Below are positions 1 through 64,000 of a DNA stretch of 64,000 nt, piece by piece. The stretch is from a virus. Made by a program: the position numbers and the translations under genes. Position 1 is the first letter of the stretch, and the number at the start of each line of letters is the position of its first letter. Below the pieces are notes generated by a model. It searched no databases, was not told where the DNA came from, and saw nothing but the letters and a program-made list of their open reading frames with translations. The stretch covers positions 1 through 64,000 of IMG/VR virus record IMGVR_UViG_3300035698_004752. The stretch is one strand, 5' to 3'.

Positions 1-2
1 CA

Positions 3-449
3 TTACAAAAATCTAAGGGTGAGGATTATCAACATAGTGTTTCGAGCGTTCGACAAGCAGATTATTACCCGCGCGGGATAGAGACAATTTATGAAGTCAT
101 GAACATGAAAATGCTCAGACTTCGCTCTCTTATAGATTGGTTAAAAGCCAATCCTAATGCGGACGTAAATCACGAGTCAATGAAAGATTCGTGTGTAGAT
201 CTTATTAACTACGCATCATTTCTTGCGTCATATCTTGATAAAGGTATTGATGGTCAGCGACCTAACACGGACGCATTCAATGTTGAATATGAAGCCACAC
301 CGACAGGTACACTGACCTGGACTTCTCCCCCAGAAAAAGCCTATGAATCTGCAATAGAACAAAATATTTCAATGTTTTCTAAATTCCCAGGTAGTCTAGT
401 TGAACAAGCACAGGCAATACTTGATGAAGCAGATGCTAATTCAAGATGA
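3..449 (+). CDS. 5'-truncated protein, possibly nucleotide-modification-associated (DUF1599-like)
   Basis: The frame is open from base 3 without a stop, so the true start lies upstream of the window; the first internal ATG is at 99. The visible 148 residues include YYPRGIETIYEV and, further on, MKDSCVDLINYASFL. That helix is typical of the DUF1599 / nucleotide-modification-associated domain group, judged from memory. It overlaps the next gene by 4 nt and sits next to pyrimidine-nucleotide genes, which fits a nucleotide role. The function is inferred. Confidence 0.55.
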   Translation, partial: LQKSKGEDYQHSVSSVRQADYYPRGIETIYEVMNMKMLRLRSLIDWLKANPNADVNHESMKDSCVDLINYASFLASYLDKGIDGQRPNTDAFNVEYEATPTGTLTWTSPPEKAYESAIEQNISMFSKFPGSLVEQAQAILDEADANSR

Positions 450-856
450 AAGTTGGATTAACAGCTTCTGCATTTGATCTGTTACACGCAGGACAAGTAT
501 CAATGCTTAGAGAAGCAAAAGATCAATGTGACTATTTGATTTGTGCCTTAGATATTGATCCATCCCGCGACAGAGAAGAAAAGAATAAACCAGCTCAAAG
601 CGTTGTCGAAAGACAAATACAACTTGAAGCTGTTAAATATGTGGATGAAGTAGTTTGCTATGATTCCGAAAAAGCATTAATTGATATTATTGAATTAAAA
701 CAAATTGACGTTAGAATTTTAGGAGAAGAATATAAAGACAGGGATTTCACCGGTAGAGAACGTTGTGAAACCCTAGGAATTGAATTATATTTTAATAAGA
801 GAAACCATAGGTTTTCCTCTTCGGAATTAAGAAATAGGATTAAAAAAATTGAATAG
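446..856 (+). CDS. glycerol-3-phosphate cytidylyltransferase-like (TagD-type) nucleotidyltransferase
   Basis: This 136 aa protein has the length and order of TagD-type enzymes, which transfer CMP or AMP to small phosphorylated substrates. It starts MKVGLTASAFDLLHAGQVSML, where the family nucleotide-binding HxGH motif is expected; the last His is replaced by Gln (HAGQ). The C-terminal HRFSSSELRNRI corresponds to the RTxGISTT-like motif. It overlaps its neighbours by 4 and 8 nt. The substrate is unknown, and the HxGH change could lower or alter activity. Confidence 0.7.
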   Translation: MKVGLTASAFDLLHAGQVSMLREAKDQCDYLICALDIDPSRDREEKNKPAQSVVERQIQLEAVKYVDEVVCYDSEKALIDIIELKQIDVRILGEEYKDRDFTGRERCETLGIELYFNKRNHRFSSSELRNRIKKIE

Positions 857-1586
857 AGCTCAAGGTAGAACGATCGGTGAAGGCTTAAAAAATCTTCGAA
901 AGATTTTATTAAATCAAGGATATGAGATTTCAACAGAAAAATGGCAGGGCAAAGCAGATCCACCAGTTTTCATTGAAATTCTTCACGCTGATTTAGTTGC
1001 AAAAATGTCAGACTCGTATCAGAAGGCATCTGACTCGGTTGATGCCATGCAGCCCTGGGCGGATGAGCATTTTGCAGAACGGGTATCTGGGGTTCCTTAT
1101 AATCCGCCCCCATCACATGAACGTTGGTTGATGAAGACAAATGAATATCTAAGTAAAAATGAAGCATTTAGTCATAGTTATCCAGAACGTATGTGGTGCG
1201 ATATTACAAAAGATGGTATTAGATTTAAACAAGGTAATTTAGATACAGCGGTAGCTCTTCTTAAAAATGAACCCACAACTCGACAGTGCTATGTTCCAAT
1301 GTGGTTCCCCGAGGATTTAACGGCATCATTAGAAGGTGAACGAGTTCCGTGCACGTTTGGTTGGCATTTCATGCTTCGAGGAAAAGAATTACATTGCGCG
1401 TATCATATGCGCTCGTGTGACGCGGTTCGTCACGTACATAACGATTTATTCTTTGCAAACGCATTAACATTATGGATGATTGAGGAAGCAGGATTAGATG
1501 CCACACCAGGTTATCTCCACTTCTCGTCTTCATCCTTTCATTGCTTTGCAAATGATAGATTTGCTCTAGAACAGTTGGTAAAATAA
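849..1586 (+). CDS. thymidylate synthase (ThyA)-fold protein, candidate dUMP/dCMP hydroxymethylase
   Basis: The 245 aa product, with a probable TTG start overlapping the previous gene, matches the ThyA superfamily in its C-terminal half. VPCTFGWHFMLRG corresponds to the PCHxxxQF active-site cysteine region. RSCDAVRHVHNDLFFANALTLWM aligns with the RS-D ligand loop and following helix, and YLHFSSSSFHCF with the region before the C-terminal His/Asn. The genome also carries ThyX, so this enzyme may hydroxymethylate a pyrimidine nucleotide rather than make dTMP. That split of roles is inferred. Confidence 0.65.
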   Translation: MNRAQGRTIGEGLKNLRKILLNQGYEISTEKWQGKADPPVFIEILHADLVAKMSDSYQKASDSVDAMQPWADEHFAERVSGVPYNPPPSHERWLMKTNEYLSKNEAFSHSYPERMWCDITKDGIRFKQGNLDTAVALLKNEPTTRQCYVPMWFPEDLTASLEGERVPCTFGWHFMLRGKELHCAYHMRSCDAVRHVHNDLFFANALTLWMIEEAGLDATPGYLHFSSSSFHCFANDRFALEQLVK

Positions 1587-1587
1587 T

Positions 1588-2985
1588 ATGTGTGGATTTA
1601 TAGCTTGGAAACAACCCGGTCTTAATCATAGAAATATAGCGGGTGTTGTCCGCGAAATGGATTACAGGGGCCTTCCAGAATTTACGGGTTCAGGTAGATA
1701 TGGTGATGCTCAGTTTGGTCATGTCAGTCTTCCGTTCACTAATTTAGACCCAGAGGTAGCAATACAACCGATCTATCATGGTGCAGAAGGTATACCAAAT
1801 GTCTTTGTTGGGGAGATATTTAATTGGAAATTCCTCAACGATGACTTCTTAGAATGGAAAGTTAGATCCGATGCTGAATTCTTTGTTAGAGATTTTCATT
1901 TTCATAATTACGGAAATCAAAAAATAGATCTTAATTACATGCATAACTATGACGGTTTTTGGTCGTTTGCAACTATTCTCAAAGATAAGTTATTTGCTTG
2001 TACCGATTACCTATCCCAAAAACCGGTTTATTATAGAACAGATTTGAATGTGGTTGCATCTGAAATTGATGTACTTAAAAATCTTAAGGGCGTCACAAGA
2101 AATGAATTATTTCATTCGAACGTATTAAAATGGGGATATAATCCAGGACCAGAATCCCCATGGAACGAAATTAAACAAATCCCGCCAGGTCATTATTATC
2201 TTGATGGTGTAATCACAAAATATTGGGATTGGGAGCGCGTAGATTTTTCTGAAAATGACTCTCTAGAAGATATATTAAAAGAATCCGTTAAAAATAGACT
2301 TACGGGAGAACGAGAAGTAGCAGTGCTCCTTTCTGGTGGTATTGACTCAACGATCATATATAATCTTATAAAAGAAATTCATTCAGAAGAATGGAAATAT
2401 GGTGATGAAGATATTCCTATAACAGCTATACATGCTGAGAATAATGAATCTCATTATGCGGAACTTGTTACTAAGGATCTTTTAATCGTTACATTTGATA
2501 AAGTGTCAGATGAAAAAGCAATTAAAATCCACCAAACCCCAGTTGACCTAGGTTCAGTGAAACCTCAAATAGCAATGGCCGAAGAACTTAAAAAACTAGG
2601 CTTCTATGCTGTTATGACTGGTGATGGTGCTGATGAGTTATTCGGCGGATATCGAAGAGCAAAAGAATATGATTCTCAACATTCAGATATATTTTTAGAG
2701 CTCCCATACTATCATCTACCAAAACTTGATCGAACTATGATGAGATCAACGGTGGAATTAAGAGCACCATTTTTATCACCAAAGGTTATTAAATATGCTC
2801 TTCGAGTACCATATGAAAATAGAATGGGTGATAAAGAAATGCTTAAAAGTGTATTTGAATCCTATGTCCCACAAGATATTCTTTTGCGGGCCAAGAAACC
2901 TCTTAAGATCCCAGGAATTAAAAAATTCCCAATGGAACAAAGATTGACTAATAATCGAATTTGGAAGGAAATGTATAATGGCTAA
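1588..2985 (+). CDS. asparagine synthase-like glutamine amidotransferase
   Basis: This 465 aa protein has the AsnB layout. The N-terminal Ntn glutaminase begins MCGFIAW, with Cys2 as nucleophile. It is followed by an ATP-pyrophosphatase domain with SGGIDSTI at about residues 248-255 and GDGADELFGGY near residue 346. Such enzymes hydrolyse glutamine and transfer ammonia to an adenylated carboxylate. Its position between a ThyA-fold gene and dCMP deaminase suggests a role in nucleotide or DNA-base modification, but free asparagine or surface-sugar amidation is equally possible. Confidence 0.85.
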   Translation: MCGFIAWKQPGLNHRNIAGVVREMDYRGLPEFTGSGRYGDAQFGHVSLPFTNLDPEVAIQPIYHGAEGIPNVFVGEIFNWKFLNDDFLEWKVRSDAEFFVRDFHFHNYGNQKIDLNYMHNYDGFWSFATILKDKLFACTDYLSQKPVYYRTDLNVVASEIDVLKNLKGVTRNELFHSNVLKWGYNPGPESPWNEIKQIPPGHYYLDGVITKYWDWERVDFSENDSLEDILKESVKNRLTGEREVAVLLSGGIDSTIIYNLIKEIHSEEWKYGDEDIPITAIHAENNESHYAELVTKDLLIVTFDKVSDEKAIKIHQTPVDLGSVKPQIAMAEELKKLGFYAVMTGDGADELFGGYRRAKEYDSQHSDIFLELPYYHLPKLDRTMMRSTVELRAPFLSPKVIKYALRVPYENRMGDKEMLKSVFESYVPQDILLRAKKPLKIPGIKKFPMEQRLTNNRIWKEMYNG

Positions 2986-3502
2986 ATATGATCAAGGCGG
3001 TGGATGTGCGTGTGGATTACATAAAGAATGTATGTGCGATTTAATTTTACCCGATAAAATCATGACGTGGGACCAAAAATATATGGGACTTGCAAGAGAA
3101 GTCTCGAAGTGGTCTAAAGATCCTTCTAGTAAAATTGGCTCAGTTGCAGTATCAAAAACGGGTCAAGTTTTAAGTATGGGTTATAATGGATTTCCCCGAG
3201 GTATAGCAGACTCTGAAGAAAGATTGAATGATAGACCGACGAAATATAAATTGGTTGTTCACGCAGAAATGAATGCCATATATAATGCATCTTGGTACGG
3301 TCTTTCTTTGAATGGAGCAACTTTATATGTCTACGGATTACCGGTTTGTTCAGAATGTGCAAAGGGTATAATTCAAGCAGGAATTAAAAGAGTAGTTCTT
3401 CCAAAACCTACTGTTGATTTTGAACGATGGAGAGAATCCTGGGAGTTCACAACTATGATGTTTGAAGAGTCCGGCGTTAAATGGGAATATTTAGTAGAAT
3501 GA
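2978..3502 (+). CDS. cd: deoxycytidylate (dCMP) deaminase
   Basis: The 174 aa protein has the zinc-dependent deaminase motifs HAE (VVHAEMNAIYNA) and PxCxxC (LPVCSECAKGII), with an N-terminal Cys-rich segment (GGGCACGLHKECMC) that may hold a second zinc. It converts dCMP to dUMP, feeding dTMP synthesis by ThyX or the ThyA-fold protein. It overlaps both neighbours (8 and 4 nt), implying translational coupling. Confidence 0.88.
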   Translation: MAKYDQGGGCACGLHKECMCDLILPDKIMTWDQKYMGLAREVSKWSKDPSSKIGSVAVSKTGQVLSMGYNGFPRGIADSEERLNDRPTKYKLVVHAEMNAIYNASWYGLSLNGATLYVYGLPVCSECAKGIIQAGIKRVVLPKPTVDFERWRESWEFTTMMFEESGVKWEYLVE

Positions 3503-4326
3503 ATATAACAATTGTAGGTCACGGATTTGTTGGAAAATCCCTAGAATATGCGCTAGATGTTCGAGGTAATAATATTGATATTATAGACCCAAAATATGGA
3601 ACAGATTTAGAAGATATTAAAGCAGATCAAGATTTCATATTTGTGTGTGTACCTACTCCTATGAGTGCTGATGGATCAGTGGATTCTAGTATTGTTCTTG
3701 ATATAACCCAAAAATTAGTATCAACTACTATAATGACAAACATTGTGATTAAATCAACAATACCACCAGACGACGCAAAATCGTTATCGTCAAAATCGTT
3801 TAGAGTAGTTTATAATCCGGAATTTTTAACAGAACGAAATGCAATTGAGGATTTTATTAATCCTATATTTCATATTCTTGGTGGAGTAGATTATGGATAT
3901 TGTGTTAAGGTGTTTGATCTATATCAGAATCATTCTAGATGTAGACCGTGTGAAGTATTTTATATGAGTGCAGAAGAAGCAAGTTTTGTGAAGTATGGAA
4001 TTAACACGTATCTCGCATCAAAAACACTATGGTTTAACCAATTTAAAGACGTTATAGATAATAGAAGTACTGGAAACTTTAATAAGGTAATAAATGCGAT
4101 AGGATCTGACCCTAGGGTTGGATATAGTCACACACAAGCCCCAGGTTTTGACAATAAAAGGGGATTTGGCGGCTCATGTTTTCCAAAAGATAGCAAAGCT
4201 TTTGCTAAATTTGCAAAAGATGAGTTTACAGTACTAAATGAGGTAATCCTAGCCAATAACGCGTATAGACGCGATTACTCCATGGATTCTCGAGAAATAG
4301 AACAAAAAGTAAATTTTAAGGAATAA
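3499..4326 (+). CDS. UDP-glucose/GDP-mannose dehydrogenase family protein
   Basis: The start at 3499 (ATGA overlap with the upstream stop) is preferred over an in-frame ATG 18 nt earlier. The 275 aa product has an N-terminal Rossmann motif (VGHGFVGKSLEYAL), FVCVPTP, and the catalytic loop GFGGSCFPKD containing the nucleophilic Cys. The family oxidises UDP-glucose to UDP-glucuronate. At 275 aa it is shorter than the usual 400+ aa enzymes and lacks most of the C-terminal UDP-binding domain. The glucuronate 4-epimerase-like gene at 44340 could act next. Confidence 0.8.
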   Translation: MNITIVGHGFVGKSLEYALDVRGNNIDIIDPKYGTDLEDIKADQDFIFVCVPTPMSADGSVDSSIVLDITQKLVSTTIMTNIVIKSTIPPDDAKSLSSKSFRVVYNPEFLTERNAIEDFINPIFHILGGVDYGYCVKVFDLYQNHSRCRPCEVFYMSAEEASFVKYGINTYLASKTLWFNQFKDVIDNRSTGNFNKVINAIGSDPRVGYSHTQAPGFDNKRGFGGSCFPKDSKAFAKFAKDEFTVLNEVILANNAYRRDYSMDSREIEQKVNFKE

Positions 4327-4328
4327 AA

Positions 4329-5408
4329 ATGGGATTAATGGATAAAATCAAAAAGACGAGCGTACTTAAACATTCCGCCGTCCTAACAGAATCAAAGGTG
4401 TTTAAAAATCTTGATATCGTAGACACCGGTGTGCCTATGATTAATGTAGCATTAGGTGGTACTATTAATTCAGGAATTGCAGCAGGAGTTACTGTTTTTG
4501 CTGGACCTTCAAAACACTTTAAAAGTAATTTCGCATTGTTAATCGCCGCAGCGTTTTTAAGAAAACATGGTGAAGATGCAGTTCTTCTATTCTATGATTC
4601 TGAGTTCGGATCTAAAGAATCTTATTTCCAATCATTTGGAATTGACCCGAACCAAGTGTATCATTCCCCTGTAACAACAATCGAAGAATTAAAATTTGAC
4701 ATTGTACGTCAGCTTAAAGAAATAGATCGCAAAGATAAAGTGATAATTATTCTTGACTCTGCAGGTAACATTGCATCGATGAAAGAAACTGATGATGCTG
4801 AGGCAGGAAAATCTGTCGCGGATATGACACGCGCGAAGGCCTTCAAAAGTCTGTTCAGAATGGTTACACCAAAATTATATTTGAATGATATCCCATTCAT
4901 TGCTGTTAACCACACATATAAAGAAATGGGTCTATATCCAAAGGATATTGTTTCAGGTGGTACAGGTATTTATTACTCTGCAGACACAATCTGGATTATT
5001 GGTAGACGTCAAGAGGGTAAAGCTTCTGATGCAAAAGGTGTGACTGGATATAACTTTATTATTAAGATGGAAAAATCGAGGTATCTAAAAGAGGGTGCTA
5101 AAATTCCTATCTCAGTTTCATGGGAAGAATTTGTAAAACCATATTCGGGTCTTTTGGAAGTAGCTGTTCTTGGTAAATTTATTCATAAGGGTAAAAAAGG
5201 TCAAAGCTTAGGTTATTCTAAAATGAATTCCGACACGGGCGAAATTGAAGAAAAGGTCTATTATGAAAAGGATACTCATAATGCAGAATTCTGGGATCCT
5301 CTATTGGCTAATGAAAAATTCACGACTTTTGTCGAAGAATTATATTCAATAGGTCATAAAGAATTAATTAACTTTGAAGAATTTGAGGAGGTGATTGACG
5401 ATGAATAA
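4329..5408 (+). CDS. uvsX: UvsX-like RecA-family recombinase
   Basis: The 359 aa product has a Walker A motif GPSKHFKS preceded by VTVFA, nearly the T4 UvsX form. VIIILDSAGNIAS follows as the Walker B region, then the L1/L2-like region SGGTGIYYSAD. UvsX forms strand-exchange filaments and drives recombination-dependent replication. Length agrees with T4 UvsX (about 390 aa). The helicase gene follows closely, as expected for a replication/recombination block. Confidence 0.93.
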   Translation: MGLMDKIKKTSVLKHSAVLTESKVFKNLDIVDTGVPMINVALGGTINSGIAAGVTVFAGPSKHFKSNFALLIAAAFLRKHGEDAVLLFYDSEFGSKESYFQSFGIDPNQVYHSPVTTIEELKFDIVRQLKEIDRKDKVIIILDSAGNIASMKETDDAEAGKSVADMTRAKAFKSLFRMVTPKLYLNDIPFIAVNHTYKEMGLYPKDIVSGGTGIYYSADTIWIIGRRQEGKASDAKGVTGYNFIIKMEKSRYLKEGAKIPISVSWEEFVKPYSGLLEVAVLGKFIHKGKKGQSLGYSKMNSDTGEIEEKVYYEKDTHNAEFWDPLLANEKFTTFVEELYSIGHKELINFEEFEEVIDDE

Positions 5409-5715
5409 TATAGATCAGCACGTATCTCTATTAGAAGATGTAGATTATGAACTTGTCCCAGTTATGGGTCAGGTTCAAAAAACGGGCCAAGATCAGCTCT
5501 GGCAAATTAGAATTCTAAATGGTATTTTTGTAGAGAGTGTTATACAATTTGGTACACTCAAACTTGATGACACAGGTGAATTTCTAAATTTCGATTTTGA
5601 AATAATTCGTTCACCAGATAATGAGTTAACTATTGAAGATGAGGGTTTACAAACACACATGGGTATGATACTATCTAACATTATAGAGAAGAGCGTAGAA
5701 CTCCAGGAGGTTTAA
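5401..5715 (+). CDS. conserved phage hypothetical protein between uvsX and the helicase
   Basis: The ATG at 5401 follows a strong GAGGAGG ribosome site and is preferred to the TTG six bases upstream. The 104 aa acidic protein has no motif I recognise. It overlaps uvsX by 8 nt and the helicase by 1 nt, so it is translationally coupled to both. A replication accessory role is an inference from position only. Confidence 0.75.
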   Translation: MNNIDQHVSLLEDVDYELVPVMGQVQKTGQDQLWQIRILNGIFVESVIQFGTLKLDDTGEFLNFDFEIIRSPDNELTIEDEGLQTHMGMILSNIIEKSVELQEV

Positions 5716-7124
5716 TGGAAGTAAGTATAGAAAGAGCTATTCTTAGAAATCTCCTAACCAACGAAGATTATATGAGAAAAGTTCTACCGTTTATTCAACC
5801 AGAATATTTTCAAGAAACAGATAGGATTATTTTTCAAGAGACAAAAAACTTTATTACAAAATATAATAAAGCACCAACATTTGAAATGTTCAAAATCGAA
5901 TTAGACGATGCTGAACACGTTACCGATCAACAATATTCATCGACACTAGAAGAATTACCACAGCTATATTCGTCTGAAGAAACGGATCAAGAATGGCTTA
6001 TGGAAACAACAGAACGCTGGTGTCAGGATCGAGCACTTTTCAATGCTGTCATGGAATCACTTACGATTATTGATGGTAAACATAAAGAACTAACTAAAAA
6101 CGCTTTGCCTGAACTTTTGAGTACGGCGCTATCAGTTTCATTTGATACAAATATTGGTCACGATTTTATTGAAGCTGCAGATGATAGATATGAATATTAT
6201 CATCGAGAAGAAGAAAGAATTCCGTTTGATATTGAAATTCTTAATATTATTACCGGCGGTGGATTACCCAGAAAAACACTAAATGTTATTCTTGCTGGAA
6301 CTAACGTCGGTAAATCTATGGCGATGTGCCACTTTGCTTCGTCAAATTTGGTTCGGGGTCTTAATGTTCTTTATATTACTGCAGAAATGGCTGAAGAAAA
6401 AATTGCTGAACGTATTGACGCAAATCTTCTTGATGTTGATATACCTCAAATTAAACATATGTCGAAAGAGATGTTTACGAGTAAGGTATCAGATTTAAAA
6501 AGAAAGACGTCCGGTAAATTAATTATTAAGGAGTATCCTACAGGTCAAGCAAATGCTGGACACTTCAGAGCACTTTTAAAAGAACTTAAACTAAAAAAGA
6601 ACTTCACCCCAGATATCATTTATATTGATTATCTCAATATCTGTGCATCATCTAGAATGAAAGGTGCTGCTGCAGCCTCTAACTCATATGGTTATATAAA
6701 GGCTGTTGCAGAAGAATTAAGAGGATTGGCTGTAGAGAATAATCTACCTATTGTAACTGCAACACAAACAAATAGATCTGGCTTTTCAAATAGTGATGTC
6801 GGTCTTGAAGATACATCAGAATCTTTTGGATTACCGGCAACGGCAGACTTTATGTTCGCTCTTATTACAACGGAAGAATTACAACAATTAGGTCAATTAT
6901 TAATAAAACAGTTAAAGAATAGGTATGCTGATGTATTAGCATTTAAGAAATTTGTAATTGGGGTAGATCGAGCAAAAATGAGGTTGTTTGACGTAAATGA
7001 CGATCAACAAGATCTTGTTAATGATACCCCAGATTATGATAAAGCAAGTGCTGGTAAATTACAAAAATTTGAAAATTTTAAAATAGACGACGAACAAGAT
7101 GTCGTTGTTATAGATGAGGAATAA
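5715..7124 (+). CDS. replicative DnaB-like helicase (T4 gp41-type)
   Basis: The 469 aa protein has a DnaB-like N-terminal helical domain and a RecA-like core with Walker A GTNVGKS (near residue 196), Walker B IIYIDYLNI and the arginine-finger region near FKKFVIGVDRAKMR. It should be the hexameric 5'-3' fork helicase. Length and motifs match T4 gp41. No gp61-type primase is visible in this window. Confidence 0.93.
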   Translation: MEVSIERAILRNLLTNEDYMRKVLPFIQPEYFQETDRIIFQETKNFITKYNKAPTFEMFKIELDDAEHVTDQQYSSTLEELPQLYSSEETDQEWLMETTERWCQDRALFNAVMESLTIIDGKHKELTKNALPELLSTALSVSFDTNIGHDFIEAADDRYEYYHREEERIPFDIEILNIITGGGLPRKTLNVILAGTNVGKSMAMCHFASSNLVRGLNVLYITAEMAEEKIAERIDANLLDVDIPQIKHMSKEMFTSKVSDLKRKTSGKLIIKEYPTGQANAGHFRALLKELKLKKNFTPDIIYIDYLNICASSRMKGAAAASNSYGYIKAVAEELRGLAVENNLPIVTATQTNRSGFSNSDVGLEDTSESFGLPATADFMFALITTEELQQLGQLLIKQLKNRYADVLAFKKFVIGVDRAKMRLFDVNDDQQDLVNDTPDYDKASAGKLQKFENFKIDDEQDVVVIDEE

Positions 7125-7127
7125 ATT

Positions 7128-7415
7128 ATGGGTAAGAAAAGACTACGTCAAAAGTACACATCTAAAGGCGAACGCCACAGTGTGTCACGCGAAAAAGTAA
7201 AAGGACAACGCCGCGATTACATGGCGTCAGGTTCCAGAATCATGAACCAGTTGATTGCGTTTCATAAAGGTAAGAAGGTTATGCTTACTATTGAAAACCC
7301 AAACAAGACTGAAACAAATAAACGTTTCATTCGTGTTGATGCAAAGACTGTTTGGAAAGTAGACGACTGGAATACTAAGGATAAGAAACCAGCTGCAGGG
7401 GAGTACGCTACATGA
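7128..7415 (+). CDS. small basic conserved T4-like phage protein
   Basis: The 95 aa protein is highly basic at its N-terminus (KKRLRQKYTSKGERHS). It resembles a small conserved protein seen beside replication genes in marine T4-like phages, from memory. It has no membrane segment or catalytic motif. It starts 3 nt after the helicase and overlaps thyX by 4 nt. Binding to DNA or RNA is plausible from charge only. Confidence 0.7.
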   Translation: MGKKRLRQKYTSKGERHSVSREKVKGQRRDYMASGSRIMNQLIAFHKGKKVMLTIENPNKTETNKRFIRVDAKTVWKVDDWNTKDKKPAAGEYAT

Positions 7416-8104
7416 GTAAGGTAACCCTGCTCTGCAGTGACACGGTAAACCCTAATATTAATTTACCAGGCGTTGAATCCCTTCAAGATATCATTGCGTA
7501 CGCCGCTCGCGTAAGTAACCCTAGTAATCAGTTGAATACTGATACTAATGATAAATTGATTAAATATCTGATAGATAATGATCACTGGAGTCCGCTAGAA
7601 ATGGTTGGCGCGACTCTGGAGATTATCACTACCCGTGATATTGCTCGACAGATTCTTCGTCATCGCTCATTCTCGTTCCAGGAATTCTCACAGCGTTATG
7701 CAGATCCTACTAAAGATCTATCATTCGTTGAGCGCGAAGCCCGTCTACAAGACCATAAGAATAGACAAAATTCTATAAATATGGACGTAAACGATGAGAA
7801 ACAAAAACAGATTGCAGCTCAATGGCATATCCGACAGACTCGACATAATAAGAATGCACAAGATAATTATTCTTGGGCAATAGAAAATGGTATTGCAAAG
7901 GAACAAGCCCGATCAGTATTGCCTGAGGGTAATACGGTTTCTAAACTTTATATGAAAGGTACCATTCGTTCTTGGGTTCATTATGTGAATTTAAGATCGG
8001 GACACGGCACGCAAAAAGAACATAGGGAAATTGCACTTGGGTGTGCAGAAGCTTTATCTGGTGTATTCCCGCTAATTAATAATTTTGTAGAGAAGGAGAC
8101 TTAA
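7412..8104 (+). CDS. thyX: flavin-dependent thymidylate synthase ThyX
   Basis: The 230 aa protein has the ThyX signature RHRSFSFQEFSQRY (RHRxxSxxxxSxR), the preceding DNDHWSPLEM segment and the C-terminal SGHGTQKEHREIA. ThyX makes dTMP from dUMP using FAD, NADPH and methylene-tetrahydrofolate. It overlaps both neighbours. Its presence beside a ThyA-fold gene suggests the two make different products. Confidence 0.95.
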   Translation: MSKVTLLCSDTVNPNINLPGVESLQDIIAYAARVSNPSNQLNTDTNDKLIKYLIDNDHWSPLEMVGATLEIITTRDIARQILRHRSFSFQEFSQRYADPTKDLSFVEREARLQDHKNRQNSINMDVNDEKQKQIAAQWHIRQTRHNKNAQDNYSWAIENGIAKEQARSVLPEGNTVSKLYMKGTIRSWVHYVNLRSGHGTQKEHREIALGCAEALSGVFPLINNFVEKET

Positions 8105-8313
8105 TGTCTAGAATAATCTCAACCCATAAAGCAGAAAATAGCCAAGGTAAGGCTATTGTTAAACTCGATGAAAAAACGGGTAACTATAACATCGAATATT
8201 TTGACGGTGTTGGTAATAAATTCTTTGATGAGGAATTTGCTGGAGATCCGGTAAATATTGTCGAAGATAAAGCTGAAAATTGGGCGCTTGGCTATAAACC
8301 TCTTATGGAATAA
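8104..8313 (+). CDS. hypothetical protein
   Basis: This 69 aa acidic protein overlaps thyX by 1 nt. No recognisable motif is present. The YNIEYFDGVGNKFFDEEF stretch looks like a small beta-rich fold. It ends the replication block just before a promoter at 8324. Confidence 0.6.
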   Translation: MSRIISTHKAENSQGKAIVKLDEKTGNYNIEYFDGVGNKFFDEEFAGDPVNIVEDKAENWALGYKPLME

Positions 8314-8323
8314 ATAACCAAAA

Positions 8324-8357
8324 GGGGGTTTACATTCTACTCCAGAACACTTATATT
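8324..8357 (+). promoter_or_regulatory. class A promoter (GGGGG-TTTACA-17-TATATT)
   Basis: A G5 run abuts a TTTACA -35, with 17 bp to a TATATT -10. It is one of 13 class A copies in the window and drives the secreted hydrolase gene. Confidence 0.8.
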
Positions 8358-8376
8358 AGTACTATAGGAGCAGAAA

Positions 8377-8820
8377 ATGAACAAACTTAAAATAGCAGCA
8401 GTGTCCTTAGTCCTCGGACTGGGGACACCAGTTTTAGCAGATTCAGCAGATGAAATCAAATGTCTCGCTGATAACATATATTTTGAAGCACGAAGCGAAG
8501 ATATAGATGGTCAAGTCGCAGTGGCTTGGGTAACTCTTAATCGTAGAGATGCTAATGGATTTCGCGATACAGTATGTAAAGTAGTTTGGCAAACAGAACA
8601 ATTCAGCTGGACCCATGATGGTAAATCTGATATTCCAGCAGAGCCAATTGCATATCAAATCGCTTATACCATCGCAAAAGATTTATATGAAAATTATGAA
8701 TATTTTGATGATCCTACATATGGAGCTACATATTATCACGCTAATTACGCAAACCCCTATTGGGTCCCTAGTTTTGATAGAGTCGCCATAATAGGTAAAC
8801 ATATTTTTTACAGAGGATAA
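8377..8820 (+). CDS. exported SleB/CwlJ-type cell-wall hydrolase
   Basis: A Sec signal peptide (about residues 1-21, ending VLADS) is followed by a Hydrolase_2/SleB domain: LADNIYFEARSE, VAWVTLNR, TVCKVVWQ, QFSW, GATYYHA and IGKHIFYRG. The active-site Glu is expected in the EAR segment. It probably cleaves peptidoglycan from the periplasm. With the M15 peptidase at 37630 it gives the phage two dissimilar wall-degrading enzymes. An ATAGGAG ribosome site precedes the ATG. Confidence 0.88.
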   Translation: MNKLKIAAVSLVLGLGTPVLADSADEIKCLADNIYFEARSEDIDGQVAVAWVTLNRRDANGFRDTVCKVVWQTEQFSWTHDGKSDIPAEPIAYQIAYTIAKDLYENYEYFDDPTYGATYYHANYANPYWVPSFDRVAIIGKHIFYRG

Positions 8821-8821
8821 C

Positions 8822-8998
8822 ATGGCAGCATATCAAAATTCCGGTGGGGACTACGACAATATTAGATTTCAATTTTCTCATGAAAAAAGAAATGTTTTAA
8901 TTGGTTATTGTGATAATGGTGAGAAGATTGAAATTACAGGCAACTATTTGTTGCTTCAAAAAATTTATGAAAAAGAAAGAATATTGATTAAAGCATGA
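8822..8998 (+). CDS. small hypothetical protein (58 aa)
   Basis: The frame runs from ATG 8822, 1 nt after the hydrolase stop, to TGA 8996-8998, which overlaps the next start (ATGA). It is compact with beta-like stretches (NIRFQFSHEKRNVLIGYC). No family is recognised. Operon position supports it being real. Confidence 0.6.
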   Translation: MAAYQNSGGDYDNIRFQFSHEKRNVLIGYCDNGEKIEITGNYLLLQKIYEKERILIKA

Positions 8999-9243
8999 TA
9001 AAAGAAAAAAAGAAAATTGTATCAACAGGATTGTCAACATCCTATTATGAACTACCCGATCACGCGAGCGAACTACGACATTTAATATCACACAAAGCGA
9101 TGAGTAAGTCACGCGGTGATATTTTTAAATCGTGTTATCGACTCGGGGAAAAGGACGGTGCATCGACATTATATGATTTGAATAAAATCAAATTCTTTGC
9201 GCAAGACCTAATTGAAATGCATGAACGCGGGGAACATCTATGA
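8995..9243 (+). CDS. DUF3310/SaV-like small phage protein
   Basis: The 82 aa protein contains SYYELPDHASELRHLI, GDIFKSCYRLGEKDG and YDLNKIKFFAQDLI. This matches the order of the DUF3310 (SaV-like) family: a family-typical GN.xKY.xR.G.K segment followed by DL.KA..Y. The family's role is unclear, though a nucleotide-kinase-like annotation is common. It overlaps both neighbours by 4 nt. Confidence 0.6.
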   Translation: MIKEKKKIVSTGLSTSYYELPDHASELRHLISHKAMSKSRGDIFKSCYRLGEKDGASTLYDLNKIKFFAQDLIEMHERGEHL

Positions 9244-9500
9244 ATATAGATCGAGCGGGTCAGCTAACAAGAAATGTTGCTTTCCAGCAAAAGAATAATT
9301 GGAGAGAAGCCCCATGTAAAGAAATGACCTATGAACATATAGAAGATATGTGGTTTCGTTGGTCTAGAGATTCCAAAAGCATGAGCGACACTAAAAAATG
9401 TAGATGGTTAGGTTGGATGCAAGCAACCATTGTAGCTGCAACCTATCCATATACCGATTTAGAAGTTATGAAAAATATTAATAAAGATTGCGCCGGATGA
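9240..9500 (+). CDS. conserved T4-like phage hypothetical protein
   Basis: The 86 aa protein ends in a segment, RWLGWMQATIVAATYPYTDLE, resembling a conserved small protein of marine T4-like phages (from memory). No enzyme motif is visible. It overlaps the genes on each side by 4 nt. Confidence 0.65.
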   Translation: MNIDRAGQLTRNVAFQQKNNWREAPCKEMTYEHIEDMWFRWSRDSKSMSDTKKCRWLGWMQATIVAATYPYTDLEVMKNINKDCAG

Positions 9501-9637
9501 AAAAATATTGGGTAATTGGTACCGATCAAGCTGGTGAATATGTAGCTGGATATGTTGAATTTGAGGATGAAGCAAAAGGTTGGGAAGATCGCGGATATGA
9601 AATAGTCCACCAAAAAGATAAACCCTATATTTGGTAA
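9497..9637 (+). CDS. small hypothetical protein (46 aa)
   Basis: ATG 9497 overlaps the preceding stop; the frame ends with TAA 9635-9637 immediately before the 9640 promoter. It begins MKKYWVIGTDQAGEYVAGYV and is acidic. No family is recognised. Confidence 0.6.
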   Translation: MKKYWVIGTDQAGEYVAGYVEFEDEAKGWEDRGYEIVHQKDKPYIW

Positions 9638-9639
9638 AT

Positions 9640-9673
9640 GGGGGTTTACAATCCACTTAGAGTGTGATATTAT
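9640..9673 (+). promoter_or_regulatory. class A promoter upstream of the tmRNA
   Basis: GGGGG-TTTACA, 17 bp, TATTAT. It is followed within 10 bp by a TATAAATA late-type site, so the tmRNA may be transcribed at two stages. Confidence 0.8.
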
Positions 9674-9681
9674 ATAAATAA

Positions 9682-9690
9682 TATAAATAG
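9682..9690 (+). promoter_or_regulatory. T4-late-type promoter motif TATAAATAG
   Basis: TATAAATAG matches the T4 late -10 box. The same motif occurs at 23144, 28471, 37591 and 39382, each shortly before a gene. Here it precedes the tmRNA gene. Confidence 0.5.
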
Positions 9691-9714
9691 AGTATTACTC
9701 TAAAGTTAGGATTT

Positions 9715-10110
9715 AGAAATGATAAGTTTCCCTTAAACGGGAATATGTAGTCGATGAAACGACACAAAGATGTTCTGGACCTGGGGGCGGTACCCAGCGA
9801 CTCCACCATGAATATTATTACCTCTCTTCCAAGAGTAGAAGATGGATGAGGAAAAGAGGTCCCTAGCGGGATACATAATAGATACGGCTATGCTGCCTGA
9901 GCTACGCTGTTGAAGTAAAATAATATTTTTGCTGGGGTCGAAATAGGATCGACAGGCGTTGGGGATGAAGTGGAGATTACTGGATGAGCACACCATATCG
10001 GCTCAAAACACGTAAGTGCAAACGATAACAAAGCACCTATGGAACTACGCCTAGCAGCGTGATTCTATGGGGTATGAGTTCCACCTAGCAACAGAACGGG
10101 CTCACAAATT
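9715..10110 (+). ncRNA. ssrA: permuted two-piece tmRNA (acceptor piece first, coding piece second)
   Basis: The 3' acceptor strand CGACTCC-ACCA (9798-9808) precedes the 5' strand GGGGTCG (9934-9940). The two form a 7-bp stem with one G-T pair. Upstream lie hairpins TTCCC/GGGAA and GTCG/CGAC and a T-arm CTGGG/CCCAG. The coding piece has the tmRNA D-region AGGATCGAC and a tag frame at 10018-10062 (ANDNKAPMELRLAA, then TGA). A GGAACT/AGTTCC hairpin covers the tag end, as P5 does. About 125 nt between the pieces would be removed. This gene order is known from alphaproteobacteria. Outer ends are approximate. Confidence 0.9.
10018..10062 (+). CDS. tmRNA tag reading frame (ANDNKAPMELRLAA)
   Basis: Fourteen codons from GCA 10018 to TGA 10060-10062 inside the tmRNA coding piece. 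The peptide starts ANDN and ends LAA, the usual degradation signal read by ClpXP/ClpAP. It has no start codon because translation resumes here after Ala-tmRNA entry. Confidence 0.88.
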   Translation, partial: ANDNKAPMELRLAA

Positions 10111-10124
10111 CACGGAGATATATT

Positions 10125-10310
10125 ATGGATAAAGAATGGTTTGAAAACGCCACTTATTTGGTGTTGTTAAATAAACAGAGGTTTGCTCCTATGGGAGATC
10201 CTATGTTTTCTGACCCTGAACAATATAAAATGTTCCAGGAAGAAATTAAAAAGAAATACCCAGGGCCAGTGGAACATACTGCTGCGTCTAAACAAATTGG
10301 ATGGAATTAG
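10125..10310 (+). CDS. hypothetical protein (61 aa)
   Basis: The frame starts 15 nt after the tmRNA region with a GGAGATATATT leader. It has a hydrophobic-aromatic N-terminus (WFENATYLVLLNKQRF) but no clear membrane helix. Function unknown. It is co-directional with gapR and separated from it by 3 nt. Confidence 0.6.
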   Translation: MDKEWFENATYLVLLNKQRFAPMGDPMFSDPEQYKMFQEEIKKKYPGPVEHTAASKQIGWN

Positions 10311-10313
10311 ATT

Positions 10314-10565
10314 ATGAGTGAAACAGAAAGTCAATATCGAGTAACCGCTGGAGAACTTCGCAGTTTTATAGAACGTTATGAACGACTTGAATCTGAGCGA
10401 AAAGATCTCTTGGACCAAGAGAAGGAGGTGATGGCCGAGGCCAAATCTCGTGGGTATGATACTAAGATTATCCGCATGTTGGTAGCACTTCGGAAGAAAG
10501 ATCCTCAGTCAGTTTCTGAAACCGAAGCCATTCTTGAACTTTACAAAGAAGCGTTGGGAATGTGA
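10314..10565 (+). CDS. gapR: GapR (DUF2312) nucleoid-associated protein
   Basis: The 83 aa protein matches GapR along its length: VTAGELRSFIERYERLE, KEVMAEAKSRGYDTKIIRMLVALRKKDP and AILELYKEALGM. GapR is an alphaproteobacterial protein that clamps overtwisted DNA and helps replication and topoisomerases. A phage copy may act on supercoiling ahead of phage forks or compete with the host protein. It is strong evidence for the host group. Confidence 0.92.
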   Translation: MSETESQYRVTAGELRSFIERYERLESERKDLLDQEKEVMAEAKSRGYDTKIIRMLVALRKKDPQSVSETEAILELYKEALGM

Positions 10566-10659
10566 TAAAATAGTCACATGAAGAATTTGTCTCATTATTG
10601 AACGGAGTATTGGGACATAAATAAATCCGTTACCAAATCATCAAACACAAAAGGAATTT

Positions 10660-11013
10660 ATGATGAAAAATGTACTATTGGCAGCAGTTGCTGTTCTCGG
10701 ACTCGCTGGTGTAGCTTCTACTGCAAGTGCTTTCGATCTTGGTTATGATTTTGCTCTTGACAATACTGTCGCAGCAGAATATAATGTCACTACTGAAGAG
10801 CTTGCTGTAAACTATACCGCAAATCTTAATTACTCATATGACGATTTCTCTGTTTATGCAGAAACCGTTTTTGATCTACAGGACATCGATTTTGGCGTAG
10901 CTGAACTTGGCGTTGAATATTCTGCAGAGGGTGTAACTCTATATGGTTATACTACGGTTGATGCAGATGTAAATTGGGGCGACTTCTATGTCGGTGCCTC
11001 ACTCGAATTCTAG
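10660..11013 (+). CDS. small exported outer-membrane-like beta protein
   Basis: A clear signal peptide (to about residue 24, VASTASAFD) precedes about 90 residues of alternating beta-type sequence with aromatic residues, ending in SLEF, a typical outer-membrane C-terminal Phe. At 117 aa it is too short for a full porin. ATG 10660 and ATG 10663 are both possible starts after AAAGGAA. It is followed by a terminator at 11059. It may alter the host surface, for example for superinfection exclusion (inference). Confidence 0.7.
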   Translation: MMKNVLLAAVAVLGLAGVASTASAFDLGYDFALDNTVAAEYNVTTEELAVNYTANLNYSYDDFSVYAETVFDLQDIDFGVAELGVEYSAEGVTLYGYTTVDADVNWGDFYVGASLEF

Positions 11014-11058
11014 CACCTCCTCCGTTACTAGAATGGGTTGATCGCTTAATAGATCCGC

Positions 11059-11087
11059 GGGAAGCCAACGGTTAGCTTCCCATTTTT
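11059..11087 (+). terminator. rho-independent terminator
   Basis: GGGAAGC / GCTTCCC perfect 7-bp stem with a 9-nt loop followed by ATTTTT, after the outer-membrane-like gene. Confidence 0.85.
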
Positions 11088-11119
11088 ATGCGTGATAAAT
11101 AGAATAAACAGGATGTTAC

Positions 11120-11758
11120 ATGACTCTTTTAATTACAATAATATTAGGTATAATATGGTCTGAGATTATTTCACATTTTGGAGCATCAATTCTATTACAT
11201 AGACACTATTGTCATAAACAGTTTGATGTTCCAGTTTGGTTTGAAAACGTAGGACTCTTTATGTTAATGGTTGCTGTGATCAGATCGCCTATTGGTTGGA
11301 TCGCATCACACAGAATGCACCATGCTTACTCTGGAACAGAAAAAGATCCTCATGCCCCAGCTCATGTCGGCTTTTGGAAAGTACTTTCCACTACTTGGTC
11401 AGTTCCAAAAATACCCTTAAAATATGCTCGAGATTTATATAAAAATCCACGACTTGTGTTTTGTCATAAACATTGGTTTAAGATAGCTGCTGTCATATGG
11501 ATAGTAACATTTCTTATTAGTCCATATCTCTTTTTAGGTTTTGTTTTAATACCATTCATCGTTGCAAAAATAGGTTTTGGTTTAATCAACACAGCGTGTC
11601 ATGTAGATCCAACTGAAGTACGCAATGTCCCAATCTTGAATCTAATTGTCGCGGGCGAGGGATATCACAAAAATCATCATGATAATTATAGACGTATTAG
11701 ATTAGGAAAATACGACATTGGAGGTTACCTTGCTGAAAAGTTCTTCGTTAAAAAATAA
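11120..11758 (+). CDS. fatty acid desaturase (acyl-CoA/delta-9 type, membrane-bound)
   Basis: The 212 aa protein has the three histidine boxes of membrane desaturases: HRHYCH, HRMHH (SHRMHHAYSG) and HKNHH near the C-terminus. Several hydrophobic helices surround them. Such di-iron enzymes insert a double bond into acyl chains. A TATAAATA-like GATAAATAG sits at 11094. It is the first gene of an accessory oxidation operon, and the next gene overlaps its end. Changing host membrane fluidity or lipid A acyl chains is a possible role (inference). Confidence 0.9.
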   Translation: MTLLITIILGIIWSEIISHFGASILLHRHYCHKQFDVPVWFENVGLFMLMVAVIRSPIGWIASHRMHHAYSGTEKDPHAPAHVGFWKVLSTTWSVPKIPLKYARDLYKNPRLVFCHKHWFKIAAVIWIVTFLISPYLFLGFVLIPFIVAKIGFGLINTACHVDPTEVRNVPILNLIVAGEGYHKNHHDNYRRIRLGKYDIGGYLAEKFFVKK

Positions 11759-12575
11759 TCAATATGTGTTTGCCCCAACGAGTGATAGTATAAAAAAGAC
11801 CCTAGATACAATATCTCTCGGCGATACGTATCCTAGACCAAAACAGATCGAAGATTATTTAGCATATGTTCTATTTCACCACAGAAAATGGATAAGTGAT
11901 ATTGTAGATACCGCGGACTTTGAATATTCTTATATAACAGCCGGAGCTACTGAAGCTATAAATCTGTGGAAATTATCAGAAACCAGACCATGGCAATCTT
12001 TGATAGGAGATTACGAATGGCCACATATGGTCGGTGGCGTTGGGTATAAAGTAACTCTCGATCACTTATGGTCTAATAAAGTTCTTTATATAAGTAATCC
12101 GTCTGCTATAGATGGTAACTTTCTTTCTGATGAAGATATAGATGCTATTGATGCTATCGGGTGTCCTGTTATTCTAGATTGCGCTTACGTTGGTTCCACA
12201 GAAATACGTCAAACGCGCATTCCTAAAAATACCGAACAAATCATGTTTAGTTTTAGTAAGGGGTGGGGTCTTATCGGTCAAAGAGCTGGAGTTGTATATT
12301 CAAAGAAACCCCACGCTACATTAAAACATACCCAGTCATTTGGTTGCTGGAATTATGCAACTACAGAACTTATTGATGAAATTATGGAGCGATATCCGCC
12401 CGATTATTTACACGAACTTTTAATACCATATCAATTATTAGTTTGTCAAAAATATGATTTAGAACCTAGTGATTCTTGTATTATTGCTACATCAGAGGAT
12501 AAGTATTATATAAGAAGACGAAGAAATGGAACTAAAGCACGATTGTGCATAACCCCATTATTGGAGGAATTATGA
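11730..12575 (+). CDS. PLP-dependent aminotransferase-like protein
   Basis: The TTG at 11730 follows GGAGG by 5 nt and is the favoured start, overlapping the desaturase by 29 nt. The 281 aa protein resembles fold-type I PLP enzymes: ITAGATEAINLWK (cofactor phosphate loop), VILDCAYVGSTE (Asp for the pyridine N) and MFSFSKGWGLIGQRAG (Schiff-base Lys in SFSK). It is shorter than usual for the family (350-400 aa). The substrate is unknown; its neighbours suggest an amino-acid-derived metabolite. Confidence 0.75.
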   Translation: MLKSSSLKNNQYVFAPTSDSIKKTLDTISLGDTYPRPKQIEDYLAYVLFHHRKWISDIVDTADFEYSYITAGATEAINLWKLSETRPWQSLIGDYEWPHMVGGVGYKVTLDHLWSNKVLYISNPSAIDGNFLSDEDIDAIDAIGCPVILDCAYVGSTEIRQTRIPKNTEQIMFSFSKGWGLIGQRAGVVYSKKPHATLKHTQSFGCWNYATTELIDEIMERYPPDYLHELLIPYQLLVCQKYDLEPSDSCIIATSEDKYYIRRRRNGTKARLCITPLLEEL

Positions 12576-13192
12576 GAAGAAAATATCAATTACCGGCATA
12601 TGAAAGTCTAGATCAAATTAAGATAGATTTACCAAAATTACAAAAAGCGTGTGATGAAATTTCTAATAAATTTATTGATGTCATGACTGCTAATCCTGCC
12701 CTATGTGAAAACCACGCAGAATTGGTGAAGAACGTATATGATAATTTTGAACAGATTAACTTAACTGAATTAGACGGACCCCCTTTAGAATTCACTGATA
12801 ATATTAAAGAACGAATTCGAAGAAAAGAAGAAGCGCTTTATAAAAAACCGACTGAAGATTTCATTGATAGTTATTTTCAAGAAATCACAGATCAGTTTCT
12901 CGCGCCCGTCATGCGCGTAAGAATAACAAAATTGGCGCCTCAAACAGAAATACCTATGCATATTGATTATGACCCAACATATGCAGTAAGAATTATTGTA
13001 CCAATTTATACAAACTTTGAAGTTAAAAATGCGTTCAAAGTAAGAAATCATTTGTTTGATACTCATCTTGAAGCAGGTAAAGCGTATTTCTTGAACACAG
13101 GATTTGCTCATGCAGTTTATAATAATAGTGATAAACCTAGAATTGCTCTAATGTTTAGTTTGGACGGACAAGATGACCTCGCAGCTATTTGA
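12572..13192 (+). CDS. aspartyl/asparaginyl beta-hydroxylase-like Fe(II)/2OG oxygenase
   Basis: ATG 12572 follows TTGGAGG and overlaps the upstream stop (ATGA). The 206 aa protein has HID (MHIDYDPTYAVRIIVPIY) and, about 55 residues on, the distal His with an Arg: AYFLNTGFAHAVYNNSDKPRIALMF. This is the jelly-roll HxD...H...R pattern of 2-oxoglutarate oxygenases. First of six consecutive oxygenase-like genes. Substrate unknown. Confidence 0.75.
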   Translation: MRRKYQLPAYESLDQIKIDLPKLQKACDEISNKFIDVMTANPALCENHAELVKNVYDNFEQINLTELDGPPLEFTDNIKERIRRKEEALYKKPTEDFIDSYFQEITDQFLAPVMRVRITKLAPQTEIPMHIDYDPTYAVRIIVPIYTNFEVKNAFKVRNHLFDTHLEAGKAYFLNTGFAHAVYNNSDKPRIALMFSLDGQDDLAAI

Positions 13193-13961
13193 TTACAATA
13201 AACCCCATTTAGAACATATTGCAGCCGTTATACAGTCGACGGGTTATGTCGTATATAATGAGCAAGATCTTGATGAAAGAAAATTTATCGATTTATGTAA
13301 GCGATTTGGTGAATGTGAAGCCCCTGGTTTATTCATGAATCCTAAAGAATATCCAGAAATATTTCTTGTAACGGGTAAACGTGTAGACGGCGAGAAAATT
13401 GGTATGTTCGGTGACACTGAACTTGGTTGGCACAGTAATGGGAACTCTCGACACAATATAGATAAAATTCTTATCGGTCTATATTGCGTTGAAGAGGATA
13501 TTAATACTACATTAAGTGTCTGCCAGACGTCAGATCCATTTTACGATCTCCCTGCTGAAGAACGAGATTATTGGTGCGACATTAAAATCCGATTAAAATT
13601 TCAAAATAACACAATGTATCACTTAGAAGATGACGATCCTGAGCTGGAATTCATGAGTCAAAATAAAGGTAGTATTAGACCTCTTGTAGGTGTTCATCCG
13701 CATACTGGAGATCATTATTTCTATTTTCCATATCATTTTATCACAAAAGCATGGCATGGTAAAACCGTTATTGATCATGTTGAAATGATCGAGAAACTTA
13801 AGAAAATTATTTTCAAATCAAAATATCAATATCATCATATATTTAAAAAAGGAGATTTGTTATTCATGGACCAATTTACTACTCTACATAGACGAACCCC
13901 GGTTCTTGATAAAAACAGACTTCTTTGGCGCATCGCGAGCGATTATAGTAACATATCATGA
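13173..13961 (+). CDS. TauD/TfdA-like dioxygenase with HxN in place of HxD
   Basis: The 262 aa product has the TauD order: GWHSNGNSR (iron ligand His, but Asn where Asp is usual), a central insert, and LLFMDQFTTLHRRTPVL followed by RLLWRIASDY for the distal His and 2OG-binding Arg. Asn at the carboxylate position could weaken iron binding or indicate a halogenase-like or inactive site. It overlaps the upstream gene by 20 nt and the next by 4. Confidence 0.75.
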   Translation: MTSQLFDYNKPHLEHIAAVIQSTGYVVYNEQDLDERKFIDLCKRFGECEAPGLFMNPKEYPEIFLVTGKRVDGEKIGMFGDTELGWHSNGNSRHNIDKILIGLYCVEEDINTTLSVCQTSDPFYDLPAEERDYWCDIKIRLKFQNNTMYHLEDDDPELEFMSQNKGSIRPLVGVHPHTGDHYFYFPYHFITKAWHGKTVIDHVEMIEKLKKIIFKSKYQYHHIFKKGDLLFMDQFTTLHRRTPVLDKNRLLWRIASDYSNIS

Positions 13962-14536
13962 AGCGCGATGTAGAAGCATATTTACTCAAACAGCGACTAA
14001 TCCCATCGGATCAATGCTCTGAAATCATTGCAGACTTAGCTTTTGAAAATGTTTGGAGAGAATATCCATATGATAGCCCCTCCCAAAATATATGTGTAAC
14101 AGAAAATCCCGAGATCGCATATTATGATGCTAGATTACCGGAAGATCATGATGTATCTAAATTCATCCAAGAAAAAATTAAAAAAGTTGGTGAAGAATAC
14201 GTCACAGATTTCTTGGCAGATCTCCCGTGGTTCTCGTATTTAACTGGAAATAGTCAAGCACATTATATTAAGTACCCAACCGGATCTGGTATGGACACGC
14301 ATTGTGACCATGTTAGAAACCAGTTTGATGGGACAAAACGCGGCATCCCTATTTTAACAGCATTGTGCATGTTAAATGATAATTACGAGGGAGGGGAATT
14401 AAAATTCTGGGAAGACATGTACATAAAACCAAAAGCCGGGGAAATAATAATGTTCCCTTCTAATTTTTTATATCCACACAAAGTTATGCCTGTTACTAAA
14501 GGTACCAGATATTCATTCGTAGTGTGGTTATGGTAA
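13958..14536 (+). CDS. prolyl-4-hydroxylase-like Fe(II)/2OG oxygenase
   Basis: The 192 aa protein shows THCDHV (HxD), GGELKFWEDMYIKPKAGEIIMFPS and YPHKVMPVTKGTRYSFVVWLW, the distal His and Lys/Arg typical of P4H-type oxygenases. The length fits a single catalytic domain. It is translationally coupled to its neighbours (4-nt overlap upstream). Confidence 0.82.
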   Translation: MKRDVEAYLLKQRLIPSDQCSEIIADLAFENVWREYPYDSPSQNICVTENPEIAYYDARLPEDHDVSKFIQEKIKKVGEEYVTDFLADLPWFSYLTGNSQAHYIKYPTGSGMDTHCDHVRNQFDGTKRGIPILTALCMLNDNYEGGELKFWEDMYIKPKAGEIIMFPSNFLYPHKVMPVTKGTRYSFVVWLW

Positions 14537-14544
14537 GGAATACA

Positions 14545-15330
14545 ATGTTAAGACATAGAATAGAAAAACATAAATTAGATTTCAATGATGATGGTACACC
14601 CATAAGAGGTTATTCCAATTTAGCACCTAAAGATGATAGACCTACATATAACGATCTTCAAATAAATGAGGAATATAAAGGTCATAAAGGTATTGTTTGG
14701 ACTCCTCTAGATCTACCAAAACTCGAAGTAGATACAGATCATGTACACGATTTATTGTATGGCGATGCATTAGATAAGCGTTTTCCTAATGCGAAATTTC
14801 ACTGTGGCTTTGGTGCTGGTAATGTTTTATTTTTAAAACAAAACTTCTTCACTCATCCATACGGGAATGGTGATTGGTGGGATTGGGTAGACTATGAATT
14901 ACCCCACGTTAAAGAATATATTGAAAAATTACCATTCACTCATATACGACAACTTGCATTCGTCGCACCCCCGAAAGAAACTATTCCTCATTACGATGAA
15001 CCTTTTAGCGCGACCCCGATTCTTAGAAAACAGTCTCCGTCGTGTTACAGAATAAGGTGGAGTCGAGTTACTGAGCCTGAAAAGGAAGTTTTCTTTATGA
15101 CAAAGGACAGTGGTGCCACTAAAATATACCCAGTATTACCAGAGGAAACCGATGCATTTGTCTATGATGGTTCTGTATATGAACACGGTGCTGATGAAGG
15201 TTTTAAAATGAGAGATAGGTGTCAAATCATCATATCAGGAATATTGGATGTAGAAAAGCATAACGCTATTTTAGATAGAAGTATTAAACGCTTTCCAGAT
15301 CATGTGTTGTATGACCATGATTTTAGATAA
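14545..15330 (+). CDS. Fe(II)/2OG oxygenase-like protein
   Basis: ATG 14545 follows AAGGA and is preferred to earlier in-frame starts at 14524 and 14530. The 261 aa protein carries TIPHYDEPF (HxD) and YEHGADEGFKMRDRCQIIISG (distal His, then Arg), the same HxD...H...R order as its neighbours. A 30-residue insert lies between them. Substrate unknown. Confidence 0.65.
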   Translation: MLRHRIEKHKLDFNDDGTPIRGYSNLAPKDDRPTYNDLQINEEYKGHKGIVWTPLDLPKLEVDTDHVHDLLYGDALDKRFPNAKFHCGFGAGNVLFLKQNFFTHPYGNGDWWDWVDYELPHVKEYIEKLPFTHIRQLAFVAPPKETIPHYDEPFSATPILRKQSPSCYRIRWSRVTEPEKEVFFMTKDSGATKIYPVLPEETDAFVYDGSVYEHGADEGFKMRDRCQIIISGILDVEKHNAILDRSIKRFPDHVLYDHDFR

Positions 15331-15922
15331 TCAAATAGTAAATAAATATCTAATTGAAGTTCCTGAATTTGTGGATCTGTTACCACCCAAAGAAGAACTT
15401 TGGTCGTTACGTGCTGAATTGCTTTCCCAAGATCAGAGATCGTGGGACGGTCAGACGTGGTATAGGGTCCGCGACAAAAGAATCTTTGATGGAATATCTC
15501 ATATAAACAGAGATTTTGTTGAAGGCGAGACGACTATAGATCCATATCTCACGGTTAAACATGAGGGTAAATGGATGCGTCCCCATATAGACAACGCGCC
15601 CGGCCGCAATGCTGTAGTCATATATCCTATTGAACCTAATGATTATGATATTGTTTTTACGGATAATATTGAAGAAGGAATGGATAAGATTGGTTCTGAT
15701 TTTTACACCAGACCATATGAGGATGACGTTCCATATGATTATAATGTAATTTATAAACACACGTATAGATGTCCGACGATATTAAACACGAAACACCCTC
15801 ATGCGGTCTTAGATAAACGCGAAAGAAAAATGCTCTCGTTCAGAATTTATTTTGGAAATGAAGATTGGGAATTTGAAGATGTAGTAGATCTTTATAATAG
15901 CGGAAATATGTTTAATGAGTGA
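15317..15922 (+). CDS. Fe(II)/2OG oxygenase-like protein
   Basis: Starts at 15302, 15311 and 15317 are possible in frame; all overlap the upstream gene. The protein of about 201 aa has RPHIDNAPGRNAVVIYPIEP (HxD) and ILNTKHPHAVLDKRERKMLSFRIYFG (distal His and Arg). The pattern matches the other oxygenases in this operon. Confidence 0.68.
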   Translation: MILDNQIVNKYLIEVPEFVDLLPPKEELWSLRAELLSQDQRSWDGQTWYRVRDKRIFDGISHINRDFVEGETTIDPYLTVKHEGKWMRPHIDNAPGRNAVVIYPIEPNDYDIVFTDNIEEGMDKIGSDFYTRPYEDDVPYDYNVIYKHTYRCPTILNTKHPHAVLDKRERKMLSFRIYFGNEDWEFEDVVDLYNSGNMFNE

Positions 15923-16430
15923 TTATAATCTAGAAATGCCTATGTTGGCTAATATCTTTAACCCATATTCACTGATTAAAAATAAGGGTAAAGGTATAGA
16001 ATGGATTGATGGTATTAACTGTTATGAAATACCAAGAACCCAACAAGATTTTAGATTGTATGATATTATCAATCCTGATATATTTACTGAAAATCCTATA
16101 AAAGCATATCTCACCGAAAAATTACCATACGCATCATTAATTCCTCATAAGGATAATGGTAATGTACTCATATTTCCCATCACACCAATAAAATATATAT
16201 TGAGTTATTTGGATGATAATAACAAACCAATTTATGAATATGAATATCGAGTAAATGCTATGGGTAATGTTATTCCCATTCTTCATAATGGTCTAAAATA
16301 TACACATACAGTCCAAAATGATGGTACACATAAATGGTGGGTTCAAATCCAATTGAATCTAAAATCCGGCGGATGGAAAGAATTAGTGGAACAGGTGGAC
16401 AATGGAAATTTTTTCACTAAGGGGGTTTAA
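15915..16430 (+). CDS. oxygenase-like small protein of the same operon
   Basis: The 171 aa protein carries LIPHKDNGNVLIFPITPI, which aligns by eye with the HxD strand of the preceding proteins, and LKYTHTVQNDGTHKWWVQIQL at the distal-His position. The Arg is replaced by Lys or missing, so activity is less certain. It overlaps the previous gene by 8 nt and ends at a class B promoter. Confidence 0.55.
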   Translation: MSDYNLEMPMLANIFNPYSLIKNKGKGIEWIDGINCYEIPRTQQDFRLYDIINPDIFTENPIKAYLTEKLPYASLIPHKDNGNVLIFPITPIKYILSYLDDNNKPIYEYEYRVNAMGNVIPILHNGLKYTHTVQNDGTHKWWVQIQLNLKSGGWKELVEQVDNGNFFTKGV

Positions 16431-16466
16431 ATTCAAAAATAAACCCTTATGTATATAGTATCAAAG
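16421..16466 (+). promoter_or_regulatory. class B promoter (GGGGGTTTAAAT ... AACCCTTA ... AGTATC)
   Basis: This conserved block of about 45 bp starts inside the 3' end of the preceding gene and ends just before the AAAGGAG ribosome site of the exported protease. Confidence 0.78.
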
Positions 16467-16478
16467 GAGAACTATATA

Positions 16479-17141
16479 ATGAAATTTTTCATACCACTAA
16501 CAATAGCATTGGCGGCATCAACAGCTTCCGCAGAAATTTATGCACCAACCCCATATTCACCCCGTCATATTGTTTTTTTCAATTTTGAGATCTCAACAGA
16601 GGTCGATGCAGAAGATAACAAATATTTGTATTATAATGGGTATTTTCATCAAGATACCGATCGCCTTCTTCAACAGGCAGTAGATGAATATGATCCTGAA
16701 TATATTGTCTTTAACAGTCGTGGCGGTGTAATAAGTGTCATTGATAGTGTTAGAGAAACAATTAAAAATATTCCTATAATCGTTGATGAAAAATGTATGA
16801 GTGCTTGCGCTGTAGCTGTAGCCCCAAGTAACGACTTAACAATTAACGGTGTATTAGGATTTCATAGGCCCACTAGAGCTTCTGCATCTTCTTCGTTTAT
16901 ATCGGGAATTAAACCTGAACCTATTGAACCTGCTGAACTTGTAGAAATGTTTGATGCAGGAGTTAGTAGCACCTTAGATATGACGGTGTGGTTTTTAAAA
17001 GCAGGTCTTTCATTAGAGTTTTTAGAAACCGTTATGCGAGATACAGACGCAAAACATTTTATGACGTTTAACGACGCTGATAATTTTCAAAAATGTAAAA
17101 CAAACGAAGATTGTGTAATGAATATAGAGCTTTTTGAATGA
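16479..17141 (+). CDS. exported ClpP/crotonase-fold serine protease-like protein
   Basis: The start at 16479, after TCAAAGGAG, avoids the promoter overlap of the in-frame ATG at 16449. The 220 aa product has a signal peptide (about 1-18, ASTASAEI) and then a ClpP-like fold: FNSRGGVISVIDS (oxyanion Gly-Gly), CMSACAVAVAP (candidate nucleophile Ser) and GVLGFHRP (candidate His). Several cysteines suggest a periplasmic disulfide. Exported ClpP-like proteases are unusual in phages; a role in lysis or periplasmic takeover is inferred. Confidence 0.75.
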   Translation: MKFFIPLTIALAASTASAEIYAPTPYSPRHIVFFNFEISTEVDAEDNKYLYYNGYFHQDTDRLLQQAVDEYDPEYIVFNSRGGVISVIDSVRETIKNIPIIVDEKCMSACAVAVAPSNDLTINGVLGFHRPTRASASSSFISGIKPEPIEPAELVEMFDAGVSSTLDMTVWFLKAGLSLEFLETVMRDTDAKHFMTFNDADNFQKCKTNEDCVMNIELFE

Positions 17142-17833
17142 TAAGAAATAATATAGACAAAACACTATATGACTGGAAACCGGTAAACAAGGTAAATGGT
17201 ATGCCATGGCCTCGTTTACCGGATTCTTTTGATGAAGAGGTAAAGGTGCCATTAAAGGAAGAATATTTATTCCGATCTATGGATTATCTTGACACCGAAG
17301 AAGCTCTACCGATATTTGAGATTCAAGCCGACATAATTATTGATAATGGATATAAGGGAATTGTCGACATTGGTTGTCGACACGGTCCAGTTAATGATAT
17401 TTTATATGATCGAGGGTATTACGATTACAATTATATGGGATTTGATACGAGTCCACAACCTATAGATTATGCAAATGCCGTATGGTCAAATTCACCCAAT
17501 ATAGAATATAGATGCGCATCATGGAATGACATTGAAAAGATTGATGTAGATTTCAAAGTTGATTGTCTAATATGGTCGGGTGTACTATTATATGAACCAG
17601 AAACACATATGGAATTATTTGAAAGATTGCATAAATTTTATAATGCCCCGCACGCGATAATTCAGGAACCGTGTTCAGAACAACCAAAAAATAAATGGTT
17701 AGAAAATTTAACATTAAACACTATTGAAGACCAATTATATTTGTATAAAGAAAAATATTCAAAATATCAAGATGTAATTGTTAACCGAAATATATTTTCA
17801 GGAAGAAGAAAGATCGTGAGTATAACATTATGA
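17138..17833 (+). CDS. SAM-dependent methyltransferase-like protein
   Basis: The 231 aa protein contains IVDIGCRHGPVNDIL (SAM-binding motif I), MGFDTSPQPIDYA (acidic motif II) and DCLIWSGVLLYEPETHMEL (motif IV region) in the normal class I methyltransferase order. It overlaps the protease gene and the next gene by 4 nt. The substrate is not evident. Confidence 0.75.
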   Translation: MIRNNIDKTLYDWKPVNKVNGMPWPRLPDSFDEEVKVPLKEEYLFRSMDYLDTEEALPIFEIQADIIIDNGYKGIVDIGCRHGPVNDILYDRGYYDYNYMGFDTSPQPIDYANAVWSNSPNIEYRCASWNDIEKIDVDFKVDCLIWSGVLLYEPETHMELFERLHKFYNAPHAIIQEPCSEQPKNKWLENLTLNTIEDQLYLYKEKYSKYQDVIVNRNIFSGRRKIVSITL

Positions 17834-18426
17834 AATCGAAAGATCTAGAATGCGGCTTTAGGGTAATACCATATATTGTTAATGGCGAAATAAACGAAGA
17901 ATTGTCTGAAGAAGATTTTAAAATGTGTGATCAAACCTTTCGTTCATTACAGTTAGAGCGTCGTCGCGATCGACTATCATATAACTATGCGTATGGTAAT
18001 ATTAATTTTGGTAGCATGTTATTCTATAATGTTGTGTATGATGTTGAAAACGATAAACCAGTATTCATATCTGGTACTCAAATTCTAAATGACGAATGTG
18101 TTAGAGTGTTTAGTAGGTATTTCGTATTTCCTAAATATAGAACGGACGGGAATAAACTGTTAGATAAGATTGATGATTTTCAGGAACTTGAATATGTTTT
18201 AGATTCTATTCCAGACGAATATAAATTAGTTGTTTGGACACGAGACAAAAGTCCTACATTTTTTAAAAAATTAAAAGATGGGCGACCTGATGTTTTTAGT
18301 GATTGGGAAGTATATGATTCTTCTATTAAACTGATGTGGGAAAATAATGATCAGTTTATATTCTATAGAGGTATCAAAAATAATATACAAAAACTTGAAT
18401 ATGAATTCTATCAAAACCCTCAATAA
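17830..18426 (+). CDS. hypothetical protein, possible GNAT-like fold
   Basis: The 198 aa protein shows SRYFVFPKYRTDGNKLL, which could be the beta4-alpha3 cofactor loop of a GNAT acetyltransferase, but no clear motif confirms this. It is the last gene of the accessory operon, followed by a probable terminator. Confidence 0.5.
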   Translation: MKSKDLECGFRVIPYIVNGEINEELSEEDFKMCDQTFRSLQLERRRDRLSYNYAYGNINFGSMLFYNVVYDVENDKPVFISGTQILNDECVRVFSRYFVFPKYRTDGNKLLDKIDDFQELEYVLDSIPDEYKLVVWTRDKSPTFFKKLKDGRPDVFSDWEVYDSSIKLMWENNDQFIFYRGIKNNIQKLEYEFYQNPQ

Positions 18427-18465
18427 AATTGATTTAAATCAACTAATTATCATAAATACACATAG

Positions 18466-18491
18466 GATCTCTTACTATTGAGGTCATTTTT
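18466..18491 (+). terminator. probable rho-independent terminator
   Basis: GATCTC / GAGGTC stem (one G-T pair) with an 8-nt loop, then ATTTTT. Modest stem strength. Confidence 0.5.
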
Positions 18492-18548
18492 GTTGGCGAA
18501 CTCTACTTTATGTATGACTATGTACTCTAATACTAAGGAAAAATACAC

Positions 18549-18827
18549 ATGGAAATACAAGCAATAATAGCCTTAATTGGAGCAAATTCACCTAATATTG
18601 CCTTGTTTATATCTATCGCTTTTGTGGGAATCTACTTTTGGACTCAACATAAAAAAAATAATATAGACGATGCTAATAGTACATTTAATAGAATGAGTAC
18701 TCAGATCGATAAGTTACTAGATGAAAATCGAAAACTTAGAGATGAGGTTGGGGAGCTTAGAGATAAACTTCGAGAGATGTATGATGAATTTGTGTTTCAT
18801 CGACCTGATGAGACTGAAAATAATTAA
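18549..18827 (+). CDS. small membrane protein with coiled coil
   Basis: The 92 aa protein has one N-terminal membrane helix (about residues 17-33, ALFISIAFVGIYFW) followed by a long charged helix with heptads (LDENRKLRDEVGELRDKL). The topology resembles small phage inner-membrane proteins such as i-spanins, but it has no partner lipoprotein next to it. Confidence 0.65.
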   Translation: MEIQAIIALIGANSPNIALFISIAFVGIYFWTQHKKNNIDDANSTFNRMSTQIDKLLDENRKLRDEVGELRDKLREMYDEFVFHRPDETENN

Positions 18828-18842
18828 AATTAATTTGATTTA

Positions 18843-18877
18843 GGGGGTTTACATTTCGGTGTAAACCCTTATATATT
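18843..18877 (+). promoter_or_regulatory. class A promoter
   Basis: GGGGG-TTTACA, about 17-18 bp, TATATT. The spacer contains GTAAACCC, close to the AACCC element of class B copies. Confidence 0.75.
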
Positions 18878-18962
18878 GTATGTAAAGGAAAAACAAAAAG
18901 GTTTATATGATGGATAAGTTAATTGAAGCACTAACTATTAAATTTGGGAGTGGATGTCTACT

Positions 18963-19181
18963 ATGAGTAATAAAGAACCAACAAGAATGTGGATTTCGGA
19001 TAATTTTAATTTTCTTGAAAGAAGATGTGATATGCACTTTTCGGTAGATAACCCAACATATATTCCAAGAATAGGTGAAACGATATCCCACGACGGAACC
19101 AATGGTACGGTTTATTCAATTAATTATAATTACGGTATTGATGATTACGAAAGTGTTATCCACGTAGCAGTGAAAGGGTAG
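18963..19181 (+). CDS. hypothetical protein (72 aa)
   Basis: ATG 18963 overlaps the stop of a 19-codon frame (18907-18966), which may be a leader. An in-frame ATG at 18954 is also possible. It begins MSNKEPTRMWISDNFNFLERR and is probably a small beta-rich protein. No family is recognised. Confidence 0.55.
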   Translation: MSNKEPTRMWISDNFNFLERRCDMHFSVDNPTYIPRIGETISHDGTNGTVYSINYNYGIDDYESVIHVAVKG

Positions 19182-19184
19182 ATA

Positions 19185-19475
19185 ATGACTAAACAAAAAT
19201 TCCCACACATGAGCGAAAAAGCTCGTTCAAAAGATCGACCAATCCAAGATTCGGTTGTTAATGAATCTTCAACATTCTCAAAAGAGTCCGGGGAACAGTT
19301 TATTGTTCTCTTGAAAGCTCGTCGCGCAGTACAAACTGTTACCAAACTTTTTGAAAAAGATATTGGCACCGGTAAGAATACTCATGATAGGGGTTTAGCT
19401 CTTCAAAATCATAAAGCTGATGTCAAGAATTCTTTAACATCCCTTAAAGTTGTAGGTGGAACCGAATATGAGTGA
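19185..19475 (+). CDS. hypothetical basic protein (96 aa)
   Basis: The protein is helix-rich and basic (FIVLLKARRAVQTVTKLFEK), without a recognised motif. It starts 3 nt after the previous gene and overlaps the next by 8 nt. Confidence 0.6.
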   Translation: MTKQKFPHMSEKARSKDRPIQDSVVNESSTFSKESGEQFIVLLKARRAVQTVTKLFEKDIGTGKNTHDRGLALQNHKADVKNSLTSLKVVGGTEYE

Positions 19476-19728
19476 TATCAAAATTTGGCGTGTTTATAAC
19501 AATGGTGAAGTCAAAAACGAGTCTCATGTATTATGGCCCCATTTCGCCGAGGGCCGAAAATGCTTGGGATATGATGGAGATGTCGAAGCATGGTCAGAAC
19601 GCAACCAGAAAGATAGATTTGGGTGCGCTCAAATCAAACAGGTCGGTGATGCTAAACCTGTTATCCTCTTCAACGGATATCTCTCTACAGAGAGATTACT
19701 TGAAATCATTGAAAATGATTTAACTTGA
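19468..19728 (+). CDS. hypothetical protein (86 aa)
   Basis: ATG 19468 (MSDIKIWRVYNNGEV) is preferred to the in-frame ATG at 19456 because it gives the usual short overlap. No known domain. It ends just before a class B promoter. Confidence 0.6.
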   Translation: MSDIKIWRVYNNGEVKNESHVLWPHFAEGRKCLGYDGDVEAWSERNQKDRFGCAQIKQVGDAKPVILFNGYLSTERLLEIIENDLT

Positions 19729-19732
19729 ATTA

Positions 19733-19776
19733 GGGGGTTTAAATCCTATTATTAGCCCTTATATATCTACTATCAA
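19733..19776 (+). promoter_or_regulatory. class B promoter
   Basis: GGGGGTTTAAAT, then GCCCTTATATATCTACTATC, immediately before an AAAAGGAG ribosome site. Confidence 0.78.
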
Positions 19777-19788
19777 AAGGAGATATTG

Positions 19789-19995
19789 ATGGCTGAAGGA
19801 AAAGATTATTTGAATGCTGTTTGGGGTGATTGGATAAATTTCAATCAATTCGATGCAGTAGACCCAGAAGCTCGAGTTTCTGTTGAATTCGCTTCTGGGG
19901 GAACAATAAGTAATTTGATAGCCGGATCTTTTGATTGGAATGAAGTTACGCGGTATCGCGTATGTATAGGAGAGACTTATGATAAAGTATACTGA
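19789..19995 (+). CDS. hypothetical protein (68 aa)
   Basis: The start is ATG 19789 after AAAAGGAGATATT. It is acidic with several aromatic residues (DYLNAVWGDWINFNQFD). No family is recognised. It overlaps the next gene by 17 nt. Confidence 0.55.
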   Translation: MAEGKDYLNAVWGDWINFNQFDAVDPEARVSVEFASGGTISNLIAGSFDWNEVTRYRVCIGETYDKVY

Positions 19996-20173
19996 TCTAA
20001 TTCAAACGTTGGCGAAACAGTCGCTAACTCTAGATGTACCACAAGATACGCAGGTTTCAGTAACTGGCGTTAATTTGGTGGCATACATTTATGGTGTAAC
20101 CGTTCAGAAATTCTATTCTGATCTAAACACTCATATCGTAGCTTATCGTGCAACGGAGAATAATTCAAATTAA
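19979..20173 (+). CDS. hypothetical protein (64 aa)
   Basis: It overlaps the previous gene and has an AGGAGA ribosome site within it. No recognised motif. Confidence 0.5.
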   Translation: MIKYTDLIQTLAKQSLTLDVPQDTQVSVTGVNLVAYIYGVTVQKFYSDLNTHIVAYRATENNSN

Positions 20174-20181
20174 ATCAAATT

Positions 20182-20215
20182 GGGGGTTTACTTTCAATTC
20201 GATTTATGGTATGAT
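20182..20215 (+). promoter_or_regulatory. class A promoter
   Basis: GGGGG-TTTACT, 17 bp, TATGAT, upstream of 20249. Confidence 0.78.
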
Positions 20216-20248
20216 ATTCATATCAAAACAAAAACTGGAGATTACATA

Positions 20249-20440
20249 ATGAAATTTAAATTTAAAGTTGGGGATAAGGTTAAAACAAAAACCCCAAATG
20301 ATCCAGATTTTCATAAAATGACGGGAACAGTGGAACGCGTTGACCACGCCCATTACCCATATTATGTTAATATGGACGCCTATCCTCATTCATGTTATTT
20401 TACTGAAAAAGAACTCGTGAAACTTGAAGGAACTATATAA
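20249..20440 (+). CDS. small KOW/SH3-like protein
   Basis: ATG 20249 is used because the in-frame upstream start would overlap the promoter. The 63 aa product MKFKFKVGDKVKTKTPNDPD...GTVERVD has the pattern of a small SH3-like barrel (VGDKV...GTV). Binding partner unknown. It overlaps the next start by 1 nt. Confidence 0.6.
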   Translation: MKFKFKVGDKVKTKTPNDPDFHKMTGTVERVDHAHYPYYVNMDAYPHSCYFTEKELVKLEGTI

Positions 20441-21414
20441 TGTCACATGAACTTGAAATCGTAGATGGTGTTGCTCAAATGGCCTATGCAGGTGAAAAAC
20501 CCTGGCATCGTTTAGGTACAGAGGTCTCAAATGATCTCTCCCCAGGTCAAATTATGGCTAAAGCGGGTCTTGATTGGTCCGTCAATAAATATGATTCTTT
20601 TGTCGATGTTAACGGCGAAAAAATCTCAACTGGAAAACAGGCACTCGTCCGTTCTTCAGATAATAAAGTACTAACAAACGTTGGAGAAGGTTGGAACCCA
20701 GTTCAAAATGCTGATGCTTTTGATTTCTTCTCTGAATTCGTACTTGCTGGTGATATGGAAATGAATACAGCAGGTTCACTACAAGGTGGACAAATGGTAT
20801 TCGCCCTTGCAAAAATCAAAGAATCTTTTGATGTCTTTGGTGATGATAAAGTAGATTCATATCTTCTATTCTCAAACCCCCACAAATATGGTAAATCAAT
20901 CGACATTCGCTTCACGCCGATTCGTGTGGTTTGCAACAACACTCTTTCACTTTCTCTTGGTTCAAAATCAAGCGGTTTCTATAAGTCTGGTCACCGTTCA
21001 GTATTTGACCCAGATCAAGTAAAAGAAGCAATGGGTCTCGCGCACGAGAAATTCGCGAAGTATAAAGAAATGGCTCAGTTCCTTGGTTCCCGTAACGCTT
21101 CAAAAGAAGCTTTGATCGGTTACTATAACGACGTCTTCCCGCGTACGTCAGTAAAAGATGCAGATAAAAATCTTGCTCTTTCATATGACACCCTTTCTCG
21201 TAATGCTCAGGCAGCTTACGACGTACTTGAAACCCAACCGGGTGCTCAATACGCAGAAGGATCTTGGTGGCAGGCGCTGAACTCTGTAACGTTTATTACA
21301 GATCACGTTCAAGGTCGAAGCGAAGACAACCGTCTATATTCTAGCTGGTTTGGTGGAAATCAAGCTCGCAAGGTAACAGCAGTTGACAAAGCAGTGGAGT
21401 ATGCAAATGCATAA
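20440..21414 (+). CDS. DUF932 phage/plasmid-like protein
   Basis: The 324 aa protein begins SHELEIVDGVAQMAYAGEKPWHRLG and contains FTPIRVVCNNTLSLSL, hallmarks of the DUF932 (TIGR03299) family found on phages and plasmids. The family function is unknown. Length is normal. Confidence 0.88.
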   Translation: MSHELEIVDGVAQMAYAGEKPWHRLGTEVSNDLSPGQIMAKAGLDWSVNKYDSFVDVNGEKISTGKQALVRSSDNKVLTNVGEGWNPVQNADAFDFFSEFVLAGDMEMNTAGSLQGGQMVFALAKIKESFDVFGDDKVDSYLLFSNPHKYGKSIDIRFTPIRVVCNNTLSLSLGSKSSGFYKSGHRSVFDPDQVKEAMGLAHEKFAKYKEMAQFLGSRNASKEALIGYYNDVFPRTSVKDADKNLALSYDTLSRNAQAAYDVLETQPGAQYAEGSWWQALNSVTFITDHVQGRSEDNRLYSSWFGGNQARKVTAVDKAVEYANA

Positions 21415-21625
21415 TTCTGATGTTAATACAATTATCGTAGGAATCATTGCTATAGTATTTGGCGTTAGTCTTATAGGGTCTTTGATTTATCAAGATAATT
21501 TAGTGGTAAAACATGGATATGCTCTTGAGAGTAAAGACGAATACTATAAGATGTCAATTATTGATCGTGGTTATGGGCTTTATTGCCCATCCACAGGACG
21601 CTTTGCATTTGTGGATGAATGCTAA
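21407..21625 (+). CDS. small membrane protein
   Basis: ATG 21407 lies 8 nt after GGAG and overlaps DUF932 by 8 nt. One hydrophobic helix (IIVGIIAIVFGVSLIGSLI) is followed by a short polar tail. No family is recognised. Confidence 0.6.
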   Translation: MHNSDVNTIIVGIIAIVFGVSLIGSLIYQDNLVVKHGYALESKDEYYKMSIIDRGYGLYCPSTGRFAFVDEC

Positions 21626-21745
21626 ATGATTGATAGTGATGGAACGACCATTATACTACCCGTAAAGGATCTTTATGAACATTTTAATGGTCGTTTACCA
21701 TATCATGAATATATTTTGAAAATGATGAAAAAGGAAAATAAGTGA
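21626..21745 (+). CDS. small hypothetical protein (39 aa)
   Basis: Frame ATG 21626 to TGA 21743-21745, starting directly after the previous stop. MIDSDGTTIILPVKDLYEHF. No family is recognised; position between coupled genes supports it. Confidence 0.5.
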   Translation: MIDSDGTTIILPVKDLYEHFNGRLPYHEYILKMMKKENK

Positions 21746-21897
21746 TGGAAAAATTTATGGAAATATTTATACCAATATGGTTCGGAATTGTTGCTGTCAT
21801 CGCGATAGCCTGGTTCTCATTCTTAGGGTGGTTAGCATTTCAGATCTTAACCCACACCGAAGAAATCGGAGCATTCATGAAGGCAGTAGTAGGATAA
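21745..21897 (+). CDS. small membrane protein (50 aa)
   Basis: It starts at ATG 21745, sharing a base with the previous TGA. Most of the protein is one hydrophobic helix (IWFGIVAVIAIAWFSFLGW). Possibly a membrane-active accessory protein. Confidence 0.55.
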   Translation: MEKFMEIFIPIWFGIVAVIAIAWFSFLGWLAFQILTHTEEIGAFMKAVVG

Positions 21898-21903
21898 AAA
21901 GAA

Positions 21904-22287
21904 ATGAAACTTACAGCACAGAATGTTGATACAGTATTTAAAGCATGTCTCGTGGATCCGGTAGATGCCGAACCACGCGGTATGGAACTTACCGAAATGG
22001 TAATGAATAGCGCATATCTTGATACGTCTAAACACACCGAAGATATCAAAACGATGTTGGAAGAACTTGATGACGATTTCCGCGCTGATATGGGTGGCGG
22101 TACTTCTTTTCTGAAGGCTGCTTTCACTAAAGAAAATGTACACTGGGGAGAACATGTTAACATGGGTCTACTCTTTGGACTAGGTAATGCCGCTGGTTTA
22201 TCTAAGTTTACGATGCCCCGCGAAATGTGGGGAATTATGCCAGGTGGTATGCCATACATCACAACTTTTCCTAAGGAGACGGTATAA
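21904..22287 (+). CDS. hypothetical protein (127 aa)
   Basis: The helical N-terminal half (NVDTVFKACLVDP) and Gly/Met-rich C-terminal half (MPREMWGIMPGGMPYI) match nothing I know. It overlaps the next start by 1 nt. Confidence 0.6.
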   Translation: MKLTAQNVDTVFKACLVDPVDAEPRGMELTEMVMNSAYLDTSKHTEDIKTMLEELDDDFRADMGGGTSFLKAAFTKENVHWGEHVNMGLLFGLGNAAGLSKFTMPREMWGIMPGGMPYITTFPKETV

Positions 22288-22448
22288 TGGGACTTTGGCA
22301 ATGGATCTTCGTAGCTCTTGTGGCTTTGGATGTTGGTTTTGTTACTGCTAAACATGGGGAATATAGAGAGCCATACAATATTTGGGTTTATCTCATATCG
22401 GGAGCCATAACTGTATTCGTACTATTCAAGGGTGGATTTTTCGGATGA
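22287..22448 (+). CDS. small two-helix membrane protein
   Basis: Frame ATG 22287 to TGA 22446-22448 after CTAAGGAG. The 53 aa product has two hydrophobic segments (WIFVALVALDVGFV and WVYLISGAITVFVLF) separated by a charged turn, a hairpin topology also seen in small holins. No further evidence for a holin role. Confidence 0.6.
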   Translation: MGLWQWIFVALVALDVGFVTAKHGEYREPYNIWVYLISGAITVFVLFKGGFFG

Positions 22449-22585
22449 GTGAAGAACAAGACAGATATATCAAACTTCTTGAATTAGATTATACCTGGGC
22501 AGCCAATGGCTTACGAATTTGGCGAGGTCTAGCAATCTTTCTAATCTTTTATGAATTAACCTTATTTTTATCAACTTTTTTCTGA
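22445..22585 (+). CDS. small membrane protein (46 aa)
   Basis: ATG 22445 overlaps the upstream stop by 4 nt. A polar N-terminus is followed by one C-terminal membrane helix (LAIFLIFYELTLFLSTFF). Confidence 0.55.
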   Translation: MSEEQDRYIKLLELDYTWAANGLRIWRGLAIFLIFYELTLFLSTFF

Positions 22586-22588
22586 TTA

Positions 22589-22634
22589 GGGGGTTTAAAT
22601 CCCTGAAATAACCCTTACTTATATACTATCAAAG
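22589..22634 (+). promoter_or_regulatory. class B promoter
   Basis: GGGGGTTTAAAT, 8 bp, AACCCTTACTTATATACTATC. One of the most typical copies. Confidence 0.8.
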
Positions 22635-22654
22635 AGACAAACAAAGGGTTTAAA

Positions 22655-23092
22655 ATGAAAATCGATTATGAAGATTATGTGTCAGTCCCAACATTAACCT
22701 TTGAACAATATCGGGTATTGCCACGTGGACAATACACGATGTATAACAATCTTAAAAATAAACTTTTCGCTAAAATGGTGAAATCTATTCAGGAGAATAT
22801 TATGGGCTTAGAAATGAATACCGAACGCACTGATTCTTATATTGGTACATTTCACTATGAGTCTGCTGAGGATATGCTCCAGCTAGGTGAAGTTCGTAAG
22901 ATGGTTACAAATATGAATAAAGATCTAAAACGTGGAGGGTTCGAACATCGTTTCTATGTTAAATCACAAGGTCGCTTGGGTGAAAATAACCCAAATTCTA
23001 AAAAGTATCGCCGAGGTGGAACTTACCACAACGCGCAATGCGTGCGTTTGGAAGACGCTTCTCGGGTGGATGCTTACATCTATCGTCGTTAA
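22655..23092 (+). CDS. hypothetical basic protein (145 aa)
   Basis: The C-terminal half is basic (RVSQGR- and KKYRRGGTYH-type segments) with no known motif. It stands alone between a class B promoter and a strong terminator, so it forms its own transcription unit. Confidence 0.65.
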   Translation: MKIDYEDYVSVPTLTFEQYRVLPRGQYTMYNNLKNKLFAKMVKSIQENIMGLEMNTERTDSYIGTFHYESAEDMLQLGEVRKMVTNMNKDLKRGGFEHRFYVKSQGRLGENNPNSKKYRRGGTYHNAQCVRLEDASRVDAYIYRR

Positions 23093-23115
23093 GTAACGAG
23101 TAAAATTAGTTTAAA

Positions 23116-23141
23116 GGGAGTGGGAAACCGCTCCCTTTTTT
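23116..23141 (+). terminator. rho-independent terminator with GAAA loop
   Basis: GGGAGTGG-GAAA-CCGCTCCC (8 bp, one wobble) followed by TTTTTT. Confidence 0.9.
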
Positions 23142-23143
23142 AT

Positions 23144-23152
23144 TATAAATAG
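23144..23152 (+). promoter_or_regulatory. T4-late-type promoter motif TATAAATAG
   Basis: It lies between the terminator and the first gene of the internal-protein block, 23 bp before ATG 23175. Confidence 0.55.
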
Positions 23153-23174
23153 TAAAAACTTTAAAGGATTTCAC

Positions 23175-23894
23175 ATGAGCGCAGCATCAGATAAGCACGA
23201 AAAAGACGTTGCGGATCACTTGACGTCGATTGGTATAGAATCAACTAGACCAAAAGTAAGTACAGATTATTCTGACGTTCTCATGTATCCCAGATCTAAA
23301 AAGATCTGGCTAGAAGTCAAGATGAACCACACCGATAATCTTGGTAATACTCGAGTATTTTATGATGGTAAGAAATGGGACGTTTCACGCAAAAAGGGTA
23401 CGCCCACACCATTAAAACAATTTTCAATTGACACACTAAATAAATCTGTTGATGCAAAGAGATTTGTAGAGGATCTAGCTAAGTTTGCTAATATGAGGGA
23501 AATTAAGATACCCACAACTATGGGCGGACTTAAAGATCCAAAGGCCGTTCCATTAGATGTTATGAAAGAATTTTTCAAAACGAGAAATCGTTATATTATG
23601 AAAGTCCCTAATGTCAATATGGGTAAATTAGTTACTGACCATTATATCCACGGCAAAGCTGTTGCAACATATTATATGCAAGCGGCAGACGATTTTTATA
23701 GAATCGGTAGTCATAATCCTTTAGGTCTATCAAATCAAATCCCTATGTTGGCTGGAATGGGTGAATTCAAAATGAGAATCTCAACTAGATCTAGATTCTA
23801 TGAAGTTCAACCAGAAGTAAAAATCATGAAGATGCCTGTAAGTGGCTATTCAGTAAATCCCGGTTCGAAGAAAAAGAACCCATTTTTAATATAG
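23175..23894 (+). CDS. PD-(D/E)XK nuclease-like protein
   Basis: The 239 aa protein has the restriction-nuclease core pattern: HEKDVADHLTSIGIES, then SDVLMYPRSKKIWLEVKM, giving the catalytic D...ExK. The rest is basic. It may be a DNA-processing nuclease. It lacks the N-terminal targeting signature of the genes that follow. Confidence 0.6.
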   Translation: MSAASDKHEKDVADHLTSIGIESTRPKVSTDYSDVLMYPRSKKIWLEVKMNHTDNLGNTRVFYDGKKWDVSRKKGTPTPLKQFSIDTLNKSVDAKRFVEDLAKFANMREIKIPTTMGGLKDPKAVPLDVMKEFFKTRNRYIMKVPNVNMGKLVTDHYIHGKAVATYYMQAADDFYRIGSHNPLGLSNQIPMLAGMGEFKMRISTRSRFYEVQPEVKIMKMPVSGYSVNPGSKKKNPFLI

Positions 23895-23902
23895 AGAGCA
23901 CT

Positions 23903-25129
23903 ATGGAATCATTTAAAAGTTTTATAACTGAAGAGAAAAATACACACATGACTCATATTGAGGATAAGGTGTTGTATGGTGGTGTTGATGGTACACGACA
24001 AGCTATTAACGCTCTTAGACAGATGAGAGATATGACTGCTGGTTATCACGAAGGTAAAGCTTCAATTAAGTGGGATGGAGCACCAGCAGTATTCGCAGGT
24101 ATAGATCCAAACGATGGTGTATTCTTTGTGGCTAAAAAGGGTATCTTTAATAAGAATCCTAAAGTCTATAAGACCAAAAAAGATATTGATGATGACACAT
24201 CAGGCGATCTTAATTCGAAATTGCAATTAGCATTAAAACATCTACCAAAACTTGGTATTAAAGGTGTTGTCCAAGGTGATTTCTTATTCGATAAAAGTGA
24301 TATCAAAATCAAGAAGATCCATGGCGAGAAATATCTCACATTCCACCCAAACACTATTATTTACGCAGTCCCGATGGAAACCGACAAACATGCGGTAGCA
24401 GAAATTACGCGCGCGAAAATGGGCATCGTCTGGCATACTTCTTACTCAGGAAACACTTTTGAAACGATGAAGGCATCGTTTGGTGTAGATGTAACCAAGT
24501 TTAAAAAGTCAGCAGATGTTTGGTCCCAAGACGCTATGCTTCGAGACATGACGAAATATACCATGACTAAAAAAGACACAGCGGAAGTGAATAAACACCT
24601 TTCTGATGCAGGTATAATCTTTAACAAGATCTCAGGAAACGTCCTTCGAGATCTTGAGGGTAATAAAGAGGTTGCAAGACTAATTGAGACTTTTAATAAT
24701 TCTCATGTAAGAAAAGGTGTGGTGATAACCAACACCGGTAAACACGTAAACAATCTTGTAAAATGGATTCACGCGCGATATCAAAAAGAGATAGATAAAA
24801 GAAAAACCGATAAAGGTAAAGGTGCGCAGGCTAAAAAGCGTGATGCAATCCTTGAATTCTTTTCGGATCGCAATAAAGCTAATTTAAAGCTGATTTTTGA
24901 CCTCCAAATGCACATAGTTCTTGCGAAGTTGAAACTCATAAATATACTAAACAGACTTAAATCTGTTGGTACTTTTGTCCAGACCAAAGACGGTTATGCC
25001 GTTACAGGTCATGAGGGTTACGTAGCAATAGATACATTAACAGGCGGCGCAGTAAAGATCGTTGATCGTATGGAATTCTCATACAACAACTTTTCGCCAA
25101 ATATAATCAAAGGTTGGCAAAAAGCCTAG
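23903..25129 (+). CDS. ligase-like nucleotidyltransferase (DUF6267-type), predicted internal virion protein
   Basis: The 408 aa protein has an N-terminus MESFKSFITEEKN that looks like a T4 capsid-targeting sequence with an ITE cleavage site. Around residue 54 is ASIKWDGAPAVF, which fits motif I (KxDG) of polynucleotide ligases and RNA-capping enzymes. KKGIF and VVQGDFLF follow at plausible motif III and IV positions. It could seal or adenylylate nucleic acid. Packaging in the capsid is inferred from the N-terminus. Confidence 0.65.
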   Translation: MESFKSFITEEKNTHMTHIEDKVLYGGVDGTRQAINALRQMRDMTAGYHEGKASIKWDGAPAVFAGIDPNDGVFFVAKKGIFNKNPKVYKTKKDIDDDTSGDLNSKLQLALKHLPKLGIKGVVQGDFLFDKSDIKIKKIHGEKYLTFHPNTIIYAVPMETDKHAVAEITRAKMGIVWHTSYSGNTFETMKASFGVDVTKFKKSADVWSQDAMLRDMTKYTMTKKDTAEVNKHLSDAGIIFNKISGNVLRDLEGNKEVARLIETFNNSHVRKGVVITNTGKHVNNLVKWIHARYQKEIDKRKTDKGKGAQAKKRDAILEFFSDRNKANLKLIFDLQMHIVLAKLKLINILNRLKSVGTFVQTKDGYAVTGHEGYVAIDTLTGGAVKIVDRMEFSYNNFSPNIIKGWQKA

Positions 25130-25137
25130 GAGATACA

Positions 25138-26169
25138 ATGAAGAGTTTTAATACTTACGTAGAAGATCTATCAGAAGGCAATATGCCTCATGATTATGTG
25201 AAAGCACGACTTACTAAGCACTTTAGTAAGATGGGAGTACCTCATAAAGTGAAATCCGGAATAGGATATCACTCTATTCATATTGGCAAAGATATTAAGG
25301 TTTCCGCTGCCGGAGCAGGTGTGTCAGTAACCCATAAGGGTAAAGAAGTACATCACCAAGGTAATGGTAAACTTAATTGGCGCAAAGCTGCTGACCATGC
25401 GGAAGATCTTCACCTCGCGAAAAATGAATCTCTAGATCTTAGTATGAGAAATGCTGGACCGATGAAAGACATTTTCACCAAAAAAGGTCAAGATAAAATA
25501 ATTGCAAAGGGTAAAGGTAAAATTAGACCTGACACCAAAGTGCCTGCAAAAGGCGCATCGAAATTAACCGGTTTTCAAAAACGACAGCTAAATCGTCATG
25601 GTCCTACTAAAGAAGAAACCGTTTACAAACTTACAAAAGAATCAGTTCGATATGCTACAGACAATGAATATGCTCTAGCCGAAGTCGGTATGGAAGAAGA
25701 TTACCCAGATTATAAAATCGAGGGTATTGGCGTTGAAGTAGAATCCGGTAACATGCACATTATGGCTTCTGGCCTAACGTTTATGATGGATGCAGAAAGC
25801 GCAGAGATCGAAGAAGTTGCCGTCAAGATTGATCTTGACGAAGAGACTATTAACGAAATTCTTTCAATTCAGGGACGCAGAAAACTTGGCATCAGTGCTA
25901 AGCGTCGCGCACGTGTACTTCGAACCGCCAGACTAAAAGCTTCAAAAAGAATCGCTTCAAAAGGCGCACTAAAGAAAAGAGCTGGACGTAAATCTCGCGA
26001 CTTCTACTTCCGTAAGTTGAGTCAGGGTAAAGGACGTAAAGGCACTTCACTTGCTCGTCGTAAAGAAATTGAGAAGAGAGTACAGAGATTTAAGAAAGGC
26101 GTTGATCGTCGTGCTAAAAGACTTCTACCTCAGGTACGTAAAGCAGATATCGCTAAGAAAAGAGGCTAA
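25138..26169 (+). CDS. very basic predicted internal virion protein
   Basis: ATG 25138 follows TAGGAG. The 343 aa protein starts MKSFNTYVEDLSEGN with an LSE site after the targeting-like segment. Its last 100 residues are extremely Arg/Lys-rich (LGISAKRRARVLRTARLKAS and similar), as expected for a protein condensing packaged DNA. Function inferred. Confidence 0.6.
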   Translation: MKSFNTYVEDLSEGNMPHDYVKARLTKHFSKMGVPHKVKSGIGYHSIHIGKDIKVSAAGAGVSVTHKGKEVHHQGNGKLNWRKAADHAEDLHLAKNESLDLSMRNAGPMKDIFTKKGQDKIIAKGKGKIRPDTKVPAKGASKLTGFQKRQLNRHGPTKEETVYKLTKESVRYATDNEYALAEVGMEEDYPDYKIEGIGVEVESGNMHIMASGLTFMMDAESAEIEEVAVKIDLDEETINEILSIQGRRKLGISAKRRARVLRTARLKASKRIASKGALKKRAGRKSRDFYFRKLSQGKGRKGTSLARRKEIEKRVQRFKKGVDRRAKRLLPQVRKADIAKKRG

Positions 26170-26172
26170 ACC

Positions 26173-27000
26173 TTGGTTAGTTCATTTAGAGAGTTTCTAG
26201 TTGAGGAGGAGAAAATTGTCTATTTTACGTTTGGACGAATTAATCCTCCAACTATAGGCCACGGACTTCTTTTTGATAAATTAAGTGCTAAGGCGGGTAG
26301 AAACAAATATAAGATATATGTATCTCAATCAACGGATCCAAAAAAGAATCCGCTGTCTTATAAAGATAAAATTAAATATGTGCGTAAAATGTTTCCAAAA
26401 CATGCACGTTCGGTTATAATCGAAAAAAAATCAAAGAACGTTTTTGATGTAGCTGTATCATTATATGCTGATGGGTATACAAAAATAGCAATGGTTGTTG
26501 GTTCAGACAGAGTCAACGAATTTAATACGTTGTTAAAGAAGTATAATGGGGTAAAAGCTAGACATGGTTTTTATAATTTTGAAAAAATTATGGTAATATC
26601 CGCTGGAGAAAGAGACCCAGATGCAGAAGGCGCTTCAGGTGCTTCTGCCTCTAAACAAAGATCCTTTGCTTCTAAAAATGATTTTATATCATTCTCCCAA
26701 GGGTTACCAACAAATGTATCAAATGCTGATGCAAAGGGACTATTTAATGCTGTAAGAAAAGGTATGAATCTCAAAGAATCAAACAATTTCAAACAGCATA
26801 TTGAAATGAAATCGGTATCAGAATCTAGAGAAAAGTATGTCTGCGGACAACTATTTGAAGAGGGTGATCCTGTTGTTATTAAAGAAACAGACGAAGTAGC
26901 AACCATTAGTTTTTGTGGTTCTAATTACTTAATCGTAGAAACAGCCCACGGTCATAAGATGCGCAAATGGATCGATGACGTAGAAAAGTTAGAGGAATAA
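26173..27000 (+). CDS. cytidylyltransferase/NMN-adenylyltransferase-fold protein, predicted internal
   Basis: A TTG start gives (M)VSSFREFLVEEEK, again a targeting-like N-terminus with an LVE site. Next is YFTFGRINPPTIGHGLLFDKL, the GxxxPxHxGH nucleotidyltransferase motif (NPPTIGH). The fold covers NMN adenylyltransferase and similar enzymes. If packaged and injected it could rebuild NAD early in infection. The 275 aa length leaves a C-terminal domain of about 70 aa of unknown role. Confidence 0.72.
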   Translation: MVSSFREFLVEEEKIVYFTFGRINPPTIGHGLLFDKLSAKAGRNKYKIYVSQSTDPKKNPLSYKDKIKYVRKMFPKHARSVIIEKKSKNVFDVAVSLYADGYTKIAMVVGSDRVNEFNTLLKKYNGVKARHGFYNFEKIMVISAGERDPDAEGASGASASKQRSFASKNDFISFSQGLPTNVSNADAKGLFNAVRKGMNLKESNNFKQHIEMKSVSESREKYVCGQLFEEGDPVVIKETDEVATISFCGSNYLIVETAHGHKMRKWIDDVEKLEE

Positions 27001-27004
27001 AATA

Positions 27005-27265
27005 ATGGAATTCTCAGAATTTAGATCACTAAATGAAATGGCAACTCATGCTCAGGAGGCCCAGCACGCTTTAGGTGGACCAACCGACCCAGACAGAAAA
27101 GAGCATGCTGACTATATGAAAAAAACACATAATGTCAAAACTAAGTTTCACGGAAAAGACGATCTTAGTTACCACGGATCAAAAAAGAACGTTAAAAAAG
27201 CTTTGATTAATCATTATGACGATCATGAGACTGCAAAAGAAATGCACCCAGACGCTTTCAAATAG
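27005..27265 (+). CDS. small predicted internal protein
   Basis: The 86 aa protein starts MEFSEFRSLNEMATH with an LNE site. The remainder is His/Lys/Asp-rich (KFHGKDDLSYHGSKKN). No enzyme motif. Confidence 0.6.
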   Translation: MEFSEFRSLNEMATHAQEAQHALGGPTDPDRKEHADYMKKTHNVKTKFHGKDDLSYHGSKKNVKKALINHYDDHETAKEMHPDAFK

Positions 27266-27274
27266 GAAACTCAA

Positions 27275-27475
27275 ATGATAGACATGAAGAAAATAGATAA
27301 GAGAGTTGTTCATATAGTTGATAGCTGTGATACTATACACGAACACCTTAATGATCTATCAGAAGAAATAACATCAGCAGAAAAATTAAACAAAAGATTA
27401 GAACGAACAGATAAAATAATGGTCATAGGCGCTATAATAATAGCAATACTAATGGCACTACATATTTTCGGATAG
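27275..27475 (+). CDS. small membrane protein with coiled coil
   Basis: The 66 aa protein has a helical charged N-terminus (EHLNDLSEEITSAEKLNKRL) and a C-terminal membrane helix (IMVIGAIIIAILMALHIF). Unlike its neighbours it has no targeting signature. Confidence 0.6.
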   Translation: MIDMKKIDKRVVHIVDSCDTIHEHLNDLSEEITSAEKLNKRLERTDKIMVIGAIIIAILMALHIFG

Positions 27476-27484
27476 GAGAGAATA

Positions 27485-28462
27485 ATGCAAAATGAAGAAA
27501 ACGCCGGTCTAACATCCGCTTATATGGAAGTTTTGAACGAGGGCAAAAAGAAATTCAACTTTGACGACAAAGATGATAAAAAGAAGAAAAAAGAAGTCTC
27601 TGATAAAGATCAGGACGACGACGATGATGACGACCAGGATGATGGCGAAAAAGTCTCCTCCCGCGCAAAGGGTAGAAAAAGAGTGATGGATGAAGCTAAA
27701 ACATTTATAGAAGATACAGAGATTAATGAACTTTCAAAGAAAACCCTCGGCTCTTACATTAATAAGTCATCGAATGACGCTGCTCATTTGAGAGGCCTTA
27801 AAAGAAAAGATTTTGTTTCGGGTAAGGCAGGTGATAAAGGTTATGATAAATCTAAAAATAAAGAATGGAATAGAAAATCCGGAATTTCTACTGCAGTAGG
27901 AAAACTTACTAAAGAAGAAACTGTAAAAGAATCATATAAAGAAGTCCAAGACCTTTATATTGATAAGCTTGTAGATATCCGCGACGAACTTCATTCACTA
28001 CTAGGTAAATTGATCGGTGAGCATGAAGCTGCAGAATCTGCCCAGAAGAAGATTACCGCGATGCATCAAGCAGGTAAGAAACCAAACGAGTCTCTTTATA
28101 AAAAGACCCATGGTAGAATTTACGACGCTAAATATCTTCTAAGAGAACTTGAAACTGCTCGCGACGCAGTACTATCAAAATGTCAACCTGTTAAAGAGAG
28201 TATGGAAAATGCTGTTGAAGCGCCAGTTGAAACAGTAGCTGAATCCAAACAAACTGATGGAGCATATCCACCAGAGCCATTTGATAGTAAATGGTCAAAG
28301 GGTACAAAACGTTTCGTGAAAGGTCACGTAATTAAATTTGACGTGGACGGTGAAGACGCTGCTAACAAGACAGCTGCTTCTATTAGAAACAGTATGACTA
28401 AGGGTAAAGCTCGTCCTGGTGATAATACCAATCAGATGTCAGTTGACGCTCCAAAGACTTAA
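27485..28462 (+). CDS. charged predicted internal protein with ELS repeat
   Basis: The 325 aa protein has MEVLNEGKKK (LNE site) and a run of Asp/Lys (residues about 25-60, including seven consecutive Asp). It carries one copy of the ELSKKTLGSYINKSSNDA unit that is repeated in the protein at 29759. It is probably a capsid-packaged protein. Confidence 0.6.
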   Translation: MQNEENAGLTSAYMEVLNEGKKKFNFDDKDDKKKKKEVSDKDQDDDDDDDQDDGEKVSSRAKGRKRVMDEAKTFIEDTEINELSKKTLGSYINKSSNDAAHLRGLKRKDFVSGKAGDKGYDKSKNKEWNRKSGISTAVGKLTKEETVKESYKEVQDLYIDKLVDIRDELHSLLGKLIGEHEAAESAQKKITAMHQAGKKPNESLYKKTHGRIYDAKYLLRELETARDAVLSKCQPVKESMENAVEAPVETVAESKQTDGAYPPEPFDSKWSKGTKRFVKGHVIKFDVDGEDAANKTAASIRNSMTKGKARPGDNTNQMSVDAPKT

Positions 28463-28470
28463 ATTTCGTC

Positions 28471-28479
28471 TATAAATAG
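28471..28479 (+). promoter_or_regulatory. T4-late-type promoter motif TATAAATAG
   Basis: TATAAATAG 27 bp before ATG 28506, between two virion-type gene groups. Confidence 0.55.
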
Positions 28480-28505
28480 GAATGAACTTATAAAGGGAAT
28501 TCACT

Positions 28506-28838
28506 ATGGGACGTAAGATTATAAAACCGCCTTATTTCGCCGAGGACGCTATTCCAACACCAGATGGTTGGTCAGTCAACGGCGAAATAGTAGAAAGAAG
28601 ACCATTAACGTGGGACCAGATTAATAATTACATTAATTTTATTAGTGAAGAATTAACTGATGAAGATTATCCCAATTTAACCGTTGAGGAGGTTTTTGGA
28701 TCCCCCGAAGACGCTCAGAATTGGTTACGTGTGAGTTATAATAAAATGACTAAAAATGAAATGTTTGAAACTTATGGTATTAATAAGAATCAAACCAAAA
28801 ATAAAATGATTGAAGAATTACTAAATGGAATTCACTAA
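28506..28838 (+). CDS. hypothetical protein (110 aa)
   Basis: An acidic protein starting MGRKIIKPPYFAEDAIPTPD; the last 30 residues (MTKNEMFETYGINKNQTKNK) look like a helix-extension-helix. It overlaps the next gene by 14 nt. Confidence 0.6.
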   Translation: MGRKIIKPPYFAEDAIPTPDGWSVNGEIVERRPLTWDQINNYINFISEELTDEDYPNLTVEEVFGSPEDAQNWLRVSYNKMTKNEMFETYGINKNQTKNKMIEELLNGIH

Positions 28839-29190
28839 ACTTAATGAAGATAATTTTGTATTTTATGCAGCTAATAGTTATTATAAACCAAAACAGCATG
28901 ACATAGAAGATTTTTATGAGGATCTCAAGAGGTTTAAATATCTCAAAAGATTGATTAATCGATATTATGAATCTAAGAATTCCCCCGAGAGATTAATCAT
29001 TAATCATCTGATTGTGATTTTTAATTGTTTTGGTATACCCGCATCATTGAAGATGCTTGAATTTAGATTTGATGATGAACAATGGACGACGCTAAAACCG
29101 TTCCTTCTTCATTTGAAATATATAAAAGAAAACGAATATATGGACGTAAAATTAGATTGGTCTGTTATTGAAGCACTAAGGAAAATGTAA
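28825..29190 (+). CDS. conserved T4-like phage hypothetical protein
   Basis: The 121 aa protein has the pattern KQHDIEDFYEDLKRFKYLKRLINRYY...LIINHLIVIFNCFG. I recall this from small proteins shared by marine T4-like phages, near structural genes. No function is known to me. It shares 1 nt with the next gene. Confidence 0.72.
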   Translation: MEFTKLNEDNFVFYAANSYYKPKQHDIEDFYEDLKRFKYLKRLINRYYESKNSPERLIINHLIVIFNCFGIPASLKMLEFRFDDEQWTTLKPFLLHLKYIKENEYMDVKLDWSVIEALRKM

Positions 29191-29762
29191 TGGGTATTTT
29201 ATCAAGAGCAGGAGATTTAGTTTATACCTTTAGATTTCTAAAGCTACTCACCACCGACTTCGATAAAACTGATGCTTTCAAGCTTGGTATTGTCGACAAA
29301 CAAGGTAAGAGAATAAGAAAGACCCCGATTTCAACATCTGAAATGAAGTCTGCATATACACCATTCCATAAATTGGTGTTTAACATTAAAAGAATAGTTC
29401 CGGGTAAAAAAGTATCCTCCTATGCAAGTGCATTATTTTTAATGAAGGAAACATTAGATCTTTCTGATGGTTCAGTATTTAAAATAGTTGATCAGTTAGG
29501 TCTGGATTCACTGGATTTTATCTCCGAGGATAGCGAATGGTTCGTTCTTCGTGATGGTATGTTATCTCCAGGAATATATAGAATCACAAATGATAAAATG
29601 GTTAATTCGTCATGCGAAGAAGTAGTTCACAATAAAGATAAAGTGAAGATAGAAGAAAATTCCTATCCAATTGGTAATATGTTTGGATTAAGCATATATG
29701 AAGCCTTACATTTGAACTCAAAACAAAAAATTTACGTAACGGTCGGAGAACTGGTAAAATGA
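29190..29762 (+). CDS. conserved T4-like phage protein, probably virion-related
   Basis: The 190 aa protein starts MGILSRAGDLVYTFRFLKLL and contains AYTPFHKLVFNIKRIVPGKK. Similar sequences accompany structural genes in marine T4-like phages (from memory). No enzyme motif. It overlaps the next gene by 4 nt. Confidence 0.68.
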   Translation: MGILSRAGDLVYTFRFLKLLTTDFDKTDAFKLGIVDKQGKRIRKTPISTSEMKSAYTPFHKLVFNIKRIVPGKKVSSYASALFLMKETLDLSDGSVFKIVDQLGLDSLDFISEDSEWFVLRDGMLSPGIYRITNDKMVNSSCEEVVHNKDKVKIEENSYPIGNMFGLSIYEALHLNSKQKIYVTVGELVK

Positions 29763-30754
29763 AGAAATTTAAAGATTTTATTGAATTGGACGAGCTTTCT
29801 GTTAAAAAGCTTCTTAAGTATGGTAAAGCGGCACATAAAGATATCGATAATCAGATGAATAATCGAGATGATAAGAAGGTTATGAATCGAGTAAAGGGTA
29901 AGAAATTAGCAGGTAAGAAAATCCTGGGAGGTGCAAAAGTAGCAGGTCGAAATTTCATAAAGAATGAAGAAACGGTGAATGAACTTTCAAAAGGCACTCT
30001 TAGAAAATACTTTACTGGAAGTTATAATGATTCAACTGAACGTCGCGGCAAGACGAAGGATACTAGAGATATATCGGCTGCTGACAAGAAAAAAGAAGCT
30101 TCACGTAATAAATACAGAACTATAGCTGCTAGAAAGATATCACCTAAACCTAAGTCTGTCTCCGCTAAGGGTGCAGCCGGTAAAGCCAAGTATCAGTTTA
30201 AAAAGGATACTGAAACTAACGAATCTGTTGATATCCAAGAGTTATCGTCTAAAACGCTCGCTAATTATATTACAAAATCAAAGAACGATTCTAGCACGCA
30301 ATACAGAAAATTCAATAATGCGGCTGGAAAGAGTTACGGTAGCAAAGACGCACTCAGACGACAGCACAGTCGCGACGCGGGTAGCAAAGTAGCGATGAAA
30401 AAGTTGAACAAGAAAGACCCTGGCGAAACAGATAAAGCTACATCTAAGTATCCTCATTCAGACAACGATACGCGCAAAGTAGCTAAACATGCTACACCCG
30501 GCATTGAGAACCAACGTATTAAGCGTCCGAAGGGTTATAATAAGAAGACTAATGAATCCGTTGAGATCCAAGAATTATCAGCACCCAAACTTGCAGATTA
30601 TTCAGCTGCTTCACGTAACGACGCGCTAGATCATTCTCGATTCCGCAAAAGAAATACAACCCCTGCCGACGAGAAACGTGTTAAGAAGCGCATGAAGGGT
30701 GATAAGTTAGCAGGTAAGAAATTAGACCGCATTTACAAAAGTTTAGGAAAATGA
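29759..30754 (+). CDS. predicted internal virion protein with four ELS repeats
   Basis: The 331 aa protein starts MKKFKDFIELDELS (LDE site). It contains four related units beginning ELS: ELSVKKLLKYGKAAH, ELSKGTLRKYFTGSYND, ELSSKTLANYITKSKND and ELSAPKLADYSAASRND. Each is followed by a basic stretch that often ends in KLAGKK-like sequence. The repeat plus high charge suggests a packaged DNA-binding protein. Confidence 0.65.
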   Translation: MKKFKDFIELDELSVKKLLKYGKAAHKDIDNQMNNRDDKKVMNRVKGKKLAGKKILGGAKVAGRNFIKNEETVNELSKGTLRKYFTGSYNDSTERRGKTKDTRDISAADKKKEASRNKYRTIAARKISPKPKSVSAKGAAGKAKYQFKKDTETNESVDIQELSSKTLANYITKSKNDSSTQYRKFNNAAGKSYGSKDALRRQHSRDAGSKVAMKKLNKKDPGETDKATSKYPHSDNDTRKVAKHATPGIENQRIKRPKGYNKKTNESVEIQELSAPKLADYSAASRNDALDHSRFRKRNTTPADEKRVKKRMKGDKLAGKKLDRIYKSLGK

Positions 30755-31176
30755 TAACATTTAAGACCTTCACCGAAAAAGTAGATCCTGCTCTTATTAA
30801 AAAAATTAATGCTAGAGCTTCTGAATTATTTTGGAAGAATCTTCTAGCTCATATGGATAAACTTGTCAAAAAGGGTGGTACTAGACATTCACTAGGCACA
30901 TATGCTGCTGATACTCTAAGAGTGTTTAATGTTCCTGGTATGAAGGCAAAAGATGTTGCCCTAAAATATCAAGAAATGTACGAATCCACACATCCACTTA
31001 CAGATGCAGATCTTGAGATCCTAAGAGAAAATGCAATAGGAGCTCCAGCAAACAGCGTTTCTGCAAAGGGTGTAAGTATGGCACCATCCGCTGGTAAGAA
31101 ACATGGAATCATTGTGATGGATAGAAGATTGAGAAAATCAGCTAGACTACTTAAAAAATATAGAATACCCACATAA
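30751..31176 (+). CDS. predicted internal virion protein
   Basis: The 141 aa protein starts MITFKTFTEKVDP, like the targeting sequences of its neighbours. The C-terminal part NSVSAKGVSMAPSAGKK shares SVSAKG with the 29759 protein. It ends in basic residues and closes the block before a promoter. Confidence 0.6.
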   Translation: MITFKTFTEKVDPALIKKINARASELFWKNLLAHMDKLVKKGGTRHSLGTYAADTLRVFNVPGMKAKDVALKYQEMYESTHPLTDADLEILRENAIGAPANSVSAKGVSMAPSAGKKHGIIVMDRRLRKSARLLKKYRIPT

Positions 31177-31209
31177 GGGGTTTACATTATCCCTATTATA
31201 CGATAGAAT
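31177..31209 (+). promoter_or_regulatory. class A promoter
   Basis: GGGG-TTTACA, 17 bp, TAGAAT; it drives the spanin pair. Confidence 0.78.
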
Positions 31210-31218
31210 TGAGATATA

Positions 31219-31593
31219 ATGAAGATTTATATTTATTTAGTAATTATTGGTATCTTGGCCGGAGCAGGTTATGGTGCATATTATTATTACACAGACACAC
31301 AAGAAAGAATAGAATTATTGGTAGCAGACAAGGCTACTCTTAATGGTGTTGTGACAGCTCAAACTGCAACTCTTGGTCAAATTGAAATTGATAGAGAAGC
31401 TAGAAACTTACTTCTAAATGAGCTTCAGCAAGATCTTTTAAGTAAAGAGAAAAGTATTTCTCGACTAAGAACTATTCTTGCTGATCACGATTTAACAGCA
31501 CTCAGTTTGGCCAAACCCGGACTTATAGAGAATAGGATAAATAATGCTACTCAAAGTCTTTTTGATAGTATTGAGCTCGACACTGCTAATTAG
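31219..31593 (+). CDS. i-spanin (Rz-like) inner-membrane lysis protein
   Basis: The 124 aa protein has one N-terminal membrane helix (IYLVIIGILAGAGYGAYYYY) and a long periplasmic helical domain. It overlaps by 50 nt a small lipoprotein gene in another frame, the usual Rz/Rz1 architecture. It should span the periplasm and fuse the membranes at lysis. Confidence 0.78.
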   Translation: MKIYIYLVIIGILAGAGYGAYYYYTDTQERIELLVADKATLNGVVTAQTATLGQIEIDREARNLLLNELQQDLLSKEKSISRLRTILADHDLTALSLAKPGLIENRINNATQSLFDSIELDTAN

Positions 31594-31894
31594 TTGTGCT
31601 CGTAAAGATGCTCCAATACAAACACAAATAGAATTCATTGAAAAGGATATTCCTATCCAGGAACGTCCTCGTCAAGTTGAACTTCAGGATGTTACCTTTT
31701 ACGTGGTTACAGCAGATAACCTCGATGAATTTATAGAAAAGTTTCAGAATGAAAACGGGGTATTAGTATTTTATGCAATATCCGTAAGAGGGTACGAATC
31801 TATGGCCCTAAATATAGAAGAGCTCAGAAGGTATATCCTACAGTCTGGGTCGTTAATAACATATTACGAAAATTCAATTAATGGAGAGATCTGA
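31544..31894 (+). CDS. o-spanin (Rz1-like) lipoprotein
   Basis: The 116 aa product has a signal sequence with lipobox LLISC (Cys about residue 18). It starts inside the i-spanin gene. It is longer and less proline-rich than lambda Rz1 but fits the o-spanin role. It overlaps the next start by 1 nt. Confidence 0.75.
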   Translation: MLLKVFLIVLSSTLLISCARKDAPIQTQIEFIEKDIPIQERPRQVELQDVTFYVVTADNLDEFIEKFQNENGVLVFYAISVRGYESMALNIEELRRYILQSGSLITYYENSINGEI

Positions 31895-31995
31895 TGGAAG
31901 AAGTAAAAGCTGCTTGGAACAAATTTGTTGCAAATAAAAAGTGGGTTACTCTTGCCGTTATTGCTGTGGTTGCCATAGTAATAATTGCGTTGTAA
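31894..31995 (+). CDS. tiny membrane protein, possible lysis accessory
   Basis: Frame ATG 31894 to TAA 31993-31995, 33 aa: a short polar N-terminus then one strong membrane helix (WVTLAVIAVVAIVIIAL). It is coupled to the o-spanin gene. Small hydrophobic proteins in lysis cassettes can be holin-like, but nothing else supports this. Confidence 0.55.
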   Translation: MEEVKAAWNKFVANKKWVTLAVIAVVAIVIIAL

Positions 31996-32023
31996 CCTGT
32001 AACGTAGTTCACAAACTATAATT

Positions 32024-32053
32024 GGTTGGGACGATATATAGTATCACCCAACC
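32024..32053 (+). promoter_or_regulatory. inverted repeat upstream of RNR around a -10-like sequence
   Basis: GGTTGGG / CCCAACC (7 bp perfect) flanks ACGATATATAGTATCA, whose centre resembles the class B -10 region (TATATAGTATC). It could be an operator or an RNA hairpin controlling the reductase gene 37 bp downstream. Confidence 0.5.
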
Positions 32054-32089
32054 ATAAAAACAATACGAAAATTTAAAGGAACTATTTGT

Positions 32090-34303
32090 ATGCAAACAAA
32101 AACGTTTGTCGACACCAGAGAACTTATGTCTGAAGCAAAGTTTTTCGACGGTTATTCAAGATTCGACGATGAATTAGAACGATATGAAATGTGGGATGAG
32201 TCGGTAGACCGCGTCATGCAAATGCATAGAGAATATTATCCTAATCAAAATAATTCACTAGAAGTTTTCCTACAGGAAGCGACAGTGGCTTATAAAGAAC
32301 AAAGAGTACTCGGTGCTCAAAGAGCCCTCCAGTTTGGCGGAGCGCAAATTCTCAAACACCAAATGAAGATGTACAACTGCACCAGTTCTTATGCTGATCG
32401 TGCAGAATTTTTTGGGGAAATCTTTTATATACTTCTTTGTGGTGCTGGAGCAGGATTTTCCGTTCAGACACATCACATTGCAAGATTACCAAAAATTGCA
32501 CCAAGAACAAAAATGGCTAAGATCCATGTTATCAGTGATGATATTGAAGGATGGGCGGAGGCAGTTGATGTTCTCATGTCATCTTATTTTGTAGGTGGCG
32601 GCAAACATCCAGATTTTGAAGGACGCCGTGTATTCTTCGACACCACAAATATTAGACCAAAAGGCGCAGAAATTTCCGGTGGGTTCAAAGCACCAGGACC
32701 GGATGGTCTACGTTTAGCCCTTGATAGGATTGAGCACTTAATTCAAAGACTCATTCTTGCGGGAGAAACCATTCTTAAATCCGTAGACGTATATGACATT
32801 GTGATGCACATTGCAGACGCAGTTCTTTCTGGCGGCGTTCGTCGTTCAGCAACTATCTGCTTGTTCTCTGCTGGTGATATTCTAATGATGAAAGCTAAAA
32901 CTGGTAATTGGCTTATCGAACACCCGCATCGCGCGCGATCAAATAACTCTGCTGTCATTGTTCGATCCGAAACGACATTTGAACAATTTAAAGAAATTAT
33001 GAAAAATGTTAGAGAATTCGGCGAACCGGGATTTGTGTTTGTAGACTCAACAGAACATTCAACTAATCCATGCGTTGAGATTGGTATGTTCCCTCAGATT
33101 GATGGTGAATCTGGTTGGCAAGGGTGTAATCTTACAGAAATCAATGGTGGTCTATGTAACACCGAAGAAGACTTCTATAAGGCTTGTAGAGCAAGCGCAA
33201 TTCTAGGTACTCTTCAAGCTGGATATACAGATTTCAAATTTCTTACACCCACTACAAGAGAGATCTTTGAACGCGAGGCACTTATTGGTTGCTCGATCAC
33301 AGGTTGGATGAATAATCCAAAAGTTCTATTCGATAAAAATGTACTTCGTAAGGGTGCAAGAATTATTAAAGCTGTTAATAAAGAAATTGCAGCACTTATA
33401 GGAATCAATCCAGCAGCAAGAACAACATGCGTTAAGCCTTCAGGTAATGCATCTGTTCTACTAAAAACTGCATCAGGTATTCACGCAGAACATTCTGCAA
33501 GATATATCCGTAACGTTACCCTTACAAAAGATTCTGAAGTCACTCAGGCTATCATGAAATCAAATCCGTATATGGTTGAGGATTCAGTTTCCTCAGCACT
33601 GGGCACGGATGTTATTGTTTCTTTCCCAATTATACCAAATAAAGGCTCAGTTTACAAAGACGATTTGCTTGGTGTAGATCACCTTGAAAAGGTTAAATTG
33701 GTCCAGAAATACTGGGTAGAAGAAGGTACTAATCCTGAACTTTGCGCAGATCCGGGTATACGTCATAATGTTTCCAATACCATCATCGTTGATGATTGGG
33801 ACGCAGTAGAGAAATACGTATTTCAGAACAGAAACCATTTTGCTGGTATTTCGTTCATGGCTCAATATGGCGATAAGGCATTTAACCAAGCTCCAAATAC
33901 AGAGGTAATTTCTGCCAAGGAAATGCTCAAAAGATATGGGGAGGGGTCTATTTTCGCTTCAGGTCTAATTGTAGATGGTCTAAATGCATTCGATAATCTC
34001 TGGGTCGCGTGTTCAACTGCTCAGGGTAATGGTCAAGATCTAGATCTTGAAAGTACTACGAATGCTCTTAAAAGAGATTGGGTACGTAGGTTTGGTAACT
34101 TCGCGATTAACTACCTTGGTGGAGACGAAAAAGAGGCAGAAATGTGTCTTAAGGATGTATATCTTCTACATAAATGGAATAAAATACAAACTAACTTTGT
34201 CCCGGTTAATTGGGCTGAAGATTTGACCGAAAAAAGATTCATAGATATTGATACACTAGGCGCGATTGCTTGCGCTGGCGGTGCATGTGAAATAGATTTT
34301 TAG
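32090..34303 (+). CDS. nrdJ: adenosylcobalamin-dependent (class II) ribonucleoside-triphosphate reductase
   Basis: The 737 aa length and motif order match monomeric class II reductases of the Lactobacillus leichmannii type (739 aa). It has the finger-loop catalytic motif NPCVEIGM, SGGVRRSATICLF, GCNLTEING and a C-terminal redox pair in ACAGGACEIDF. It makes dNTPs using B12 instead of an iron or oxygen radical subunit, so no nrdB partner is needed. It implies a B12-containing host. An AAAGGAA ribosome site precedes the ATG. Confidence 0.93.
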   Translation: MQTKTFVDTRELMSEAKFFDGYSRFDDELERYEMWDESVDRVMQMHREYYPNQNNSLEVFLQEATVAYKEQRVLGAQRALQFGGAQILKHQMKMYNCTSSYADRAEFFGEIFYILLCGAGAGFSVQTHHIARLPKIAPRTKMAKIHVISDDIEGWAEAVDVLMSSYFVGGGKHPDFEGRRVFFDTTNIRPKGAEISGGFKAPGPDGLRLALDRIEHLIQRLILAGETILKSVDVYDIVMHIADAVLSGGVRRSATICLFSAGDILMMKAKTGNWLIEHPHRARSNNSAVIVRSETTFEQFKEIMKNVREFGEPGFVFVDSTEHSTNPCVEIGMFPQIDGESGWQGCNLTEINGGLCNTEEDFYKACRASAILGTLQAGYTDFKFLTPTTREIFEREALIGCSITGWMNNPKVLFDKNVLRKGARIIKAVNKEIAALIGINPAARTTCVKPSGNASVLLKTASGIHAEHSARYIRNVTLTKDSEVTQAIMKSNPYMVEDSVSSALGTDVIVSFPIIPNKGSVYKDDLLGVDHLEKVKLVQKYWVEEGTNPELCADPGIRHNVSNTIIVDDWDAVEKYVFQNRNHFAGISFMAQYGDKAFNQAPNTEVISAKEMLKRYGEGSIFASGLIVDGLNAFDNLWVACSTAQGNGQDLDLESTTNALKRDWVRRFGNFAINYLGGDEKEAEMCLKDVYLLHKWNKIQTNFVPVNWAEDLTEKRFIDIDTLGAIACAGGACEIDF

Positions 34304-34311
34304 GAACAAAT

Positions 34312-34452
34312 ATGTTAATATTTCAAGTAGAATGTGAGTGTACAGAAGAGAAAATAATCATTCATCTTGGTGATGATGATTTAGAACCCGAATTTTGTCC
34401 ACTATGCGCTTTAGAAATAAATGCAGAACTTATCGAATCTTCTGACGAGTAA
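34312..34452 (+). CDS. small zinc-ribbon-like protein (46 aa)
   Basis: Frame ATG 34312 to TAA 34450-34452. MLIFQVECECTEEKI...EFCPLCALEI has CxC and CxxC pairs that could hold one zinc. It starts 8 nt after the reductase and might be its redox or regulatory partner (inference). Confidence 0.6.
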   Translation: MLIFQVECECTEEKIIIHLGDDDLEPEFCPLCALEINAELIESSDE

Positions 34453-34504
34453 CGTTGCCCATATATAGCATTGTAAGCTATAAGGTAACAAGAAAGCAAC
34501 GTTA
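34450..34504 (+). promoter_or_regulatory. nested hairpin occluding the start of the GIY-YIG gene
   Basis: TAACGTTGC (34450-34458) pairs perfectly with GCAACGTTA (34496-34504), whose last base is the A of the ATG. Inside lies TATAGC/GCTATA. Folding would bury the start codon region, similar in idea to translational control of homing endonuclease genes in T4. Confidence 0.65.
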
Positions 34505-34929
34505 TGTGGATTTATGAAGATAAAGAATTTAAGCCAACCGAGGACTTATTGAAGTCTTTGGTTGGTTTTGTGTATGAAGTGAAGGATCTTGAAAACGGCA
34601 TGAAATATGTCGGTAAGAAAAGATTTTGGTCACATAAAAGACTCCCTCCCTTAAAAGGTATGAAAAGAAAACGCCTCAAGATCACAGAATCTGATTGGCA
34701 AAAATATCACGGGTCAAGCGAACTCGTTAAGTCGATATTAAAGGAACATGGTGAATCCAGATTCAGCCGCGAGATCCTTAGATTGTGTACTTCGAAGGGT
34801 GAGATGAATTACTATGAAATGAAGGTACAGGTTGAGAGAGATGTACTTCTAAAACCAAATGAATACTATAATGCCTTCGTTGGGGGTAAGATTCATCGGA
34901 TGCATTTGTCTCATTTATTCTTAGACTAG
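34504..34929 (+). CDS. GIY-YIG nuclease-like protein
   Basis: The 141 aa product shows GFVYEVKDLENGMKYVGKKRF in the GIY...YIG position, WQKYHGSS, a central ILKEHGESRFSREIL (Arg-containing helix), and NEYYNAFVGG with the Asn/Glu region. The length suits a free-standing domain. It may be a homing or repair-type nuclease. Confidence 0.75.
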   Translation: MWIYEDKEFKPTEDLLKSLVGFVYEVKDLENGMKYVGKKRFWSHKRLPPLKGMKRKRLKITESDWQKYHGSSELVKSILKEHGESRFSREILRLCTSKGEMNYYEMKVQVERDVLLKPNEYYNAFVGGKIHRMHLSHLFLD

Positions 34930-34960
34930 GGTTTACGTCTCGGTTAAACTGTGATATAAT
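34929..34960 (+). promoter_or_regulatory. class A promoter with consensus TATAAT
   Basis: GGG-TTTACG, 17 bp, TATAAT, 18 bp before ATG 34979. Confidence 0.8.
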
Positions 34961-34978
34961 ACGTTTAAGGAGAACAAA

Positions 34979-35428
34979 ATGACAGATCCATTATTCGACG
35001 ATATGATTACCAGTTTTAGTGGAGATTATAGATTTTTATCTAATTTCTGTCCTGCCCAGGTTTACTTTGATGAAATCCATTTCAGTTCTGTAGAACATGC
35101 TTATGTCGCATCAAAAACTTTAGACCCCTCTGAACGAATTAAAATTTCCCTTATAGACTCACCCGGACAAGCAAAAAGATATGGTAGAAAATTAGAATTA
35201 CGTTCTGATTGGGATTTTGTAAAACATAGCTTTATGAAAGATTTTGTACGTCAAAAATTTCTTGACACCGGACTTTTAATGATGCTGCTTGAAACTGGCG
35301 ATAGAGAATTAATCGAAGGAAATACTTGGGGCGATACCTACTGGGGTCAATCCCCAGTTGGCGTTGGCGAAAATAATCTTGGTAAAATTCTCATGAATAT
35401 AAGAGGACGATGGAATGAGCGATTCTGA
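34979..35428 (+). CDS. NADAR-family (YbiA-like) protein
   Basis: The 149 aa product matches NADAR: YRFLSNFCPAQVYFD, FSSVEHAYVASKT, GNTWGDTYWG and LGKILMNIR. Some family members act as N-glycosidases, and NADAR antitoxins of DarT1 systems remove ADP-ribose from guanine in DNA. A phage copy could undo such DNA ADP-ribosylation or process NAD-derived metabolites (inference). Confidence 0.88.
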   Translation: MTDPLFDDMITSFSGDYRFLSNFCPAQVYFDEIHFSSVEHAYVASKTLDPSERIKISLIDSPGQAKRYGRKLELRSDWDFVKHSFMKDFVRQKFLDTGLLMMLLETGDRELIEGNTWGDTYWGQSPVGVGENNLGKILMNIRGRWNERF

Positions 35429-35597
35429 TACAATGATGAAGGAAGAACGAGATTTCTTCCCATTAGTTATTTTTGTGAGAATGGGTGGTTACCTTAGACC
35501 CTATATCAAAAGAATGTATTTAGACGAAAGACATAAGTGGAAACCCTCTGATGCCAAACTGGTAGCAGACTTTGTAAATTATGAAAGCATTAGATGA
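35415..35597 (+). CDS. hypothetical protein (60 aa)
   Basis: A short basic protein overlapping NADAR by 14 nt and rnh by 4 nt. No motif is recognised. Confidence 0.55.
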   Translation: MSDSDTMMKEERDFFPLVIFVRMGGYLRPYIKRMYLDERHKWKPSDAKLVADFVNYESIR

Positions 35598-36466
35598 TTT
35601 TAATCGACTTTAATAGCGTAGCAATTAATGTAATTACTGCGGCAAAAATACCCATTCAAGAAGACCTAATGCGTCATCTAATTCTAGACACATTACGTCG
35701 TCATAGATCCAAATACACATCAAAATATGGTGAACTTGTAATTTGTTGCGATGCGAGAGCTAACTGGCGCAGAGAGAAATTCCCGGAATATAAGGGAAAA
35801 CGAAAAGAAAATAGAGATAAACACCCGATGGATTGGGATTCTCTGTGGAAAATTCTAGAACAACTTTTAGTAGAAATTGAAGAAAACTTCCCTTATAAAA
35901 TAATTCGAGTTCATTCGGCAGAAGCTGATGACGTTATTGGTGAGTTGGCTAGATACACACAAGAATTCGGTCAATGGGAAGATATTATGATTATCTCCGC
36001 TGATAAAGATTTCGCCCAGCTACAGAAGTTTAAAAATGTAGCTCAATACTCCCCAATGGCAAAGGGTCTCGTTAAAGAAAAAGATCCTCATAAATTCTTA
36101 TTCGAGCACGTACTAAGAGGTGACACTGGCGACGGCGTTCCTAATTTCTTATCCCCCGATCGTTGCTTCATTGATGGTATTAGACAAACAACCCTATACC
36201 AGAAACGTGTAGATGCTATCATGGGAGCGTGTAAGTATCGAGATACTGATGCTCTGAAAGAACATTTAACCGAGGAAGAATTACGAAATTACTTTAGAAA
36301 TCGCACAATGATCGATTTAGACGAGACACCCGAGTCTCTAAAAAAAGAAATTATAAATACATTCGAGAGCAAAGATCCCTCAAAAAATAAAAGAAAGGTG
36401 TTTGGTTATCTTATCAAACATCGCTGCAATAAATTATTAGAAAACGTACAGGAGTTTACAGTATAA
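35594..36466 (+). CDS. rnh: RNase H / 5'-3' exonuclease (T4 Rnh type, FEN family)
   Basis: The 290 aa protein has a FEN-family acidic core: MILIDFNSV, VICCDARANWRREKFPEYKGKR, SAEADDVIGELA, ISADKDFAQL and RGDTGDGVPN. It removes RNA primers from lagging-strand fragments. Length is close to T4 Rnh (305 aa). It shares 1 nt with the next gene. Confidence 0.92.
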   Translation: MILIDFNSVAINVITAAKIPIQEDLMRHLILDTLRRHRSKYTSKYGELVICCDARANWRREKFPEYKGKRKENRDKHPMDWDSLWKILEQLLVEIEENFPYKIIRVHSAEADDVIGELARYTQEFGQWEDIMIISADKDFAQLQKFKNVAQYSPMAKGLVKEKDPHKFLFEHVLRGDTGDGVPNFLSPDRCFIDGIRQTTLYQKRVDAIMGACKYRDTDALKEHLTEEELRNYFRNRTMIDLDETPESLKKEIINTFESKDPSKNKRKVFGYLIKHRCNKLLENVQEFTV

Positions 36467-36882
36467 TGACATTATTTGTCCACGAAGTATTGACTAAGGT
36501 TAATGCAAAAAGAAACAAACAAGACAAGATCGACCTTTTACAGTCAAATGAATCTTGGGTATTAAAAGACGTATTACGTGGTACCTATGACGAATCAGTT
36601 GTCTGGTCACTACCGAAAGGTAATGTACCTTATAATCCGTCAAAAGATTTTAATGCTCCGCTATTGCTTAGTAAAGAGCATAAGAATTTCCACTATTTCG
36701 CGGACATCCCTAGAAATAAAGATATGAATCCGGTTAAAAGAGAGCATATGTTCTTGCGAATTCTTGAAGGAGTTCATCCGGACGATGCAACCCTATTGGT
36801 TAATATGATTAATAAAAAGCCTTTTGATGGCGTAACCAAAAAAGTAGTAGAAGAGGCTTTCCCGGGTTTAATTTTAAGATAG
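36466..36882 (+). CDS. conserved T4-like phage hypothetical protein following rnh
   Basis: The 138 aa protein begins MTLFVHEVLTKVNAKRNKQDKI and includes LKDVLRGTYDESVVW. I associate this type with a conserved small protein of marine T4-like phages (DUF6433-like, from memory). Coupling to rnh hints at a replication role. Confidence 0.65.
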   Translation: MTLFVHEVLTKVNAKRNKQDKIDLLQSNESWVLKDVLRGTYDESVVWSLPKGNVPYNPSKDFNAPLLLSKEHKNFHYFADIPRNKDMNPVKREHMFLRILEGVHPDDATLLVNMINKKPFDGVTKKVVEEAFPGLILR

Positions 36883-36926
36883 GGGGTTTAAATTCTAAAA
36901 ATAACCCTTACTTATATACTATCAAA
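36882..36926 (+). promoter_or_regulatory. class B promoter
   Basis: GGGGGTTTAAAT, 8 bp, AACCCTTACTTATATACTATC, starting at the stop of the previous gene. Confidence 0.8.
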
Positions 36927-36947
36927 GAAACAAATAAAGGGTTAAAA

Positions 36948-37385
36948 ATGGCAAATCTCGATCTAATTTCAGACCTTCATAAAGATGTTTATGGCTATCG
37001 CCCACGTGGTACTTTGGCAGAAGACATCAACCAATTACCTCAAAAAGCTTTTGAAATATATTTTCAGGATTTGGTCGATGAACTACAACTTGTTGTTGCT
37101 CGCGATCAGCGCCAAGAAGCTAAGGCTCTAAAAGATTATATGCAGCGTCTAGTAAGCATGATGCGTGATTATAAAATCACTATGCACCGCGCGCTAGTTT
37201 GGGATGCAGATGGATTTGGATTTCCTGATGAAGCCGATGAAGGATTTGATCTTCAAGGATTTGAACATTATCTTTGGAAACAAGGAATTGCTTATAAAGA
37301 ATGGCCAACTTTTGTTTCAGTAATGAAGCAGGAAATGGATGTAACAATCGAGGAATTGGATGCCAGAATACACAATGAAAAATAA
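36948..37385 (+). CDS. hypothetical protein (145 aa)
   Basis: A helix-rich protein (LPQKAFEIYFQDLVDELQLV; KALKDYMQRLVSMMRDYK). No family is recognised. It overlaps the next gene by 26 nt. Confidence 0.65.
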   Translation: MANLDLISDLHKDVYGYRPRGTLAEDINQLPQKAFEIYFQDLVDELQLVVARDQRQEAKALKDYMQRLVSMMRDYKITMHRALVWDADGFGFPDEADEGFDLQGFEHYLWKQGIAYKEWPTFVSVMKQEMDVTIEELDARIHNEK

Positions 37386-37590
37386 GAAAACTGGGGAGGT
37401 CAAAAAAATGATCCTCTCCTTTTCTGAAAGGGATGAATTTCTTAAAGATAAGAATTGGTCCCAACCCCCTTCAACACCTTTAATAGTTTCCGGCGTAAAA
37501 TCTGCAATGAGATTGTCAGATGATGGTTGGAAAGAAAATATGAGACGCATTAAAAAAAATGCAGGACCCGGTAATAAGATAGAACTTTAA
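37360..37590 (+). CDS. FmdB-like small phage protein lacking the zinc cysteines
   Basis: The 76 aa protein begins MPEYTMKNKKTGEVKKMILS, as small T4-like phage proteins related to the FmdB family do, but has no cysteines. PSTPLIVSGV and DGWKENMRRIKK complete the pattern. Function unknown. Confidence 0.65.
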   Translation: MPEYTMKNKKTGEVKKMILSFSERDEFLKDKNWSQPPSTPLIVSGVKSAMRLSDDGWKENMRRIKKNAGPGNKIEL

Positions 37591-37599
37591 TATAAATAC
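37591..37599 (+). promoter_or_regulatory. T4-late-type promoter motif TATAAATAC
   Basis: TATAAATAC 31 bp before the endolysin ATG, consistent with late lysis-gene expression. Confidence 0.5.
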
Positions 37600-37629
37600 T
37601 CCTGATGATAGTTATCACAGGAGAATATT

Positions 37630-38082
37630 ATGTCATTCAAATTATCGAACAGGTCTCTAGGTAGACTTGAAGGAATTAACCCAAAACTACAAGTAGTTAC
37701 TAAAAGAGCAATTGAGCTCACGAAAGTAGATTTCGGCGTTACGTGCGGTCTAAGAACATTGGCAGAGCAAAAAGCTCTTAAAGCAGCTGGTGCTACTCAG
37801 ACACTAAAATCAAAACATTTAGATGGTAATGCAGTTGATGTTGTTGCCTATATTGGATCCCGTATTAGCTGGGAGCTAAATCTGTATGATGATATTGCTG
37901 AAGCATTTAAAATGGCTGCCAAAGAAAATCATGTAAAACTCCGTTGGGGTGGCGCGTGGTCAGTACCAGACATTAGAGTCTGGAATAAATCTATGGAAGC
38001 AGCAATGAATTCTTACATAGATCTACGTAGAAGTGAAGGTCGAAAACCGTTTATTGATGGTCCTCATTTCGAATTGAATTAG
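37630..38082 (+). CDS. endolysin, M15 L-alanyl-D-glutamate peptidase-like
   Basis: The 150 aa protein has the VanY/M15 pattern: CGLRTLAEQKAL, SKHLDGNAVDVVAY (zinc-binding HxxxxxxxD) and DGPHFEL (zinc His). It cuts the peptide of peptidoglycan. It has no signal peptide, so it would need a holin or another export path. Confidence 0.9.
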   Translation: MSFKLSNRSLGRLEGINPKLQVVTKRAIELTKVDFGVTCGLRTLAEQKALKAAGATQTLKSKHLDGNAVDVVAYIGSRISWELNLYDDIAEAFKMAAKENHVKLRWGGAWSVPDIRVWNKSMEAAMNSYIDLRRSEGRKPFIDGPHFELN

Positions 38083-38115
38083 GGGGTTTACTTCTACACA
38101 TAAATTAGGTATAAT
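38082..38115 (+). promoter_or_regulatory. class A promoter with TATAAT
   Basis: GGGGG-TTTACT, 17 bp, TATAAT, beginning at the end of the endolysin gene. Confidence 0.8.
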
Positions 38116-38140
38116 TCATATAATAAAAGGGAATTTAGAG

Positions 38141-38290
38141 ATGACAAAATATACTCGTCATGATGAACGCAACCCTAAAGAGGATCGACATAAAGCTCTT
38201 TCTCAGGATAAACCATTTCCTAAGATCAAGTTTGACTCCGATCACTCGTTAACAAAATATCCAATTGATACGGATATAAAAGAAGAGTAA
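38141..38290 (+). CDS. small hypothetical protein (49 aa)
   Basis: Frame ATG 38141 to TAA 38288-38290. Polar and Lys/Asp-rich (MTKYTRHDERNPKEDRHKAL), probably disordered. An AAGGGAA ribosome site precedes it. Confidence 0.55.
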   Translation: MTKYTRHDERNPKEDRHKALSQDKPFPKIKFDSDHSLTKYPIDTDIKEE

Positions 38291-38293
38291 AAT

Positions 38294-38887
38294 ATGAATC
38301 TAGATAATGATAAAGTGATTTTAGTTGATTGTGATGGTGTGCTCCTTAACTGGGAGTATGCCTTCACTACATGGCTTCAACGCCATGGATATGAAAAAGC
38401 AGTAGACGATAAAGGTCTCTACTACAAAATTTCCGAGCAATTCGGGATATCTGATGATGAAGCAAATGCCTTAATCAAGACCTTTAATGAATCCAGTTCA
38501 ATTGGATTTCTCCCACCCCTTAGAGATGCAATGTACTATGTGGATAAACTCCACAGAGAACATGGATATGTATTCCATGCACTTACAGCACTCTCAACAG
38601 AACCTTCAGCTCAAGAACTTAGACGCCAGAACTTATATAAGTTGTTTGGTGAGTCTACTTTTGAGAAAATTGCTTTTGTTGGAACAGGTGCGGGAAAAAC
38701 CGAAATACTTGAACCATACAGAAATAGTGGTTATCTCTGGGTTGAAGATCATGTTGGTAATGCGTTTGCAGGTCGAGCTATAGGTCTAGACTCGGTTCTT
38801 ATGGAACACGGTTTTAATATGAACGATAAGAACTTTTTGCTCATGAAGAACTGGAAAGAAATTTATAATTATATTATAGGTGAATAA
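38294..38887 (+). CDS. HAD-superfamily hydrolase (nucleotidase-like)
   Basis: The 197 aa protein has HAD motif I VDCDGVLLNW, a helical cap, FHALTALSTE (motif II) and YLWVEDHVGNAFAG (motif IV acidic residues). Such enzymes dephosphorylate nucleotides or sugars. A 5'(3')-deoxynucleotidase role is possible. Confidence 0.82.
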   Translation: MNLDNDKVILVDCDGVLLNWEYAFTTWLQRHGYEKAVDDKGLYYKISEQFGISDDEANALIKTFNESSSIGFLPPLRDAMYYVDKLHREHGYVFHALTALSTEPSAQELRRQNLYKLFGESTFEKIAFVGTGAGKTEILEPYRNSGYLWVEDHVGNAFAGRAIGLDSVLMEHGFNMNDKNFLLMKNWKEIYNYIIGE

Positions 38888-38888
38888 A

Positions 38889-39131
38889 ATGAGTACAAAG
38901 ACTATTTACCCCTCGTGTAAGACGTGTTACAATTGTTTTGAAGTGAAATCTAAAGATGGTTACGGCCGTCCTGAATCAATATTTGAGTGTAGAAAAAACG
39001 CACCGGTCCTTGACAAAGACAGATATGCACGTTGGCCACATCTCGCGAGAATAGGAGCATTTAGCCCTGCGTCAGAGGCTTTTATAAATTTGTGGTGTGC
39101 TGAATGGAAAGAAGGTAGATCTAATGTTTAA
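38889..39131 (+). CDS. Cys-rich zinc-binding-like protein
   Basis: ATG 38889 is taken as the start (80 aa). CKTCYNCFEV, later FECRKN and LWCAEW give at least five cysteines suitable for zinc. No family assigned. It overlaps the next gene by 8 nt. Confidence 0.65.
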   Translation: MSTKTIYPSCKTCYNCFEVKSKDGYGRPESIFECRKNAPVLDKDRYARWPHLARIGAFSPASEAFINLWCAEWKEGRSNV

Positions 39132-39375
39132 AGGTACACTTGAAGACAGAAAAGAAAAGGTGTTTGCTTTCCCAAAAATTATGATAATGCCTAGACCCGA
39201 TAACGGTAATCCTATGAGATATTTTTTAATGTTCTCAGAAGATCGAGGCGTACTTCTCTTAGATCATTTAAGATCGTTTAGCCCAGGATTAATGGAAGAT
39301 ATACCAAAAAGATCGTGGTTAACTATGAAAGAAGTTGATCATCCAGTAACTATCACCTTCCAAAATACCGAATAA
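39124..39375 (+). CDS. hypothetical protein (83 aa)
   Basis: ATG 39124 follows GAAGG and gives a short overlap. MFKGTLEDRKEKVFAFPKIM. Beta-rich, no motif. Confidence 0.6.
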   Translation: MFKGTLEDRKEKVFAFPKIMIMPRPDNGNPMRYFLMFSEDRGVLLLDHLRSFSPGLMEDIPKRSWLTMKEVDHPVTITFQNTE

Positions 39376-39381
39376 AAATTT

Positions 39382-39390
39382 TATAAATAG
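39382..39390 (+). promoter_or_regulatory. T4-late-type promoter motif TATAAATAG
   Basis: TATAAATAG only 10 bp before ATG 39400. Confidence 0.45.
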
Positions 39391-39399
39391 AGTAGTAAT

Positions 39400-39630
39400 A
39401 TGAAAACAGCTGAAGTATTAAATCTCAGATATGAATGGGAAGAAATCGTTCGAAAGAATTACGTTCTCCCAAAAACTCGTAAGCATGGAACCATAGAAAA
39501 CCTAAAGCATTTCATAAAGCATGGAGCACAAAAAAATCGCTTCAGAAACAATTTTAAAAGAGCTATAGAATTAGCCGAAAAAATCGTAGGAGAGTCTAAT
39601 GGCCCACGCAAATCCGGAACTGGATTATGA
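39400..39630 (+). CDS. small basic hypothetical protein (76 aa)
   Basis: Helical and basic (HGTIENLKHFIKHGAQKNRFRNNFKRAIELAEKI). It overlaps the membrane-protein gene by 32 nt. Confidence 0.6.
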   Translation: MKTAEVLNLRYEWEEIVRKNYVLPKTRKHGTIENLKHFIKHGAQKNRFRNNFKRAIELAEKIVGESNGPRKSGTGL

Positions 39631-39898
39631 TCACTCTGGGGAAGTGAGTGAGGAAGAAATCTTGAAAGCAGAGATGATTAAAGAAATTGAGCTTCGAGAA
39701 GAAAAAGCCGAAGCGCATAAGAAATTAGCTTGGACGGCAATGTTTGCCATTCTTATTTTCACTGGTTTTATTATGTCTCCGATTATACCCGATTCTAGAG
39801 TAGAATTACTCTCCGACGTCTCTGCTATGTTCTTTGTCGCACAGGGTACAATAGTAACAGCTTACTTCGGATTTACCACTTGGATGTCTAAAAAATAA
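39599..39898 (+). CDS. membrane protein with EF-hand-like loop
   Basis: The 99 aa protein starts with DYDHSGEVSEEEI, which matches an EF-hand calcium loop (DxDxSGxxxxxE). A coiled segment and two membrane helices follow (AMFAILIFTGFIMSPII and AMFFVAQGTIVTAYFGF). Similar two-helix proteins occur in marine T4-like phages (from memory). A holin or membrane-sensor role is possible. Confidence 0.65.
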   Translation: MAHANPELDYDHSGEVSEEEILKAEMIKEIELREEKAEAHKKLAWTAMFAILIFTGFIMSPIIPDSRVELLSDVSAMFFVAQGTIVTAYFGFTTWMSKK

Positions 39899-39913
39899 AC
39901 TGAAAGTTATATC

Positions 39914-40249
39914 ATGAAAGATGTTGATCAAATAATTAATGAGATGTATGAGGAGTATTTAAAAAGTGATCCTGATATTAAAGAAAAATTTAAGAACACT
40001 AAGAAAAAAGATCTTATTGAATTCCATCATCAATTAGGTAGACATATACGAAATAAATATAAATTGTGGGAATTGAAATGGGAACCAGAGATTGATAAAC
40101 GTGGGGTAGATATGAGCCCATATCATCCTGACGAAGTTTCTATGACTATTATTGAAAAGGTGTGGGAAAAAGCACAAAACGAAGAACCCAAAAAACGGAA
40201 CCCGCGATTTTTAGATCGCTATATAAGACTTTGGAAGCAATCAATATGA
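39914..40249 (+). CDS. hypothetical protein (111 aa)
   Basis: A charged helical protein without a known motif. It overlaps the first glycosyltransferase by 4 nt (ATGA), so it may be co-translated with the sugar cluster. Confidence 0.6.
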   Translation: MKDVDQIINEMYEEYLKSDPDIKEKFKNTKKKDLIEFHHQLGRHIRNKYKLWELKWEPEIDKRGVDMSPYHPDEVSMTIIEKVWEKAQNEEPKKRNPRFLDRYIRLWKQSI

Positions 40250-41034
40250 AGAGATTAATTTATCAAGTATACGTTGGACCTAAAACCAAATTATATGATT
40301 TCTGCACACAATCTGTTGAAAAATATTGTAATAAACATAAAATAAAATACCATTGCCAAAAAGAACCAATCCTTAAAATTCGACCAAATATCTTCTCTTC
40401 AAACAGAAGTCATAATGCCGTCGAACGACTTGGGTATCTCCCAATTTATGAAAAAGAAAATGCATTTGACTTCTTTGATGAATATGATCAAATCGCTATT
40501 ATAGATTCGGACATTTACATCAAAGACGGAGCACCAAATATCTTTGATGATTTTGGTACTGAGCACGACTTCGGTGCAGTAGTTGAGAGAGAAATGCCTC
40601 TCACGCCCGCGTATAGAAGTAAAATTATAAATTATTCCCATATGCAATATGGTATGTTCCATAAGAAACTCAATTTCAAATGGGATTCGTCTGGTGCAGA
40701 ATTCATGAACATGGGCATGATGGTTATGAATAAAAGTATCACAAAATATTTACGGGGACAAAGCGCCGGTCAATTTCTAATGAGAAGTGAGTTTCAAGAT
40801 TTTATCGACGGTAAGGGAGGGTGGAAATGGTCAACGGATCAGACTCTTCTTAACTATTGGATTAAAAATGAACGAATGAATGTTAAACATATGGACTGGA
40901 AATGGAATGGATTGTATACAGCAATCCCTGCAATGAGAACCAAAGAGTCCCATTTTGTCCATTTGTTCTTAAAAGATAAATTACCTGATAGAGGTGAAAA
41001 TGTAGAATCAATAGTAGGTGATTTCTATGCTTAA
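40246..41034 (+). CDS. glycosyltransferase-like protein (paralogue 1)
   Basis: ATG 40246 gives 262 aa. It opens RLIYQVYVGPKTKLYDFC and has a DxD metal site in IAIIDSDIYI, with NMGMMVMNKS and WKWSTDQTLLNYW in the acceptor region. The order is shared with three further genes downstream, suggesting gene duplication. The donor sugar is unknown. Confidence 0.72.
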   Translation: MKRLIYQVYVGPKTKLYDFCTQSVEKYCNKHKIKYHCQKEPILKIRPNIFSSNRSHNAVERLGYLPIYEKENAFDFFDEYDQIAIIDSDIYIKDGAPNIFDDFGTEHDFGAVVEREMPLTPAYRSKIINYSHMQYGMFHKKLNFKWDSSGAEFMNMGMMVMNKSITKYLRGQSAGQFLMRSEFQDFIDGKGGWKWSTDQTLLNYWIKNERMNVKHMDWKWNGLYTAIPAMRTKESHFVHLFLKDKLPDRGENVESIVGDFYA

Positions 41035-41194
41035 GTGTGATGATTGCGGCAAATTTGTTTCATTTAAAGATCTCTTCGAAGAGATGGCTCTAAGATCACT
41101 TCTAACGCCGGATTCACATTTTACTGAAGAAACGTATGAAACCCTTTGTAAGCGGTGCTATACGCCACCCAAGGAGCTTAAAGAAGGTGTCTAA
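41027..41194 (+). CDS. small zinc-ribbon protein (55 aa)
   Basis: Frame ATG 41027 to TAA 41192-41194, overlapping genes on both sides. MLKCDDCGKFVSF and LCKRCYTPP form a CxxC...CxxC ribbon. Confidence 0.65.
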   Translation: MLKCDDCGKFVSFKDLFEEMALRSLLTPDSHFTEETYETLCKRCYTPPKELKEGV

Positions 41195-42033
41195 TGAGTA
41201 AAAATGTAATATATCAATATTGGTACGGATCTGCACCAAACGACGCAGTTAAAGCAGGTCAGAAGAACATGAAAAAATACGCTGAATATATTGGTGCAGA
41301 GTACATGTTTGAAACGGATCCCCCTTTTCATGGTGGCACATGTTCTCTCAAGAAGAAGTATAATGCGCTTCGACCTGTATACGATGACATATTTCTAGAC
41401 TACGATAATGTGTTGTTCGCGGATCTGGATGTTTTTACTGTCGATGGAATCACCGAAAATATCTTTGAAGAAGATATCAAACATATTGGTATTTGTCAAG
41501 AGCCGTTACAACCCCATTTGAGAAGTCTCCCGCGCGTAAGTAATAACAGTTTGATCTCATTACATAATGACAATATCTGGGCCAAAGCGGTAAAAGATAG
41601 ATATAATATTGAAGTCAATCGGGACAGCGAAAATAGACCGTTAGTCTATAATTCTGGTGTGGTAGTTTTTACAAACGAGGGACTAATTAAAGCTAGAAGT
41701 AACTTCGTCCAGTTTGAAGATCATATTAATCATTTGAAATCCGTCGGCCTACATAGTTTTTACTTATCGGATCAAACGTATTACCAGACCATGCTTTATG
41801 CATCTGGTGTAGATTTTAAAATTTTAGACTATAAATGGAATTCTCAATTACATTGGATTAGAGGCGACACACTAAAGGTCGGCGACGGTAGAACTTTAGA
41901 TACTAATTTTGTTCATGTTCAGATCTCAGGCGCAGATAATTGGGGTGAAGAGGAACACTATAGAATGGTAAACTTCCCAAAATTCCTCTGGAATATACCC
42001 ACAGAATTTGACTTAGGAGATTATAATGTTTAG
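41194..42033 (+). CDS. glycosyltransferase-like protein (paralogue 2)
   Basis: The 279 aa protein starts SKNVIYQYWYGSAPNDAVKAGQ, has DYDNVLFADLDVFTVDG with a DLDV (DxD) site, and YNSGVVVFTN. The same layout as the 40246, 42966 and 43619 products marks a tandem family. Confidence 0.75.
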   Translation: MSKNVIYQYWYGSAPNDAVKAGQKNMKKYAEYIGAEYMFETDPPFHGGTCSLKKKYNALRPVYDDIFLDYDNVLFADLDVFTVDGITENIFEEDIKHIGICQEPLQPHLRSLPRVSNNSLISLHNDNIWAKAVKDRYNIEVNRDSENRPLVYNSGVVVFTNEGLIKARSNFVQFEDHINHLKSVGLHSFYLSDQTYYQTMLYASGVDFKILDYKWNSQLHWIRGDTLKVGDGRTLDTNFVHVQISGADNWGEEEHYRMVNFPKFLWNIPTEFDLGDYNV

Positions 42034-42610
42034 TATGCCACCAAAAGAGACGTTTCTAAAACAGGATGCTGCATATGACCATCAAAGGGGTTTATATACA
42101 GAGGCCATAAAACATTGCACACAATTTAGAATTGCCATTGATGTGGGAGCTCACATAGGTTTCTTTTCATCAAAAATGGTGAAGGATTTTAAAGAGGTAG
42201 CTGCATTCGAACCTATGTTCTCTAAGTACTTGAAAGAAAATGTTCCTGAAGATAATCTAACAATATTCCCAATAGGTCTTTCTAGTCATGAGGCAACCTA
42301 TGCTTTTAATATTAGAGAACATCACACAGGAATGTCTAAAATAGATAAAAACGGTAAGGATAAAATTGCTTGTATAGATCTAGATTCGATGGGCTTTACT
42401 GGTGTCGATCTAATTAAAATTGATGTAGAATCCCATGAATATTTTGTTATTGAGGGAATGAGAAATTTTCTGAAAACTAACAGCCCCGTTATTATTATCG
42501 AATTAAATGATGTAACACATCGCGCGAATATAATACAGACTCTTAGGTCCCACGGGTACGTCAAGGTTTTAACAGTCGATACAGACTATATCTTTAAGAA
42601 AGGAAAATAG
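42026..42610 (+). CDS. FkbM-family methyltransferase
   Basis: The 194 aa protein has AIDVGAHIGFFSSKM (SAM site), AAFEPMFSKY and LIKIDVESHEYFVIEGM, the FkbM signature. Such enzymes O-methylate sugars or related products. It lies among glycosyltransferases and overlaps the upstream gene by 8 nt. Confidence 0.88.
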   Translation: MFSMPPKETFLKQDAAYDHQRGLYTEAIKHCTQFRIAIDVGAHIGFFSSKMVKDFKEVAAFEPMFSKYLKENVPEDNLTIFPIGLSSHEATYAFNIREHHTGMSKIDKNGKDKIACIDLDSMGFTGVDLIKIDVESHEYFVIEGMRNFLKTNSPVIIIELNDVTHRANIIQTLRSHGYVKVLTVDTDYIFKKGK

Positions 42611-42611
42611 T

Positions 42612-42959
42612 ATGGCCTTTAAAGAATTAAATTCAATCGAAAGAAAAAAACAAACTGAAGAAGAAAACGAAATCTATTTAGAGGAATACGGCAACAGTAA
42701 AAAGATAGGCAGTCATTTCCGCCATACATTTACTATATGCGACATTCATCGAAAATTGTATAAAATGATGGTTGACGACGTAAACCAATTGTCGAAGCCA
42801 GAAGTCCAGGAAGAAGTCAAATATATGCTTCAGAGAGCTTTTGTAATCGCAAAGAAAACTGACGCTAAGCTGAGACAATATAAGCACAACTATGACGATG
42901 AATGGTACGCGCAAGAAAAAGGTCGTCATGCTGAATGGTTAAAGGAGTTAGATAAGTAA
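42612..42959 (+). CDS. hypothetical protein (115 aa)
   Basis: A charged, helical protein (QLSKPEVQEEVKYMLQRAFV) with no motif. It lies in the sugar cluster, separated by 1 nt upstream and 6 nt downstream. Confidence 0.6.
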   Translation: MAFKELNSIERKKQTEEENEIYLEEYGNSKKIGSHFRHTFTICDIHRKLYKMMVDDVNQLSKPEVQEEVKYMLQRAFVIAKKTDAKLRQYKHNYDDEWYAQEKGRHAEWLKELDK

Positions 42960-42965
42960 TTATTC

Positions 42966-43619
42966 ATGAATCTTATTCTACAACATTTTAACGGCGAATT
43001 GAGACCCCTAGATAAATTGTCTATTGAGAACATGAAGCAGTATGCAGATAAAATTGGTGCTGAACATAAACTAATAACGGGAAAACCATTCTCAGATAGA
43101 TTGACAAACGCATGTCAAAAGGTACATTGCATATCTGAAGATTATGACGAATATGATAATGTACTGATGGTTGACCCAGACATTTTCGCGGTAAAGGGTC
43201 TAACACAAAATGTGTTTGATAGACCCGGAAATGGCACACATTTTACCACACAAATTAGACTTAAAGAAAGACTAATTAGTTGGGGAAGAATTACAAACTC
43301 AACACCATATTGGGCTGGGTCGTTCTATAAGTTTAGTCGCGAAGAGAGAAAGAAATTAAGGGATGAAACGTCCGTCTTCGATAACTGGGAAATCTTCAAC
43401 GAAGCATACAAATACGAGGATGAAGGAATACTTTCGGTGTTGGCGATGAGAGCTAAATTACCGATAAATTATATAGAACTTGAATGGAACTGGGACAGTT
43501 TCCTAGTCGACCCAATGTACGCCAAATTTATTCACATTAGAACAAAAATTAGTCCTAACGGTCCTAAAGTTACTAAAATGGAAAATTATCAGAAATTGGT
43601 TAATAGAGGTATAATCTAG
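42966..43619 (+). CDS. glycosyltransferase-like protein (paralogue 3)
   Basis: The 217 aa protein has NLILQHFNGELRPLDKLS, DYDEYDNVLMVDPDIFAVKG (DPD site) and WNWDSFLVDP. Shorter than paralogues 1 and 2. It shares 1 nt with paralogue 4. Confidence 0.72.
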   Translation: MNLILQHFNGELRPLDKLSIENMKQYADKIGAEHKLITGKPFSDRLTNACQKVHCISEDYDEYDNVLMVDPDIFAVKGLTQNVFDRPGNGTHFTTQIRLKERLISWGRITNSTPYWAGSFYKFSREERKKLRDETSVFDNWEIFNEAYKYEDEGILSVLAMRAKLPINYIELEWNWDSFLVDPMYAKFIHIRTKISPNGPKVTKMENYQKLVNRGII

Positions 43620-44347
43620 TGAGTCATAATATCATCCTACAACACTATGATGGATTCCAACCGGTCTGGGCACTTGCTGCAGAAAAGACTGTTCGTAACT
43701 ATGCATCAGAGGTTGGTGCTATTTACGAATTTGTTCAGGGTTTACCGTGTGGTAAAGAAGCCGGACCATATGCACAGAAATTGCATATGCTGGACGAAAA
43801 GTTTGACGAATTCGACCAAGTCTTGATGTTAGATATGGATGTCATTGCAACTAACGTATACGACAACATATTTGATATCCCTCAGATTGGTGTATTACAT
43901 TCGAGAGCTATGAAAAATCCCGAGAGCGTAAATCAAGGTGATGACTGGAAGATTAATCCACTATACAAACAGGGTAAACCCCTTTTCTTTGGTAGCGTCA
44001 TAAAACTCGACAGAGATATGAGAATCAAGATGAGGAAACATCTAGATTGGGATTATTTTAATTATGTCGTGAAAAATCAATATGGTTCAGACGAATTGAT
44101 CATGCATTATTGCCTTCATAAATCCGGCGTGTTAGAAGACAAATCCTTTTATGAAATGTGCATGAGAAGAGATGGGCCAGATCTAGATAATATACGCGTT
44201 AGAGATTATGATAGATATGATAAAAGGTTCGCTAATCAGCCTGAAGATTCAGATCTCAACGCCTCTCTGATTCACTTCTGTGCTGCTAGAAAACGGATGA
44301 TACTTCCAACTGTTAAAAAAATATTCGGGGACAGATTTAATGACTAA
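43619..44347 (+). CDS. glycosyltransferase-like protein (paralogue 4)
   Basis: A GTG start directly coupled to paralogue 3. 242 aa with NIILQHYDGFQPVWAL, KFDEFDQVLMLDMDVIATN (DMD site) and a C-terminal histidine segment (ASLIHFCAARKRM). Confidence 0.72.
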   Translation: MSHNIILQHYDGFQPVWALAAEKTVRNYASEVGAIYEFVQGLPCGKEAGPYAQKLHMLDEKFDEFDQVLMLDMDVIATNVYDNIFDIPQIGVLHSRAMKNPESVNQGDDWKINPLYKQGKPLFFGSVIKLDRDMRIKMRKHLDWDYFNYVVKNQYGSDELIMHYCLHKSGVLEDKSFYEMCMRRDGPDLDNIRVRDYDRYDKRFANQPEDSDLNASLIHFCAARKRMILPTVKKIFGDRFND

Positions 44348-45287
44348 AATTCTTATTACAGGCATCGCGGGTATGATTGGTTTTCATACTGCTATAAAAC
44401 TGACTAAGGAAGGATATGAAGTAATAGGCATAGATAATTACAATGACTATTATGACGTCAAACTTAAAAGAGATAGACGAGATATTCTTAATGCTCTGGG
44501 TATTAAAACGTACGAATCGGATGTAAGATTTAGGTCATGGCAAGTGCTACTCGAAGATGTTGACGTGGTATTACATCTAGCAGCCTACGCGGGAGTAAGA
44601 CATTCCCTAGATGAACCATATCCCTATATCGACAACAATATTACAGGAACACAAACACTAATCGGGGCTATTGAAGCTGCAGGAATTAATAAGGTTCTAT
44701 ATGCGTCGACCTCGTGCGTCATGCATGGTAATGAATTACCCTGGAAAGAATCCGTACCATTAATGCATCCAAATAATCCATACGGTTGGTCCAAAATGGT
44801 TAATGAGTGTCAGTTTAAGCATTCTAAGATTGATAGAAGTATTGGTCTCCGTTTCTTCACCGTATACGGTCCATACGGCCGTCCTGACATGGCGTTGTTT
44901 AGTTTTTGTGATGCAATAGTAAAAGGTGAACCAATAGACCTATATAACTATGGCAATATGAAGCGGGATTTCACATACGTGGACGACATTGTCCAGGGCA
45001 TAGAAATTCTCATTGAGAAGATTGTTAATGACGAAAATAGCTATAGTGATATATTTAATATTGGATATGGGGAAAGCGTAAATCTTTCAGATTTCGTAGA
45101 TGAAATAGAAAAACAATTTGGTCGTCCTGTAAAGAGAAATCTGGTCCCGATGCATCCTGCAGATTCTCCGGCAACATGGTCAGACACGACTAAACTTCAA
45201 AATCTTGGATATAAACCAACCACCCCTGTATCCGAAGGTGTTTCAAAATTTGTCCAGTGGTATAAATCTTATTATAAAGTGAATTAA
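44340..45287 (+). CDS. NAD-dependent epimerase, UDP-glucuronate 4-epimerase-like
   Basis: The 315 aa SDR protein has GIAGMIGFHTAIKL (NAD site), YNDYYDVKLKRDRRD, AGVRHSLDEPYPYI, NPYGWSKM (catalytic YxxxK) and RFFTVYGPYGRPDMALF with KRDFTYVDDI. These are close to UDP-glucuronate 4-epimerases. Together with the dehydrogenase at 3499 it could make UDP-galacturonate. Confidence 0.88.
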   Translation: MTKILITGIAGMIGFHTAIKLTKEGYEVIGIDNYNDYYDVKLKRDRRDILNALGIKTYESDVRFRSWQVLLEDVDVVLHLAAYAGVRHSLDEPYPYIDNNITGTQTLIGAIEAAGINKVLYASTSCVMHGNELPWKESVPLMHPNNPYGWSKMVNECQFKHSKIDRSIGLRFFTVYGPYGRPDMALFSFCDAIVKGEPIDLYNYGNMKRDFTYVDDIVQGIEILIEKIVNDENSYSDIFNIGYGESVNLSDFVDEIEKQFGRPVKRNLVPMHPADSPATWSDTTKLQNLGYKPTTPVSEGVSKFVQWYKSYYKVN

Positions 45288-45290
45288 AGA

Positions 45291-46001
45291 ATGAAGGCTT
45301 ACGCAATAACATTAACAAAAAATCTACTTTCTGTAAGAGGAACTGATAATTTAATAAATTCATCAAAAGCCTTTGGAAATGATTTTGATGTTGAGGTATT
45401 TCATGCAACCACTGATGGTGGTCCAGCCACACTCGCATTTGAAATGGGTGAATGGGGTTTCAAATGGAACTATCCGTGGGATGAGGTAAAGATTGATATT
45501 CAATCAGGTTTAGTAAAAAGACCATATAAAACCAAAAACCCCGGGTCTAGAATAGCATGCGCACTAAGTCATTATCGTCTATGGAATGCTTCGGTTCAAA
45601 TGAATGAAACAATTCTAGTATTAGAGCACGATGCTATTTTTATTAGAAAATTCACAAATGAATCTATATCTGAATTTGAAAATTCGGATTTTGGTATTAT
45701 GGGAATTAATAATCCCATTGGCGCGACCAGAAAAGCATCACAACTGGATGCAATGATACAACACGACAAAAGATCAATTCAACCAATCCCCGTATTAGAT
45801 CAATATACAACTCCCCAGGGATTAGCTGGAAATTCTGCATATATAATTAAACCGTGGGCAGCTAAGAAACTTGTGGATGGGGTTAAAGAATACGGACTTT
45901 GGCCAAATGACGCATTTATGTGTAAACAGTTATTTCCTTTTCTTGGATTATCTAGAACTTATTATACAAAGGTGCAAGGTCTTCCTTCCACCACTACGTA
46001 G
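45291..46001 (+). CDS. GT25-type glycosyltransferase
   Basis: The 236 aa protein has KAYAITLTKN, CALSHYRLWN and ILVLEHDAIF, the GT25 (LPS beta-glycosyltransferase) pattern. The next gene is a homologue. Confidence 0.82.
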   Translation: MKAYAITLTKNLLSVRGTDNLINSSKAFGNDFDVEVFHATTDGGPATLAFEMGEWGFKWNYPWDEVKIDIQSGLVKRPYKTKNPGSRIACALSHYRLWNASVQMNETILVLEHDAIFIRKFTNESISEFENSDFGIMGINNPIGATRKASQLDAMIQHDKRSIQPIPVLDQYTTPQGLAGNSAYIIKPWAAKKLVDGVKEYGLWPNDAFMCKQLFPFLGLSRTYYTKVQGLPSTTT

Positions 46002-46010
46002 GAGAATACT

Positions 46011-46655
46011 ATGAAAGCATACGTGATTACAATTAAGGGCAATAAAAAGTCTGAAGAAGCTGCGGCTCGATGCATTGCATCCGGTAAGAAATATGGTGTC
46101 AAAGTAGACACATTCTATGCGATCACCCCCGAAGACAATATACAGGATATGGCGAAGAAAGCAGGAATAGAAAGTCTTGCAAGATTCAATGAGGTGTATT
46201 CAAGATCAGATAGGTGTCTCGCGGCATTTCTCTCACATTTCACTTTATGGATGTTAAGTGTTTCAACAAAAGAAGAACTCGTAATTCTTGAGCACGACGC
46301 TGTGTTTGTTGATTATCTAACAAGATTCGAATACACCGCTTGTGTTAATCTTGGTCGCCCTTCATACGGGAAATGGAACGTACCTAAATTATTGGGTATT
46401 AACCCTCTCACGTCAAAAAGATATTTCCCTGGTGCTCATGCATATATGGTAAAACCTGTCGGCGCTGCAGCCCTTTTAGAAAGATCTAAACTGTTCGCTG
46501 GACCAACAGACGTATTCTTAAACATGGAGAATTTCGATTGGCTTCAAGAATATTATCCTTGGCCAATAGAATGTAAGGATTCCTTCACCACAATTCAAAG
46601 CGAAAGAGGTTGCCTGGCGAAACATAATTATAGTGAAGGATACGAAATTGTATGA
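46011..46655 (+). CDS. GT25-type glycosyltransferase (second copy)
   Basis: The 214 aa protein has KAYVITIKGN, AFLSHFTLWML and LVILEHDAVF, and GAHAYMVKPVGA. A diverged tandem duplicate of the gene at 45291. Preceded by AGGAGA. Confidence 0.82.
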   Translation: MKAYVITIKGNKKSEEAAARCIASGKKYGVKVDTFYAITPEDNIQDMAKKAGIESLARFNEVYSRSDRCLAAFLSHFTLWMLSVSTKEELVILEHDAVFVDYLTRFEYTACVNLGRPSYGKWNVPKLLGINPLTSKRYFPGAHAYMVKPVGAAALLERSKLFAGPTDVFLNMENFDWLQEYYPWPIECKDSFTTIQSERGCLAKHNYSEGYEIV

Positions 46656-47304
46656 TAAAGTATTCGTAACTGGGTGTGATCAACATACCGAGTGGATGCT
46701 TCCATGGTTTCTAAGAAATTATTGGGAGCACAATAAAATTCCATTAGTTGTCATGAATTTTGGGATGAGTAATAATATGCTTATGTGGCTTAATATGCGT
46801 CCTGAAGTTGATAAGGTTATGAGTGCAGAAGCAGTGTTATATACAAGTTGGTATCAAAAACCACAGGCACTATTAAGTGTAAAGGCTAAGCAAAAATTTT
46901 GGATTGATACTGATTGTGAAGTTCTAGATGACATTTCTGATGTCTTTAAATACATCAAACCAGAAAAAATATGTCTTTCTATAGATCAACCTTGGACTTT
47001 AAGGAGAGGAGACACCTGGTATAATAGTGGTGTCTTTGGAGTAGAAGGTGATCCGAAAATTCTTAAAGCATGGGCTTTGAATTGCAGACAAAAATATAGA
47101 AATCAACATTTACATGGGGACCAAGATATACTCCACGATATGTTGAAAACGCCGATTGATTCTCTCATAAATATAGAGGAACTACCGAACGAATATAACA
47201 CACTTCGTCTTCAAATTCAAGATGGAACCACAGGCAAAATAAAAATAATGCACTGGACAGGTGTTAAAGGTAAAGATCACATTAGAAGGGTTATGAATGA
47301 CTAA
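46648..47304 (+). CDS. glycosyltransferase-like protein with DxD
   Basis: TTG 46648 follows GAAGGA by 7 nt; an in-frame GTG at 46633 is the alternative. The protein of about 218 aa has VFVTGCDQHTEWMLPW, KQKFWIDTDCEVLDD (DTD site), WYNSGVFGVEG and HGDQDILHDML. It overlaps both neighbours by 8 nt. Confidence 0.72.
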   Translation: MYDKVFVTGCDQHTEWMLPWFLRNYWEHNKIPLVVMNFGMSNNMLMWLNMRPEVDKVMSAEAVLYTSWYQKPQALLSVKAKQKFWIDTDCEVLDDISDVFKYIKPEKICLSIDQPWTLRRGDTWYNSGVFGVEGDPKILKAWALNCRQKYRNQHLHGDQDILHDMLKTPIDSLINIEELPNEYNTLRLQIQDGTTGKIKIMHWTGVKGKDHIRRVMND

Positions 47305-47893
47305 AATTATACACGTAGTAGGGAACGGATTTAGTGCAGAGGCATATGATCAAACAGCGCCAGGAATGACCTTGACGTGTAATCTACCTCCATTTGATAT
47401 ACCGAATGCATCTGCAACTTGTATGGTCGATTTTAAAATGATGAAGGCTATTGAAGAAGGTTCTGTTACTGTCCCGGGTAATTGGGTACTAGGATTTAGA
47501 CCTAAAAAGTATACTGAATTAAGACAAAATTTTTATCTTCGTCATGCACCTCAAATTAAAGAATTTTATACCGTTCTACCGAAATACGTAGCGAATTATA
47601 CTGATTTTAATTGCGGTCATTTTGCTGTTCATTATGCTGCTAATAGATTAAAGGGTACTGAAATTCATATGTACGGATTCGATTCAATGTTTGAATTTGA
47701 TCTTAGATCTTGTACTGATTTTTATTTACAATCAAATAGAGAAAATAATCATACAGAGAAACTTACAAGTAATTGGCGACCAATCTGGGAGAAACTCTTT
47801 AAAGAATTTCCAAAGGTTGATTTTAAAATATACTACAGACATAATCATATCAAAATTAATGCACCAAAAAATGTTGAATTAATCGTAAAATAG
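47297..47893 (+). CDS. putative glycosyltransferase/MptE-like Rossmann protein
   Basis: The 198 aa protein begins KIIHVVGNGFSAEAYDQ and has FNCGHFAVHYAANRLKGTEIHMYGFDSMFEF, resembling sialyltransferase/DUF115-type Rossmann proteins. Assignment is tentative. It is the last gene of the sugar cluster. Confidence 0.55.
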   Translation: MTKIIHVVGNGFSAEAYDQTAPGMTLTCNLPPFDIPNASATCMVDFKMMKAIEEGSVTVPGNWVLGFRPKKYTELRQNFYLRHAPQIKEFYTVLPKYVANYTDFNCGHFAVHYAANRLKGTEIHMYGFDSMFEFDLRSCTDFYLQSNRENNHTEKLTSNWRPIWEKLFKEFPKVDFKIYYRHNHIKINAPKNVELIVK

Positions 47894-47924
47894 GGTTTAC
47901 AATCTTTCAAATTTAGGGTACTAT
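47893..47924 (+). promoter_or_regulatory. class A promoter
   Basis: GGG-TTTACA, 17 bp, TACTAT, beginning at the end of the previous gene. Only about 7 nt separate the -10 from ATG 47931, so the mRNA would be nearly leaderless. Confidence 0.75.
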
Positions 47925-47930
47925 ACATAT

Positions 47931-48200
47931 ATGGAACTTTTAGATAAATCCTGTTTAGATTCGATTGATGTCGATATTAATCAATCGATCATGTGGTATA
48001 TGTGTGCTACTTGGGCTTTAAATGAAGAAAATCCGATTATAACAGAAAATGTTTATAATCACATAAAAAGAAAAATTAAGAAGAATTGGGAAATTATAGA
48101 TCATGTTTGTAAATTCAACATTGATCAAAATGATTTTTCGATTATAGAATTCCCTAAAATGACTGAACAAACTGTAAAGACCCTTAGATCAAATCTATAA
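47931..48200 (+). CDS. hypothetical protein (89 aa)
   Basis: A helical protein (YMCATWALNEENPIITENVY) without a known motif, in a single-gene unit between two class A promoters. Confidence 0.6.
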   Translation: MELLDKSCLDSIDVDINQSIMWYMCATWALNEENPIITENVYNHIKRKIKKNWEIIDHVCKFNIDQNDFSIIEFPKMTEQTVKTLRSNL

Positions 48201-48202
48201 TA

Positions 48203-48235
48203 GGGGTTTACACCTTAGACGTTTTATGATACTAT
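48203..48235 (+). promoter_or_regulatory. class A promoter
   Basis: GGGG-TTTACA, 17 bp, TACTAT, before the membrane protein at 48265. Confidence 0.78.
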
Positions 48236-48264
48236 ATAAGTAATCTAAACAAATGGAGAATAAA

Positions 48265-48495
48265 ATGAGTGATTCTAACTCAAGCGCCACAACTGGCGGA
48301 ATTAGCTTTACGGGTGCTTTAGCTCTAGTATTTATTGTGATGAAATTAATGGGCTGGGGTGCAGTAGCTACCTGGTCGTGGTGGTGGGTACTTTCACCGC
48401 TTTGGTTGCCGATCGTAATTGTATTGGGCTTCATGGCAATTGTCTTTCTCTTCGTCCTACTTGCCGCTGGCATTAGTGCCCTATTTGGACGATAG
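48265..48495 (+). CDS. small membrane protein (76 aa)
   Basis: ATG 48265 lies 6 nt after GGAG. Two to three hydrophobic segments (FTGALALVFIVMKLMGWGAV; WLPIVIVLGFMAIVFLFVLL). No family is recognised. Confidence 0.6.
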   Translation: MSDSNSSATTGGISFTGALALVFIVMKLMGWGAVATWSWWWVLSPLWLPIVIVLGFMAIVFLFVLLAAGISALFGR

Positions 48496-48496
48496 A

Positions 48497-48634
48497 ATGA
48501 CAGACTTTGAACAAATGGTTGTCGATGATATCCTGGTATGGTATTTAGAATCTGGGTGTGGTATTCATCCATCTCAGCATGAAGCTATATCAAAAGAGTA
48601 TTGGAAACAAACTCATGGTATGTCATTAGATTGA
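48497..48634 (+). CDS. small hypothetical protein (45 aa)
   Basis: ATG 48497 is 1 nt after the previous stop. MTDFEQMVVDDILVWYLESG. It is the last frame before the tRNA array. Confidence 0.55.
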   Translation: MTDFEQMVVDDILVWYLESGCGIHPSQHEAISKEYWKQTHGMSLD

Positions 48635-48640
48635 TAATTT

Positions 48641-48715
48641 GGGAGTATGGTGTAAAGGTGGCACAAACCGCTCATAACGGTTAAGGATCGAGTTCAACTC
48701 TCGGTGCTCCTACCA
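48641..48715 (+). tRNA. tRNA-Met(CAT) elongator-type (or tRNA-Ile2)
   Basis: Full cloverleaf with encoded CCA; anticodon arm AACCG-CTCATAA-CGGTT. CAT could also be lysidine-modified to read AUA. Confidence 0.85.
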
Positions 48716-48728
48716 AAAGGAATATATA

Positions 48729-48893
48729 ATGTATGAAATACTAAAAGCAGATGACATTTGGGGCCTCATGAGAGAGGTCCGAAAACTTAGAGCCAAAGGT
48801 TGGCGTTGCGCCGGCGGAGTAGCTATTAAGAGCGCAAAAGGCGGTATATTAAATACTGATGAAACCACATATTATCAGGCAATGGAGAAGTGA
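48729..48893 (+). CDS. small basic hypothetical protein (54 aa)
   Basis: Frame ATG 48729 to TGA 48891-48893 after AAAGGAATATATA, starting 13 nt past the tRNA CCA. MYEILKADDIWGLMREVRKL. No family. Confidence 0.55.
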   Translation: MYEILKADDIWGLMREVRKLRAKGWRCAGGVAIKSAKGGILNTDETTYYQAMEK

Positions 48894-48894
48894 A

Positions 48895-49473
48895 GTGAAA
48901 GATTTTGTTATAAACCGTAACTCGTGGCATTTTCAATTAAATGAGATATTCATTTTAAGAGAAAAATCGCCTCATCAATATCCTAAAGATTTTTGTACTT
49001 ATTGGCGTTGGACATTATGGTCAGCGGTGATGGCTGGTGCTATGACTTTCATTGTGCTTGCTGCAATCGGCGCAGTTGGTATAATATTATTCGGCGCCGC
49101 ATCGCACCTAATGTTTTCCGCTGCATTACTTGGATTTATAACACTCGCAGTAGGTGTTGGAGTATTTATTGTATTAATATTAGTTCCCTATGTCATTGAA
49201 CCTCTTTGGAATAAAATCCCTCGTGATTGGTTCAGTGAAAAGTTAGGTAAACTTGGTGATGCAATTGCATTACCATTTGTATGGGTGTGGTCATATTTAC
49301 TTATTCCTCTCCACTATATTTGGGAATTAATCAAGGAAGCGTTCTTTTACCTTAATGATAAGTATGATGCTTGGCGCGAGAAGCACCCAAAGAAAGATCC
49401 AAAACCGTCGATCATTGTTGCTAAGTATAAAGCACAAAAATCCAAGATTTGCCCGATGGTAGAATATGCTTGA
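48895..49473 (+). CDS. membrane protein with three hydrophobic helices
   Basis: A GTG start at 48895 gives 192 aa (an in-frame ATG at 48859 would overlap the upstream gene more). Three adjacent membrane segments (LWSAVMAGAMTFIVLAAI; GIILFGAASHLMFSAALL; TLAVGVGVFIVLILVPYVI) precede a basic C-terminus (WREKHPKKDPKP). No family is recognised. Confidence 0.6.
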   Translation: MKDFVINRNSWHFQLNEIFILREKSPHQYPKDFCTYWRWTLWSAVMAGAMTFIVLAAIGAVGIILFGAASHLMFSAALLGFITLAVGVGVFIVLILVPYVIEPLWNKIPRDWFSEKLGKLGDAIALPFVWVWSYLLIPLHYIWELIKEAFFYLNDKYDAWREKHPKKDPKPSIIVAKYKAQKSKICPMVEYA

Positions 49474-49594
49474 TCGTGTTAGTTGGGATCGCTATGACAG
49501 CGGTTCGTGGAGTTTCGGTATAAGTTATCAGACGGCGCCACACCATTTTGCAATACATTTGTTTAAGCGAGCATTGTATATTAACTTTGAATAG
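49466..49594 (+). CDS. possible small protein (42 aa)
   Basis: ATG 49466 overlaps the previous stop (8 nt), ending TAG 49592-49594. MLDRVSWDRYDSGSWSFGIS. Weak support from length alone. Confidence 0.4.
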   Translation: MLDRVSWDRYDSGSWSFGISYQTAPHHFAIHLFKRALYINFE

Positions 49595-49595
49595 A

Positions 49596-49698
49596 ATCGA
49601 CTGGTCGGATAACCGGACAATAGATTAGGTAGCACCTAAGTCTCTAGCTATGAGGTATAATACAGGTTATACGAAAAAGCAGCTTCGGCTGTTTTTTT
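49596..49698 (+). ncRNA. hairpin-rich small RNA candidate ending in a UUCG terminator
   Basis: Successive hairpins are visible: GTC-GG/CC-GGAC, TTAGGT-agc-ACCTAA and GTATAA/TTATAC, then AGCAGC-TTCG-GCTGTT plus T7. There is no coding frame. It could be a 3' UTR-derived RNA or an independent small RNA. Confidence 0.45.
49678..49698 (+). terminator. rho-independent terminator with UUCG loop
   Basis: AGCAGC-TTCG-GCTGTT followed by a T run (49688-49698). Confidence 0.85.
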
Positions 49699-49747
49699 GG
49701 TGACAGATGTAAATTAAATTAGAAAAAAGTGAATTAATTTGCATTTA

Positions 49748-49781
49748 GGGGGTTTACGGCGACACTTTTTTTATATATAAT
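49748..49781 (+). promoter_or_regulatory. class A promoter with TATAAT, heading the tRNA array
   Basis: GGGGG-TTTACG, 17 bp, TATAAT. About 50 bp before the initiator tRNA. Confidence 0.85.
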
Positions 49782-49831
49782 ACATCTAACAAATAAACAA
49801 TTAAGCAACGCACAGAACATTAAAAATTTAT

Positions 49832-49906
49832 CGCGGGATGGAGAAGAGGAAACTCATTAGCCTCATAAGCTAAAGATCGCCAGTTCGAATCTGGCTCCTG
49901 CAACCA
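49832..49906 (+). tRNA. tRNA-fMet(CAT) initiator-type
   Basis: CGCGGGA...TCCTGCA-A-CCA gives the unpaired C1/A72 hallmark of initiators. The anticodon stem (TTAGC/GCTAA) lacks the three G-C pairs normally needed in initiators. Confidence 0.88.
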
Positions 49907-50058
49907 ACAAGAAAGCTAACATGAAACATTTATTCCAAATATCCCCAGAACAGAATACGCTGCCAGCGTATAATTCGTTCTGTGTGCGAGGTATGGATAT
50001 TACACGCATGAAGGCTTTAAAGATTAGATAAAATTTCTAATATAATCTTTTGTAAAAG

Positions 50059-50091
50059 CCTTTCCTACTTCCCAGTTCGAAAGGTTTTTTT
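50059..50091 (+). terminator. rho-independent terminator
   Basis: CCTTTC / GAAAGG stem with a 14-nt loop followed by T7. Confidence 0.65.
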
Positions 50092-50121
50092 ATGAAATAA
50101 TGATAAAAAAGTTCACACCAA

Positions 50122-50166
50122 GGGGTTTAAATACTAAAAAGAACCCTTACTTATCTACTATCAAAG
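50122..50166 (+). promoter_or_regulatory. class B promoter (tandem copy 1)
   Basis: GGGGTTTAAATACTAAAAAG, then AACCCTTACTTATCTACTATC. Nearly identical to the copy at 50219. Confidence 0.8.
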
Positions 50167-50191
50167 AGACAATCTAAGGAACAAAAAAACG

Positions 50192-50212
50192 AAAATAATT
50201 AAATTATTTTTC
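50192..50212 (+). terminator. AT-rich hairpin terminator candidate
   Basis: AAAATAAT / ATTATTTT perfect 8-bp stem ending in T's, 25 bp after the first tandem promoter. Confidence 0.45.
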
Positions 50213-50218
50213 AATATA

Positions 50219-50264
50219 GGGGTTTAAATACTAAAAAGAACCCTTACTTATCTACTAACAAAGA
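50219..50264 (+). promoter_or_regulatory. class B promoter (tandem copy 2)
   Basis: The same block of about 57 bp as at 50122, with ACTAACAAAG instead of ACTATCAAAG at its end. Confidence 0.8.
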
Positions 50265-50283
50265 GACAATCAGATCTATTTAG

Positions 50284-50319
50284 AAAAGAATGAGACAATA
50301 AAATAATTCATTCTTTTTT
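50284..50319 (+). terminator. rho-independent terminator candidate
   Basis: AAAAGAATGA / TCATTCTTTT perfect 10-bp stem with T's at the 3' side, closing the second short unit. Confidence 0.6.
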
Positions 50320-50336
50320 CAATAAATCTAATTTAA

Positions 50337-50369
50337 GGGGTTTACAAACCATCGTAAAAGCCTTATATT
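50337..50369 (+). promoter_or_regulatory. class A promoter
   Basis: GGGG-TTTACA, 17 bp, TATATT; it should transcribe the leader and tRNAs downstream. Confidence 0.8.
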
Positions 50370-50377
50370 AGCACTAT

Positions 50378-50662
50378 AGAGATTAAAAAGTTCAAGTGGA
50401 TGTGCGGAACGAGACTGCAGGGACCACTATAAAAATACCTATATGGGCGTGTTTGGGGATTGTTAGACAAAACCAAGCTAGGATGTTAGATATCCTGAGA
50501 AATCTAACCGTGGACTATTTAGAAGACCCTATTCACATAGGTCCACGAAAAATATGGGGCACTACTAACAAATATTATTTAATAGTAATTATGATGCGGC
50601 GGGCAAATTCCGGCAAATATAGTTAACGCTATACCAACGATAATTACTTTCAAATAATATTT
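50378..50662 (+). ncRNA. structured leader upstream of tRNA-Thr
   Basis: Hairpins include TTAGAT/ATCTAA, CGTGGAC/GTCCACG (7 bp) and TATAG/CTATA. A 76-codon frame here lacks a ribosome site and looks incidental. Role unknown. Confidence 0.4.
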
Positions 50663-50737
50663 GCCTTCAAAGCATAAATGGCGATGCACCGGTTTTGTAA
50701 TCCGGTTAAGTGAGTTCGATTCTCTCTGGGGGCACCA
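50663..50737 (+). tRNA. tRNA-Thr(TGT)
   Basis: GCCTTCA/TGGGGGC acceptor (wobbles), D-arm GCAT/ATGC, loop TTTGTAA, encoded CCA. One T-stem mismatch. Confidence 0.78.
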
Positions 50738-50739
50738 AA

Positions 50740-50860
50740 AGTTTGTGGTTAGATATGGAGCTGGGTTTATAACCGGCGCTGGATCGTTACCAGACGTACA
50801 AGAGCAAGAGCAAATTGAAGAGAGTGTCGAAACTCTCGCTTGTAGGCCACAATTTAATAT
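50740..50860 (+). ncRNA. degenerate tRNA-like element (TAT-type loop, no CCA)
   Basis: GCTGG-GTTTATAA-CCGGC resembles an anticodon arm with an 8-nt loop, followed by a T-arm-like CTGG-ATCGTTA-CCAG. The acceptor is poor and CCA is missing. TTGTGG/CCACAA and GAGAGT/ACTCTC pair across the element, so it may be another RNA. Confidence 0.4.
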
Positions 50861-50937
50861 GTCCCAGTAGCCCAATTGGCAGAGGCGTCAGGTTTAAGCC
50901 CTGTTCAGTCTGAGTTCGAATCTCAGGTGGGATACCA
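50861..50937 (+). tRNA. tRNA-Leu(TAA) with short variable loop
   Basis: Loop TTTAAGC gives TAA; T-arm CTGAG-TTCGAAT-CTCAG; A73-CCA. The variable region is about 5 nt rather than the long arm usual for bacterial tRNA-Leu. Confidence 0.75.
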
Positions 50938-50950
50938 AGATATAATACAA

Positions 50951-51010
50951 GTAGGGAACGTTGGCAGTCATTGATGATGACACTAATCCTACGCAAATAT
51001 CCAGCGACCA
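50951..51010 (+). ncRNA. small pseudoknot-like RNA ending in ACCA
   Basis: GTAGG (50951)/CCTAC (50988) and CGTTGG (50959)/CCAGCG (51001) are interleaved, so both can pair only as a pseudoknot. The second stem runs directly into A-CCA. There is no T-arm. Confidence 0.4.
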
Positions 51011-51016
51011 ATTCAA

Positions 51017-51092
51017 TTCCCATTAGCTCAGTAGGTAGAGCAAGCGACTGTTAATCGAAAGGTCCTAGGTTCGAATCCTAGATGGGGAGCCA
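51017..51092 (+). tRNA. tRNA-Asn(GTT)
   Basis: TTCCCAT/ATGGGGA acceptor, G73, loop CTGTTAA, T-arm CCTAG-GTTCGAAT-CTAG. Class I. Confidence 0.88.
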
Positions 51093-51098
51093 ATATAT

Positions 51099-51184
51099 TG
51101 TATCGTGACTGAATGGTAAGGTGTCCGGCTGTTAACCGGAAGCCTCTTAATAGAGCGTGGGTTCGAGTCCCACCGATACAGCCA
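51099..51184 (+). tRNA. class II tRNA with Asn anticodon GTT
   Basis: TGTATCG/CGATACA acceptor, G73-CCA, anticodon arm TCCGG-CTGTTAA-CCGGA. A 16-nt variable region folds as CTCT-taat-AGAG. A long variable arm and G73 are serine-tRNA traits, while the anticodon is Asn. Confidence 0.78.
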
Positions 51185-51246
51185 ATTCCTGCTTTGATAA
51201 AGCGGAATAAAGTGTAAATGAGATTAACGTTTAAATACACTTACCA
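51185..51246 (+). ncRNA. hairpin plus CCA-ended minihelix
   Basis: ATTCC...GGAAT encloses CTTT/AAAG. A perfect 7-bp stem AAGTGTA (51210)/TACACTT (51236) follows, ending A-CCA around a 19-nt loop, like an isolated acceptor helix. Confidence 0.45.
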
Positions 51247-51415
51247 AAAACTTTTAAACAGGTTAACGTAATTACCGCGGAGTGTAAAGGGATTTCAGTT
51301 GTCGTTGCCCAACCAACGGAGCCAGGTAGTTCTAACGCCTGTTAAAGAGGTTTATCACTTCATTAGTCCGGAGGGGAATGTGCGGCCGCTCATTTCCTCT
51401 CCATATGGAATTCAA
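51247..51415 (+). ncRNA. structured spacer RNA
   Basis: AACAGG/CCTGTT, TCGTTG/CAACGG and a strong GGAGGGGAATG/CATTTCCTC hairpin with GCGGCCGC in its loop. No coding frame. Function unknown. Confidence 0.35.
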
Positions 51416-51492
51416 GGTTTACTAGCTCAACTGGAGAGAGCACTTGATTACGAATCAAGAGGTTCGGGGTTCGAATCCCTGGTAAATCACCA
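51416..51492 (+). tRNA. tRNA-Arg(ACG)
   Basis: GGTTTAC/GTAAATC, CTTGA-TTACGAA-TCAAG, T-loop TTCGAAT, A73-CCA. Confidence 0.9.
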
Positions 51493-51496
51493 ACGC

Positions 51497-51573
51497 GGCT
51501 CCTTAGCTCAACTGGACAGAGCACGGCACTTCTAATGCTGAGGTTCGGGGTTCGAATCCCTGAGGAGTCACCA
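51497..51573 (+). tRNA. tRNA-Arg(TCT)
   Basis: GGCTCCT/AGGAGTC, loop CTTCTAA, encoded CCA. Confidence 0.9.
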
Positions 51574-51661
51574 ATACGGTAAGTCAAACGTTATCTCTTT
51601 GATAAGCGGAACTTGACTTAGTAAAGCAATGGGAAAATTCGTCCATTCGCCATGACATTAT
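51574..51661 (+). ncRNA. structured RNA between tRNA-Arg and tRNA-Lys
   Basis: AAGTCAA/TTGACTT (7 bp) encloses TTATC/GATAA; an AATGG/CCATT hairpin follows. The segment CTTTGATAAGCGGAA closely repeats one at 51191. Confidence 0.4.
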
Positions 51662-51735
51662 GCACCGGTAGCTGAGTGGTTTAGCACGGGACTTTTAATC
51701 CCAGTACGAGGGTTCGATCCCCTCTCGGTACACCA
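51662..51735 (+). tRNA. tRNA-Lys(TTT)
   Basis: CGGGA-CTTTTAA-TCCCA anticodon arm, T-arm GAGGG-TTCGATC-CCCTC, CCA encoded. One C-A acceptor mismatch. Confidence 0.85.
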
Positions 51736-51748
51736 AAAATAAGAATAT

Positions 51749-51826
51749 GTGCGTGTGGGCAAATTGGCAAAGTCGCTCGGTTTAGGTCCGAGAGTTATGT
51801 GGGTTCGACTCCCACCATGCATACCA
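51749..51826 (+). tRNA. tRNA-Leu(TAG) with short variable loop
   Basis: GTGCGTG/CATGCAT, CTCGG-TTTAGGT-CCGAG, variable AGTTAT (6 nt), A73-CCA. Lacks the usual Leu variable arm. Confidence 0.8.
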
Positions 51827-51833
51827 AATATAT

Positions 51834-51926
51834 GGAGAGGTTTTTGCAGAGGTCTGCAACCCGGTCTTGAAAACCGGTGATAGGGTTAGTAGCTCTATGG
51901 GGATCAATACCGCCACCTCTCTTCCA
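51834..51926 (+). tRNA. tRNA-Ser(TGA)
   Basis: GGAGAGG/CCTCTCT, CCGGT-CTTGAAA-ACCGG, long variable arm, T73-CCA. T-loop ATCAATA is non-standard. Confidence 0.85.
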
Positions 51927-51932
51927 GAACAT

Positions 51933-52022
51933 GGGTTCTGTCATAAGGCTTCTGTGGAGAGGCGATGGGTTGTAGCCCCATTCCGGCAGCGGCACGAGGT
52001 TCGACTCCTCCGGAACCCACCA
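51933..52022 (+). tRNA. tRNA-Tyr(GTA)
   Basis: GGGTTCT/GGAACCC, ATGGG-TTGTAGC-CCCAT, variable arm CCG/CGG, A73-CCA. Confidence 0.85.
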
Positions 52023-52027
52023 AATAT

Positions 52028-52116
52028 GCGCGGTCTGATACGGTATTGGATTAGTGGAGAAAGTGCACATAATTCTCCCCACATTCGAATGAGGTTCGAC
52101 TCCTCGCCCTGCACCA
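52028..52116 (+). tRNA. class II tRNA-like gene, anticodon uncertain
   Basis: T-arm GAGG-TTCGACT-CCTC and CCA are clear. A variable arm CAT-TCGA-ATG is present. The anticodon arm GGAGAA/TTCTCC has an 11-nt loop AGTGCACATAA, so the anticodon cannot be read with confidence. Confidence 0.6.
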
Positions 52117-52121
52117 AGTTT

Positions 52122-52182
52122 AGGATGAATACAGCAACAAAACAAACGCTAACTTTTGATGTCTAGCGACAAAAATCATCCT
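52122..52182 (+). ncRNA. Y-like RNA element A (end-paired, ACAGCAAC motif)
   Basis: AGGATGA (52122)/TCATCCT (52176) is a perfect 7-bp closing stem. It is followed at once by ATACAGCAACAAAA, then a CGCTA/TAGCG hairpin and an A-rich 3' side. It shares its first strand, motif and CCTGTAA tail with the element at 54108. Confidence 0.5.
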
Positions 52183-52192
52183 GTAATTATTT

Positions 52193-52269
52193 GCCCGAAA
52201 CGCGTCCTGGTGGACCATCGATCTTTACATGGTTGATTATGGTGAGTTCAATTCTCACTTTGGGTACCA
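52193..52269 (+). tRNA. tRNA-Val(TAC)
   Basis: GCCCGAA/TTTGGGT, CGATC-TTTACAT-GGTTG, T-arm GTGAG-TTCAATT-CTCAC, CCA. Confidence 0.85.
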
Positions 52270-52289
52270 AGTTAGGTGTTGCAGCACCT

Positions 52290-52416
52290 TTTCGAAAGAA
52301 GTAAAGATTGTATATTACACTGCAAAAAGTAATAATTTTTACTGATATAGCCTGGATGGCGCGCCCCATAAGGCGAAGGATTGGTTCGATTCCATAATAT
52401 ATTTGCTCTTTCGAAA
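52290..52416 (+). ncRNA. tRNA-like element inside a 10-bp palindromic inverted repeat
   Basis: TTTCGAAAGA (52290) and TCTTTCGAAA (52407) pair over 10 bp. Between them are a CGCC-CCATAA-GGCG arm and a T-arm-like TTGG-TTCGATT-CCAT, but no normal acceptor or CCA. Possibly a decayed CAT tRNA. Confidence 0.4.
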
Positions 52417-52423
52417 GAAATAT

Positions 52424-52497
52424 GTCCCTATAGCATAGTGGTAATGCTGGCGCCTGATGAGCGTCCTACCAAAGTTCGATTCTTTGTAGGGATACCA
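52424..52497 (+). tRNA. tRNA-Ile(GAT)
   Basis: GTCCCTA/TAGGGAT, GGCGC-CTGATGA-GCGTC, T-arm CAAAG-TTCGATT-CTTTG, CCA. Confidence 0.88.
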
Positions 52498-52500
52498 AAT

Positions 52501-52592
52501 TACGAGTGTAAAAGATGCTACTATTAAATTAGTCATAGAGACTTGAGTGTTCGGTTTCTCGGACATCTTGGAGAGATCAAGTTCCCCTCGTA
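52501..52592 (+). ncRNA. structured RNA with nested stems
   Basis: TACGAG/CTCGTA encloses ACTTGA/TCAAGT, which encloses TGTTCG/CGGACA. No T-arm, CCA or coding frame. Confidence 0.4.
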
Positions 52593-52601
52593 TCAGAATT
52601 T

Positions 52602-52675
52602 CTGGGTATAGCTTAATGGTAAAGCAGTGGTCTTGGACCTCACGCATCGGAGTTCGATTCTCCGTGCCCTGACCA
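52602..52675 (+). tRNA. tRNA-Pro(TGG)
   Basis: CTGGGTA/TGCCCTG (one T-T mismatch), loop CTTGGAC, T-arm CGGAG-TTCGATT-CTCCG, CCA. Confidence 0.8.
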
Positions 52676-52681
52676 AAATAT

Positions 52682-52768
52682 GTAAGTGTAGCTTAATGAA
52701 AAGCCCTGCCAAATGCCATATTATCGTGTGCTGCGGAAGGAGATACATGCTCGAGTCATGTCACTTAC
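52682..52768 (+). ncRNA. cloverleaf-like RNA with oversized anticodon region, no CCA
   Basis: GTAAGTG/CACTTAC perfect acceptor, D-arm GCTT/AAGC, T-arm ACATG-CTCGAGT-CATGT. The middle is about 40 nt without a readable anticodon stem. Confidence 0.5.
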
Positions 52769-52778
52769 CCTAAAAATT

Positions 52779-52853
52779 GCTTCCAAACATCGGGTGATGT
52801 CGCCGGCCTTCCAAGCCGTGCTGGGTAGGGTTCGAGTCCCTCTGGACGCTCCA
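52779..52853 (+). tRNA. tRNA-Gly(TCC)
   Basis: Loop CTTCCAA, D-arm CATC/GATG, T73-CCA as expected for Gly. One acceptor mismatch. Confidence 0.85.
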
Positions 52854-52864
52854 AAACAAGAAAA

Positions 52865-52984
52865 AGTAACGCCCTGTCTAATACTAGTTAACATTCGACA
52901 GGAAAAAGCGGGCTGAGAGGCATACATCAGAGGAGTAATTACCAAAGATGAAAGCAATAACTCTTAAGAGCTGCGTTACTACCA
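52865..52984 (+). ncRNA. 120-nt RNA with tRNA-type acceptor and ACCA but no T-arm
   Basis: AGTAACG (52865)/CGTTACT (52974) perfect 7 bp then A-CCA. Inside are CCTGTC/GACAGG and the palindrome CTCTTAAGAG. No T-loop is present. Confidence 0.45.
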
Positions 52985-52988
52985 AATT

Positions 52989-53063
52989 GGCCTATTGATG
53001 TTAACGGTAGCATACCTGATTGTCCATCAGAGGGTACGAGTTCGATTCTCGTATAGGTCGCCA
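52989..53063 (+). tRNA. tRNA-Asp(GTC)
   Basis: GGCCTAT/ATAGGTC, loop TTGTCCA, G73-CCA, T-arm ACGAG-TTCGATT-CTCGT. Confidence 0.88.
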
Positions 53064-53068
53064 AATAT

Positions 53069-53144
53069 GCCGGTAAAGTGTTGAAGGATACACACTTGAT
53101 TGTGGATCAAGTATAGATGGGATCGTTACCCACTGCCGGTTCCA
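53069..53144 (+). tRNA. tRNA-His(GTG)
   Basis: GCCGGTA/TGCCGGT, CTTGA-TTGTGGA-TCAAG, CCA. T-loop ATCGTTA and T73 are unusual for His. Confidence 0.85.
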
Positions 53145-53163
53145 AATAATGAGAGGATATGAT

Positions 53164-53325
53164 ATGACTAAGAGATTTCCAGAGGATTACACTCACGCAG
53201 AACTTAATAAATTGGTTCTTTATCACCACTCGAAACATACAGAATATAAAACAAAATATTTAGATACACGCGATCAGCTGATCGAGATTCGTAAAGAACT
53301 CTCAGCTTTAAAACGTAAAAAGTAA
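53164..53325 (+). CDS. small basic protein (53 aa) inside the tRNA array
   Basis: Frame ATG 53164 to TAA 53323-53325 after GAGAGGATATGAT. MTKRFPEDYTHAELNKLVLY and a Lys-rich helical C-terminus (LIEIRKELSALKRKK). It begins 20 nt after a tRNA CCA. Confidence 0.6.
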   Translation: MTKRFPEDYTHAELNKLVLYHHSKHTEYKTKYLDTRDQLIEIRKELSALKRKK

Positions 53326-53326
53326 T

Positions 53327-53404
53327 GATATGGGAACTGGCTGGGTTCCGGAAGCGGATTGCAAATCCGTTAAAATTAGAGTTCGATTCTCTCCCATATC
53401 TCCA
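53327..53404 (+). tRNA. tRNA-Cys(GCA)
   Basis: GATATGG/CCATATC, GCGGA-TTGCAAA-TCCGT, T73-CCA. Confidence 0.9.
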
Positions 53405-53409
53405 AATTT

Positions 53410-53482
53410 GGTTACAGAGCATGGTGCTCAGATGTCTCTCATAAGGACGTTTTGCCTGGATCGATACCAGGTGTAACCACCA
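53410..53482 (+). tRNA. tRNA-Met(CAT), elongator-type or Ile2
   Basis: GGTTACA/TGTAACC, D-arm GAGC/GCTC, loop CTCATAA, T-loop ATCGATA, CCA. Confidence 0.85.
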
Positions 53483-53488
53483 AATAAT

Positions 53489-53564
53489 GTCCAAGTAGCT
53501 GATGTGGTCTTAGCGCTGAGTTGAAGCCTCAGAGATGTAAGTTCGATCCTTACCTTGGACACCA
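53489..53564 (+). tRNA. tRNA-Phe(GAA)
   Basis: GTCCAAG/CTTGGAC, CTGAG-TTGAAGC-CTCAG, A73-CCA. Confidence 0.92.
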
Positions 53565-53572
53565 AAGAATAT

Positions 53573-53695
53573 GCTCCTTAGCTTAAGAGAGAAGCGACAA
53601 CTGGTGTCCCTGCAGGGACTTGTTGGAGAAGGAAATTCGGCCAAATCGTTGCAACGGTGGAAGTCAGAGAGGTGTGATGCCTCCCAGGAGCACCA
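53573..53695 (+). ncRNA. 123-nt tRNA-like gene with long insertion
   Basis: GCTCCT/AGGAGC acceptor with A-CCA, D-arm GCTT/AAGC, T-arm-like GAGG-TGTGATG-CCTC. About 70 nt in the anticodon region contain ACAA/TTGT around the perfect hairpin GTCCC-TGCA-GGGAC and the palindrome CGTTGCAACG. It could be an insertion-bearing tRNA or a mimic. Confidence 0.5.
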
Positions 53696-53701
53696 TAATA
53701 T

Positions 53702-53779
53702 ATCACGTTAGTTTAAATGGAATAGAACACTTCACTTTCAATGAAGACGATGCGAGTTCGAGTCTCGTACGTGGTACCA
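53702..53779 (+). tRNA. tRNA-Glu(TTC)
   Basis: ATCACGT/ACGTGGT, CTTCA-CTTTCAA-TGAAG, T-arm GCGAG-TTCGAGT-CTCGT, CCA. Confidence 0.88.
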
Positions 53780-53802
53780 GAATATAGCAGTAATATGATG
53801 CG

Positions 53803-53900
53803 GATAACGTGTCTGAGTCATACGAAATGCTCGTCGGTAGGGAGGTTGTTGGCCTAAAGCCACGGCGTGAAAAGCTACGACGTTAAATGGAAGCCTCCCA
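53803..53900 (+). ncRNA. pseudoknot-forming structured RNA
   Basis: TAACGT (53805)/ACGTTA (53880) and GGGAGG (53840)/CCTCCC (53894) are interleaved. TGGC-ctaaa-GCCA lies between. No coding frame. Confidence 0.4.
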
Positions 53901-53908
53901 GAAATCAC

Positions 53909-53988
53909 GGACCAGGTCCAATCATTGGTCAATTGGAGCGGCCTTTTAACCCGTATGCGTCTGAGTTCGATTCTCAGCTGGTTCACCA
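53909..53988 (+). tRNA. tRNA-Lys(TTT), second copy
   Basis: GGACCAG/CTGGTTC, D-stem TCCAA/TTGGA, loop CTTTTAA with a C-C mismatch closing it, CCA. Confidence 0.78.
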
Positions 53989-53992
53989 AAAT

Positions 53993-54097
53993 TGGTAGTG
54001 ATATAATCTTCCCGTGTGAGGAAGACCTTAACGTTCCGTATTAATTTACCCGATCCAGAAGAAGGATGTTAAGTCAAAGGTGCAAACACCCCTACCA
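53993..54097 (+). ncRNA. cloverleaf-like RNA with 35-nt loop in the anticodon arm
   Basis: TGGTAG/CTACCA closes three arms: TCTTCC/GGAAGA, CTTAAC/GTTAAG (with a 35-nt loop) and GGTG/CACC. It ends in CCA only by virtue of the stem. No anticodon can be read. Confidence 0.45.
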
Positions 54098-54107
54098 GTA
54101 CTAATTT

Positions 54108-54320
54108 AGGATATATACAGCAACCAAATTTATTTTAGGTTCGACTCCTAAAGTCCCCACCACGAACACACTTGAACAAAGGTTAAATCCGTAGTTTAAC
54201 TGGACTGAATGTAGATTACATCGCGCGTTTAGTAAGTTCTAGTAGGTCATCAAGTGTGTTCTTGATGGGGACTTGGCATGGTGCCAGCGCAGTCATACTG
54301 CGTTTAACCCCATATATCCT
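54108..54320 (+). ncRNA. circularly permuted tRNA-like / Y-like RNA element D
   Basis: The ends AGGATATAT (54108)/ATATATCCT (54312) pair over 9 bp. After ACAGCAACCAAA come a T-arm (TTTAGG-TTCGACT-CCTAAA) and AGTCCCC-ACCA (to 54162). The matching GGGGACT lies downstream at 54267. Between the halves GAACACACTTGA (54164) pairs perfectly with TCAAGTGTGTTC (54250). The order 3' half, linker, 5' half is that of a permuted tRNA; hairpins GGC/GCC and CGCAG/CTGCG follow. Confidence 0.55.
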
Positions 54321-54332
54321 GTAACTAATAAT

Positions 54333-54407
54333 GCACCGGTAATTCAGCGGTAGAAATTCGGCCTCTTAACCCGAAAGTCGTGGGTTCGATCCCCACCCGG
54401 TACACCA
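54333..54407 (+). tRNA. tRNA-Lys(CTT)
   Basis: GCACCGG/CCGGTAC (one mismatch), loop CTCTTAA, T-arm GTGGG-TTCGATC-CCCAC, CCA. C-C closes the anticodon loop. Confidence 0.82.
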
Positions 54408-54413
54408 ATTCAA

Positions 54414-54487
54414 GGCCCCTTGGTGCAATGGTAGCACGCCAGGTTTTCAACCTGTAGACGAGAGATCGATACTCTCAGGGGCAACCA
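54414..54487 (+). tRNA. tRNA-Glu(TTC), second copy
   Basis: D-arm GTGC/GCAC, loop TTTTCAA, T-arm GAGAG-ATCGATA-CTCTC, A-CCA. G1/A72 mismatch. Confidence 0.78.
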
Positions 54488-54527
54488 ATTTATTAGCAAT
54501 TCGGCTGAAAAAACAAAGAGATATGAT

Positions 54528-54776
54528 ATGGAAAGCAAAGAAGAATTTTACAACAACGTGTCAAGAATACTTGGCATAGAACACGAATACAATGAACCAG
54601 TACCACGTAGAACTCGTTGGAACAATAGAAATATTGGCAACGGAAGATTCAAAGGTTTTGGTCTTGTTAGGTGTCATGGCTCCGGCGTAATCGTTATAAG
54701 CAAAAAAGATGGTACAAAAATATTTGATACTTATGACGAAGTTTATGAACATTTAAGGGGTTTACATCCTCTTTAA
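54528..54776 (+). CDS. hypothetical protein (82 aa)
   Basis: A basic central region (PRRTRWNNRNIGNGRFKGFG) and no known motif. It starts about 40 nt after a tRNA, and its 3' end contains the promoter at 54757. Confidence 0.6.
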   Translation: MESKEEFYNNVSRILGIEHEYNEPVPRRTRWNNRNIGNGRFKGFGLVRCHGSGVIVISKKDGTKIFDTYDEVYEHLRGLHPL

Positions 54777-54789
54777 GATACGGTATTAT
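54757..54789 (+). promoter_or_regulatory. class A promoter
   Basis: GGGG-TTTACA, 17 bp, TATTAT, inside the end of the previous gene. Confidence 0.8.
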
Positions 54790-54810
54790 ATTGAGATCAA
54801 AAGGAGATAT

Positions 54811-55092
54811 ATGATGATAAAATTCACTGCTTTTAATAATATAACTCGTGAAGAAATTGAATTAGCTATTGAACGGCTTCCAGAGCATGGTTTAACCCGC
54901 TGGAAAATGGGCGAAATTCTTGAACAGCTAGATAAGCATAATGATGCATTATCTTACACTCTCGCAAAGCTTCAATGGCATGATGAGTTTTTGGATTGGC
55001 TTGGTCAAAATGGTCGAGTAAGTCCCCTAGATATTCAAGATTTTTTCCGCTGGAAAGAAGCTGAGAAAATTGTAAACGAAATGATGAATTAG
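54811..55092 (+). CDS. hypothetical protein (93 aa)
   Basis: Preceded by AAAAGGAG; ATG 54811 or 54814. Helical, possibly winged-helix-like (ITREEIELAIERL; LTRWKMGEILEQLD), but this is uncertain. Confidence 0.6.
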   Translation: MMIKFTAFNNITREEIELAIERLPEHGLTRWKMGEILEQLDKHNDALSYTLAKLQWHDEFLDWLGQNGRVSPLDIQDFFRWKEAEKIVNEMMN

Positions 55093-55098
55093 AATAAT

Positions 55099-55173
55099 GG
55101 TTCGTTAGTGTAGTGGTCGCATCGCTGGTCTGTCAAGCCGGAGGAACGGGTTCAATCCCCGTACGAACCGCCA
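55099..55173 (+). tRNA. tRNA-Asp(GTC), second copy
   Basis: GGTTCGT/ACGAACC, loop CTGTCAA, G73-CCA, T-arm ACGGG-TTCAATC-CCCGT. Confidence 0.88.
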
Positions 55174-55181
55174 TTAAATAA

Positions 55182-55257
55182 CAGAGTATAGCTTAGTCGG
55201 TAAAGCGCTGGTCTTGGGTACCAGAGATCGAAGGTTCGAGTCCTTCTATTCTGACCA
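55182..55257 (+). tRNA. tRNA-Pro(TGG), second copy
   Basis: CAGAGTA/TATTCTG, CTGGT-CTTGGGT-ACCAG, CCA. Confidence 0.88.
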
Positions 55258-55273
55258 AAAAAAGGAAAATATT

Positions 55274-55435
55274 ATGAGCTTAACTAAACAGTTAGGTAAA
55301 TTGGAAAAACGCAAAATCGTGTTAGAGCAAAAGGCTCCGCGAACTATGGCGGATCAAAGTGAACTTCTTCACTTGATAAATGAAATTAAGAAGATAAGAG
55401 AATCCATTCTTAGACATAAGAGTGTATTTCACTAA
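55274..55435 (+). CDS. small helical basic protein (53 aa)
   Basis: ATG 55274 follows AAAGGAAAATATT just after the tRNA CCA. MSLTKQLGKLEKRKIVLEQK; coiled-coil-like. The longer in-frame start at 55214 would lie inside the tRNA and is rejected. Confidence 0.6.
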   Translation: MSLTKQLGKLEKRKIVLEQKAPRTMADQSELLHLINEIKKIRESILRHKSVFH

Positions 55436-55444
55436 TTTGTTCTA

Positions 55445-55590
55445 GATAAAGCTGGTTGCTTTATCGTCGAACGGGTACCAGCGATAGGTATATAATGCAG
55501 CAAAGAGTAATTGCTAAAAAATTCTCAAACGTTGAAGCCGGTTACTGCGTTTTAAATTCAGTGCTCACCACACATTACCGGATAAAATTT
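55445..55590 (+). ncRNA. structured spacer RNA
   Basis: GATAAAGC-tggtt-GCTTTATC perfect 8-bp hairpin, AGCAA/TTGCT and CCGGT/ACCGG stems; a TATAAT lies at about 55492. A frame here has no ribosome site. Confidence 0.4.
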
Positions 55591-55665
55591 GGGCCTAGTT
55601 TATGGGGTAACGGCAGATCCTTGCAAGATCCGCGTCAGAGAGTTCGATTCTCTCTAGGTCCACCA
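55591..55665 (+). tRNA. tRNA-Ala(TGC)
   Basis: GGGCCTA/TAGGTCC, loop CTTGCAA, T-arm AGAGAG-TTCGATT-CTCTCT, CCA. Confidence 0.9.
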
Positions 55666-55671
55666 AATAAC

Positions 55672-55746
55672 GGGACGCTGGTGTCAACGGGAACACGTCT
55701 GCTTTGCAAGCAGAAGTTCAGGGTTCGATTCCCTGGCGCTCCACCA
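55672..55746 (+). tRNA. tRNA-Ala(TGC), second copy
   Basis: TCTGC-TTTGCAA-GCAGA, D-arm GTGT/ACAC, CCA. One acceptor mismatch; sequence differs widely from the copy 7 nt upstream. Confidence 0.88.
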
Positions 55747-55754
55747 ATAGAATT

Positions 55755-55860
55755 AGGAAGTACAGGTGCACCTTGATAGGTGTGGTTAATATCCCTTATC
55801 CCTGTTGGGGTTAAGAGTAACACGAGCTTAGGGGCTCAGGTTCAATTCCACTCGCTTCCT
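55755..55860 (+). ncRNA. class II tRNA-like RNA without CCA
   Basis: AGGAAG/CTTCCT acceptor, CACCT-tgat-AGGTG, CTTA-CCC/GGGG-TAAG and GAGC/GGCTC arms, T-arm-like CAGG-TTCAATT-CC. No readable anticodon and no CCA. Confidence 0.45.
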
Positions 55861-55908
55861 TTAAAGTTTTTCAGCTTATTTTCTTCAAAAAAAATTGCGT
55901 CAAATTAT

Positions 55909-55983
55909 TCTCCGCTGGTCTAATGGCAGTGACGCTGGGCTTTGGTCCCGGAGTTCGAGGTTCGAATCCTCGGCGGAGATCCA
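55909..55983 (+). tRNA. tRNA-Gln(TTG)
   Basis: TCTCCGC/GCGGAGA, CTGGG-CTTTGGT-CCCGG, T-arm CGAGG-TTCGAAT-CCTCG, CCA. Confidence 0.88.
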
Positions 55984-56001
55984 AACATATAAAGGTTTAT
56001 T

Positions 56002-56244
56002 ATGAAATTACGTGAATTAGGTACTATCATCTCTGGTGAAGTTAAATCTCGCAGAGTCTTTCTTGAAGAACTAAAAGAAGAACTTGAAAAAGAAGGTTTG
56101 GAAGTATTAGAGATTTCAGAAAGTGATATGGAATGTCGATGGTGTACGGTCAAAAGAAGTGAAGGAAGAATCACTCCTATGACTAGAAATCTATTTAATA
56201 ATATTCGTGATACACCAACAATAAAAGAGTTTATAGCGGGTTAG
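56002..56244 (+). CDS. hypothetical protein (80 aa) ending inside a tRNA
   Basis: Follows AAAGGTTTATT. A charged helix (VFLEELKEELEKEGLEVLEI) then CRWCTV. Its stop TAG (56242-56244) lies inside the tRNA that starts at 56235. Confidence 0.65.
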   Translation: MKLRELGTIISGEVKSRRVFLEELKEELEKEGLEVLEISESDMECRWCTVKRSEGRITPMTRNLFNNIRDTPTIKEFIAG

Positions 56245-56332
56245 AGAAGTGGTCACAGGCTACGACAAAGTAGTTCATCTCATCAGGTTCATGACCTGAA
56301 GATCGTAGGTTCGAATCCTACATCCGCAACCA
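56235..56332 (+). tRNA. initiator-like tRNA-Met(CAT) with extra hairpin in the D-loop
   Basis: TCAGG-TTCATGA-CCTGA, T-arm GTAGG-TTCGAAT-CCTAC, ATCCGCA-A-CCA. The A1/A72 position is unpaired, as in initiators. The D-arm GAGA/TCTC encloses an additional CTAC-gacaaa-GTAG hairpin, giving 98 nt. Confidence 0.7.
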
Positions 56333-56336
56333 GTTA

Positions 56337-56431
56337 CGCTGTCCTTGGTAAGGTCTCCTGCCGATTAAGGTAGAGAGTGGGTCGGTTCGATTCCGAACGT
56401 ATGGATAAAGTCGGTTCGAATCCGGCCAGCG
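56337..56431 (+). ncRNA. tRNA-like RNA with two tandem T-arm-like hairpins
   Basis: CGCTG/CAGCG closes CCTT/AAGG, CTGCC/GGTAG, then TCGG-TTCGATT-CCGA and GTCGG-TTCGAAT-CCGGC. No CCA. Confidence 0.45.
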
Positions 56432-56440
56432 AATTCAATT

Positions 56441-56508
56441 AATGGCAGTTAGATAAGAAGTTCAGATGCGCAATGGTCACTACGGCCTATAAAAATGAAC
56501 TCGCCATT
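56441..56508 (+). ncRNA. stem-loop RNA
   Basis: AATGGC/GCCATT encloses GTTCA/TGAAC. No tRNA features. Confidence 0.4.
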
Positions 56509-56519
56509 GATCAATATTT

Positions 56520-56595
56520 GCCTCAATGATGGAATGGTATACATACGCTTCTGAGGAATGCGGTTCTCTGGGTTCGAGTCCCAGTTGAGGTACCA
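56520..56595 (+). tRNA. tRNA-Leu(GAG) with short variable loop
   Basis: GCCTCAA/TTGAGGT, loop CTGAGGA, about 5-nt variable region, A73-CCA. One stem mismatch. Confidence 0.75.
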
Positions 56596-56610
56596 AACAA
56601 AGGAAATTTT

Positions 56611-56811
56611 ATGGCTAATAGAACTTCAAGACATCAAAATCCTGGTGATAAAAACCTTAAAGGTAAAAAATCTAAAGGATATTGTATTTGTTGCGATGAT
56701 GTTATCAACCATAAAGAAAAGATCTTGAAAGAGATAGACGAAAAAGAAATGAAACAATATTGCTCCAGTGGTGGAATGGTAGACACATCGGCCTTAGTAC
56801 CCGATGCCTAG
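56611..56811 (+). CDS. small CxxC protein (66 aa) whose 3' end is a tRNA
   Basis: Preceded by AAAGGAAATTTT. GYCICCDDVINHKEK has clustered cysteines. The last 17 codons and the stop are read from the tRNA-Leu at 56762, so RNase P cleavage would remove the stop. Confidence 0.6.
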   Translation: MANRTSRHQNPGDKNLKGKKSKGYCICCDDVINHKEKILKEIDEKEMKQYCSSGGMVDTSALVPDA

Positions 56812-56844
56812 TGCGTGAGAGTTCGAATCTCTCTTGGAGTACCA
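56762..56844 (+). tRNA. tRNA-Leu(TAG), class II
   Basis: GCTCCAG/TTGGAGT, loop CTTAGTA, variable arm GC/GC, T-arm GAGAG-TTCGAAT-CTCTC, A73-CCA. Confidence 0.82.
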
Positions 56845-56883
56845 AAGTTTGCGATAGCATAATATTTGAATTAATTTCATTTA

Positions 56884-56929
56884 GGGGGTTTAAATTTAGT
56901 ATTTAACCCTTACTTATATAGTATCAAAG
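56884..56929 (+). promoter_or_regulatory. class B promoter
   Basis: GGGGGTTTAAATTTAGTATT, then AACCCTTACTTATATAGTATC. Confidence 0.8.
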
Positions 56930-56953
56930 AGACAAACAAAAGGATATTATATT

Positions 56954-57241
56954 ATGGGTAAATTAACTCAAGAAGAAAACTTTCAGCTTTCAAAATTGTT
57001 CAGCAAAATGGACAGCGATGATATTAGCTCGGTTTATACTCTAGCGAAATCAGCTCGCGGTCGATTGGATATGATGAAATCGGTTTCACTATATGTTGGT
57101 CAACCAGTTTCGTTTGTTGGAAAACGTAAGGTTATCGTGAAAGGTAAAATTACTAAAGTTAACACAAAAACCGTTAAAGTTCAAGCCGAAAGCGGCGTTC
57201 TATGGACAGTTTCAACATCATTGATCAAAACTGAGGACTAA
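56954..57241 (+). CDS. hypothetical protein (95 aa), possible small beta barrel at the C-terminus
   Basis: AAAGGATATT precedes the ATG. A helical N-terminus, then GQPVSFVGKRKVIVKGKITKV, which could be a KOW/SH3-like fold. No family name. Confidence 0.6.
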   Translation: MGKLTQEENFQLSKLFSKMDSDDISSVYTLAKSARGRLDMMKSVSLYVGQPVSFVGKRKVIVKGKITKVNTKTVKVQAESGVLWTVSTSLIKTED

Positions 57242-57242
57242 T

Positions 57243-57488
57243 ATGGGACTTCAAATAAACGTATATGATGACTCTTATGCAAAATATTTGCCTGATGATG
57301 TCGTTAGATTTATTAATGAGAATGCCCCATTTCCTCTTTCTTTTAAAATGGTTTATGAAAATTGGCTTGTACTGGGTGAAAGTGATAAGAAAATTATTCA
57401 GTTTATAAAAGCTATATTTTTAGAGGATGCTCAAATGACATATGGGGATGATTACCCATTTGAAACTGCATTCTATCTAAAATCATGA
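57243..57488 (+). CDS. hypothetical protein (81 aa)
   Basis: No recognised motif. It starts 1 nt after the previous gene and overlaps the next by 4 nt. Confidence 0.58.
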   Translation: MGLQINVYDDSYAKYLPDDVVRFINENAPFPLSFKMVYENWLVLGESDKKIIQFIKAIFLEDAQMTYGDDYPFETAFYLKS

Positions 57489-57706
57489 CTGAGAGAGAAT
57501 TAGCCCCAACATTTTCAGAATTATATGTTGAGGCACTTGAAAGACTTCCGGATGATTATCCGGACTTAGCAAGAATGAAAAGTCACTGGACACACGTTGG
57601 AAGAGATAATTTCTCATTAACAAATCCAAAATATCGTGATAAATGTAAGAAAGAAATTGATGATCATATCAATAAACTTTTAAAGAAACATAATCAATTG
57701 CCGTAG
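57485..57706 (+). CDS. hypothetical protein (73 aa) ending inside a tRNA
   Basis: Charged; its stop TAG (57704-57706) lies inside the tRNA starting at 57699. No family. Confidence 0.58.
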   Translation: MTERELAPTFSELYVEALERLPDDYPDLARMKSHWTHVGRDNFSLTNPKYRDKCKKEIDDHINKLLKKHNQLP

Positions 57707-57790
57707 GTGTTGGTACACATGGAGGTTTTATAAACCTTTAAGCCCCAGATTAGGGTTCTAGATAAGGTTCAAATCCTTATACGGCGACCA
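57699..57790 (+). tRNA. class II tRNA with apparent anticodon TAT
   Basis: TGCCGTA/TACGGCG, D-arm GTGT/ACAC, GAGGT-TTTATAA-ACCTT, variable arm CCC/GGG, T-arm TAAGG-TTCAAAT-CCTTA, CCA. A long variable arm is not expected for Ile. Confidence 0.7.
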
Positions 57791-57804
57791 AAAAGGACTA
57801 TATT

Positions 57805-58089
57805 ATGTCGGATGAAATCAAAATTAAAGTAACCGAAGAAACTGTTGATGATTGGATCTGTGGGATATTTGATGAAGATGACTATGAATTTAGCACTAAC
57901 GAATTAGCTATAGTAAGACAAAATGTTATTGATCAAGTAAAGGGTGAAATCCAGGATAATTTCTTGAACGATGTTTACCAATATCTTGATAAAAATGCTG
58001 TACTGCAAGGTTCAGGATATAAAGGCAACGAAGAAGAATCTTTTCCCGATCCTGAATGGGATCCGGTTGAGAAGATTTTCAAATACTAA
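57805..58089 (+). CDS. acidic hypothetical protein (94 aa)
   Basis: AAAAGGACTATATT precedes the ATG, right after the tRNA CCA. Strongly acidic (DDWICGIFDEDDYEFSTNEL); acidic early phage proteins can be DNA mimics, which is only a speculation here. Confidence 0.6.
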   Translation: MSDEIKIKVTEETVDDWICGIFDEDDYEFSTNELAIVRQNVIDQVKGEIQDNFLNDVYQYLDKNAVLQGSGYKGNEEESFPDPEWDPVEKIFKY

Positions 58090-58090
58090 T

Positions 58091-58163
58091 CCTTGGTCCA
58101 GCGGAACTGGTGACGAGCTTACGAAGCCTGTTTAAGGGAGTTCAACTCTCCCACTGAGGTCCA
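58091..58163 (+). tRNA. tRNA-Arg(ACG), second copy
   Basis: CCTTGGT/ACTGAGG, D-arm CCAG/CTGG, loop TTACGAA, T-arm GGGAG-TTCAACT-CTCCC, T73-CCA. Confidence 0.82.
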
Positions 58164-58168
58164 TATAT

Positions 58169-58242
58169 TGGGGAATATTTTAACGGTAGAAACGTAGACT
58201 CTGACTCTATTAGTCCAGGTTCGAATCCTGGTTCCTCAGCCA
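58169..58242 (+). tRNA. tRNA-Gln(CTG)
   Basis: TGGGGAA/TTCCTCA, GTAGA-CTCTGAC-TCTAT, G73-CCA. Confidence 0.85.
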
Positions 58243-58246
58243 ATAT

Positions 58247-58330
58247 GCTCGTATGATGGAATGGTAGACATAGCAGCCTCAAACACTGTGGCCGTAAGGT
58301 GTGAGAGTTCGAATCTCTCTACGAGTACCA
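58247..58330 (+). tRNA. tRNA-Leu(CAA), class II
   Basis: GCTCGTA/TACGAGT, loop CTCAAAC, variable arm GCC/GGT, T-arm GAGAG-TTCGAAT-CTCTC, A73-CCA. Confidence 0.85.
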
Positions 58331-58346
58331 AACAAAGGATTATATT

Positions 58347-58604
58347 ATGAATTGTTATAAGATAAGATCTAAGAAAGAGATTAGAGATAAACTCGCAGCA
58401 GAAGCAGATCCTAGATGGCCTATCCCAGAATTTTGGGGAGTAATGAATACCGGGAGGGATATGTGGGACACCGCTGGCGGCGCAAGCAAAGCACTAAAAG
58501 CTAGTGGTTATCACCGCGGTCAAAGTTTAACAGATTTTGAAATTGTTGAGTTCGACTTAGTTGCAACGGGAAAAACAATTCCTATTAAGGTTAAGAAATC
58601 ATGA
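58347..58604 (+). CDS. hypothetical protein (85 aa)
   Basis: AAAGGATTATATT follows the tRNA CCA. It has Trp/Gly-rich FWGVMNTGRDMWDTAGG, no known family. Overlaps the next gene by 4 nt. Confidence 0.6.
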   Translation: MNCYKIRSKKEIRDKLAAEADPRWPIPEFWGVMNTGRDMWDTAGGASKALKASGYHRGQSLTDFEIVEFDLVATGKTIPIKVKKS

Positions 58605-58945
58605 ACGCTCTTAAGATGACAAAAGAATTAGTTGACTATTATCCATGTAGAATACATGACAAGGGTCCAGGTGCATGGGGCGTCAGATCACACGACGACT
58701 TCGAACAATATCTAGAAGGCGGCAAAGCAGCAGCATATGTTGCAGCCAATCTTTTAAATGGATTACCTGCTCAAGCGGATCTAATTAATTTTGTGACAGA
58801 TCCAAAAGAAATTCACGATCTTGCCTCGATAACACGAGTAGAAGTCATTGATAAAACTGGCAGAGCTTATACGAACATGAAAGCTGAGAACGTCTCGCTT
58901 TCATTCCAAGACGACAATCGCACTCTCAAAGTGTTTATTGATTAG
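58601..58945 (+). CDS. hypothetical protein (114 aa)
   Basis: Mixed alpha/beta (KAAAYVAANLLNGLPAQADL) with no recognised motif, coupled to the previous gene. Confidence 0.6.
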   Translation: MNALKMTKELVDYYPCRIHDKGPGAWGVRSHDDFEQYLEGGKAAAYVAANLLNGLPAQADLINFVTDPKEIHDLASITRVEVIDKTGRAYTNMKAENVSLSFQDDNRTLKVFID

Positions 58946-58961
58946 GAAACAAAATGATTAT

Positions 58962-59037
58962 GTCCCGGTCGACTAGTGGTCTAGGTCGCCTCCCTCTCAA
59001 GGAGGAAACGCGGATTCGAATTCCGTTCGGGGCTCCA
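58962..59037 (+). tRNA. tRNA-Glu(CTC)
   Basis: GTCCCGG/TCGGGGC, CCTCC-CTCTCAA-GGAGG, T-arm CGGA-TTCGAAT-TCCG, T73-CCA. Confidence 0.85.
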
Positions 59038-59051
59038 GAAAGGAATATATT

Positions 59052-59255
59052 ATGGCTGATTTAAAATCATCAGAAGATTGGCACAAAGAGCCAAAATACA
59101 ATAAAATTGTTATAATGGATCCAGACGGTTGGAACCGAAAAGATTATAAAAATAGTTGGGCGGAAGAAATTTCACGCGATGAATTCGAACAAAGAGTTGG
59201 ATTATCAACGTGCAGTTACCCTGCCGGATTTTTTGAGCAATATAAATCCGCATAG
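59052..59255 (+). CDS. hypothetical protein (67 aa) ending inside tRNA-Val
   Basis: AAAGGAATATATT follows the tRNA CCA. The stop TAG (59253-59255) uses bases 8-10 of the tRNA that starts at 59246. Confidence 0.62.
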   Translation: MADLKSSEDWHKEPKYNKIVIMDPDGWNRKDYKNSWAEEISRDEFEQRVGLSTCSYPAGFFEQYKSA

Positions 59256-59320
59256 TTCAGGGGAAGAACGCTTCGTTGACATCGAAGAGGTCGCTGGTTC
59301 AATTCCAGCTGCGGATACCA
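59246..59320 (+). tRNA. tRNA-Val(GAC)
   Basis: ATCCGCA/TGCGGAT, CTTCG-TTGACAT-CGAAG, T-arm GCTGG-TTCAATT-CCAGC, CCA. Confidence 0.9.
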
Positions 59321-59325
59321 AAAAC

Positions 59326-59399
59326 GCTTGCATAGTATAAAGGGATTACGCTCCTTTGGTAAGGGAGAAACGATGGATCGATACCATCTGTGAGCACCA
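59326..59399 (+). tRNA. tRNA-Thr(GGT)
   Basis: GCTTGCA/TGTGAGC, CTCCT-TTGGTAA-GGGAG, T-arm GATGG-ATCGATA-CCATC, CCA. Confidence 0.88.
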
Positions 59400-59414
59400 T
59401 TAGAAAGTTACATC

Positions 59415-59969
59415 ATGAAACCCTTATTTATGAGCTCTCTACCGTTTATTGTAGACATAGATGAAATCCTAAGACTTCATAAGCTCGTGAGAGAGTACGT
59501 AGGTAAAGAAAACGAATTACAAATAGCAATTACCTGTCGTGATAGATCGATAGATCCACTAGAACAACTAATAAGTACTAGTGGTGGTCTTGGCGGGAAT
59601 TTTAAAGCCGATACGTGGGAAGATGGACTTCGACTAGAATCAGAATGTAAAGATCTCTGTTCCTGGTATGATGGTACATATATAGAAGATCTTTATAATG
59701 AATTATCTAAACACTTTATTCTTGGTAGAACAAGATTTATGTTGATGAAATCAAAATATTGTTACACTATGCATCGAGATGCTACACCAAGATTTCATAT
59801 ACCAGTTTTGACCGATAAAGATGCAGTAATGTTTGATAATGAATATACACCACATAAACTAAATATTAATAGACTTTATACCATTGACACGACTAGACAG
59901 CATACCGCTGCTAATTTTAGCCGTCAAGAAAGATTACATATTGTTGGAGGTTTTCGTAACCATGGATAG
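59415..59969 (+). CDS. aspartyl/asparaginyl hydroxylase-like Fe(II)/2OG oxygenase
   Basis: The 184 aa protein contains YTMHRDATPRFHIPVLTDKD (HxD) and TRQHTAANFSRQERLHIVGGF (distal His, Arg), the same fold pattern as 12572. It is a seventh oxygenase-like gene, distant from the main cluster and placed among tRNAs, so a tRNA or ribosome target is conceivable but unproven. Confidence 0.7.
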   Translation: MKPLFMSSLPFIVDIDEILRLHKLVREYVGKENELQIAITCRDRSIDPLEQLISTSGGLGGNFKADTWEDGLRLESECKDLCSWYDGTYIEDLYNELSKHFILGRTRFMLMKSKYCYTMHRDATPRFHIPVLTDKDAVMFDNEYTPHKLNINRLYTIDTTRQHTAANFSRQERLHIVGGFRNHG

Positions 59970-60147
59970 TAAAAGCGCTAATATAATTCGAGATGCTCTA
60001 AGAGAACTCTTGTATGAGCCTACATCCAAACACATCAAAGATGTCATTACCACCTGTCGTGATCGTGGTGATTACGTTACAGAAAAAGAAATAGATATAA
60101 TCGTAAATGAAGTATTTTGGGAAAATGAAAGAGAGCGAAACTCATGA
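59962..60147 (+). CDS. hypothetical protein (61 aa)
   Basis: ATG 59962 follows TTGGAGG and overlaps the previous gene by 8 nt. Helical; no motif. Confidence 0.6.
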   Translation: MDSKSANIIRDALRELLYEPTSKHIKDVITTCRDRGDYVTEKEIDIIVNEVFWENERERNS

Positions 60148-60160
60148 GTCTTAAACAAAT

Positions 60161-60249
60161 GGAGAGTGAAGGGGTCAGGTGACCTTGCTCGCTTGGAAAG
60201 CTAAGTGCTGGCGATAGTCAGTGGATTTCGATTATCCCGTTCTCCTCCA
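60161..60249 (+). tRNA. tRNA-Ser(GGA)
   Basis: GGAGAGT/GTTCTCC, loop TTGGAAA, long variable arm, T73-CCA. The anticodon stem is weak. Confidence 0.75.
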
Positions 60250-60262
60250 GAAAGGTTATATT

Positions 60263-60523
60263 ATGGTTAAACAAATATATTATAGAATTTCAGATGAATA
60301 TGGAAGCACATGGTATCCATTAAATCCAACTGGTAAATGTAAAAAAATTACTGGTGGACCTAATAATGATGATAATGGAATTTATCATCAACATCAATTA
60401 GGCGGAAGATACCTTGGCAGAAGCGGACCCAAAATCTGGATCCATGAAAGGGATCTTAAATGGTTTGATGTTCGTAAAGTAGAAATATTTAATTATGATA
60501 TACATCGAATTAAATCAAAATAG
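60263..60523 (+). CDS. hypothetical protein (86 aa)
   Basis: ATG 60263 follows AAAGGTTATATT, just after the tRNA CCA; the longer frame from 60221 would lie in the tRNA. Basic and aromatic (KQIYYRISDEYGSTWYPLNP). Confidence 0.6.
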   Translation: MVKQIYYRISDEYGSTWYPLNPTGKCKKITGGPNNDDNGIYHQHQLGGRYLGRSGPKIWIHERDLKWFDVRKVEIFNYDIHRIKSK

Positions 60524-60532
60524 GGGGTTTAA

Positions 60533-60566
60533 ATTCAAAAATAAACCCTTACTTATATAGTATCAA
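60533..60566 (+). promoter_or_regulatory. class B promoter
   Basis: GGGGGTTTAAATTCAAAAAT, then AAACCCTTACTTATATAGTATC, just before AAAAGGAG. Confidence 0.8.
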
Positions 60567-60577
60567 AAGGAGATACT

Positions 60578-60805
60578 ATGACTATTCGTTCTAAAAGTGA
60601 AAACAAAGAAATCGTAATCGACCTAACTGGTCCTGACGGCAACGCATTCGTTCTGTTAGGATATGCAAAAGGCTTTGCAAGAGATGTTGGATTCGATGAA
60701 GAAACCACCAACACAATTCTCGAAAGAATGAAATCGAGTGATTATGAAAACTTGATTAAAACGTTCGATGAGTATTTTGGTGATTTCGTGGTACTAGAAC
60801 GATGA
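60578..60805 (+). CDS. hypothetical protein (75 aa)
   Basis: Strong AAAAGGAGATACT ribosome site. Acidic C-terminus; no family. Overlaps the next gene by 4 nt. Confidence 0.6.
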   Translation: MTIRSKSENKEIVIDLTGPDGNAFVLLGYAKGFARDVGFDEETTNTILERMKSSDYENLIKTFDEYFGDFVVLER

Positions 60806-61053
60806 TCGATGTATCTAAATTTAAATATGTGACTGAGGACTTCAACAGTAAAAGTTGGATTATTAGTACACATGAAAAATACGAAGATGGACAAACTATT
60901 AGAATTGCTTTTGCAACTGCAGAAACGGAACAACTTGCTTATCAGGTATTTCATCTTATTACAACATATTCAAATATTGCGTACAATGTTGGTAAAGAAC
61001 ATGGACGCGAGGATATGCAAAAGGATCTACGTGAAACGTTAGGGATAAAATGA
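60802..61053 (+). CDS. hypothetical protein (83 aa)
   Basis: Alpha/beta pattern with no known motif (SWIISTHEKYEDGQTIRIAF). Coupled on both sides by 4-nt overlaps. Confidence 0.6.
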   Translation: MIDVSKFKYVTEDFNSKSWIISTHEKYEDGQTIRIAFATAETEQLAYQVFHLITTYSNIAYNVGKEHGREDMQKDLRETLGIK

Positions 61054-61403
61054 AATTCGATTTTCCAGTAATCTTTGATCAAGAACCTACAGCTGAACTT
61101 CTTGTTCAATATGGCTGCAATGGCGGCAAATATGGCCGGATTGGTCTTAGAATTGCTAAAAAATCATATATGCGAGTTCGTCTTGCAGGTGAGCAGAATT
61201 GGAAATGTTGCTGGTGTGGTATAGATACTATTCCCGAAAACAAAAAATCTAATTCAGCAACAATCGAACATGTAATCGTCCAATGTGAGGGTGGTACAGA
61301 CGATTGGGAAAACCTTGCAAGTGCTTGTAATAAATGTAACAACAAGCGTGGCTCAAAGCCCGCAGAAGAGTTTATGAATGGAATGCTTCAAAATAAGGGA
61401 TAG
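61050..61403 (+). CDS. HNH endonuclease-like protein
   Basis: The 117 aa protein has WKCCWCGIDTIP, TIEHVIVQCEGG and NLASACNKCNNKRG, giving the HNH core with CxxC pairs as in McrA-like nucleases. It could be a homing or mobile nuclease or a DNA-degrading enzyme. It overlaps the next frame by 26 nt. Confidence 0.85.
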   Translation: MKFDFPVIFDQEPTAELLVQYGCNGGKYGRIGLRIAKKSYMRVRLAGEQNWKCCWCGIDTIPENKKSNSATIEHVIVQCEGGTDDWENLASACNKCNNKRGSKPAEEFMNGMLQNKG

Positions 61404-61569
61404 AGTAACCCAGCAATGGTGTGCAACATCTTCTAATAGAACCCTTTGGGAAACCGAATTTGGGGCAAAACAAGCAATCTCGTATTTCGTGAGAATTACG
61501 TCAGGTTCAATGAAAGAGGATTTCGAGGCTGTACCGTTTCAGATGGTAGAACAACCGATTTTCGATTAA
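61378..61569 (+). CDS. hypothetical protein (63 aa)
   Basis: It overlaps the end of the HNH gene and stops 1 nt before tRNA-Gly. No known motif. Confidence 0.5.
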   Translation: MECFKIRDRVTQQWCATSSNRTLWETEFGAKQAISYFVRITSGSMKEDFEAVPFQMVEQPIFD

Positions 61570-61570
61570 T

Positions 61571-61645
61571 GCAGGTGTAGTATAATGGCTATTACGACTG
61601 GTTGCCAATCAGTAGACGAGGGATCGATACCCTTCACCCGCTCCA
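61571..61645 (+). tRNA. tRNA-Gly(GCC)
   Basis: ACTGG-TTGCCAA-TCAGT, T-arm AGGG-ATCGATA-CCCT, T73-CCA. One acceptor mismatch. Confidence 0.86.
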
Positions 61646-61658
61646 AAAAGGATTTATT

Positions 61659-61958
61659 ATGAAACGTGAAGTCACACACTTTAAAAAATCTAAATCAGAT
61701 CCAAGTAAATCTGAGGTAACTATTACCACACATCCTAATTGGTTTTTTAAATTGCTCGGTTATAAACCAACAGATCAATGGGTTTTAGGTGAATATTGGG
61801 AGTGGAGATATTTTCCTTCCGGAATTGAAACCGACATGGAAACTAGGCGTTTTATTAATAGGACGACTGAAGAAATTACAGCCAAACGTGAATTCGATAT
61901 TCTCGCATCGCAGAATAAAGAGAAAATGAATGATTATTGGACCCCTGGACAAAAATAG
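61659..61958 (+). CDS. hypothetical protein (99 aa)
   Basis: ATG 61659 follows AAAAAGGATTTATT right after the tRNA CCA. Trp/Lys-rich (NWFFKLLGYKPTDQWVLGEY). No family. Confidence 0.6.
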   Translation: MKREVTHFKKSKSDPSKSEVTITTHPNWFFKLLGYKPTDQWVLGEYWEWRYFPSGIETDMETRRFINRTTEEITAKREFDILASQNKEKMNDYWTPGQK

Positions 61959-61991
61959 GGGGTTTACATCCCTTACGTTATATTGTACAAT
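61958..61991 (+). promoter_or_regulatory. class A promoter
   Basis: GGGGG-TTTACA, 17 bp, TACAAT; it drives the lipoprotein gene. Confidence 0.8.
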
Positions 61992-62030
61992 ACTATTATA
62001 AATTAATCGGTGGGAATAAAGGAATATAAA

Positions 62031-62516
62031 ATGAATAAGATGATTATACCAATATTTAGGAACCTCGTTTTTCATACTTGCATCATCACCGGCGCCGCTT
62101 TAGTTCTATCAGCATGCGCTCCAAAAGGTGCGTGTAGTAATTTAGATACTGTTCCAATGTACACTAAAGAAGGTTTTTTGATTAAAGATGATCAAGCATG
62201 TCTTCTACCACCAGGTGTGGTACATGTGCCAGGAACACCAACCGTTCCAGGAACACCAACTGTACCAGGAACACCAACCGTTCCAGGAACACCAACTGTA
62301 CCAGGAACACCAGGAACACCAACTGTGCCAACTGTGCCAGAAGTTCCGGTTATTATCATTATAGATGATAAGGTTAAGGAAAACAATGGCTTTGGTAATT
62401 GTGATCAGAATGCCCCAGGTAATTCAGAACACAATAACAACGCAGAAAATGCCGGAGGAAATCACAACGGTGAATCCGAAGGACCAGGTAAATCAACAGC
62501 AAAATGTGAGGACTAA
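62031..62516 (+). CDS. lipoprotein with Val-Pro-Gly-Thr-Pro repeats
   Basis: ATG 62031 follows AAAGGAATATAAA. The 161 aa product has a lipobox LVLSAC, then about six copies of PGTPTV and a Gly/Asn-rich tail. The proline-rich spacer could reach from the outer membrane across the periplasm. It may be an extra o-spanin-like or surface-exposed lipoprotein (inference). Confidence 0.72.
62226..62338 (+). repeat. 18-bp tandem repeat coding PGTPTV
   Basis: CCAGGAACACCAACNGTN occurs about five times in a row with small changes, then a shorter PGTP copy. Confidence 0.85.
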
Positions 62517-62519
62517 ATT

Positions 62520-62714
62520 ATGATGACATTCGTCATGGCTCTTATAGGCTTAGGCCTATTCGCATGGATCTTTGTGATGGGTGTCGAAGCTCTCGCTAAA
62601 AGATTTAAAAACCAAACACCAGAGCGATTTATATACACCTCGTATGTTGATTCTGACGGCGAACAAAAACCGTTTGTTATCGATATTAAAGACATTGGTA
62701 TATCTCACGACTAA
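62520..62714 (+). CDS. small membrane protein (64 aa)
   Basis: An N-terminal membrane helix (FVMALIGLGLFAWIFVMGVEAL) and a polar tail. It starts 3 nt after the lipoprotein gene, so the two may act together. Confidence 0.62.
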   Translation: MMTFVMALIGLGLFAWIFVMGVEALAKRFKNQTPERFIYTSYVDSDGEQKPFVIDIKDIGISHD

Positions 62715-62721
62715 AGAATAT

Positions 62722-62811
62722 GGATTATTTCAGCAAACAATTTTAGCAGGTTCAATCCCTGCTTTTCGAGCCAAAACTTTCGAAAAGTTCAGCCCACGGT
62801 GGGCATAATCC
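62722..62811 (+). ncRNA. Y-RNA-like element B: end-paired RNA with permuted tRNA-like domain
   Basis: Ends GGATTAT (62722)/ATAATCC (62805) pair perfectly. After TTCAGCAAACAATTT come a T-arm GCAGG-TTCAATC-CCTGC and a strand TTTTCGA (62763), which pairs with TCGAAAA (62780). A D-arm-like GCCCA-cgg-TGGGC follows. The acceptor helix is thus capped by a 10-nt loop containing GCCA, and the anticodon arm is replaced by the closing stem. This resembles the tRNA-like module of bacterial YrlA RNAs. It lies 84 bp before a Ro-like gene. Confidence 0.6.
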
Positions 62812-62828
62812 AGTACATTATGAAACAT

Positions 62829-62879
62829 TGGTTTGTTTCAGCAACTAAATTTTCTTGAAACGAAAACAAAATCAAACCA
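62829..62879 (+). ncRNA. Y-like RNA element C (end-paired, CAGCAAC motif)
   Basis: TGGTTTG (62829)/CAAACCA (62873) perfect 7 bp, then TTTCAGCAACTAAATTTT, a GTTTC/GAAAC stem and an A-rich 3' side. It has no tRNA-like domain and ends 16 bp before the Ro-like start codon. Confidence 0.45.
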
Positions 62880-62895
62880 GAATAGGAATATAATT

Positions 62896-64000
62896 ATGAA
62901 TACTTTCGCAAACGCCGTTTCTAACTTTGACTACAACACTGTTGCACGTACAAAGAACGGAATGAAGTCACCAAAGAACACTTCCTCAAATGTTCTAGAT
63001 CTTTTCGGTAAGGCAGGTTCTGCCCGTGGTAAGGATATTAGTCAGTCATTTGTAGCATCTTTCGGTGAAGACCCAGCACTTACACTTCGTGTATTGATGT
63101 GGGCTCGAGATATTCGCGGTGGAGCCGGTGAGCGTCAGACCTTCCGTACTCTTCTTGCTGGACTTGAAAAGTCTAATCCAGTCGCAGCTGGTAGCATCAT
63201 GCACAAGATTCCGTTGCTTGGACGTTGGGACGACTTGTTCGTTTACCAGGATTCAACTAACCGTAGTGCAGCAATCGCAATGATTGCGGAAGCACTCGAT
63301 GACGGAAACGCACTCTGCGCTAAGTGGATGCCACGTAAGGGTAAGGTTGCAGTAGAGCTCACTAAGGCTTTCGATCTTTCCCCTCGTCAGTACCGTAAGC
63401 TAATCGTTGGTCTAACTAACGTTGTTGAAACTGATATGTGTGCAAAGAACTGGGATAAGATTAATTTCTCACACATCCCATCACTTGCATCTGCTCGTTA
63501 CCAGAAGGCATTTGGACGAAACGCGTCTGAGGCATACTCTGCCTACATTCACGATCTTCAGAAGCCTGTAGCCGAGCGTTCTAACCCTAAGGTTAAGATC
63601 AATGCAGGAGCAGTATACCCATACGATATTGTTAAGTCAGTAGGTAAGGGTAATGCGGCAGTAGCAGACGAACAGTGGAAGGCATTGCCTAACTTCATTG
63701 GTAACTCGAAGATCTTCCCAATGGTTGATGTTTCTGGTTCAATGGGTTCACTTGGTTGGGATTATGGTGGCAACACTGGACCTTCACCAATTCTCGCAGC
63801 GGTTTCCCTCGGTCTCTACTGTGCAGATAAGAACCAGGGTGCATTCAAGGACTTGTTCTTGACATTCAGTGGCTCACCAGAAATCGTTAATTTGAAGGGT
63901 ACTCTTTCAGAGAAGATGAAGCAGATGTCTACCGCTAATTGGCAGATGAATACTAACCTCAACGCTGCAATGGATCACATCCTAAATGTAGCTGTTAAGG
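62896..64000 (+). CDS. Ro60/TROVE-like protein with vWA domain (DUF2828-type), cut by window end
   Basis: The frame is open from ATG 62896 (after ATAGGAATATAATT) to the end of the window, at least 368 residues. A helical N-terminal part (LRVLMWARDIRGGAGERQTF; KIPLLGRWDDLF) is followed by a vWA-type MIDAS motif FPMVDVSGSMGS near residue 280. Ro60 proteins combine a helical TROVE ring that binds Y RNAs with a C-terminal vWA domain. A DUF2828-type identity is from memory. Adjacent Y-like RNAs support an RNA-binding role. Confidence 0.65.
   Translation, partial: MNTFANAVSNFDYNTVARTKNGMKSPKNTSSNVLDLFGKAGSARGKDISQSFVASFGEDPALTLRVLMWARDIRGGAGERQTFRTLLAGLEKSNPVAAGSIMHKIPLLGRWDDLFVYQDSTNRSAAIAMIAEALDDGNALCAKWMPRKGKVAVELTKAFDLSPRQYRKLIVGLTNVVETDMCAKNWDKINFSHIPSLASARYQKAFGRNASEAYSAYIHDLQKPVAERSNPKVKINAGAVYPYDIVKSVGKGNAAVADEQWKALPNFIGNSKIFPMVDVSGSMGSLGWDYGGNTGPSPILAAVSLGLYCADKNQGAFKDLFLTFSGSPEIVNLKGTLSEKMKQMSTANWQMNTNLNAAMDHILNVAVK

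Follow-up and report, generated by a model that had tools for sequence, protein, structure and literature searches.

Four small phage genes in a tRNA-rich stretch of DNA end within the tRNA genes that follow them, and the question raised by this locus is whether the arrangement serves the phage in some way or simply reflects how tightly its genes are packed. The window analyzed here is 64 kb long and was taken from a virus record of 69,703 bases. Judging from its UvsX, which best matches that of Phage C48C1 (56% identity), the virus is T4-like. ARAGORN called 32 tRNA genes in the window, all at 48.6 to 61.6 kb and with small genes between them, and the final part of the record adds 2 more. In an earlier note on this DNA, it was proposed that RNase P cleavage of the four tRNAs removes the upstream stop codons, and that the resulting nonstop mRNA could be rescued by the tmRNA of the phage, thereby linking two unusual features of the genome. 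The features concerned are listed below.

56002 to 56244, plus strand: CDS of 80 aa, no known family; its TAG stop is nt 8 to 10 of the tRNA at 56235
56235 to 56332, plus strand: tRNA-Met(CAU)-like sequence of 98 nt, a weak call (partial Rfam match of 28.4 bits; fold z of -3.0)
56611 to 56811, plus strand: CDS of 66 aa, no known family; its TAG stop is nt 48 to 50 of the tRNA at 56762
56762 to 56844, plus strand: tRNA-Leu(UAG) (ARAGORN; Rfam, 45.7 bits)
57485 to 57706, plus strand: CDS of 73 aa; its TAG stop is nt 6 to 8 of the tRNA at 57699
57699 to 57790, plus strand: tRNA-Ile(UAU) of 92 nt with a long variable arm and G8 (ARAGORN; no Rfam match)
59052 to 59255, plus strand: CDS of 67 aa, PHROG 11725 (unknown function); its TAG stop is nt 8 to 10 of the tRNA at 59246
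59246 to 59320, plus strand: tRNA-Val(GAC) with a fully paired acceptor stem (ARAGORN; Rfam, 66.6 bits)
9691 to 10106, plus strand: permuted two-piece tmRNA of the alphaproteobacterial type (RF01849, 115.6 bits; RF04321, 103.3 bits)
10018 to 10062, plus strand: tmRNA tag frame, reading ANDNKAPMELRLAA and then TGA

The positions given in the earlier note agree with ours: in all four pairs, the frame of a codirectional CDS enters the tRNA and stops within it (stops ending at 56244, 56811, 57706 and 59255, in tRNAs starting at 56235, 56762, 57699 and 59246). The TAG had also been placed at tRNA nt 8 to 10 in three cases; we find it there in two only (56244 and 59255), the stop at 57706 occupying nt 6 to 8 and that at 56811 nt 48 to 50. 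The last of these is an overlap of 50 bases, such that about the last 16 codons of the 66-aa protein, together with its stop, come from tRNA sequence; the other overlaps amount to a few bases. Codon-usage scores are positive in all four overlapping CDSs (16 to 19), and three of them have a Shine-Dalgarno-like motif, while the fourth (57485 to 57706) overlaps the upstream stop as ATGA. On the RNA side, the tRNAs at 59246 and 56762 are solid, standard tRNAs by Rfam score, and the other two are weak.

These two weak tRNAs (at 56235 and 57699) may be decayed or nonfunctional tRNA-like sequences, in which case no processing conflict would arise there. ARAGORN missed the tRNA at 56235, which gave only a partial, subthreshold match in Rfam (28.4 bits against a threshold of 29); its D loop holds an extra hairpin of some 20 nt, and A1 and A72 are mismatched. 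ARAGORN did call the tRNA at 57699, which nevertheless had no Rfam match even at an E value of up to 1, carries a G at the normally conserved U8 and has an unusually long variable arm. However, CCA and an acceptor stem of six or seven pairs are retained in both sequences, and each has a better fold than its shuffled versions (z of -3.0 and -2.4, respectively). We regard decay of these two tRNAs as possible, if somewhat unlikely; it would in any case be compatible with gene packing as the explanation of the overlaps.

The tRNA cluster may contain several degenerate or unusual tRNAs. An uncalled tRNA-like cloverleaf with a terminal CCA lies at 58091 to 58163, 1 to 2 nt past the stop of the CDS at 57805 to 58089, and folds no better than shuffled sequences; two more tRNA-like stretches seen by eye (55745 to 55860 and 60160 to 60255) are absent from the ARAGORN and Rfam calls. 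In addition, Rfam reports a tRNA-Sec at 51834 to 51922 that is barely above threshold (48.8 bits against 47) and is missing from the ARAGORN list; it may be one more tRNA whose variable arm is long.

Whether four overlaps are unusual depends on how often such overlaps occur in phages generally. We drew 120 and then 119 random tRNA-bearing loci from IMG/VR, called genes by codon usage with a custom-made caller and tRNAs with ARAGORN, and defined a junction as a CDS whose next feature is a codirectional tRNA no more than 200 nt away; junctions sharing an identical tRNA plus 20 nt upstream were counted once. This left 207 phage junctions in 88 records. The stop codon was inside the tRNA in 34/207 junctions, distributed over 28 of the 88 records, and in another 76 junctions the CDS ended 0 to 9 nt ahead of the tRNA. 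Among 116 cellular loci, 4/38 junctions overlapped and a single junction (1/38) had a gap of 0 to 9 nt, the latter class differing strongly between phages and cells (p = 3e-6). A first, looser tiling of ORFs had given overlaps in 62/249 phage and 6/14 window junctions but included spurious ORFs and was dropped; the codon-score-filtered counts used here are lower, and the choice therefore disfavors the phenomenon.

Measured by the same pipeline, 3/10 junctions in the window overlap (Fisher p = 0.38 against the phage baseline of 34/207), or 4/11 when the tRNA at 56235 is added by hand (p = 0.10), an addition that favors the window only, given that baseline tRNAs came from ARAGORN alone. With respect to overlaps, the window is thus typical of phages, perhaps at the high end, and the difference is nonsignificant. 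In C48C1, the nearest phage by UvsX, there is one overlap, of just 1 base, among four junctions. Close packing extends to neighboring CDS pairs in the window, 49/100 of which overlap as well, mostly by 1, 4 or 8 nt. CDSs that overlap a tRNA were no shorter than the rest (medians of 121 and 103.5 aa; p = 0.84).

The recurrence of stops at tRNA position 10 has a simple source. U8-A9-G10 belongs to the tRNA consensus and spells TAG in 270/629 phage tRNAs (and in 15/32 window tRNAs), which makes position 10 the place where a frame entering a tRNA most often stops. Indeed, when frames were read in at random, position 10 was the commonest first stop, the share among tRNAs entered in that frame being 48% for phages and 62% for the window. 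The UAG at nt 8 to 10 is therefore a matter of tRNA consensus and not of designed placement, and overlaps are common in tRNA-carrying phages because many tRNAs hold this built-in UAG. Of the 34 phage overlaps, 13 end exactly at position 10, 7 at positions 1 to 9 and 14 deeper.

One result leaves room for selection. When loss of the stop was simulated at 97 close phage junctions, 57 of the extended frames landed in the tRNA (12 no deeper than position 10 and 45 beyond it), whereas 20 of the 34 observed overlaps fall at position 10 or before and 14 are deep (p = 0.0005). This excess over simulated read-through implies that short overlaps are kept or that deep ones are lost, and it could hide a function. 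One candidate function is control of the tRNA by translation. Ribosomes that terminate at nt 8 to 10 would cover its 5′ part and hold back folding and cleavage, and tRNA output would rise only when upstream translation drops. The stop does sit where the D stem begins, within the span of a ribosome footprint, and the excess of short overlaps counts in favor of this reading. However, many combinations of tRNA and CDS share the arrangement in many records, which favors packing, and we consider such control very unlikely. Marginally less improbable, to our minds, albeit speculative, is that U8-A9-G10 in tRNA-rich phages is a selected dual-use element, at once tRNA core and upstream stop. A transcript would then yield either completed protein or mature tRNA and could not sustain both for long, with RNase P acting as a timer that shuts off translation of the small genes and any tmRNA present providing rescue.

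The overlapping proteins themselves say little about the history of the arrangement. Homologues were found only for the protein encoded at 59052 to 59255 (PHROG 11725), in 75 phage records by tblastn; the same search of 50,697 phage records returned no relatives of the other three. Likewise, no relatives emerged when IMG/VR was scanned with patterns from three of these proteins (all but that encoded at 56611), a scan with a neighboring protein found two loci, both lacking tRNAs, and a search for near DNA gave no matches. In three fetched records with homologues of the 59052 to 59255 protein, no tRNA adjoins the gene and the C terminus is similar in length, which suggests that this gene was little lengthened by entering the tRNA.

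The other half of the earlier proposal concerns the tmRNA. Although ARAGORN output for the window lacks one, Rfam detects a full-length permuted tmRNA, with scores over the full models well above their cutoffs (103.3 bits for RF04321, cutoff 47; 115.6 bits for RF01849, cutoff 50). Its tag frame is open and ends in LAA, a ClpXP signal, and a spacer of about 120 nt (9810 to 9935) separates its two pieces. The geometry of the deduction also holds, in that a cut 5′ of the tRNA would leave the upstream message without its stop in a genome that encodes a tmRNA. From these elements one could construct a regulated switch, in which the RNase P cut serves to shut off the upstream gene via nonstop mRNA and the phage keeps its tmRNA for rescue. 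The overlap geometry would indeed produce nonstop mRNA, the encoded tmRNA is full length with a tag ending in LAA, and the nonstop idea has a precedent in that proposed for selB-selC (PMC8124441).

If the tmRNA were kept for this purpose, the two features might be expected to occur together. We searched for both tmRNA families in the junction-bearing records of the two samples (66 and 26 records). Overlap frequency did not differ with the presence of a tmRNA: 14/75 junctions with and 20/132 without (p = 0.56) in records of all sizes, and 11/61 with and 12/71 without (p = 1.0) in records of at least 60 kb, although the numbers are modest and records may be fragments, which makes absence of a tmRNA uncertain. 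Of the 34 overlaps, 20 lie in records without a detected tmRNA. An apparent association at the level of records in the first sample (10/17 versus 13/49; p = 0.021) could be traced to the length of the records, the same test at 100 kb or more giving 6/12 versus 5/12 (p = 1.0). Moreover, no SmpB gene was found in the 69.7-kb record, so rescue by the tmRNA would need the SmpB of the host. A regulated switch is, in our judgment, quite unlikely, only slightly less so than control of the tRNA by translation. We thus found no link between the overlaps and the tmRNA; the former are common in phages and call for no special partner, and their frequency did not differ with tmRNA carriage in the records sampled. 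The deduction made in the earlier note is sensible, but it is neither new in kind nor supported here as a special link.

We conclude that the overlaps probably represent ordinary gene packing in a tRNA-rich phage, and that any nonstop fragments left by RNase P are an unselected side effect. Protein genes abut the next tRNA gene or run a few bases into it, presumably within one polycistronic transcript. A frame that enters the tRNA would most likely meet, as its first stop, the UAG formed by the conserved U8, A9 and G10, and the tRNA core would in this way double as a stop. Ribosomes trailing the polymerase would complete the upstream protein before the tRNA has been completed, folded and cut. 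The RNase P cut would subsequently strip the upstream message of its stop, and the nonstop fragment would either decay or be relieved of its ribosomes by a tmRNA from the host or the phage, without selection for this outcome. To our knowledge, phages have no stop repair of the kind that mitochondrial polyadenylation provides. Besides the excess of short overlaps, two observations run counter to packing as the whole explanation: the proportion in the window (4/11) is nominally about twice the baseline, and the gene ending at 56811 reads 50 nt into its tRNA, beyond what packing would need.

In several respects the arrangement resembles known systems. Mukai (2021; PMC8124441) proposed that tRNA processing makes nonstop mRNA at selB-selC, where, as here, a protein frame enters the codirectional tRNA that follows it. 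According to that report, the selB stop of Dyella and Luteibacter lies at nt 46 to 48 of tRNA-Sec, close to the nt 48 to 50 occupied by the stop at 56811. The selB-selC case as presented there, however, concerns one gene pair with a functional logic (SelB and its tRNA), whereas the phage genes are small and unrelated, and two of the four window overlaps are short ones ending at UAG8-10. In human mitochondrial mRNAs (PMC9674279), excision of a tRNA by RNase P likewise defines the upstream mRNA 3′ end, with loss of the full stop, but there polyadenylation is described as completing it.

Phages from aquatic habitats are known to carry permuted tmRNAs (PMC9004378); the methylophage Melnitz, an aquatic myophage, has a two-piece one of the same alphaproteobacterial type, and its report counts tmRNAs in 402/18,146 phage genomes. 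CDS-tRNA overlap is not among the features described for Melnitz in that account, and Melnitz carries a glutamine riboswitch, whereas Rfam detected none in the phage window. In mycobacteriophage Fionnbharth (PMC10865867), the stop of gene 37 directly abuts the 5′ end of a tRNA-Lys; per the figure legend, the two abut without overlapping, and the locus was studied for lysogeny. A literature search, the coverage of which excluded most subscription journals, found no report of phage CDS stops at tRNA nt 8 to 10. The one mildly new point is that phages repeatedly use UAG8-10 as a stop.

CDS-tRNA overlap, which the bacterial literature consulted here reports mainly for selB-selC, is thus common in phages (34/207 junctions), and its favored landing site is the UAG at tRNA nt 8 to 10. 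Genes of this type would be shortened or lost in annotation pipelines that forbid overlap between CDSs and tRNAs. Should the processing conflict have consequences, phages would offer a convenient setting in which to measure how translation termination competes with RNase P.

What the first reader, a model, noticed from the sequence alone, without database searches (positions are those of the whole stretch)
62722..64000. Ro60-like gene directly preceded by YrlA-like RNAs
A TROVE/vWA-type protein gene follows two RNAs whose ends form a closing stem. The first contains a permuted tRNA-like fold with its acceptor helix capped by a loop, as reported for YrlA Y RNAs. In bacteria yrlA genes lie next to rsr (Ro). 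This may be a complete phage Ro-Y RNA system beside a giant tRNA array.
Basis: partly seen in the sequence, partly recalled or inferred. Interest (0 to 1): 0.88.

Follow-up and report, generated by a model that had tools for sequence, protein, structure and literature searches.

The report
Phage Ro protein with tRNA-mimic RNAs
This virus of bacteria, like hundreds of relatives, carries a gene for a ring-type RNA-binding protein (Ro fold) surrounded by a set of small RNA genes that share one end-pairing handle and display copied pieces of transfer RNA, including anticodon loops not described for this kind of RNA in the papers I could search, which suggests a protein-bound set of tRNA look-alikes used during infection.

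Summary
C (62721-62812) and D (62829-62879) are real, and the downstream protein (62896-64332) has the Ro fold: not Pfam TROVE, but DUF2828+DUF7788, and the best Foldseek PDB hits are all Ro/Rsr/TROVE. The contig holds eight RNA elements of one family: 7-bp closing helix, 3 nt, CAGCAA, A-rich strand, closing helix, then G. Across 207 loci from very different phages, 609 such elements lie on the Ro-gene strand and 14 on the other. Starting from the RNA motif alone, 77 of 84 sites have the helix, all followed by G, and 32 of 50 contigs encode the protein. The inner domains are tRNA mimics of three kinds: YrlA-type permuted tRNA (B, C, E), half of the longer caps keeping N-CCA; acceptor-less tRNA with D, anticodon and T arms (F); short RNAs with a lone anticodon stem-loop (45 of 178, 2.4 expected). 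Phage Ro proteins and YrlA-like Y RNAs were known; the CAGCAA handle, multi-RNA sets and anticodon-bearing Y RNAs appear new. Best mechanism: Ro RNPs displaying tRNA parts to tRNA-handling enzymes, perhaps decoying anticodon nucleases; the target is inferred. Leader autoregulation is also plausible.

The parts
62896..64000 (+). Ro-fold RNA-binding protein gene (DUF2828 + DUF7788, vWA MIDAS DxSGSM), 478 aa, continues to 64332 on the contig
62721..62812 (+). Element C: YrlA-type RNA; 8-bp closing stem, TTTCAGCAAACAA, T-arm, capped acceptor with G-CCA in the cap, D-arm-side hairpin, G at +1
62829..62879 (+). Element D: short Y-type RNA, closing stem TGGTTTG/CAAACCA, inner hairpin TTTTC-TTGAAAC-GAAAA (anticodon-loop-like, GAA); ends 16 nt before the ATG of the Ro gene
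54108..54320 (+). Element B: 213-nt permuted tRNA-like RNA inside the tRNA array; T-arm, AGTCCCC-A-CCA, ~100-nt capping hairpin, GGGGACT, D-arm-like and second hairpin, 9-bp closing stem
52122..52182 (+). Element A: short Y-type RNA, AGGATGA/TCATCCT closing stem, inner CGCTA/TAGCG hairpin
50861..61645 (+). tRNA array in which elements A and B are embedded (context; elements E-H lie beyond the window at contig 64353-64544, 65017-65113, 66205-66291, 66411-66475)

Best explanation
The locus encodes a phage Ro ribonucleoprotein: one Ro-fold protein plus a repertoire of small Y-type RNAs. Shown by sequence comparison: every RNA of the family has the same handle (7-bp closing helix, 3 nt, CAGCAA, A-rich 3' strand, G after the helix), found with the Ro gene in phages of very different lineages, and many of the variable inner domains are copies of tRNA parts: permuted tRNA with capped acceptor (YrlA type), acceptor-less tRNA with an anticodon arm, or a lone anticodon stem-loop. 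Inferred: the handle is the Ro-binding site, and the RNA-loaded Ro protein displays the tRNA part to enzymes that recognise tRNAs. The most likely use is as bait or competitor for tRNA-attacking host nucleases or tRNA-handling enzymes, or as a tether that brings such an enzyme to the RNP, because different RNAs show different arms and different anticodons. I put the RNP identity at about 0.9 and the decoy/competitor role at about 0.35-0.4.
For: Ro fold: the nine Foldseek PDB hits at E<1e-3 are all Ro/Rsr/TROVE (2nvo, 1yvr, 9kop, 2i91 ...), TM 0.38-0.61. Handle: CAGCAA is the 6-mer with the largest strand excess behind a 7-bp closing stem in each of four sets (Felix-like 52 vs 2, actinophage set 119 vs 0, Listeria-like 22 vs 0, eight GenBank phages 15 vs 0); 609 vs 14 elements with the +1 G on Ro-gene strand vs opposite strand in 207 loci; +1 is G in 98% of elements though not used for detection. 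Reverse test from the RNA motif alone: 77/84 with closing stem, 77/77 with G, reversed-stem control 3; 32/50 contigs encode the protein. tRNA parts: YrlA architecture in 54 of 395 non-redundant elements, 0 in shuffles; anticodon arm + T-arm 16 vs 0; short elements with anticodon-loop signature 47 vs 2.1, or 45 of 178 vs mean 2.4, max 6, in 200 dinucleotide shuffles; 57 of 81 loops identical to real tRNA anticodon loops, 38.7 expected (max 49) when columns are permuted. Covariation in the acceptor-less class: 12 of 16 pairs change on both sides, score 0.58 vs 0.125 shuffled and at most 0.093 slid. N-CCA directly after the acceptor strand in 15 of 30 caps of 6 nt or more, at no other offset.
Against: No RNA or binding data. 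Binding of the handle by the protein is inferred from co-occurrence. More short RNAs lack a recognisable tRNA part than have one (129 'short other' vs 47; A, G, H here). The anticodons shown are diverse and do not track the tRNAs of the same locus (34 of 69 vs 30.5 expected), and the stems do not copy those of phage tRNAs, so no particular nuclease is pointed to. RtcB was found near the gene in only 3 loci with one query.
Confidence: 0.6

Rival explanations
1. Leader autoregulation: the element just upstream of the Ro gene (D here) is a binding site in the mRNA leader by which the Ro protein controls its own synthesis; the other elements are free RNAs that compete for the protein.
For: In 46 of 65 loci an element ends within 100 nt upstream of the Ro start, many with gaps of 14-26 nt; D ends 16 nt before the ATG, next to a Shine-Dalgarno-like AGGA.
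Against: Most elements lie elsewhere (tRNA array, downstream) and would not be explained by it; it does not explain tRNA-part mimicry.
Confidence: 0.3
2. Deinococcus-type tether: the RNAs attach the Ro ring to a nuclease such as PNPase and specialise it for structured RNA or for decay of host tRNA/rRNA; the tRNA parts are the module recognised by that enzyme.
For: Established for D. radiodurans Rsr/Y RNA/PNPase (as described in PMC7790460 and PMC12282133); same overall fold and YrlA-type module.
Against: A single tether does not need many different anticodons or three different tRNA parts per phage; no partner was identified.
Confidence: 0.25
3. Two-piece permuted tRNAs or tRNA-derived relics: B, C and E are processed at the acceptor (RNase P, CCA end) into split tRNA-like molecules held by the closing helix, as alphaproteobacterial two-piece tmRNA is; the handle stabilises them.
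For: Exact 7-bp acceptors, discriminator + CCA in the right place in 15 of 30 caps of 6 nt or more; canonical UAGCUCA..GGUAGAGC D-arms in many relatives.
Against: Most other caps are 3-5 nt and lack CCA; no anticodon arm in C; D-arms of B and C are degenerate; does not explain the short RNAs.
Confidence: 0.1

Closest known systems
Bacterial Y RNA YrlA (Rfam RF02553; Chen et al. 2014, known here through PMC9569102 and PMC12282133)
   Same: Ends pair; T-arm, capped acceptor, D-arm in permuted order (B, C, E); next to a Ro-type gene. Elements of related phages score 39-47 bits with RF02553.
   Different: Window elements do not match RF02553; the phage handle is a 7-bp helix with CAGCAA and a +1 G that is absent from the RF02553 consensus; long caps often keep N-CCA; many sister RNAs carry anticodon arms, which the RF02553 consensus lacks.
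Ro60 / Rsr (TROVE proteins, e.g. D. radiodurans Rsr, PDB 2nvo)
   Same: Helical-repeat domain plus vWA with MIDAS-type DxSGSM; Foldseek E 4.7e-8 to 7e-7.
   Different: No match to Pfam TROVE; belongs to DUF2828+DUF7788 / phrog_850; sequence identity to Ro structures 12-17%.
Phage 'Ro-like RNA binding protein' (phrog_850), e.g. mycobacteriophages, Felix O1, Listeria phage CKA15_055
   Same: Same protein family, 682 phage records; for CKA15 the authors already suggested an Rsr homologue and neighbouring Y RNAs (PMC12282133).
   Different: The abundant RNAs at 26236-26727 of that phage lack the motif; three CAGCAA elements lie at 25290-25552. No common motif or anticodon content was described there.

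Membership tests
Ro60/Rsr (TROVE) protein | Match to Pfam TROVE PF05731 | tested here: not met
   No hit on the contig nor among Pfam matches of the protein; DUF2828 and DUF7788 instead
Ro60/Rsr (TROVE) protein | Ro fold: helical-repeat ring domain plus vWA domain | tested here: met
   AF2 model pLDDT 87.8; only Ro/TROVE structures at E<1e-3
Ro60/Rsr (TROVE) protein | Binds Y RNA and/or misfolded RNA ends | not testable with these tools
   Needs CLIP or in vitro binding
YrlA Y RNA (element C) | tRNA-like module: T-arm, acceptor capped by a loop, D-arm | tested here: met
   T-arm and 7-bp capped acceptor exact; D-side hairpin present but degenerate; class found in 54 of 395 elements, none in shuffles
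YrlA Y RNA (element C) | Rfam RF02553 score at or above gathering | tested here: not met
   No match at C, E or B; related phages 39-47 bits, below 69
YrlA Y RNA (element C) | Ends form a helix that is the Ro-binding site | tested here: inconclusive
   Closing helix met, but its conserved sequence (CAGCAA, +1 G) differs from the RF02553 consensus; binding untested
YrlA Y RNA (element C) | Encoded next to a Ro-type gene | tested here: met
   C ends 83 nt and D 16 nt before the start codon; element within 100 nt upstream in 46 of 65 relatives

The most novel reading that the evidence does not exclude
Many tailed phages make a previously unrecognised class of Y RNAs that display isolated anticodon stem-loops and acceptor-less tRNAs on a Ro ring, as decoys or sensors for anticodon nucleases and other tRNA-targeting immunity.
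Probability: 0.35. Interest if true: 0.92.

Novelty: new variant of a known kind. Interest (0 to 1): 0.82.

Why it matters
It gives a sequence definition (closing helix + CAGCAA + G) that finds phage Y RNAs directly, and shows that they come in sets and copy tRNA parts including anticodon loops. That makes two open questions testable in laboratory phages such as Felix O1-like phages or mycobacteriophages of the Silverleaf kind: what bacterial and phage Y RNAs are for, and whether phages answer tRNA-cleaving defences with RNA decoys as well as with spare tRNAs and repair enzymes.

Tried and rejected
Single-sequence AF2 model: useless (pLDDT 35). PDB sequence searches with the protein or profile A1: no significant hit, TROVE entries only at E about 0.5. 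Rfam on C and E: only chance matches or none. Idea that the most abundant CKA15 transcripts (26236-26727) are members of this family: rejected, no motif there. Idea that anticodons of the RNAs match the tRNAs of the same locus: not supported (34 of 69 vs 30.5); the full 10/10 stem matches there are probably ARAGORN calling the acceptor-less RNAs themselves tRNAs. Algal-type permuted tRNA gene: rejected as the main reading, since closing helix, CAGCAA motif and Ro gene go together and C has no anticodon arm. RtcB co-location: 3 loci only with one query. T5 as a Ro-less control: record not in the collection under that accession. Chen 2014 and the 2020 Sim/Wolin review are not in the paper library, so what they report on phage Y RNAs is known to me only through citing papers and memory.

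Full report
WHAT IS THERE. The window is part of a 69,703-base virus record of IMG/VR; bases beyond 64000 were read as L001 (L001 position + 50000 = contig position). Reading on, the same 5' motif recurs in E (64353-64544), F (65017-65113), G (66205-66291) and H (66411-66475), and inside the tRNA array in A (52122-52182) and B (54108-54320). All eight have a closing stem and all eight are followed by G.

THE PROTEIN. Pfam finds DUF7788 (2.8e-44) and DUF2828 (5.5e-22), PHROGs finds phrog_850 'RNA-binding protein' (1e-138), and TROVE is absent. Sequence searches of the PDB give nothing significant. A model from an alignment of 40 viral-contig relatives is confident (pLDDT 87.8, pTM 0.88), and Foldseek returns nine PDB chains at E<1e-3, all Ro/Rsr/TROVE; plain vWA domains follow only at E>5e-3. 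So it is a Ro-fold protein of a separate sequence family. 682 phage records encode a relative, several annotated 'Ro-like RNA binding protein'.

THE RNA FAMILY. In 207 loci around relatives (3.3 Mb), CAGCAA with a 7-bp closing stem ending 3 nt before it is found 698 times on the Ro-gene strand and 91 on the other; with G right after the helix, 609 vs 14, in 188 loci. The G was not used to find the elements (98% of 206). Among all 4096 6-mers, CAGCAA has the largest strand excess in each of four separate phage sets. The closing helix varies: 82 distinct helices in 264 elements, with all four Watson-Crick pairs at several positions (pairing was required for detection, so this alone is not proof). 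As a test in the other direction, the pattern TTTAGGATNNNTACAGCAA alone was scanned over viral contigs: 84 occurrences in the fetched loci, 77 with the helix (3 for the reversed stem), all 77 with G; 32 of 50 of those contigs, and 8 of the 10 that are 100 kb or longer, encode the Ro-like protein.

THE INNER DOMAINS. In 395 non-redundant elements: 54 have a T-arm followed by a 7-nt strand that pairs across a cap and, in 52, a D-arm (YrlA architecture; 0 in shuffles); 16 have an anticodon arm followed by a T-arm with the closing helix in place of the acceptor (0 in shuffles), 8 of them with loop CUUCUAA (Arg UCU), F in this contig among them; 47 short ones have a 5-bp/7-nt hairpin with Y32, U33, R37 (2.1 in shuffles). 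Over 178 non-redundant short elements, 5-bp hairpins with 7-nt loops number 79 (23.2 expected, max 36); smaller loops are at or below expectation, 9-nt loops show a lesser excess (43 vs 20.9) and 8 and 10-12 nt a weak one; the anticodon signature is met by 45 (2.4 expected, max 6). The loops are real anticodon loops: 57 of 81 equal a tRNA loop found in the same loci, 38.7 expected by column permutation, maximum 49. The acceptor-less class shows compensatory change in 12 of 16 pairs. Some YrlA-type RNAs also carry an anticodon arm and thus hold a complete permuted tRNA (e.g. L017 3823-3937). In 15 of 30 caps of 6 nt or more, N-CCA stands exactly where a tRNA would end; C (G-CCA) and B (A-CCA) belong to them.

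HOW IT LIKELY WORKS. Shown: the handle, its link to the gene, and the tRNA copies. Inferred: the protein binds the handle; the inner domain is displayed. Because each phage has several RNAs with different tRNA parts and anticodons, I favour a role as bait, competitor or adaptor toward enzymes that handle or cut tRNA; the authors of PMC7790460 raised the competitor idea for Salmonella YrlA, which lacks an anticodon arm. The position of one element 14-26 nt before the Ro start in many relatives (46 of 65 have one within 100 nt) also fits autoregulation, and both could be true. No specific nuclease is indicated.

WHAT IS KNOWN. Y RNAs near Ro genes in bacteria and mycobacteriophages (Chen 2014, via PMC12282133 and PMC9569102), Ro-like proteins in jumbo and other phages (PMC7824862, PMC7765460), and a suggestion for Listeria phage CKA15 (PMC12282133) precede this. 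RF02553 gives 39-47 bits to elements of related phages, below its cut-off of 69, and does not match C, E or B. I found no description of the CAGCAA handle, of multi-RNA sets, or of anticodon-bearing Y RNAs in the papers I could search, but that library lacks most subscription papers and the primary Y RNA papers that matter most.

LIMITS. The classes depend on my grammar; about a third of the elements are 'short other' and a third 'other', and the latter include chance long-range partners. Non-redundancy was judged by shared 5-mers. The 'Myco/actino' and 'Listeria-like' sets are named after their query and include distant relatives of unknown host. No expression or binding data exist for this contig.

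Noticed in passing
window 9691-10106: Rfam calls a permuted (two-piece, alphaproteobacterial type) tmRNA on the phage contig: alpha_tmRNA 115.6 bits, tmRNA_permuted 103.3 bits. A phage-borne permuted tmRNA on the same contig as permuted tRNA-like RNAs.
   Followed up: no
L041 11896-12138 (Cronobacter phage S13): Two neighbouring tRNA genes of 121 and 113 nt carry a similar ~30-nt insert (ACGCAAACTGAYAAGTTTGTATTCAGCA) just downstream of the Ro-like gene.
   Followed up: no
L017 9750-9919, L034 9788-9957, L040 9782-9951: In several relatives the element right before the Ro gene is ~170 nt long with a conserved GGAGCCTGTATGGGCTTTGAAGGTG core; not a tRNA mimic by my grammar, not identified.
   Followed up: partly
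contig 64421-64503 (element E cap) and L038 6990-7065: The long caps of E and of the B-type element in L038 share ACTCGTTATAYCCACT...GACGCTAAAGGRTGAACT, an unknown sub-domain inserted between CCA and the acceptor 5' strand; no Rfam match.
   Followed up: partly
window 51834-51922: Rfam tRNA-Sec model just above its cut-off (48.8 vs 47 bits); loop reads CTTGAAA, so it may be a tRNA-Ser(UGA) with a long variable arm.
   Followed up: no
L124 2737-3228 (Listeria phage cka15, OR088597 26236-26727): The most abundant phage transcripts of CKA15 come from here (PMC12282133) and lack the CAGCAA handle; a different, unidentified ncRNA upstream of the Ro gene.
   Followed up: partly
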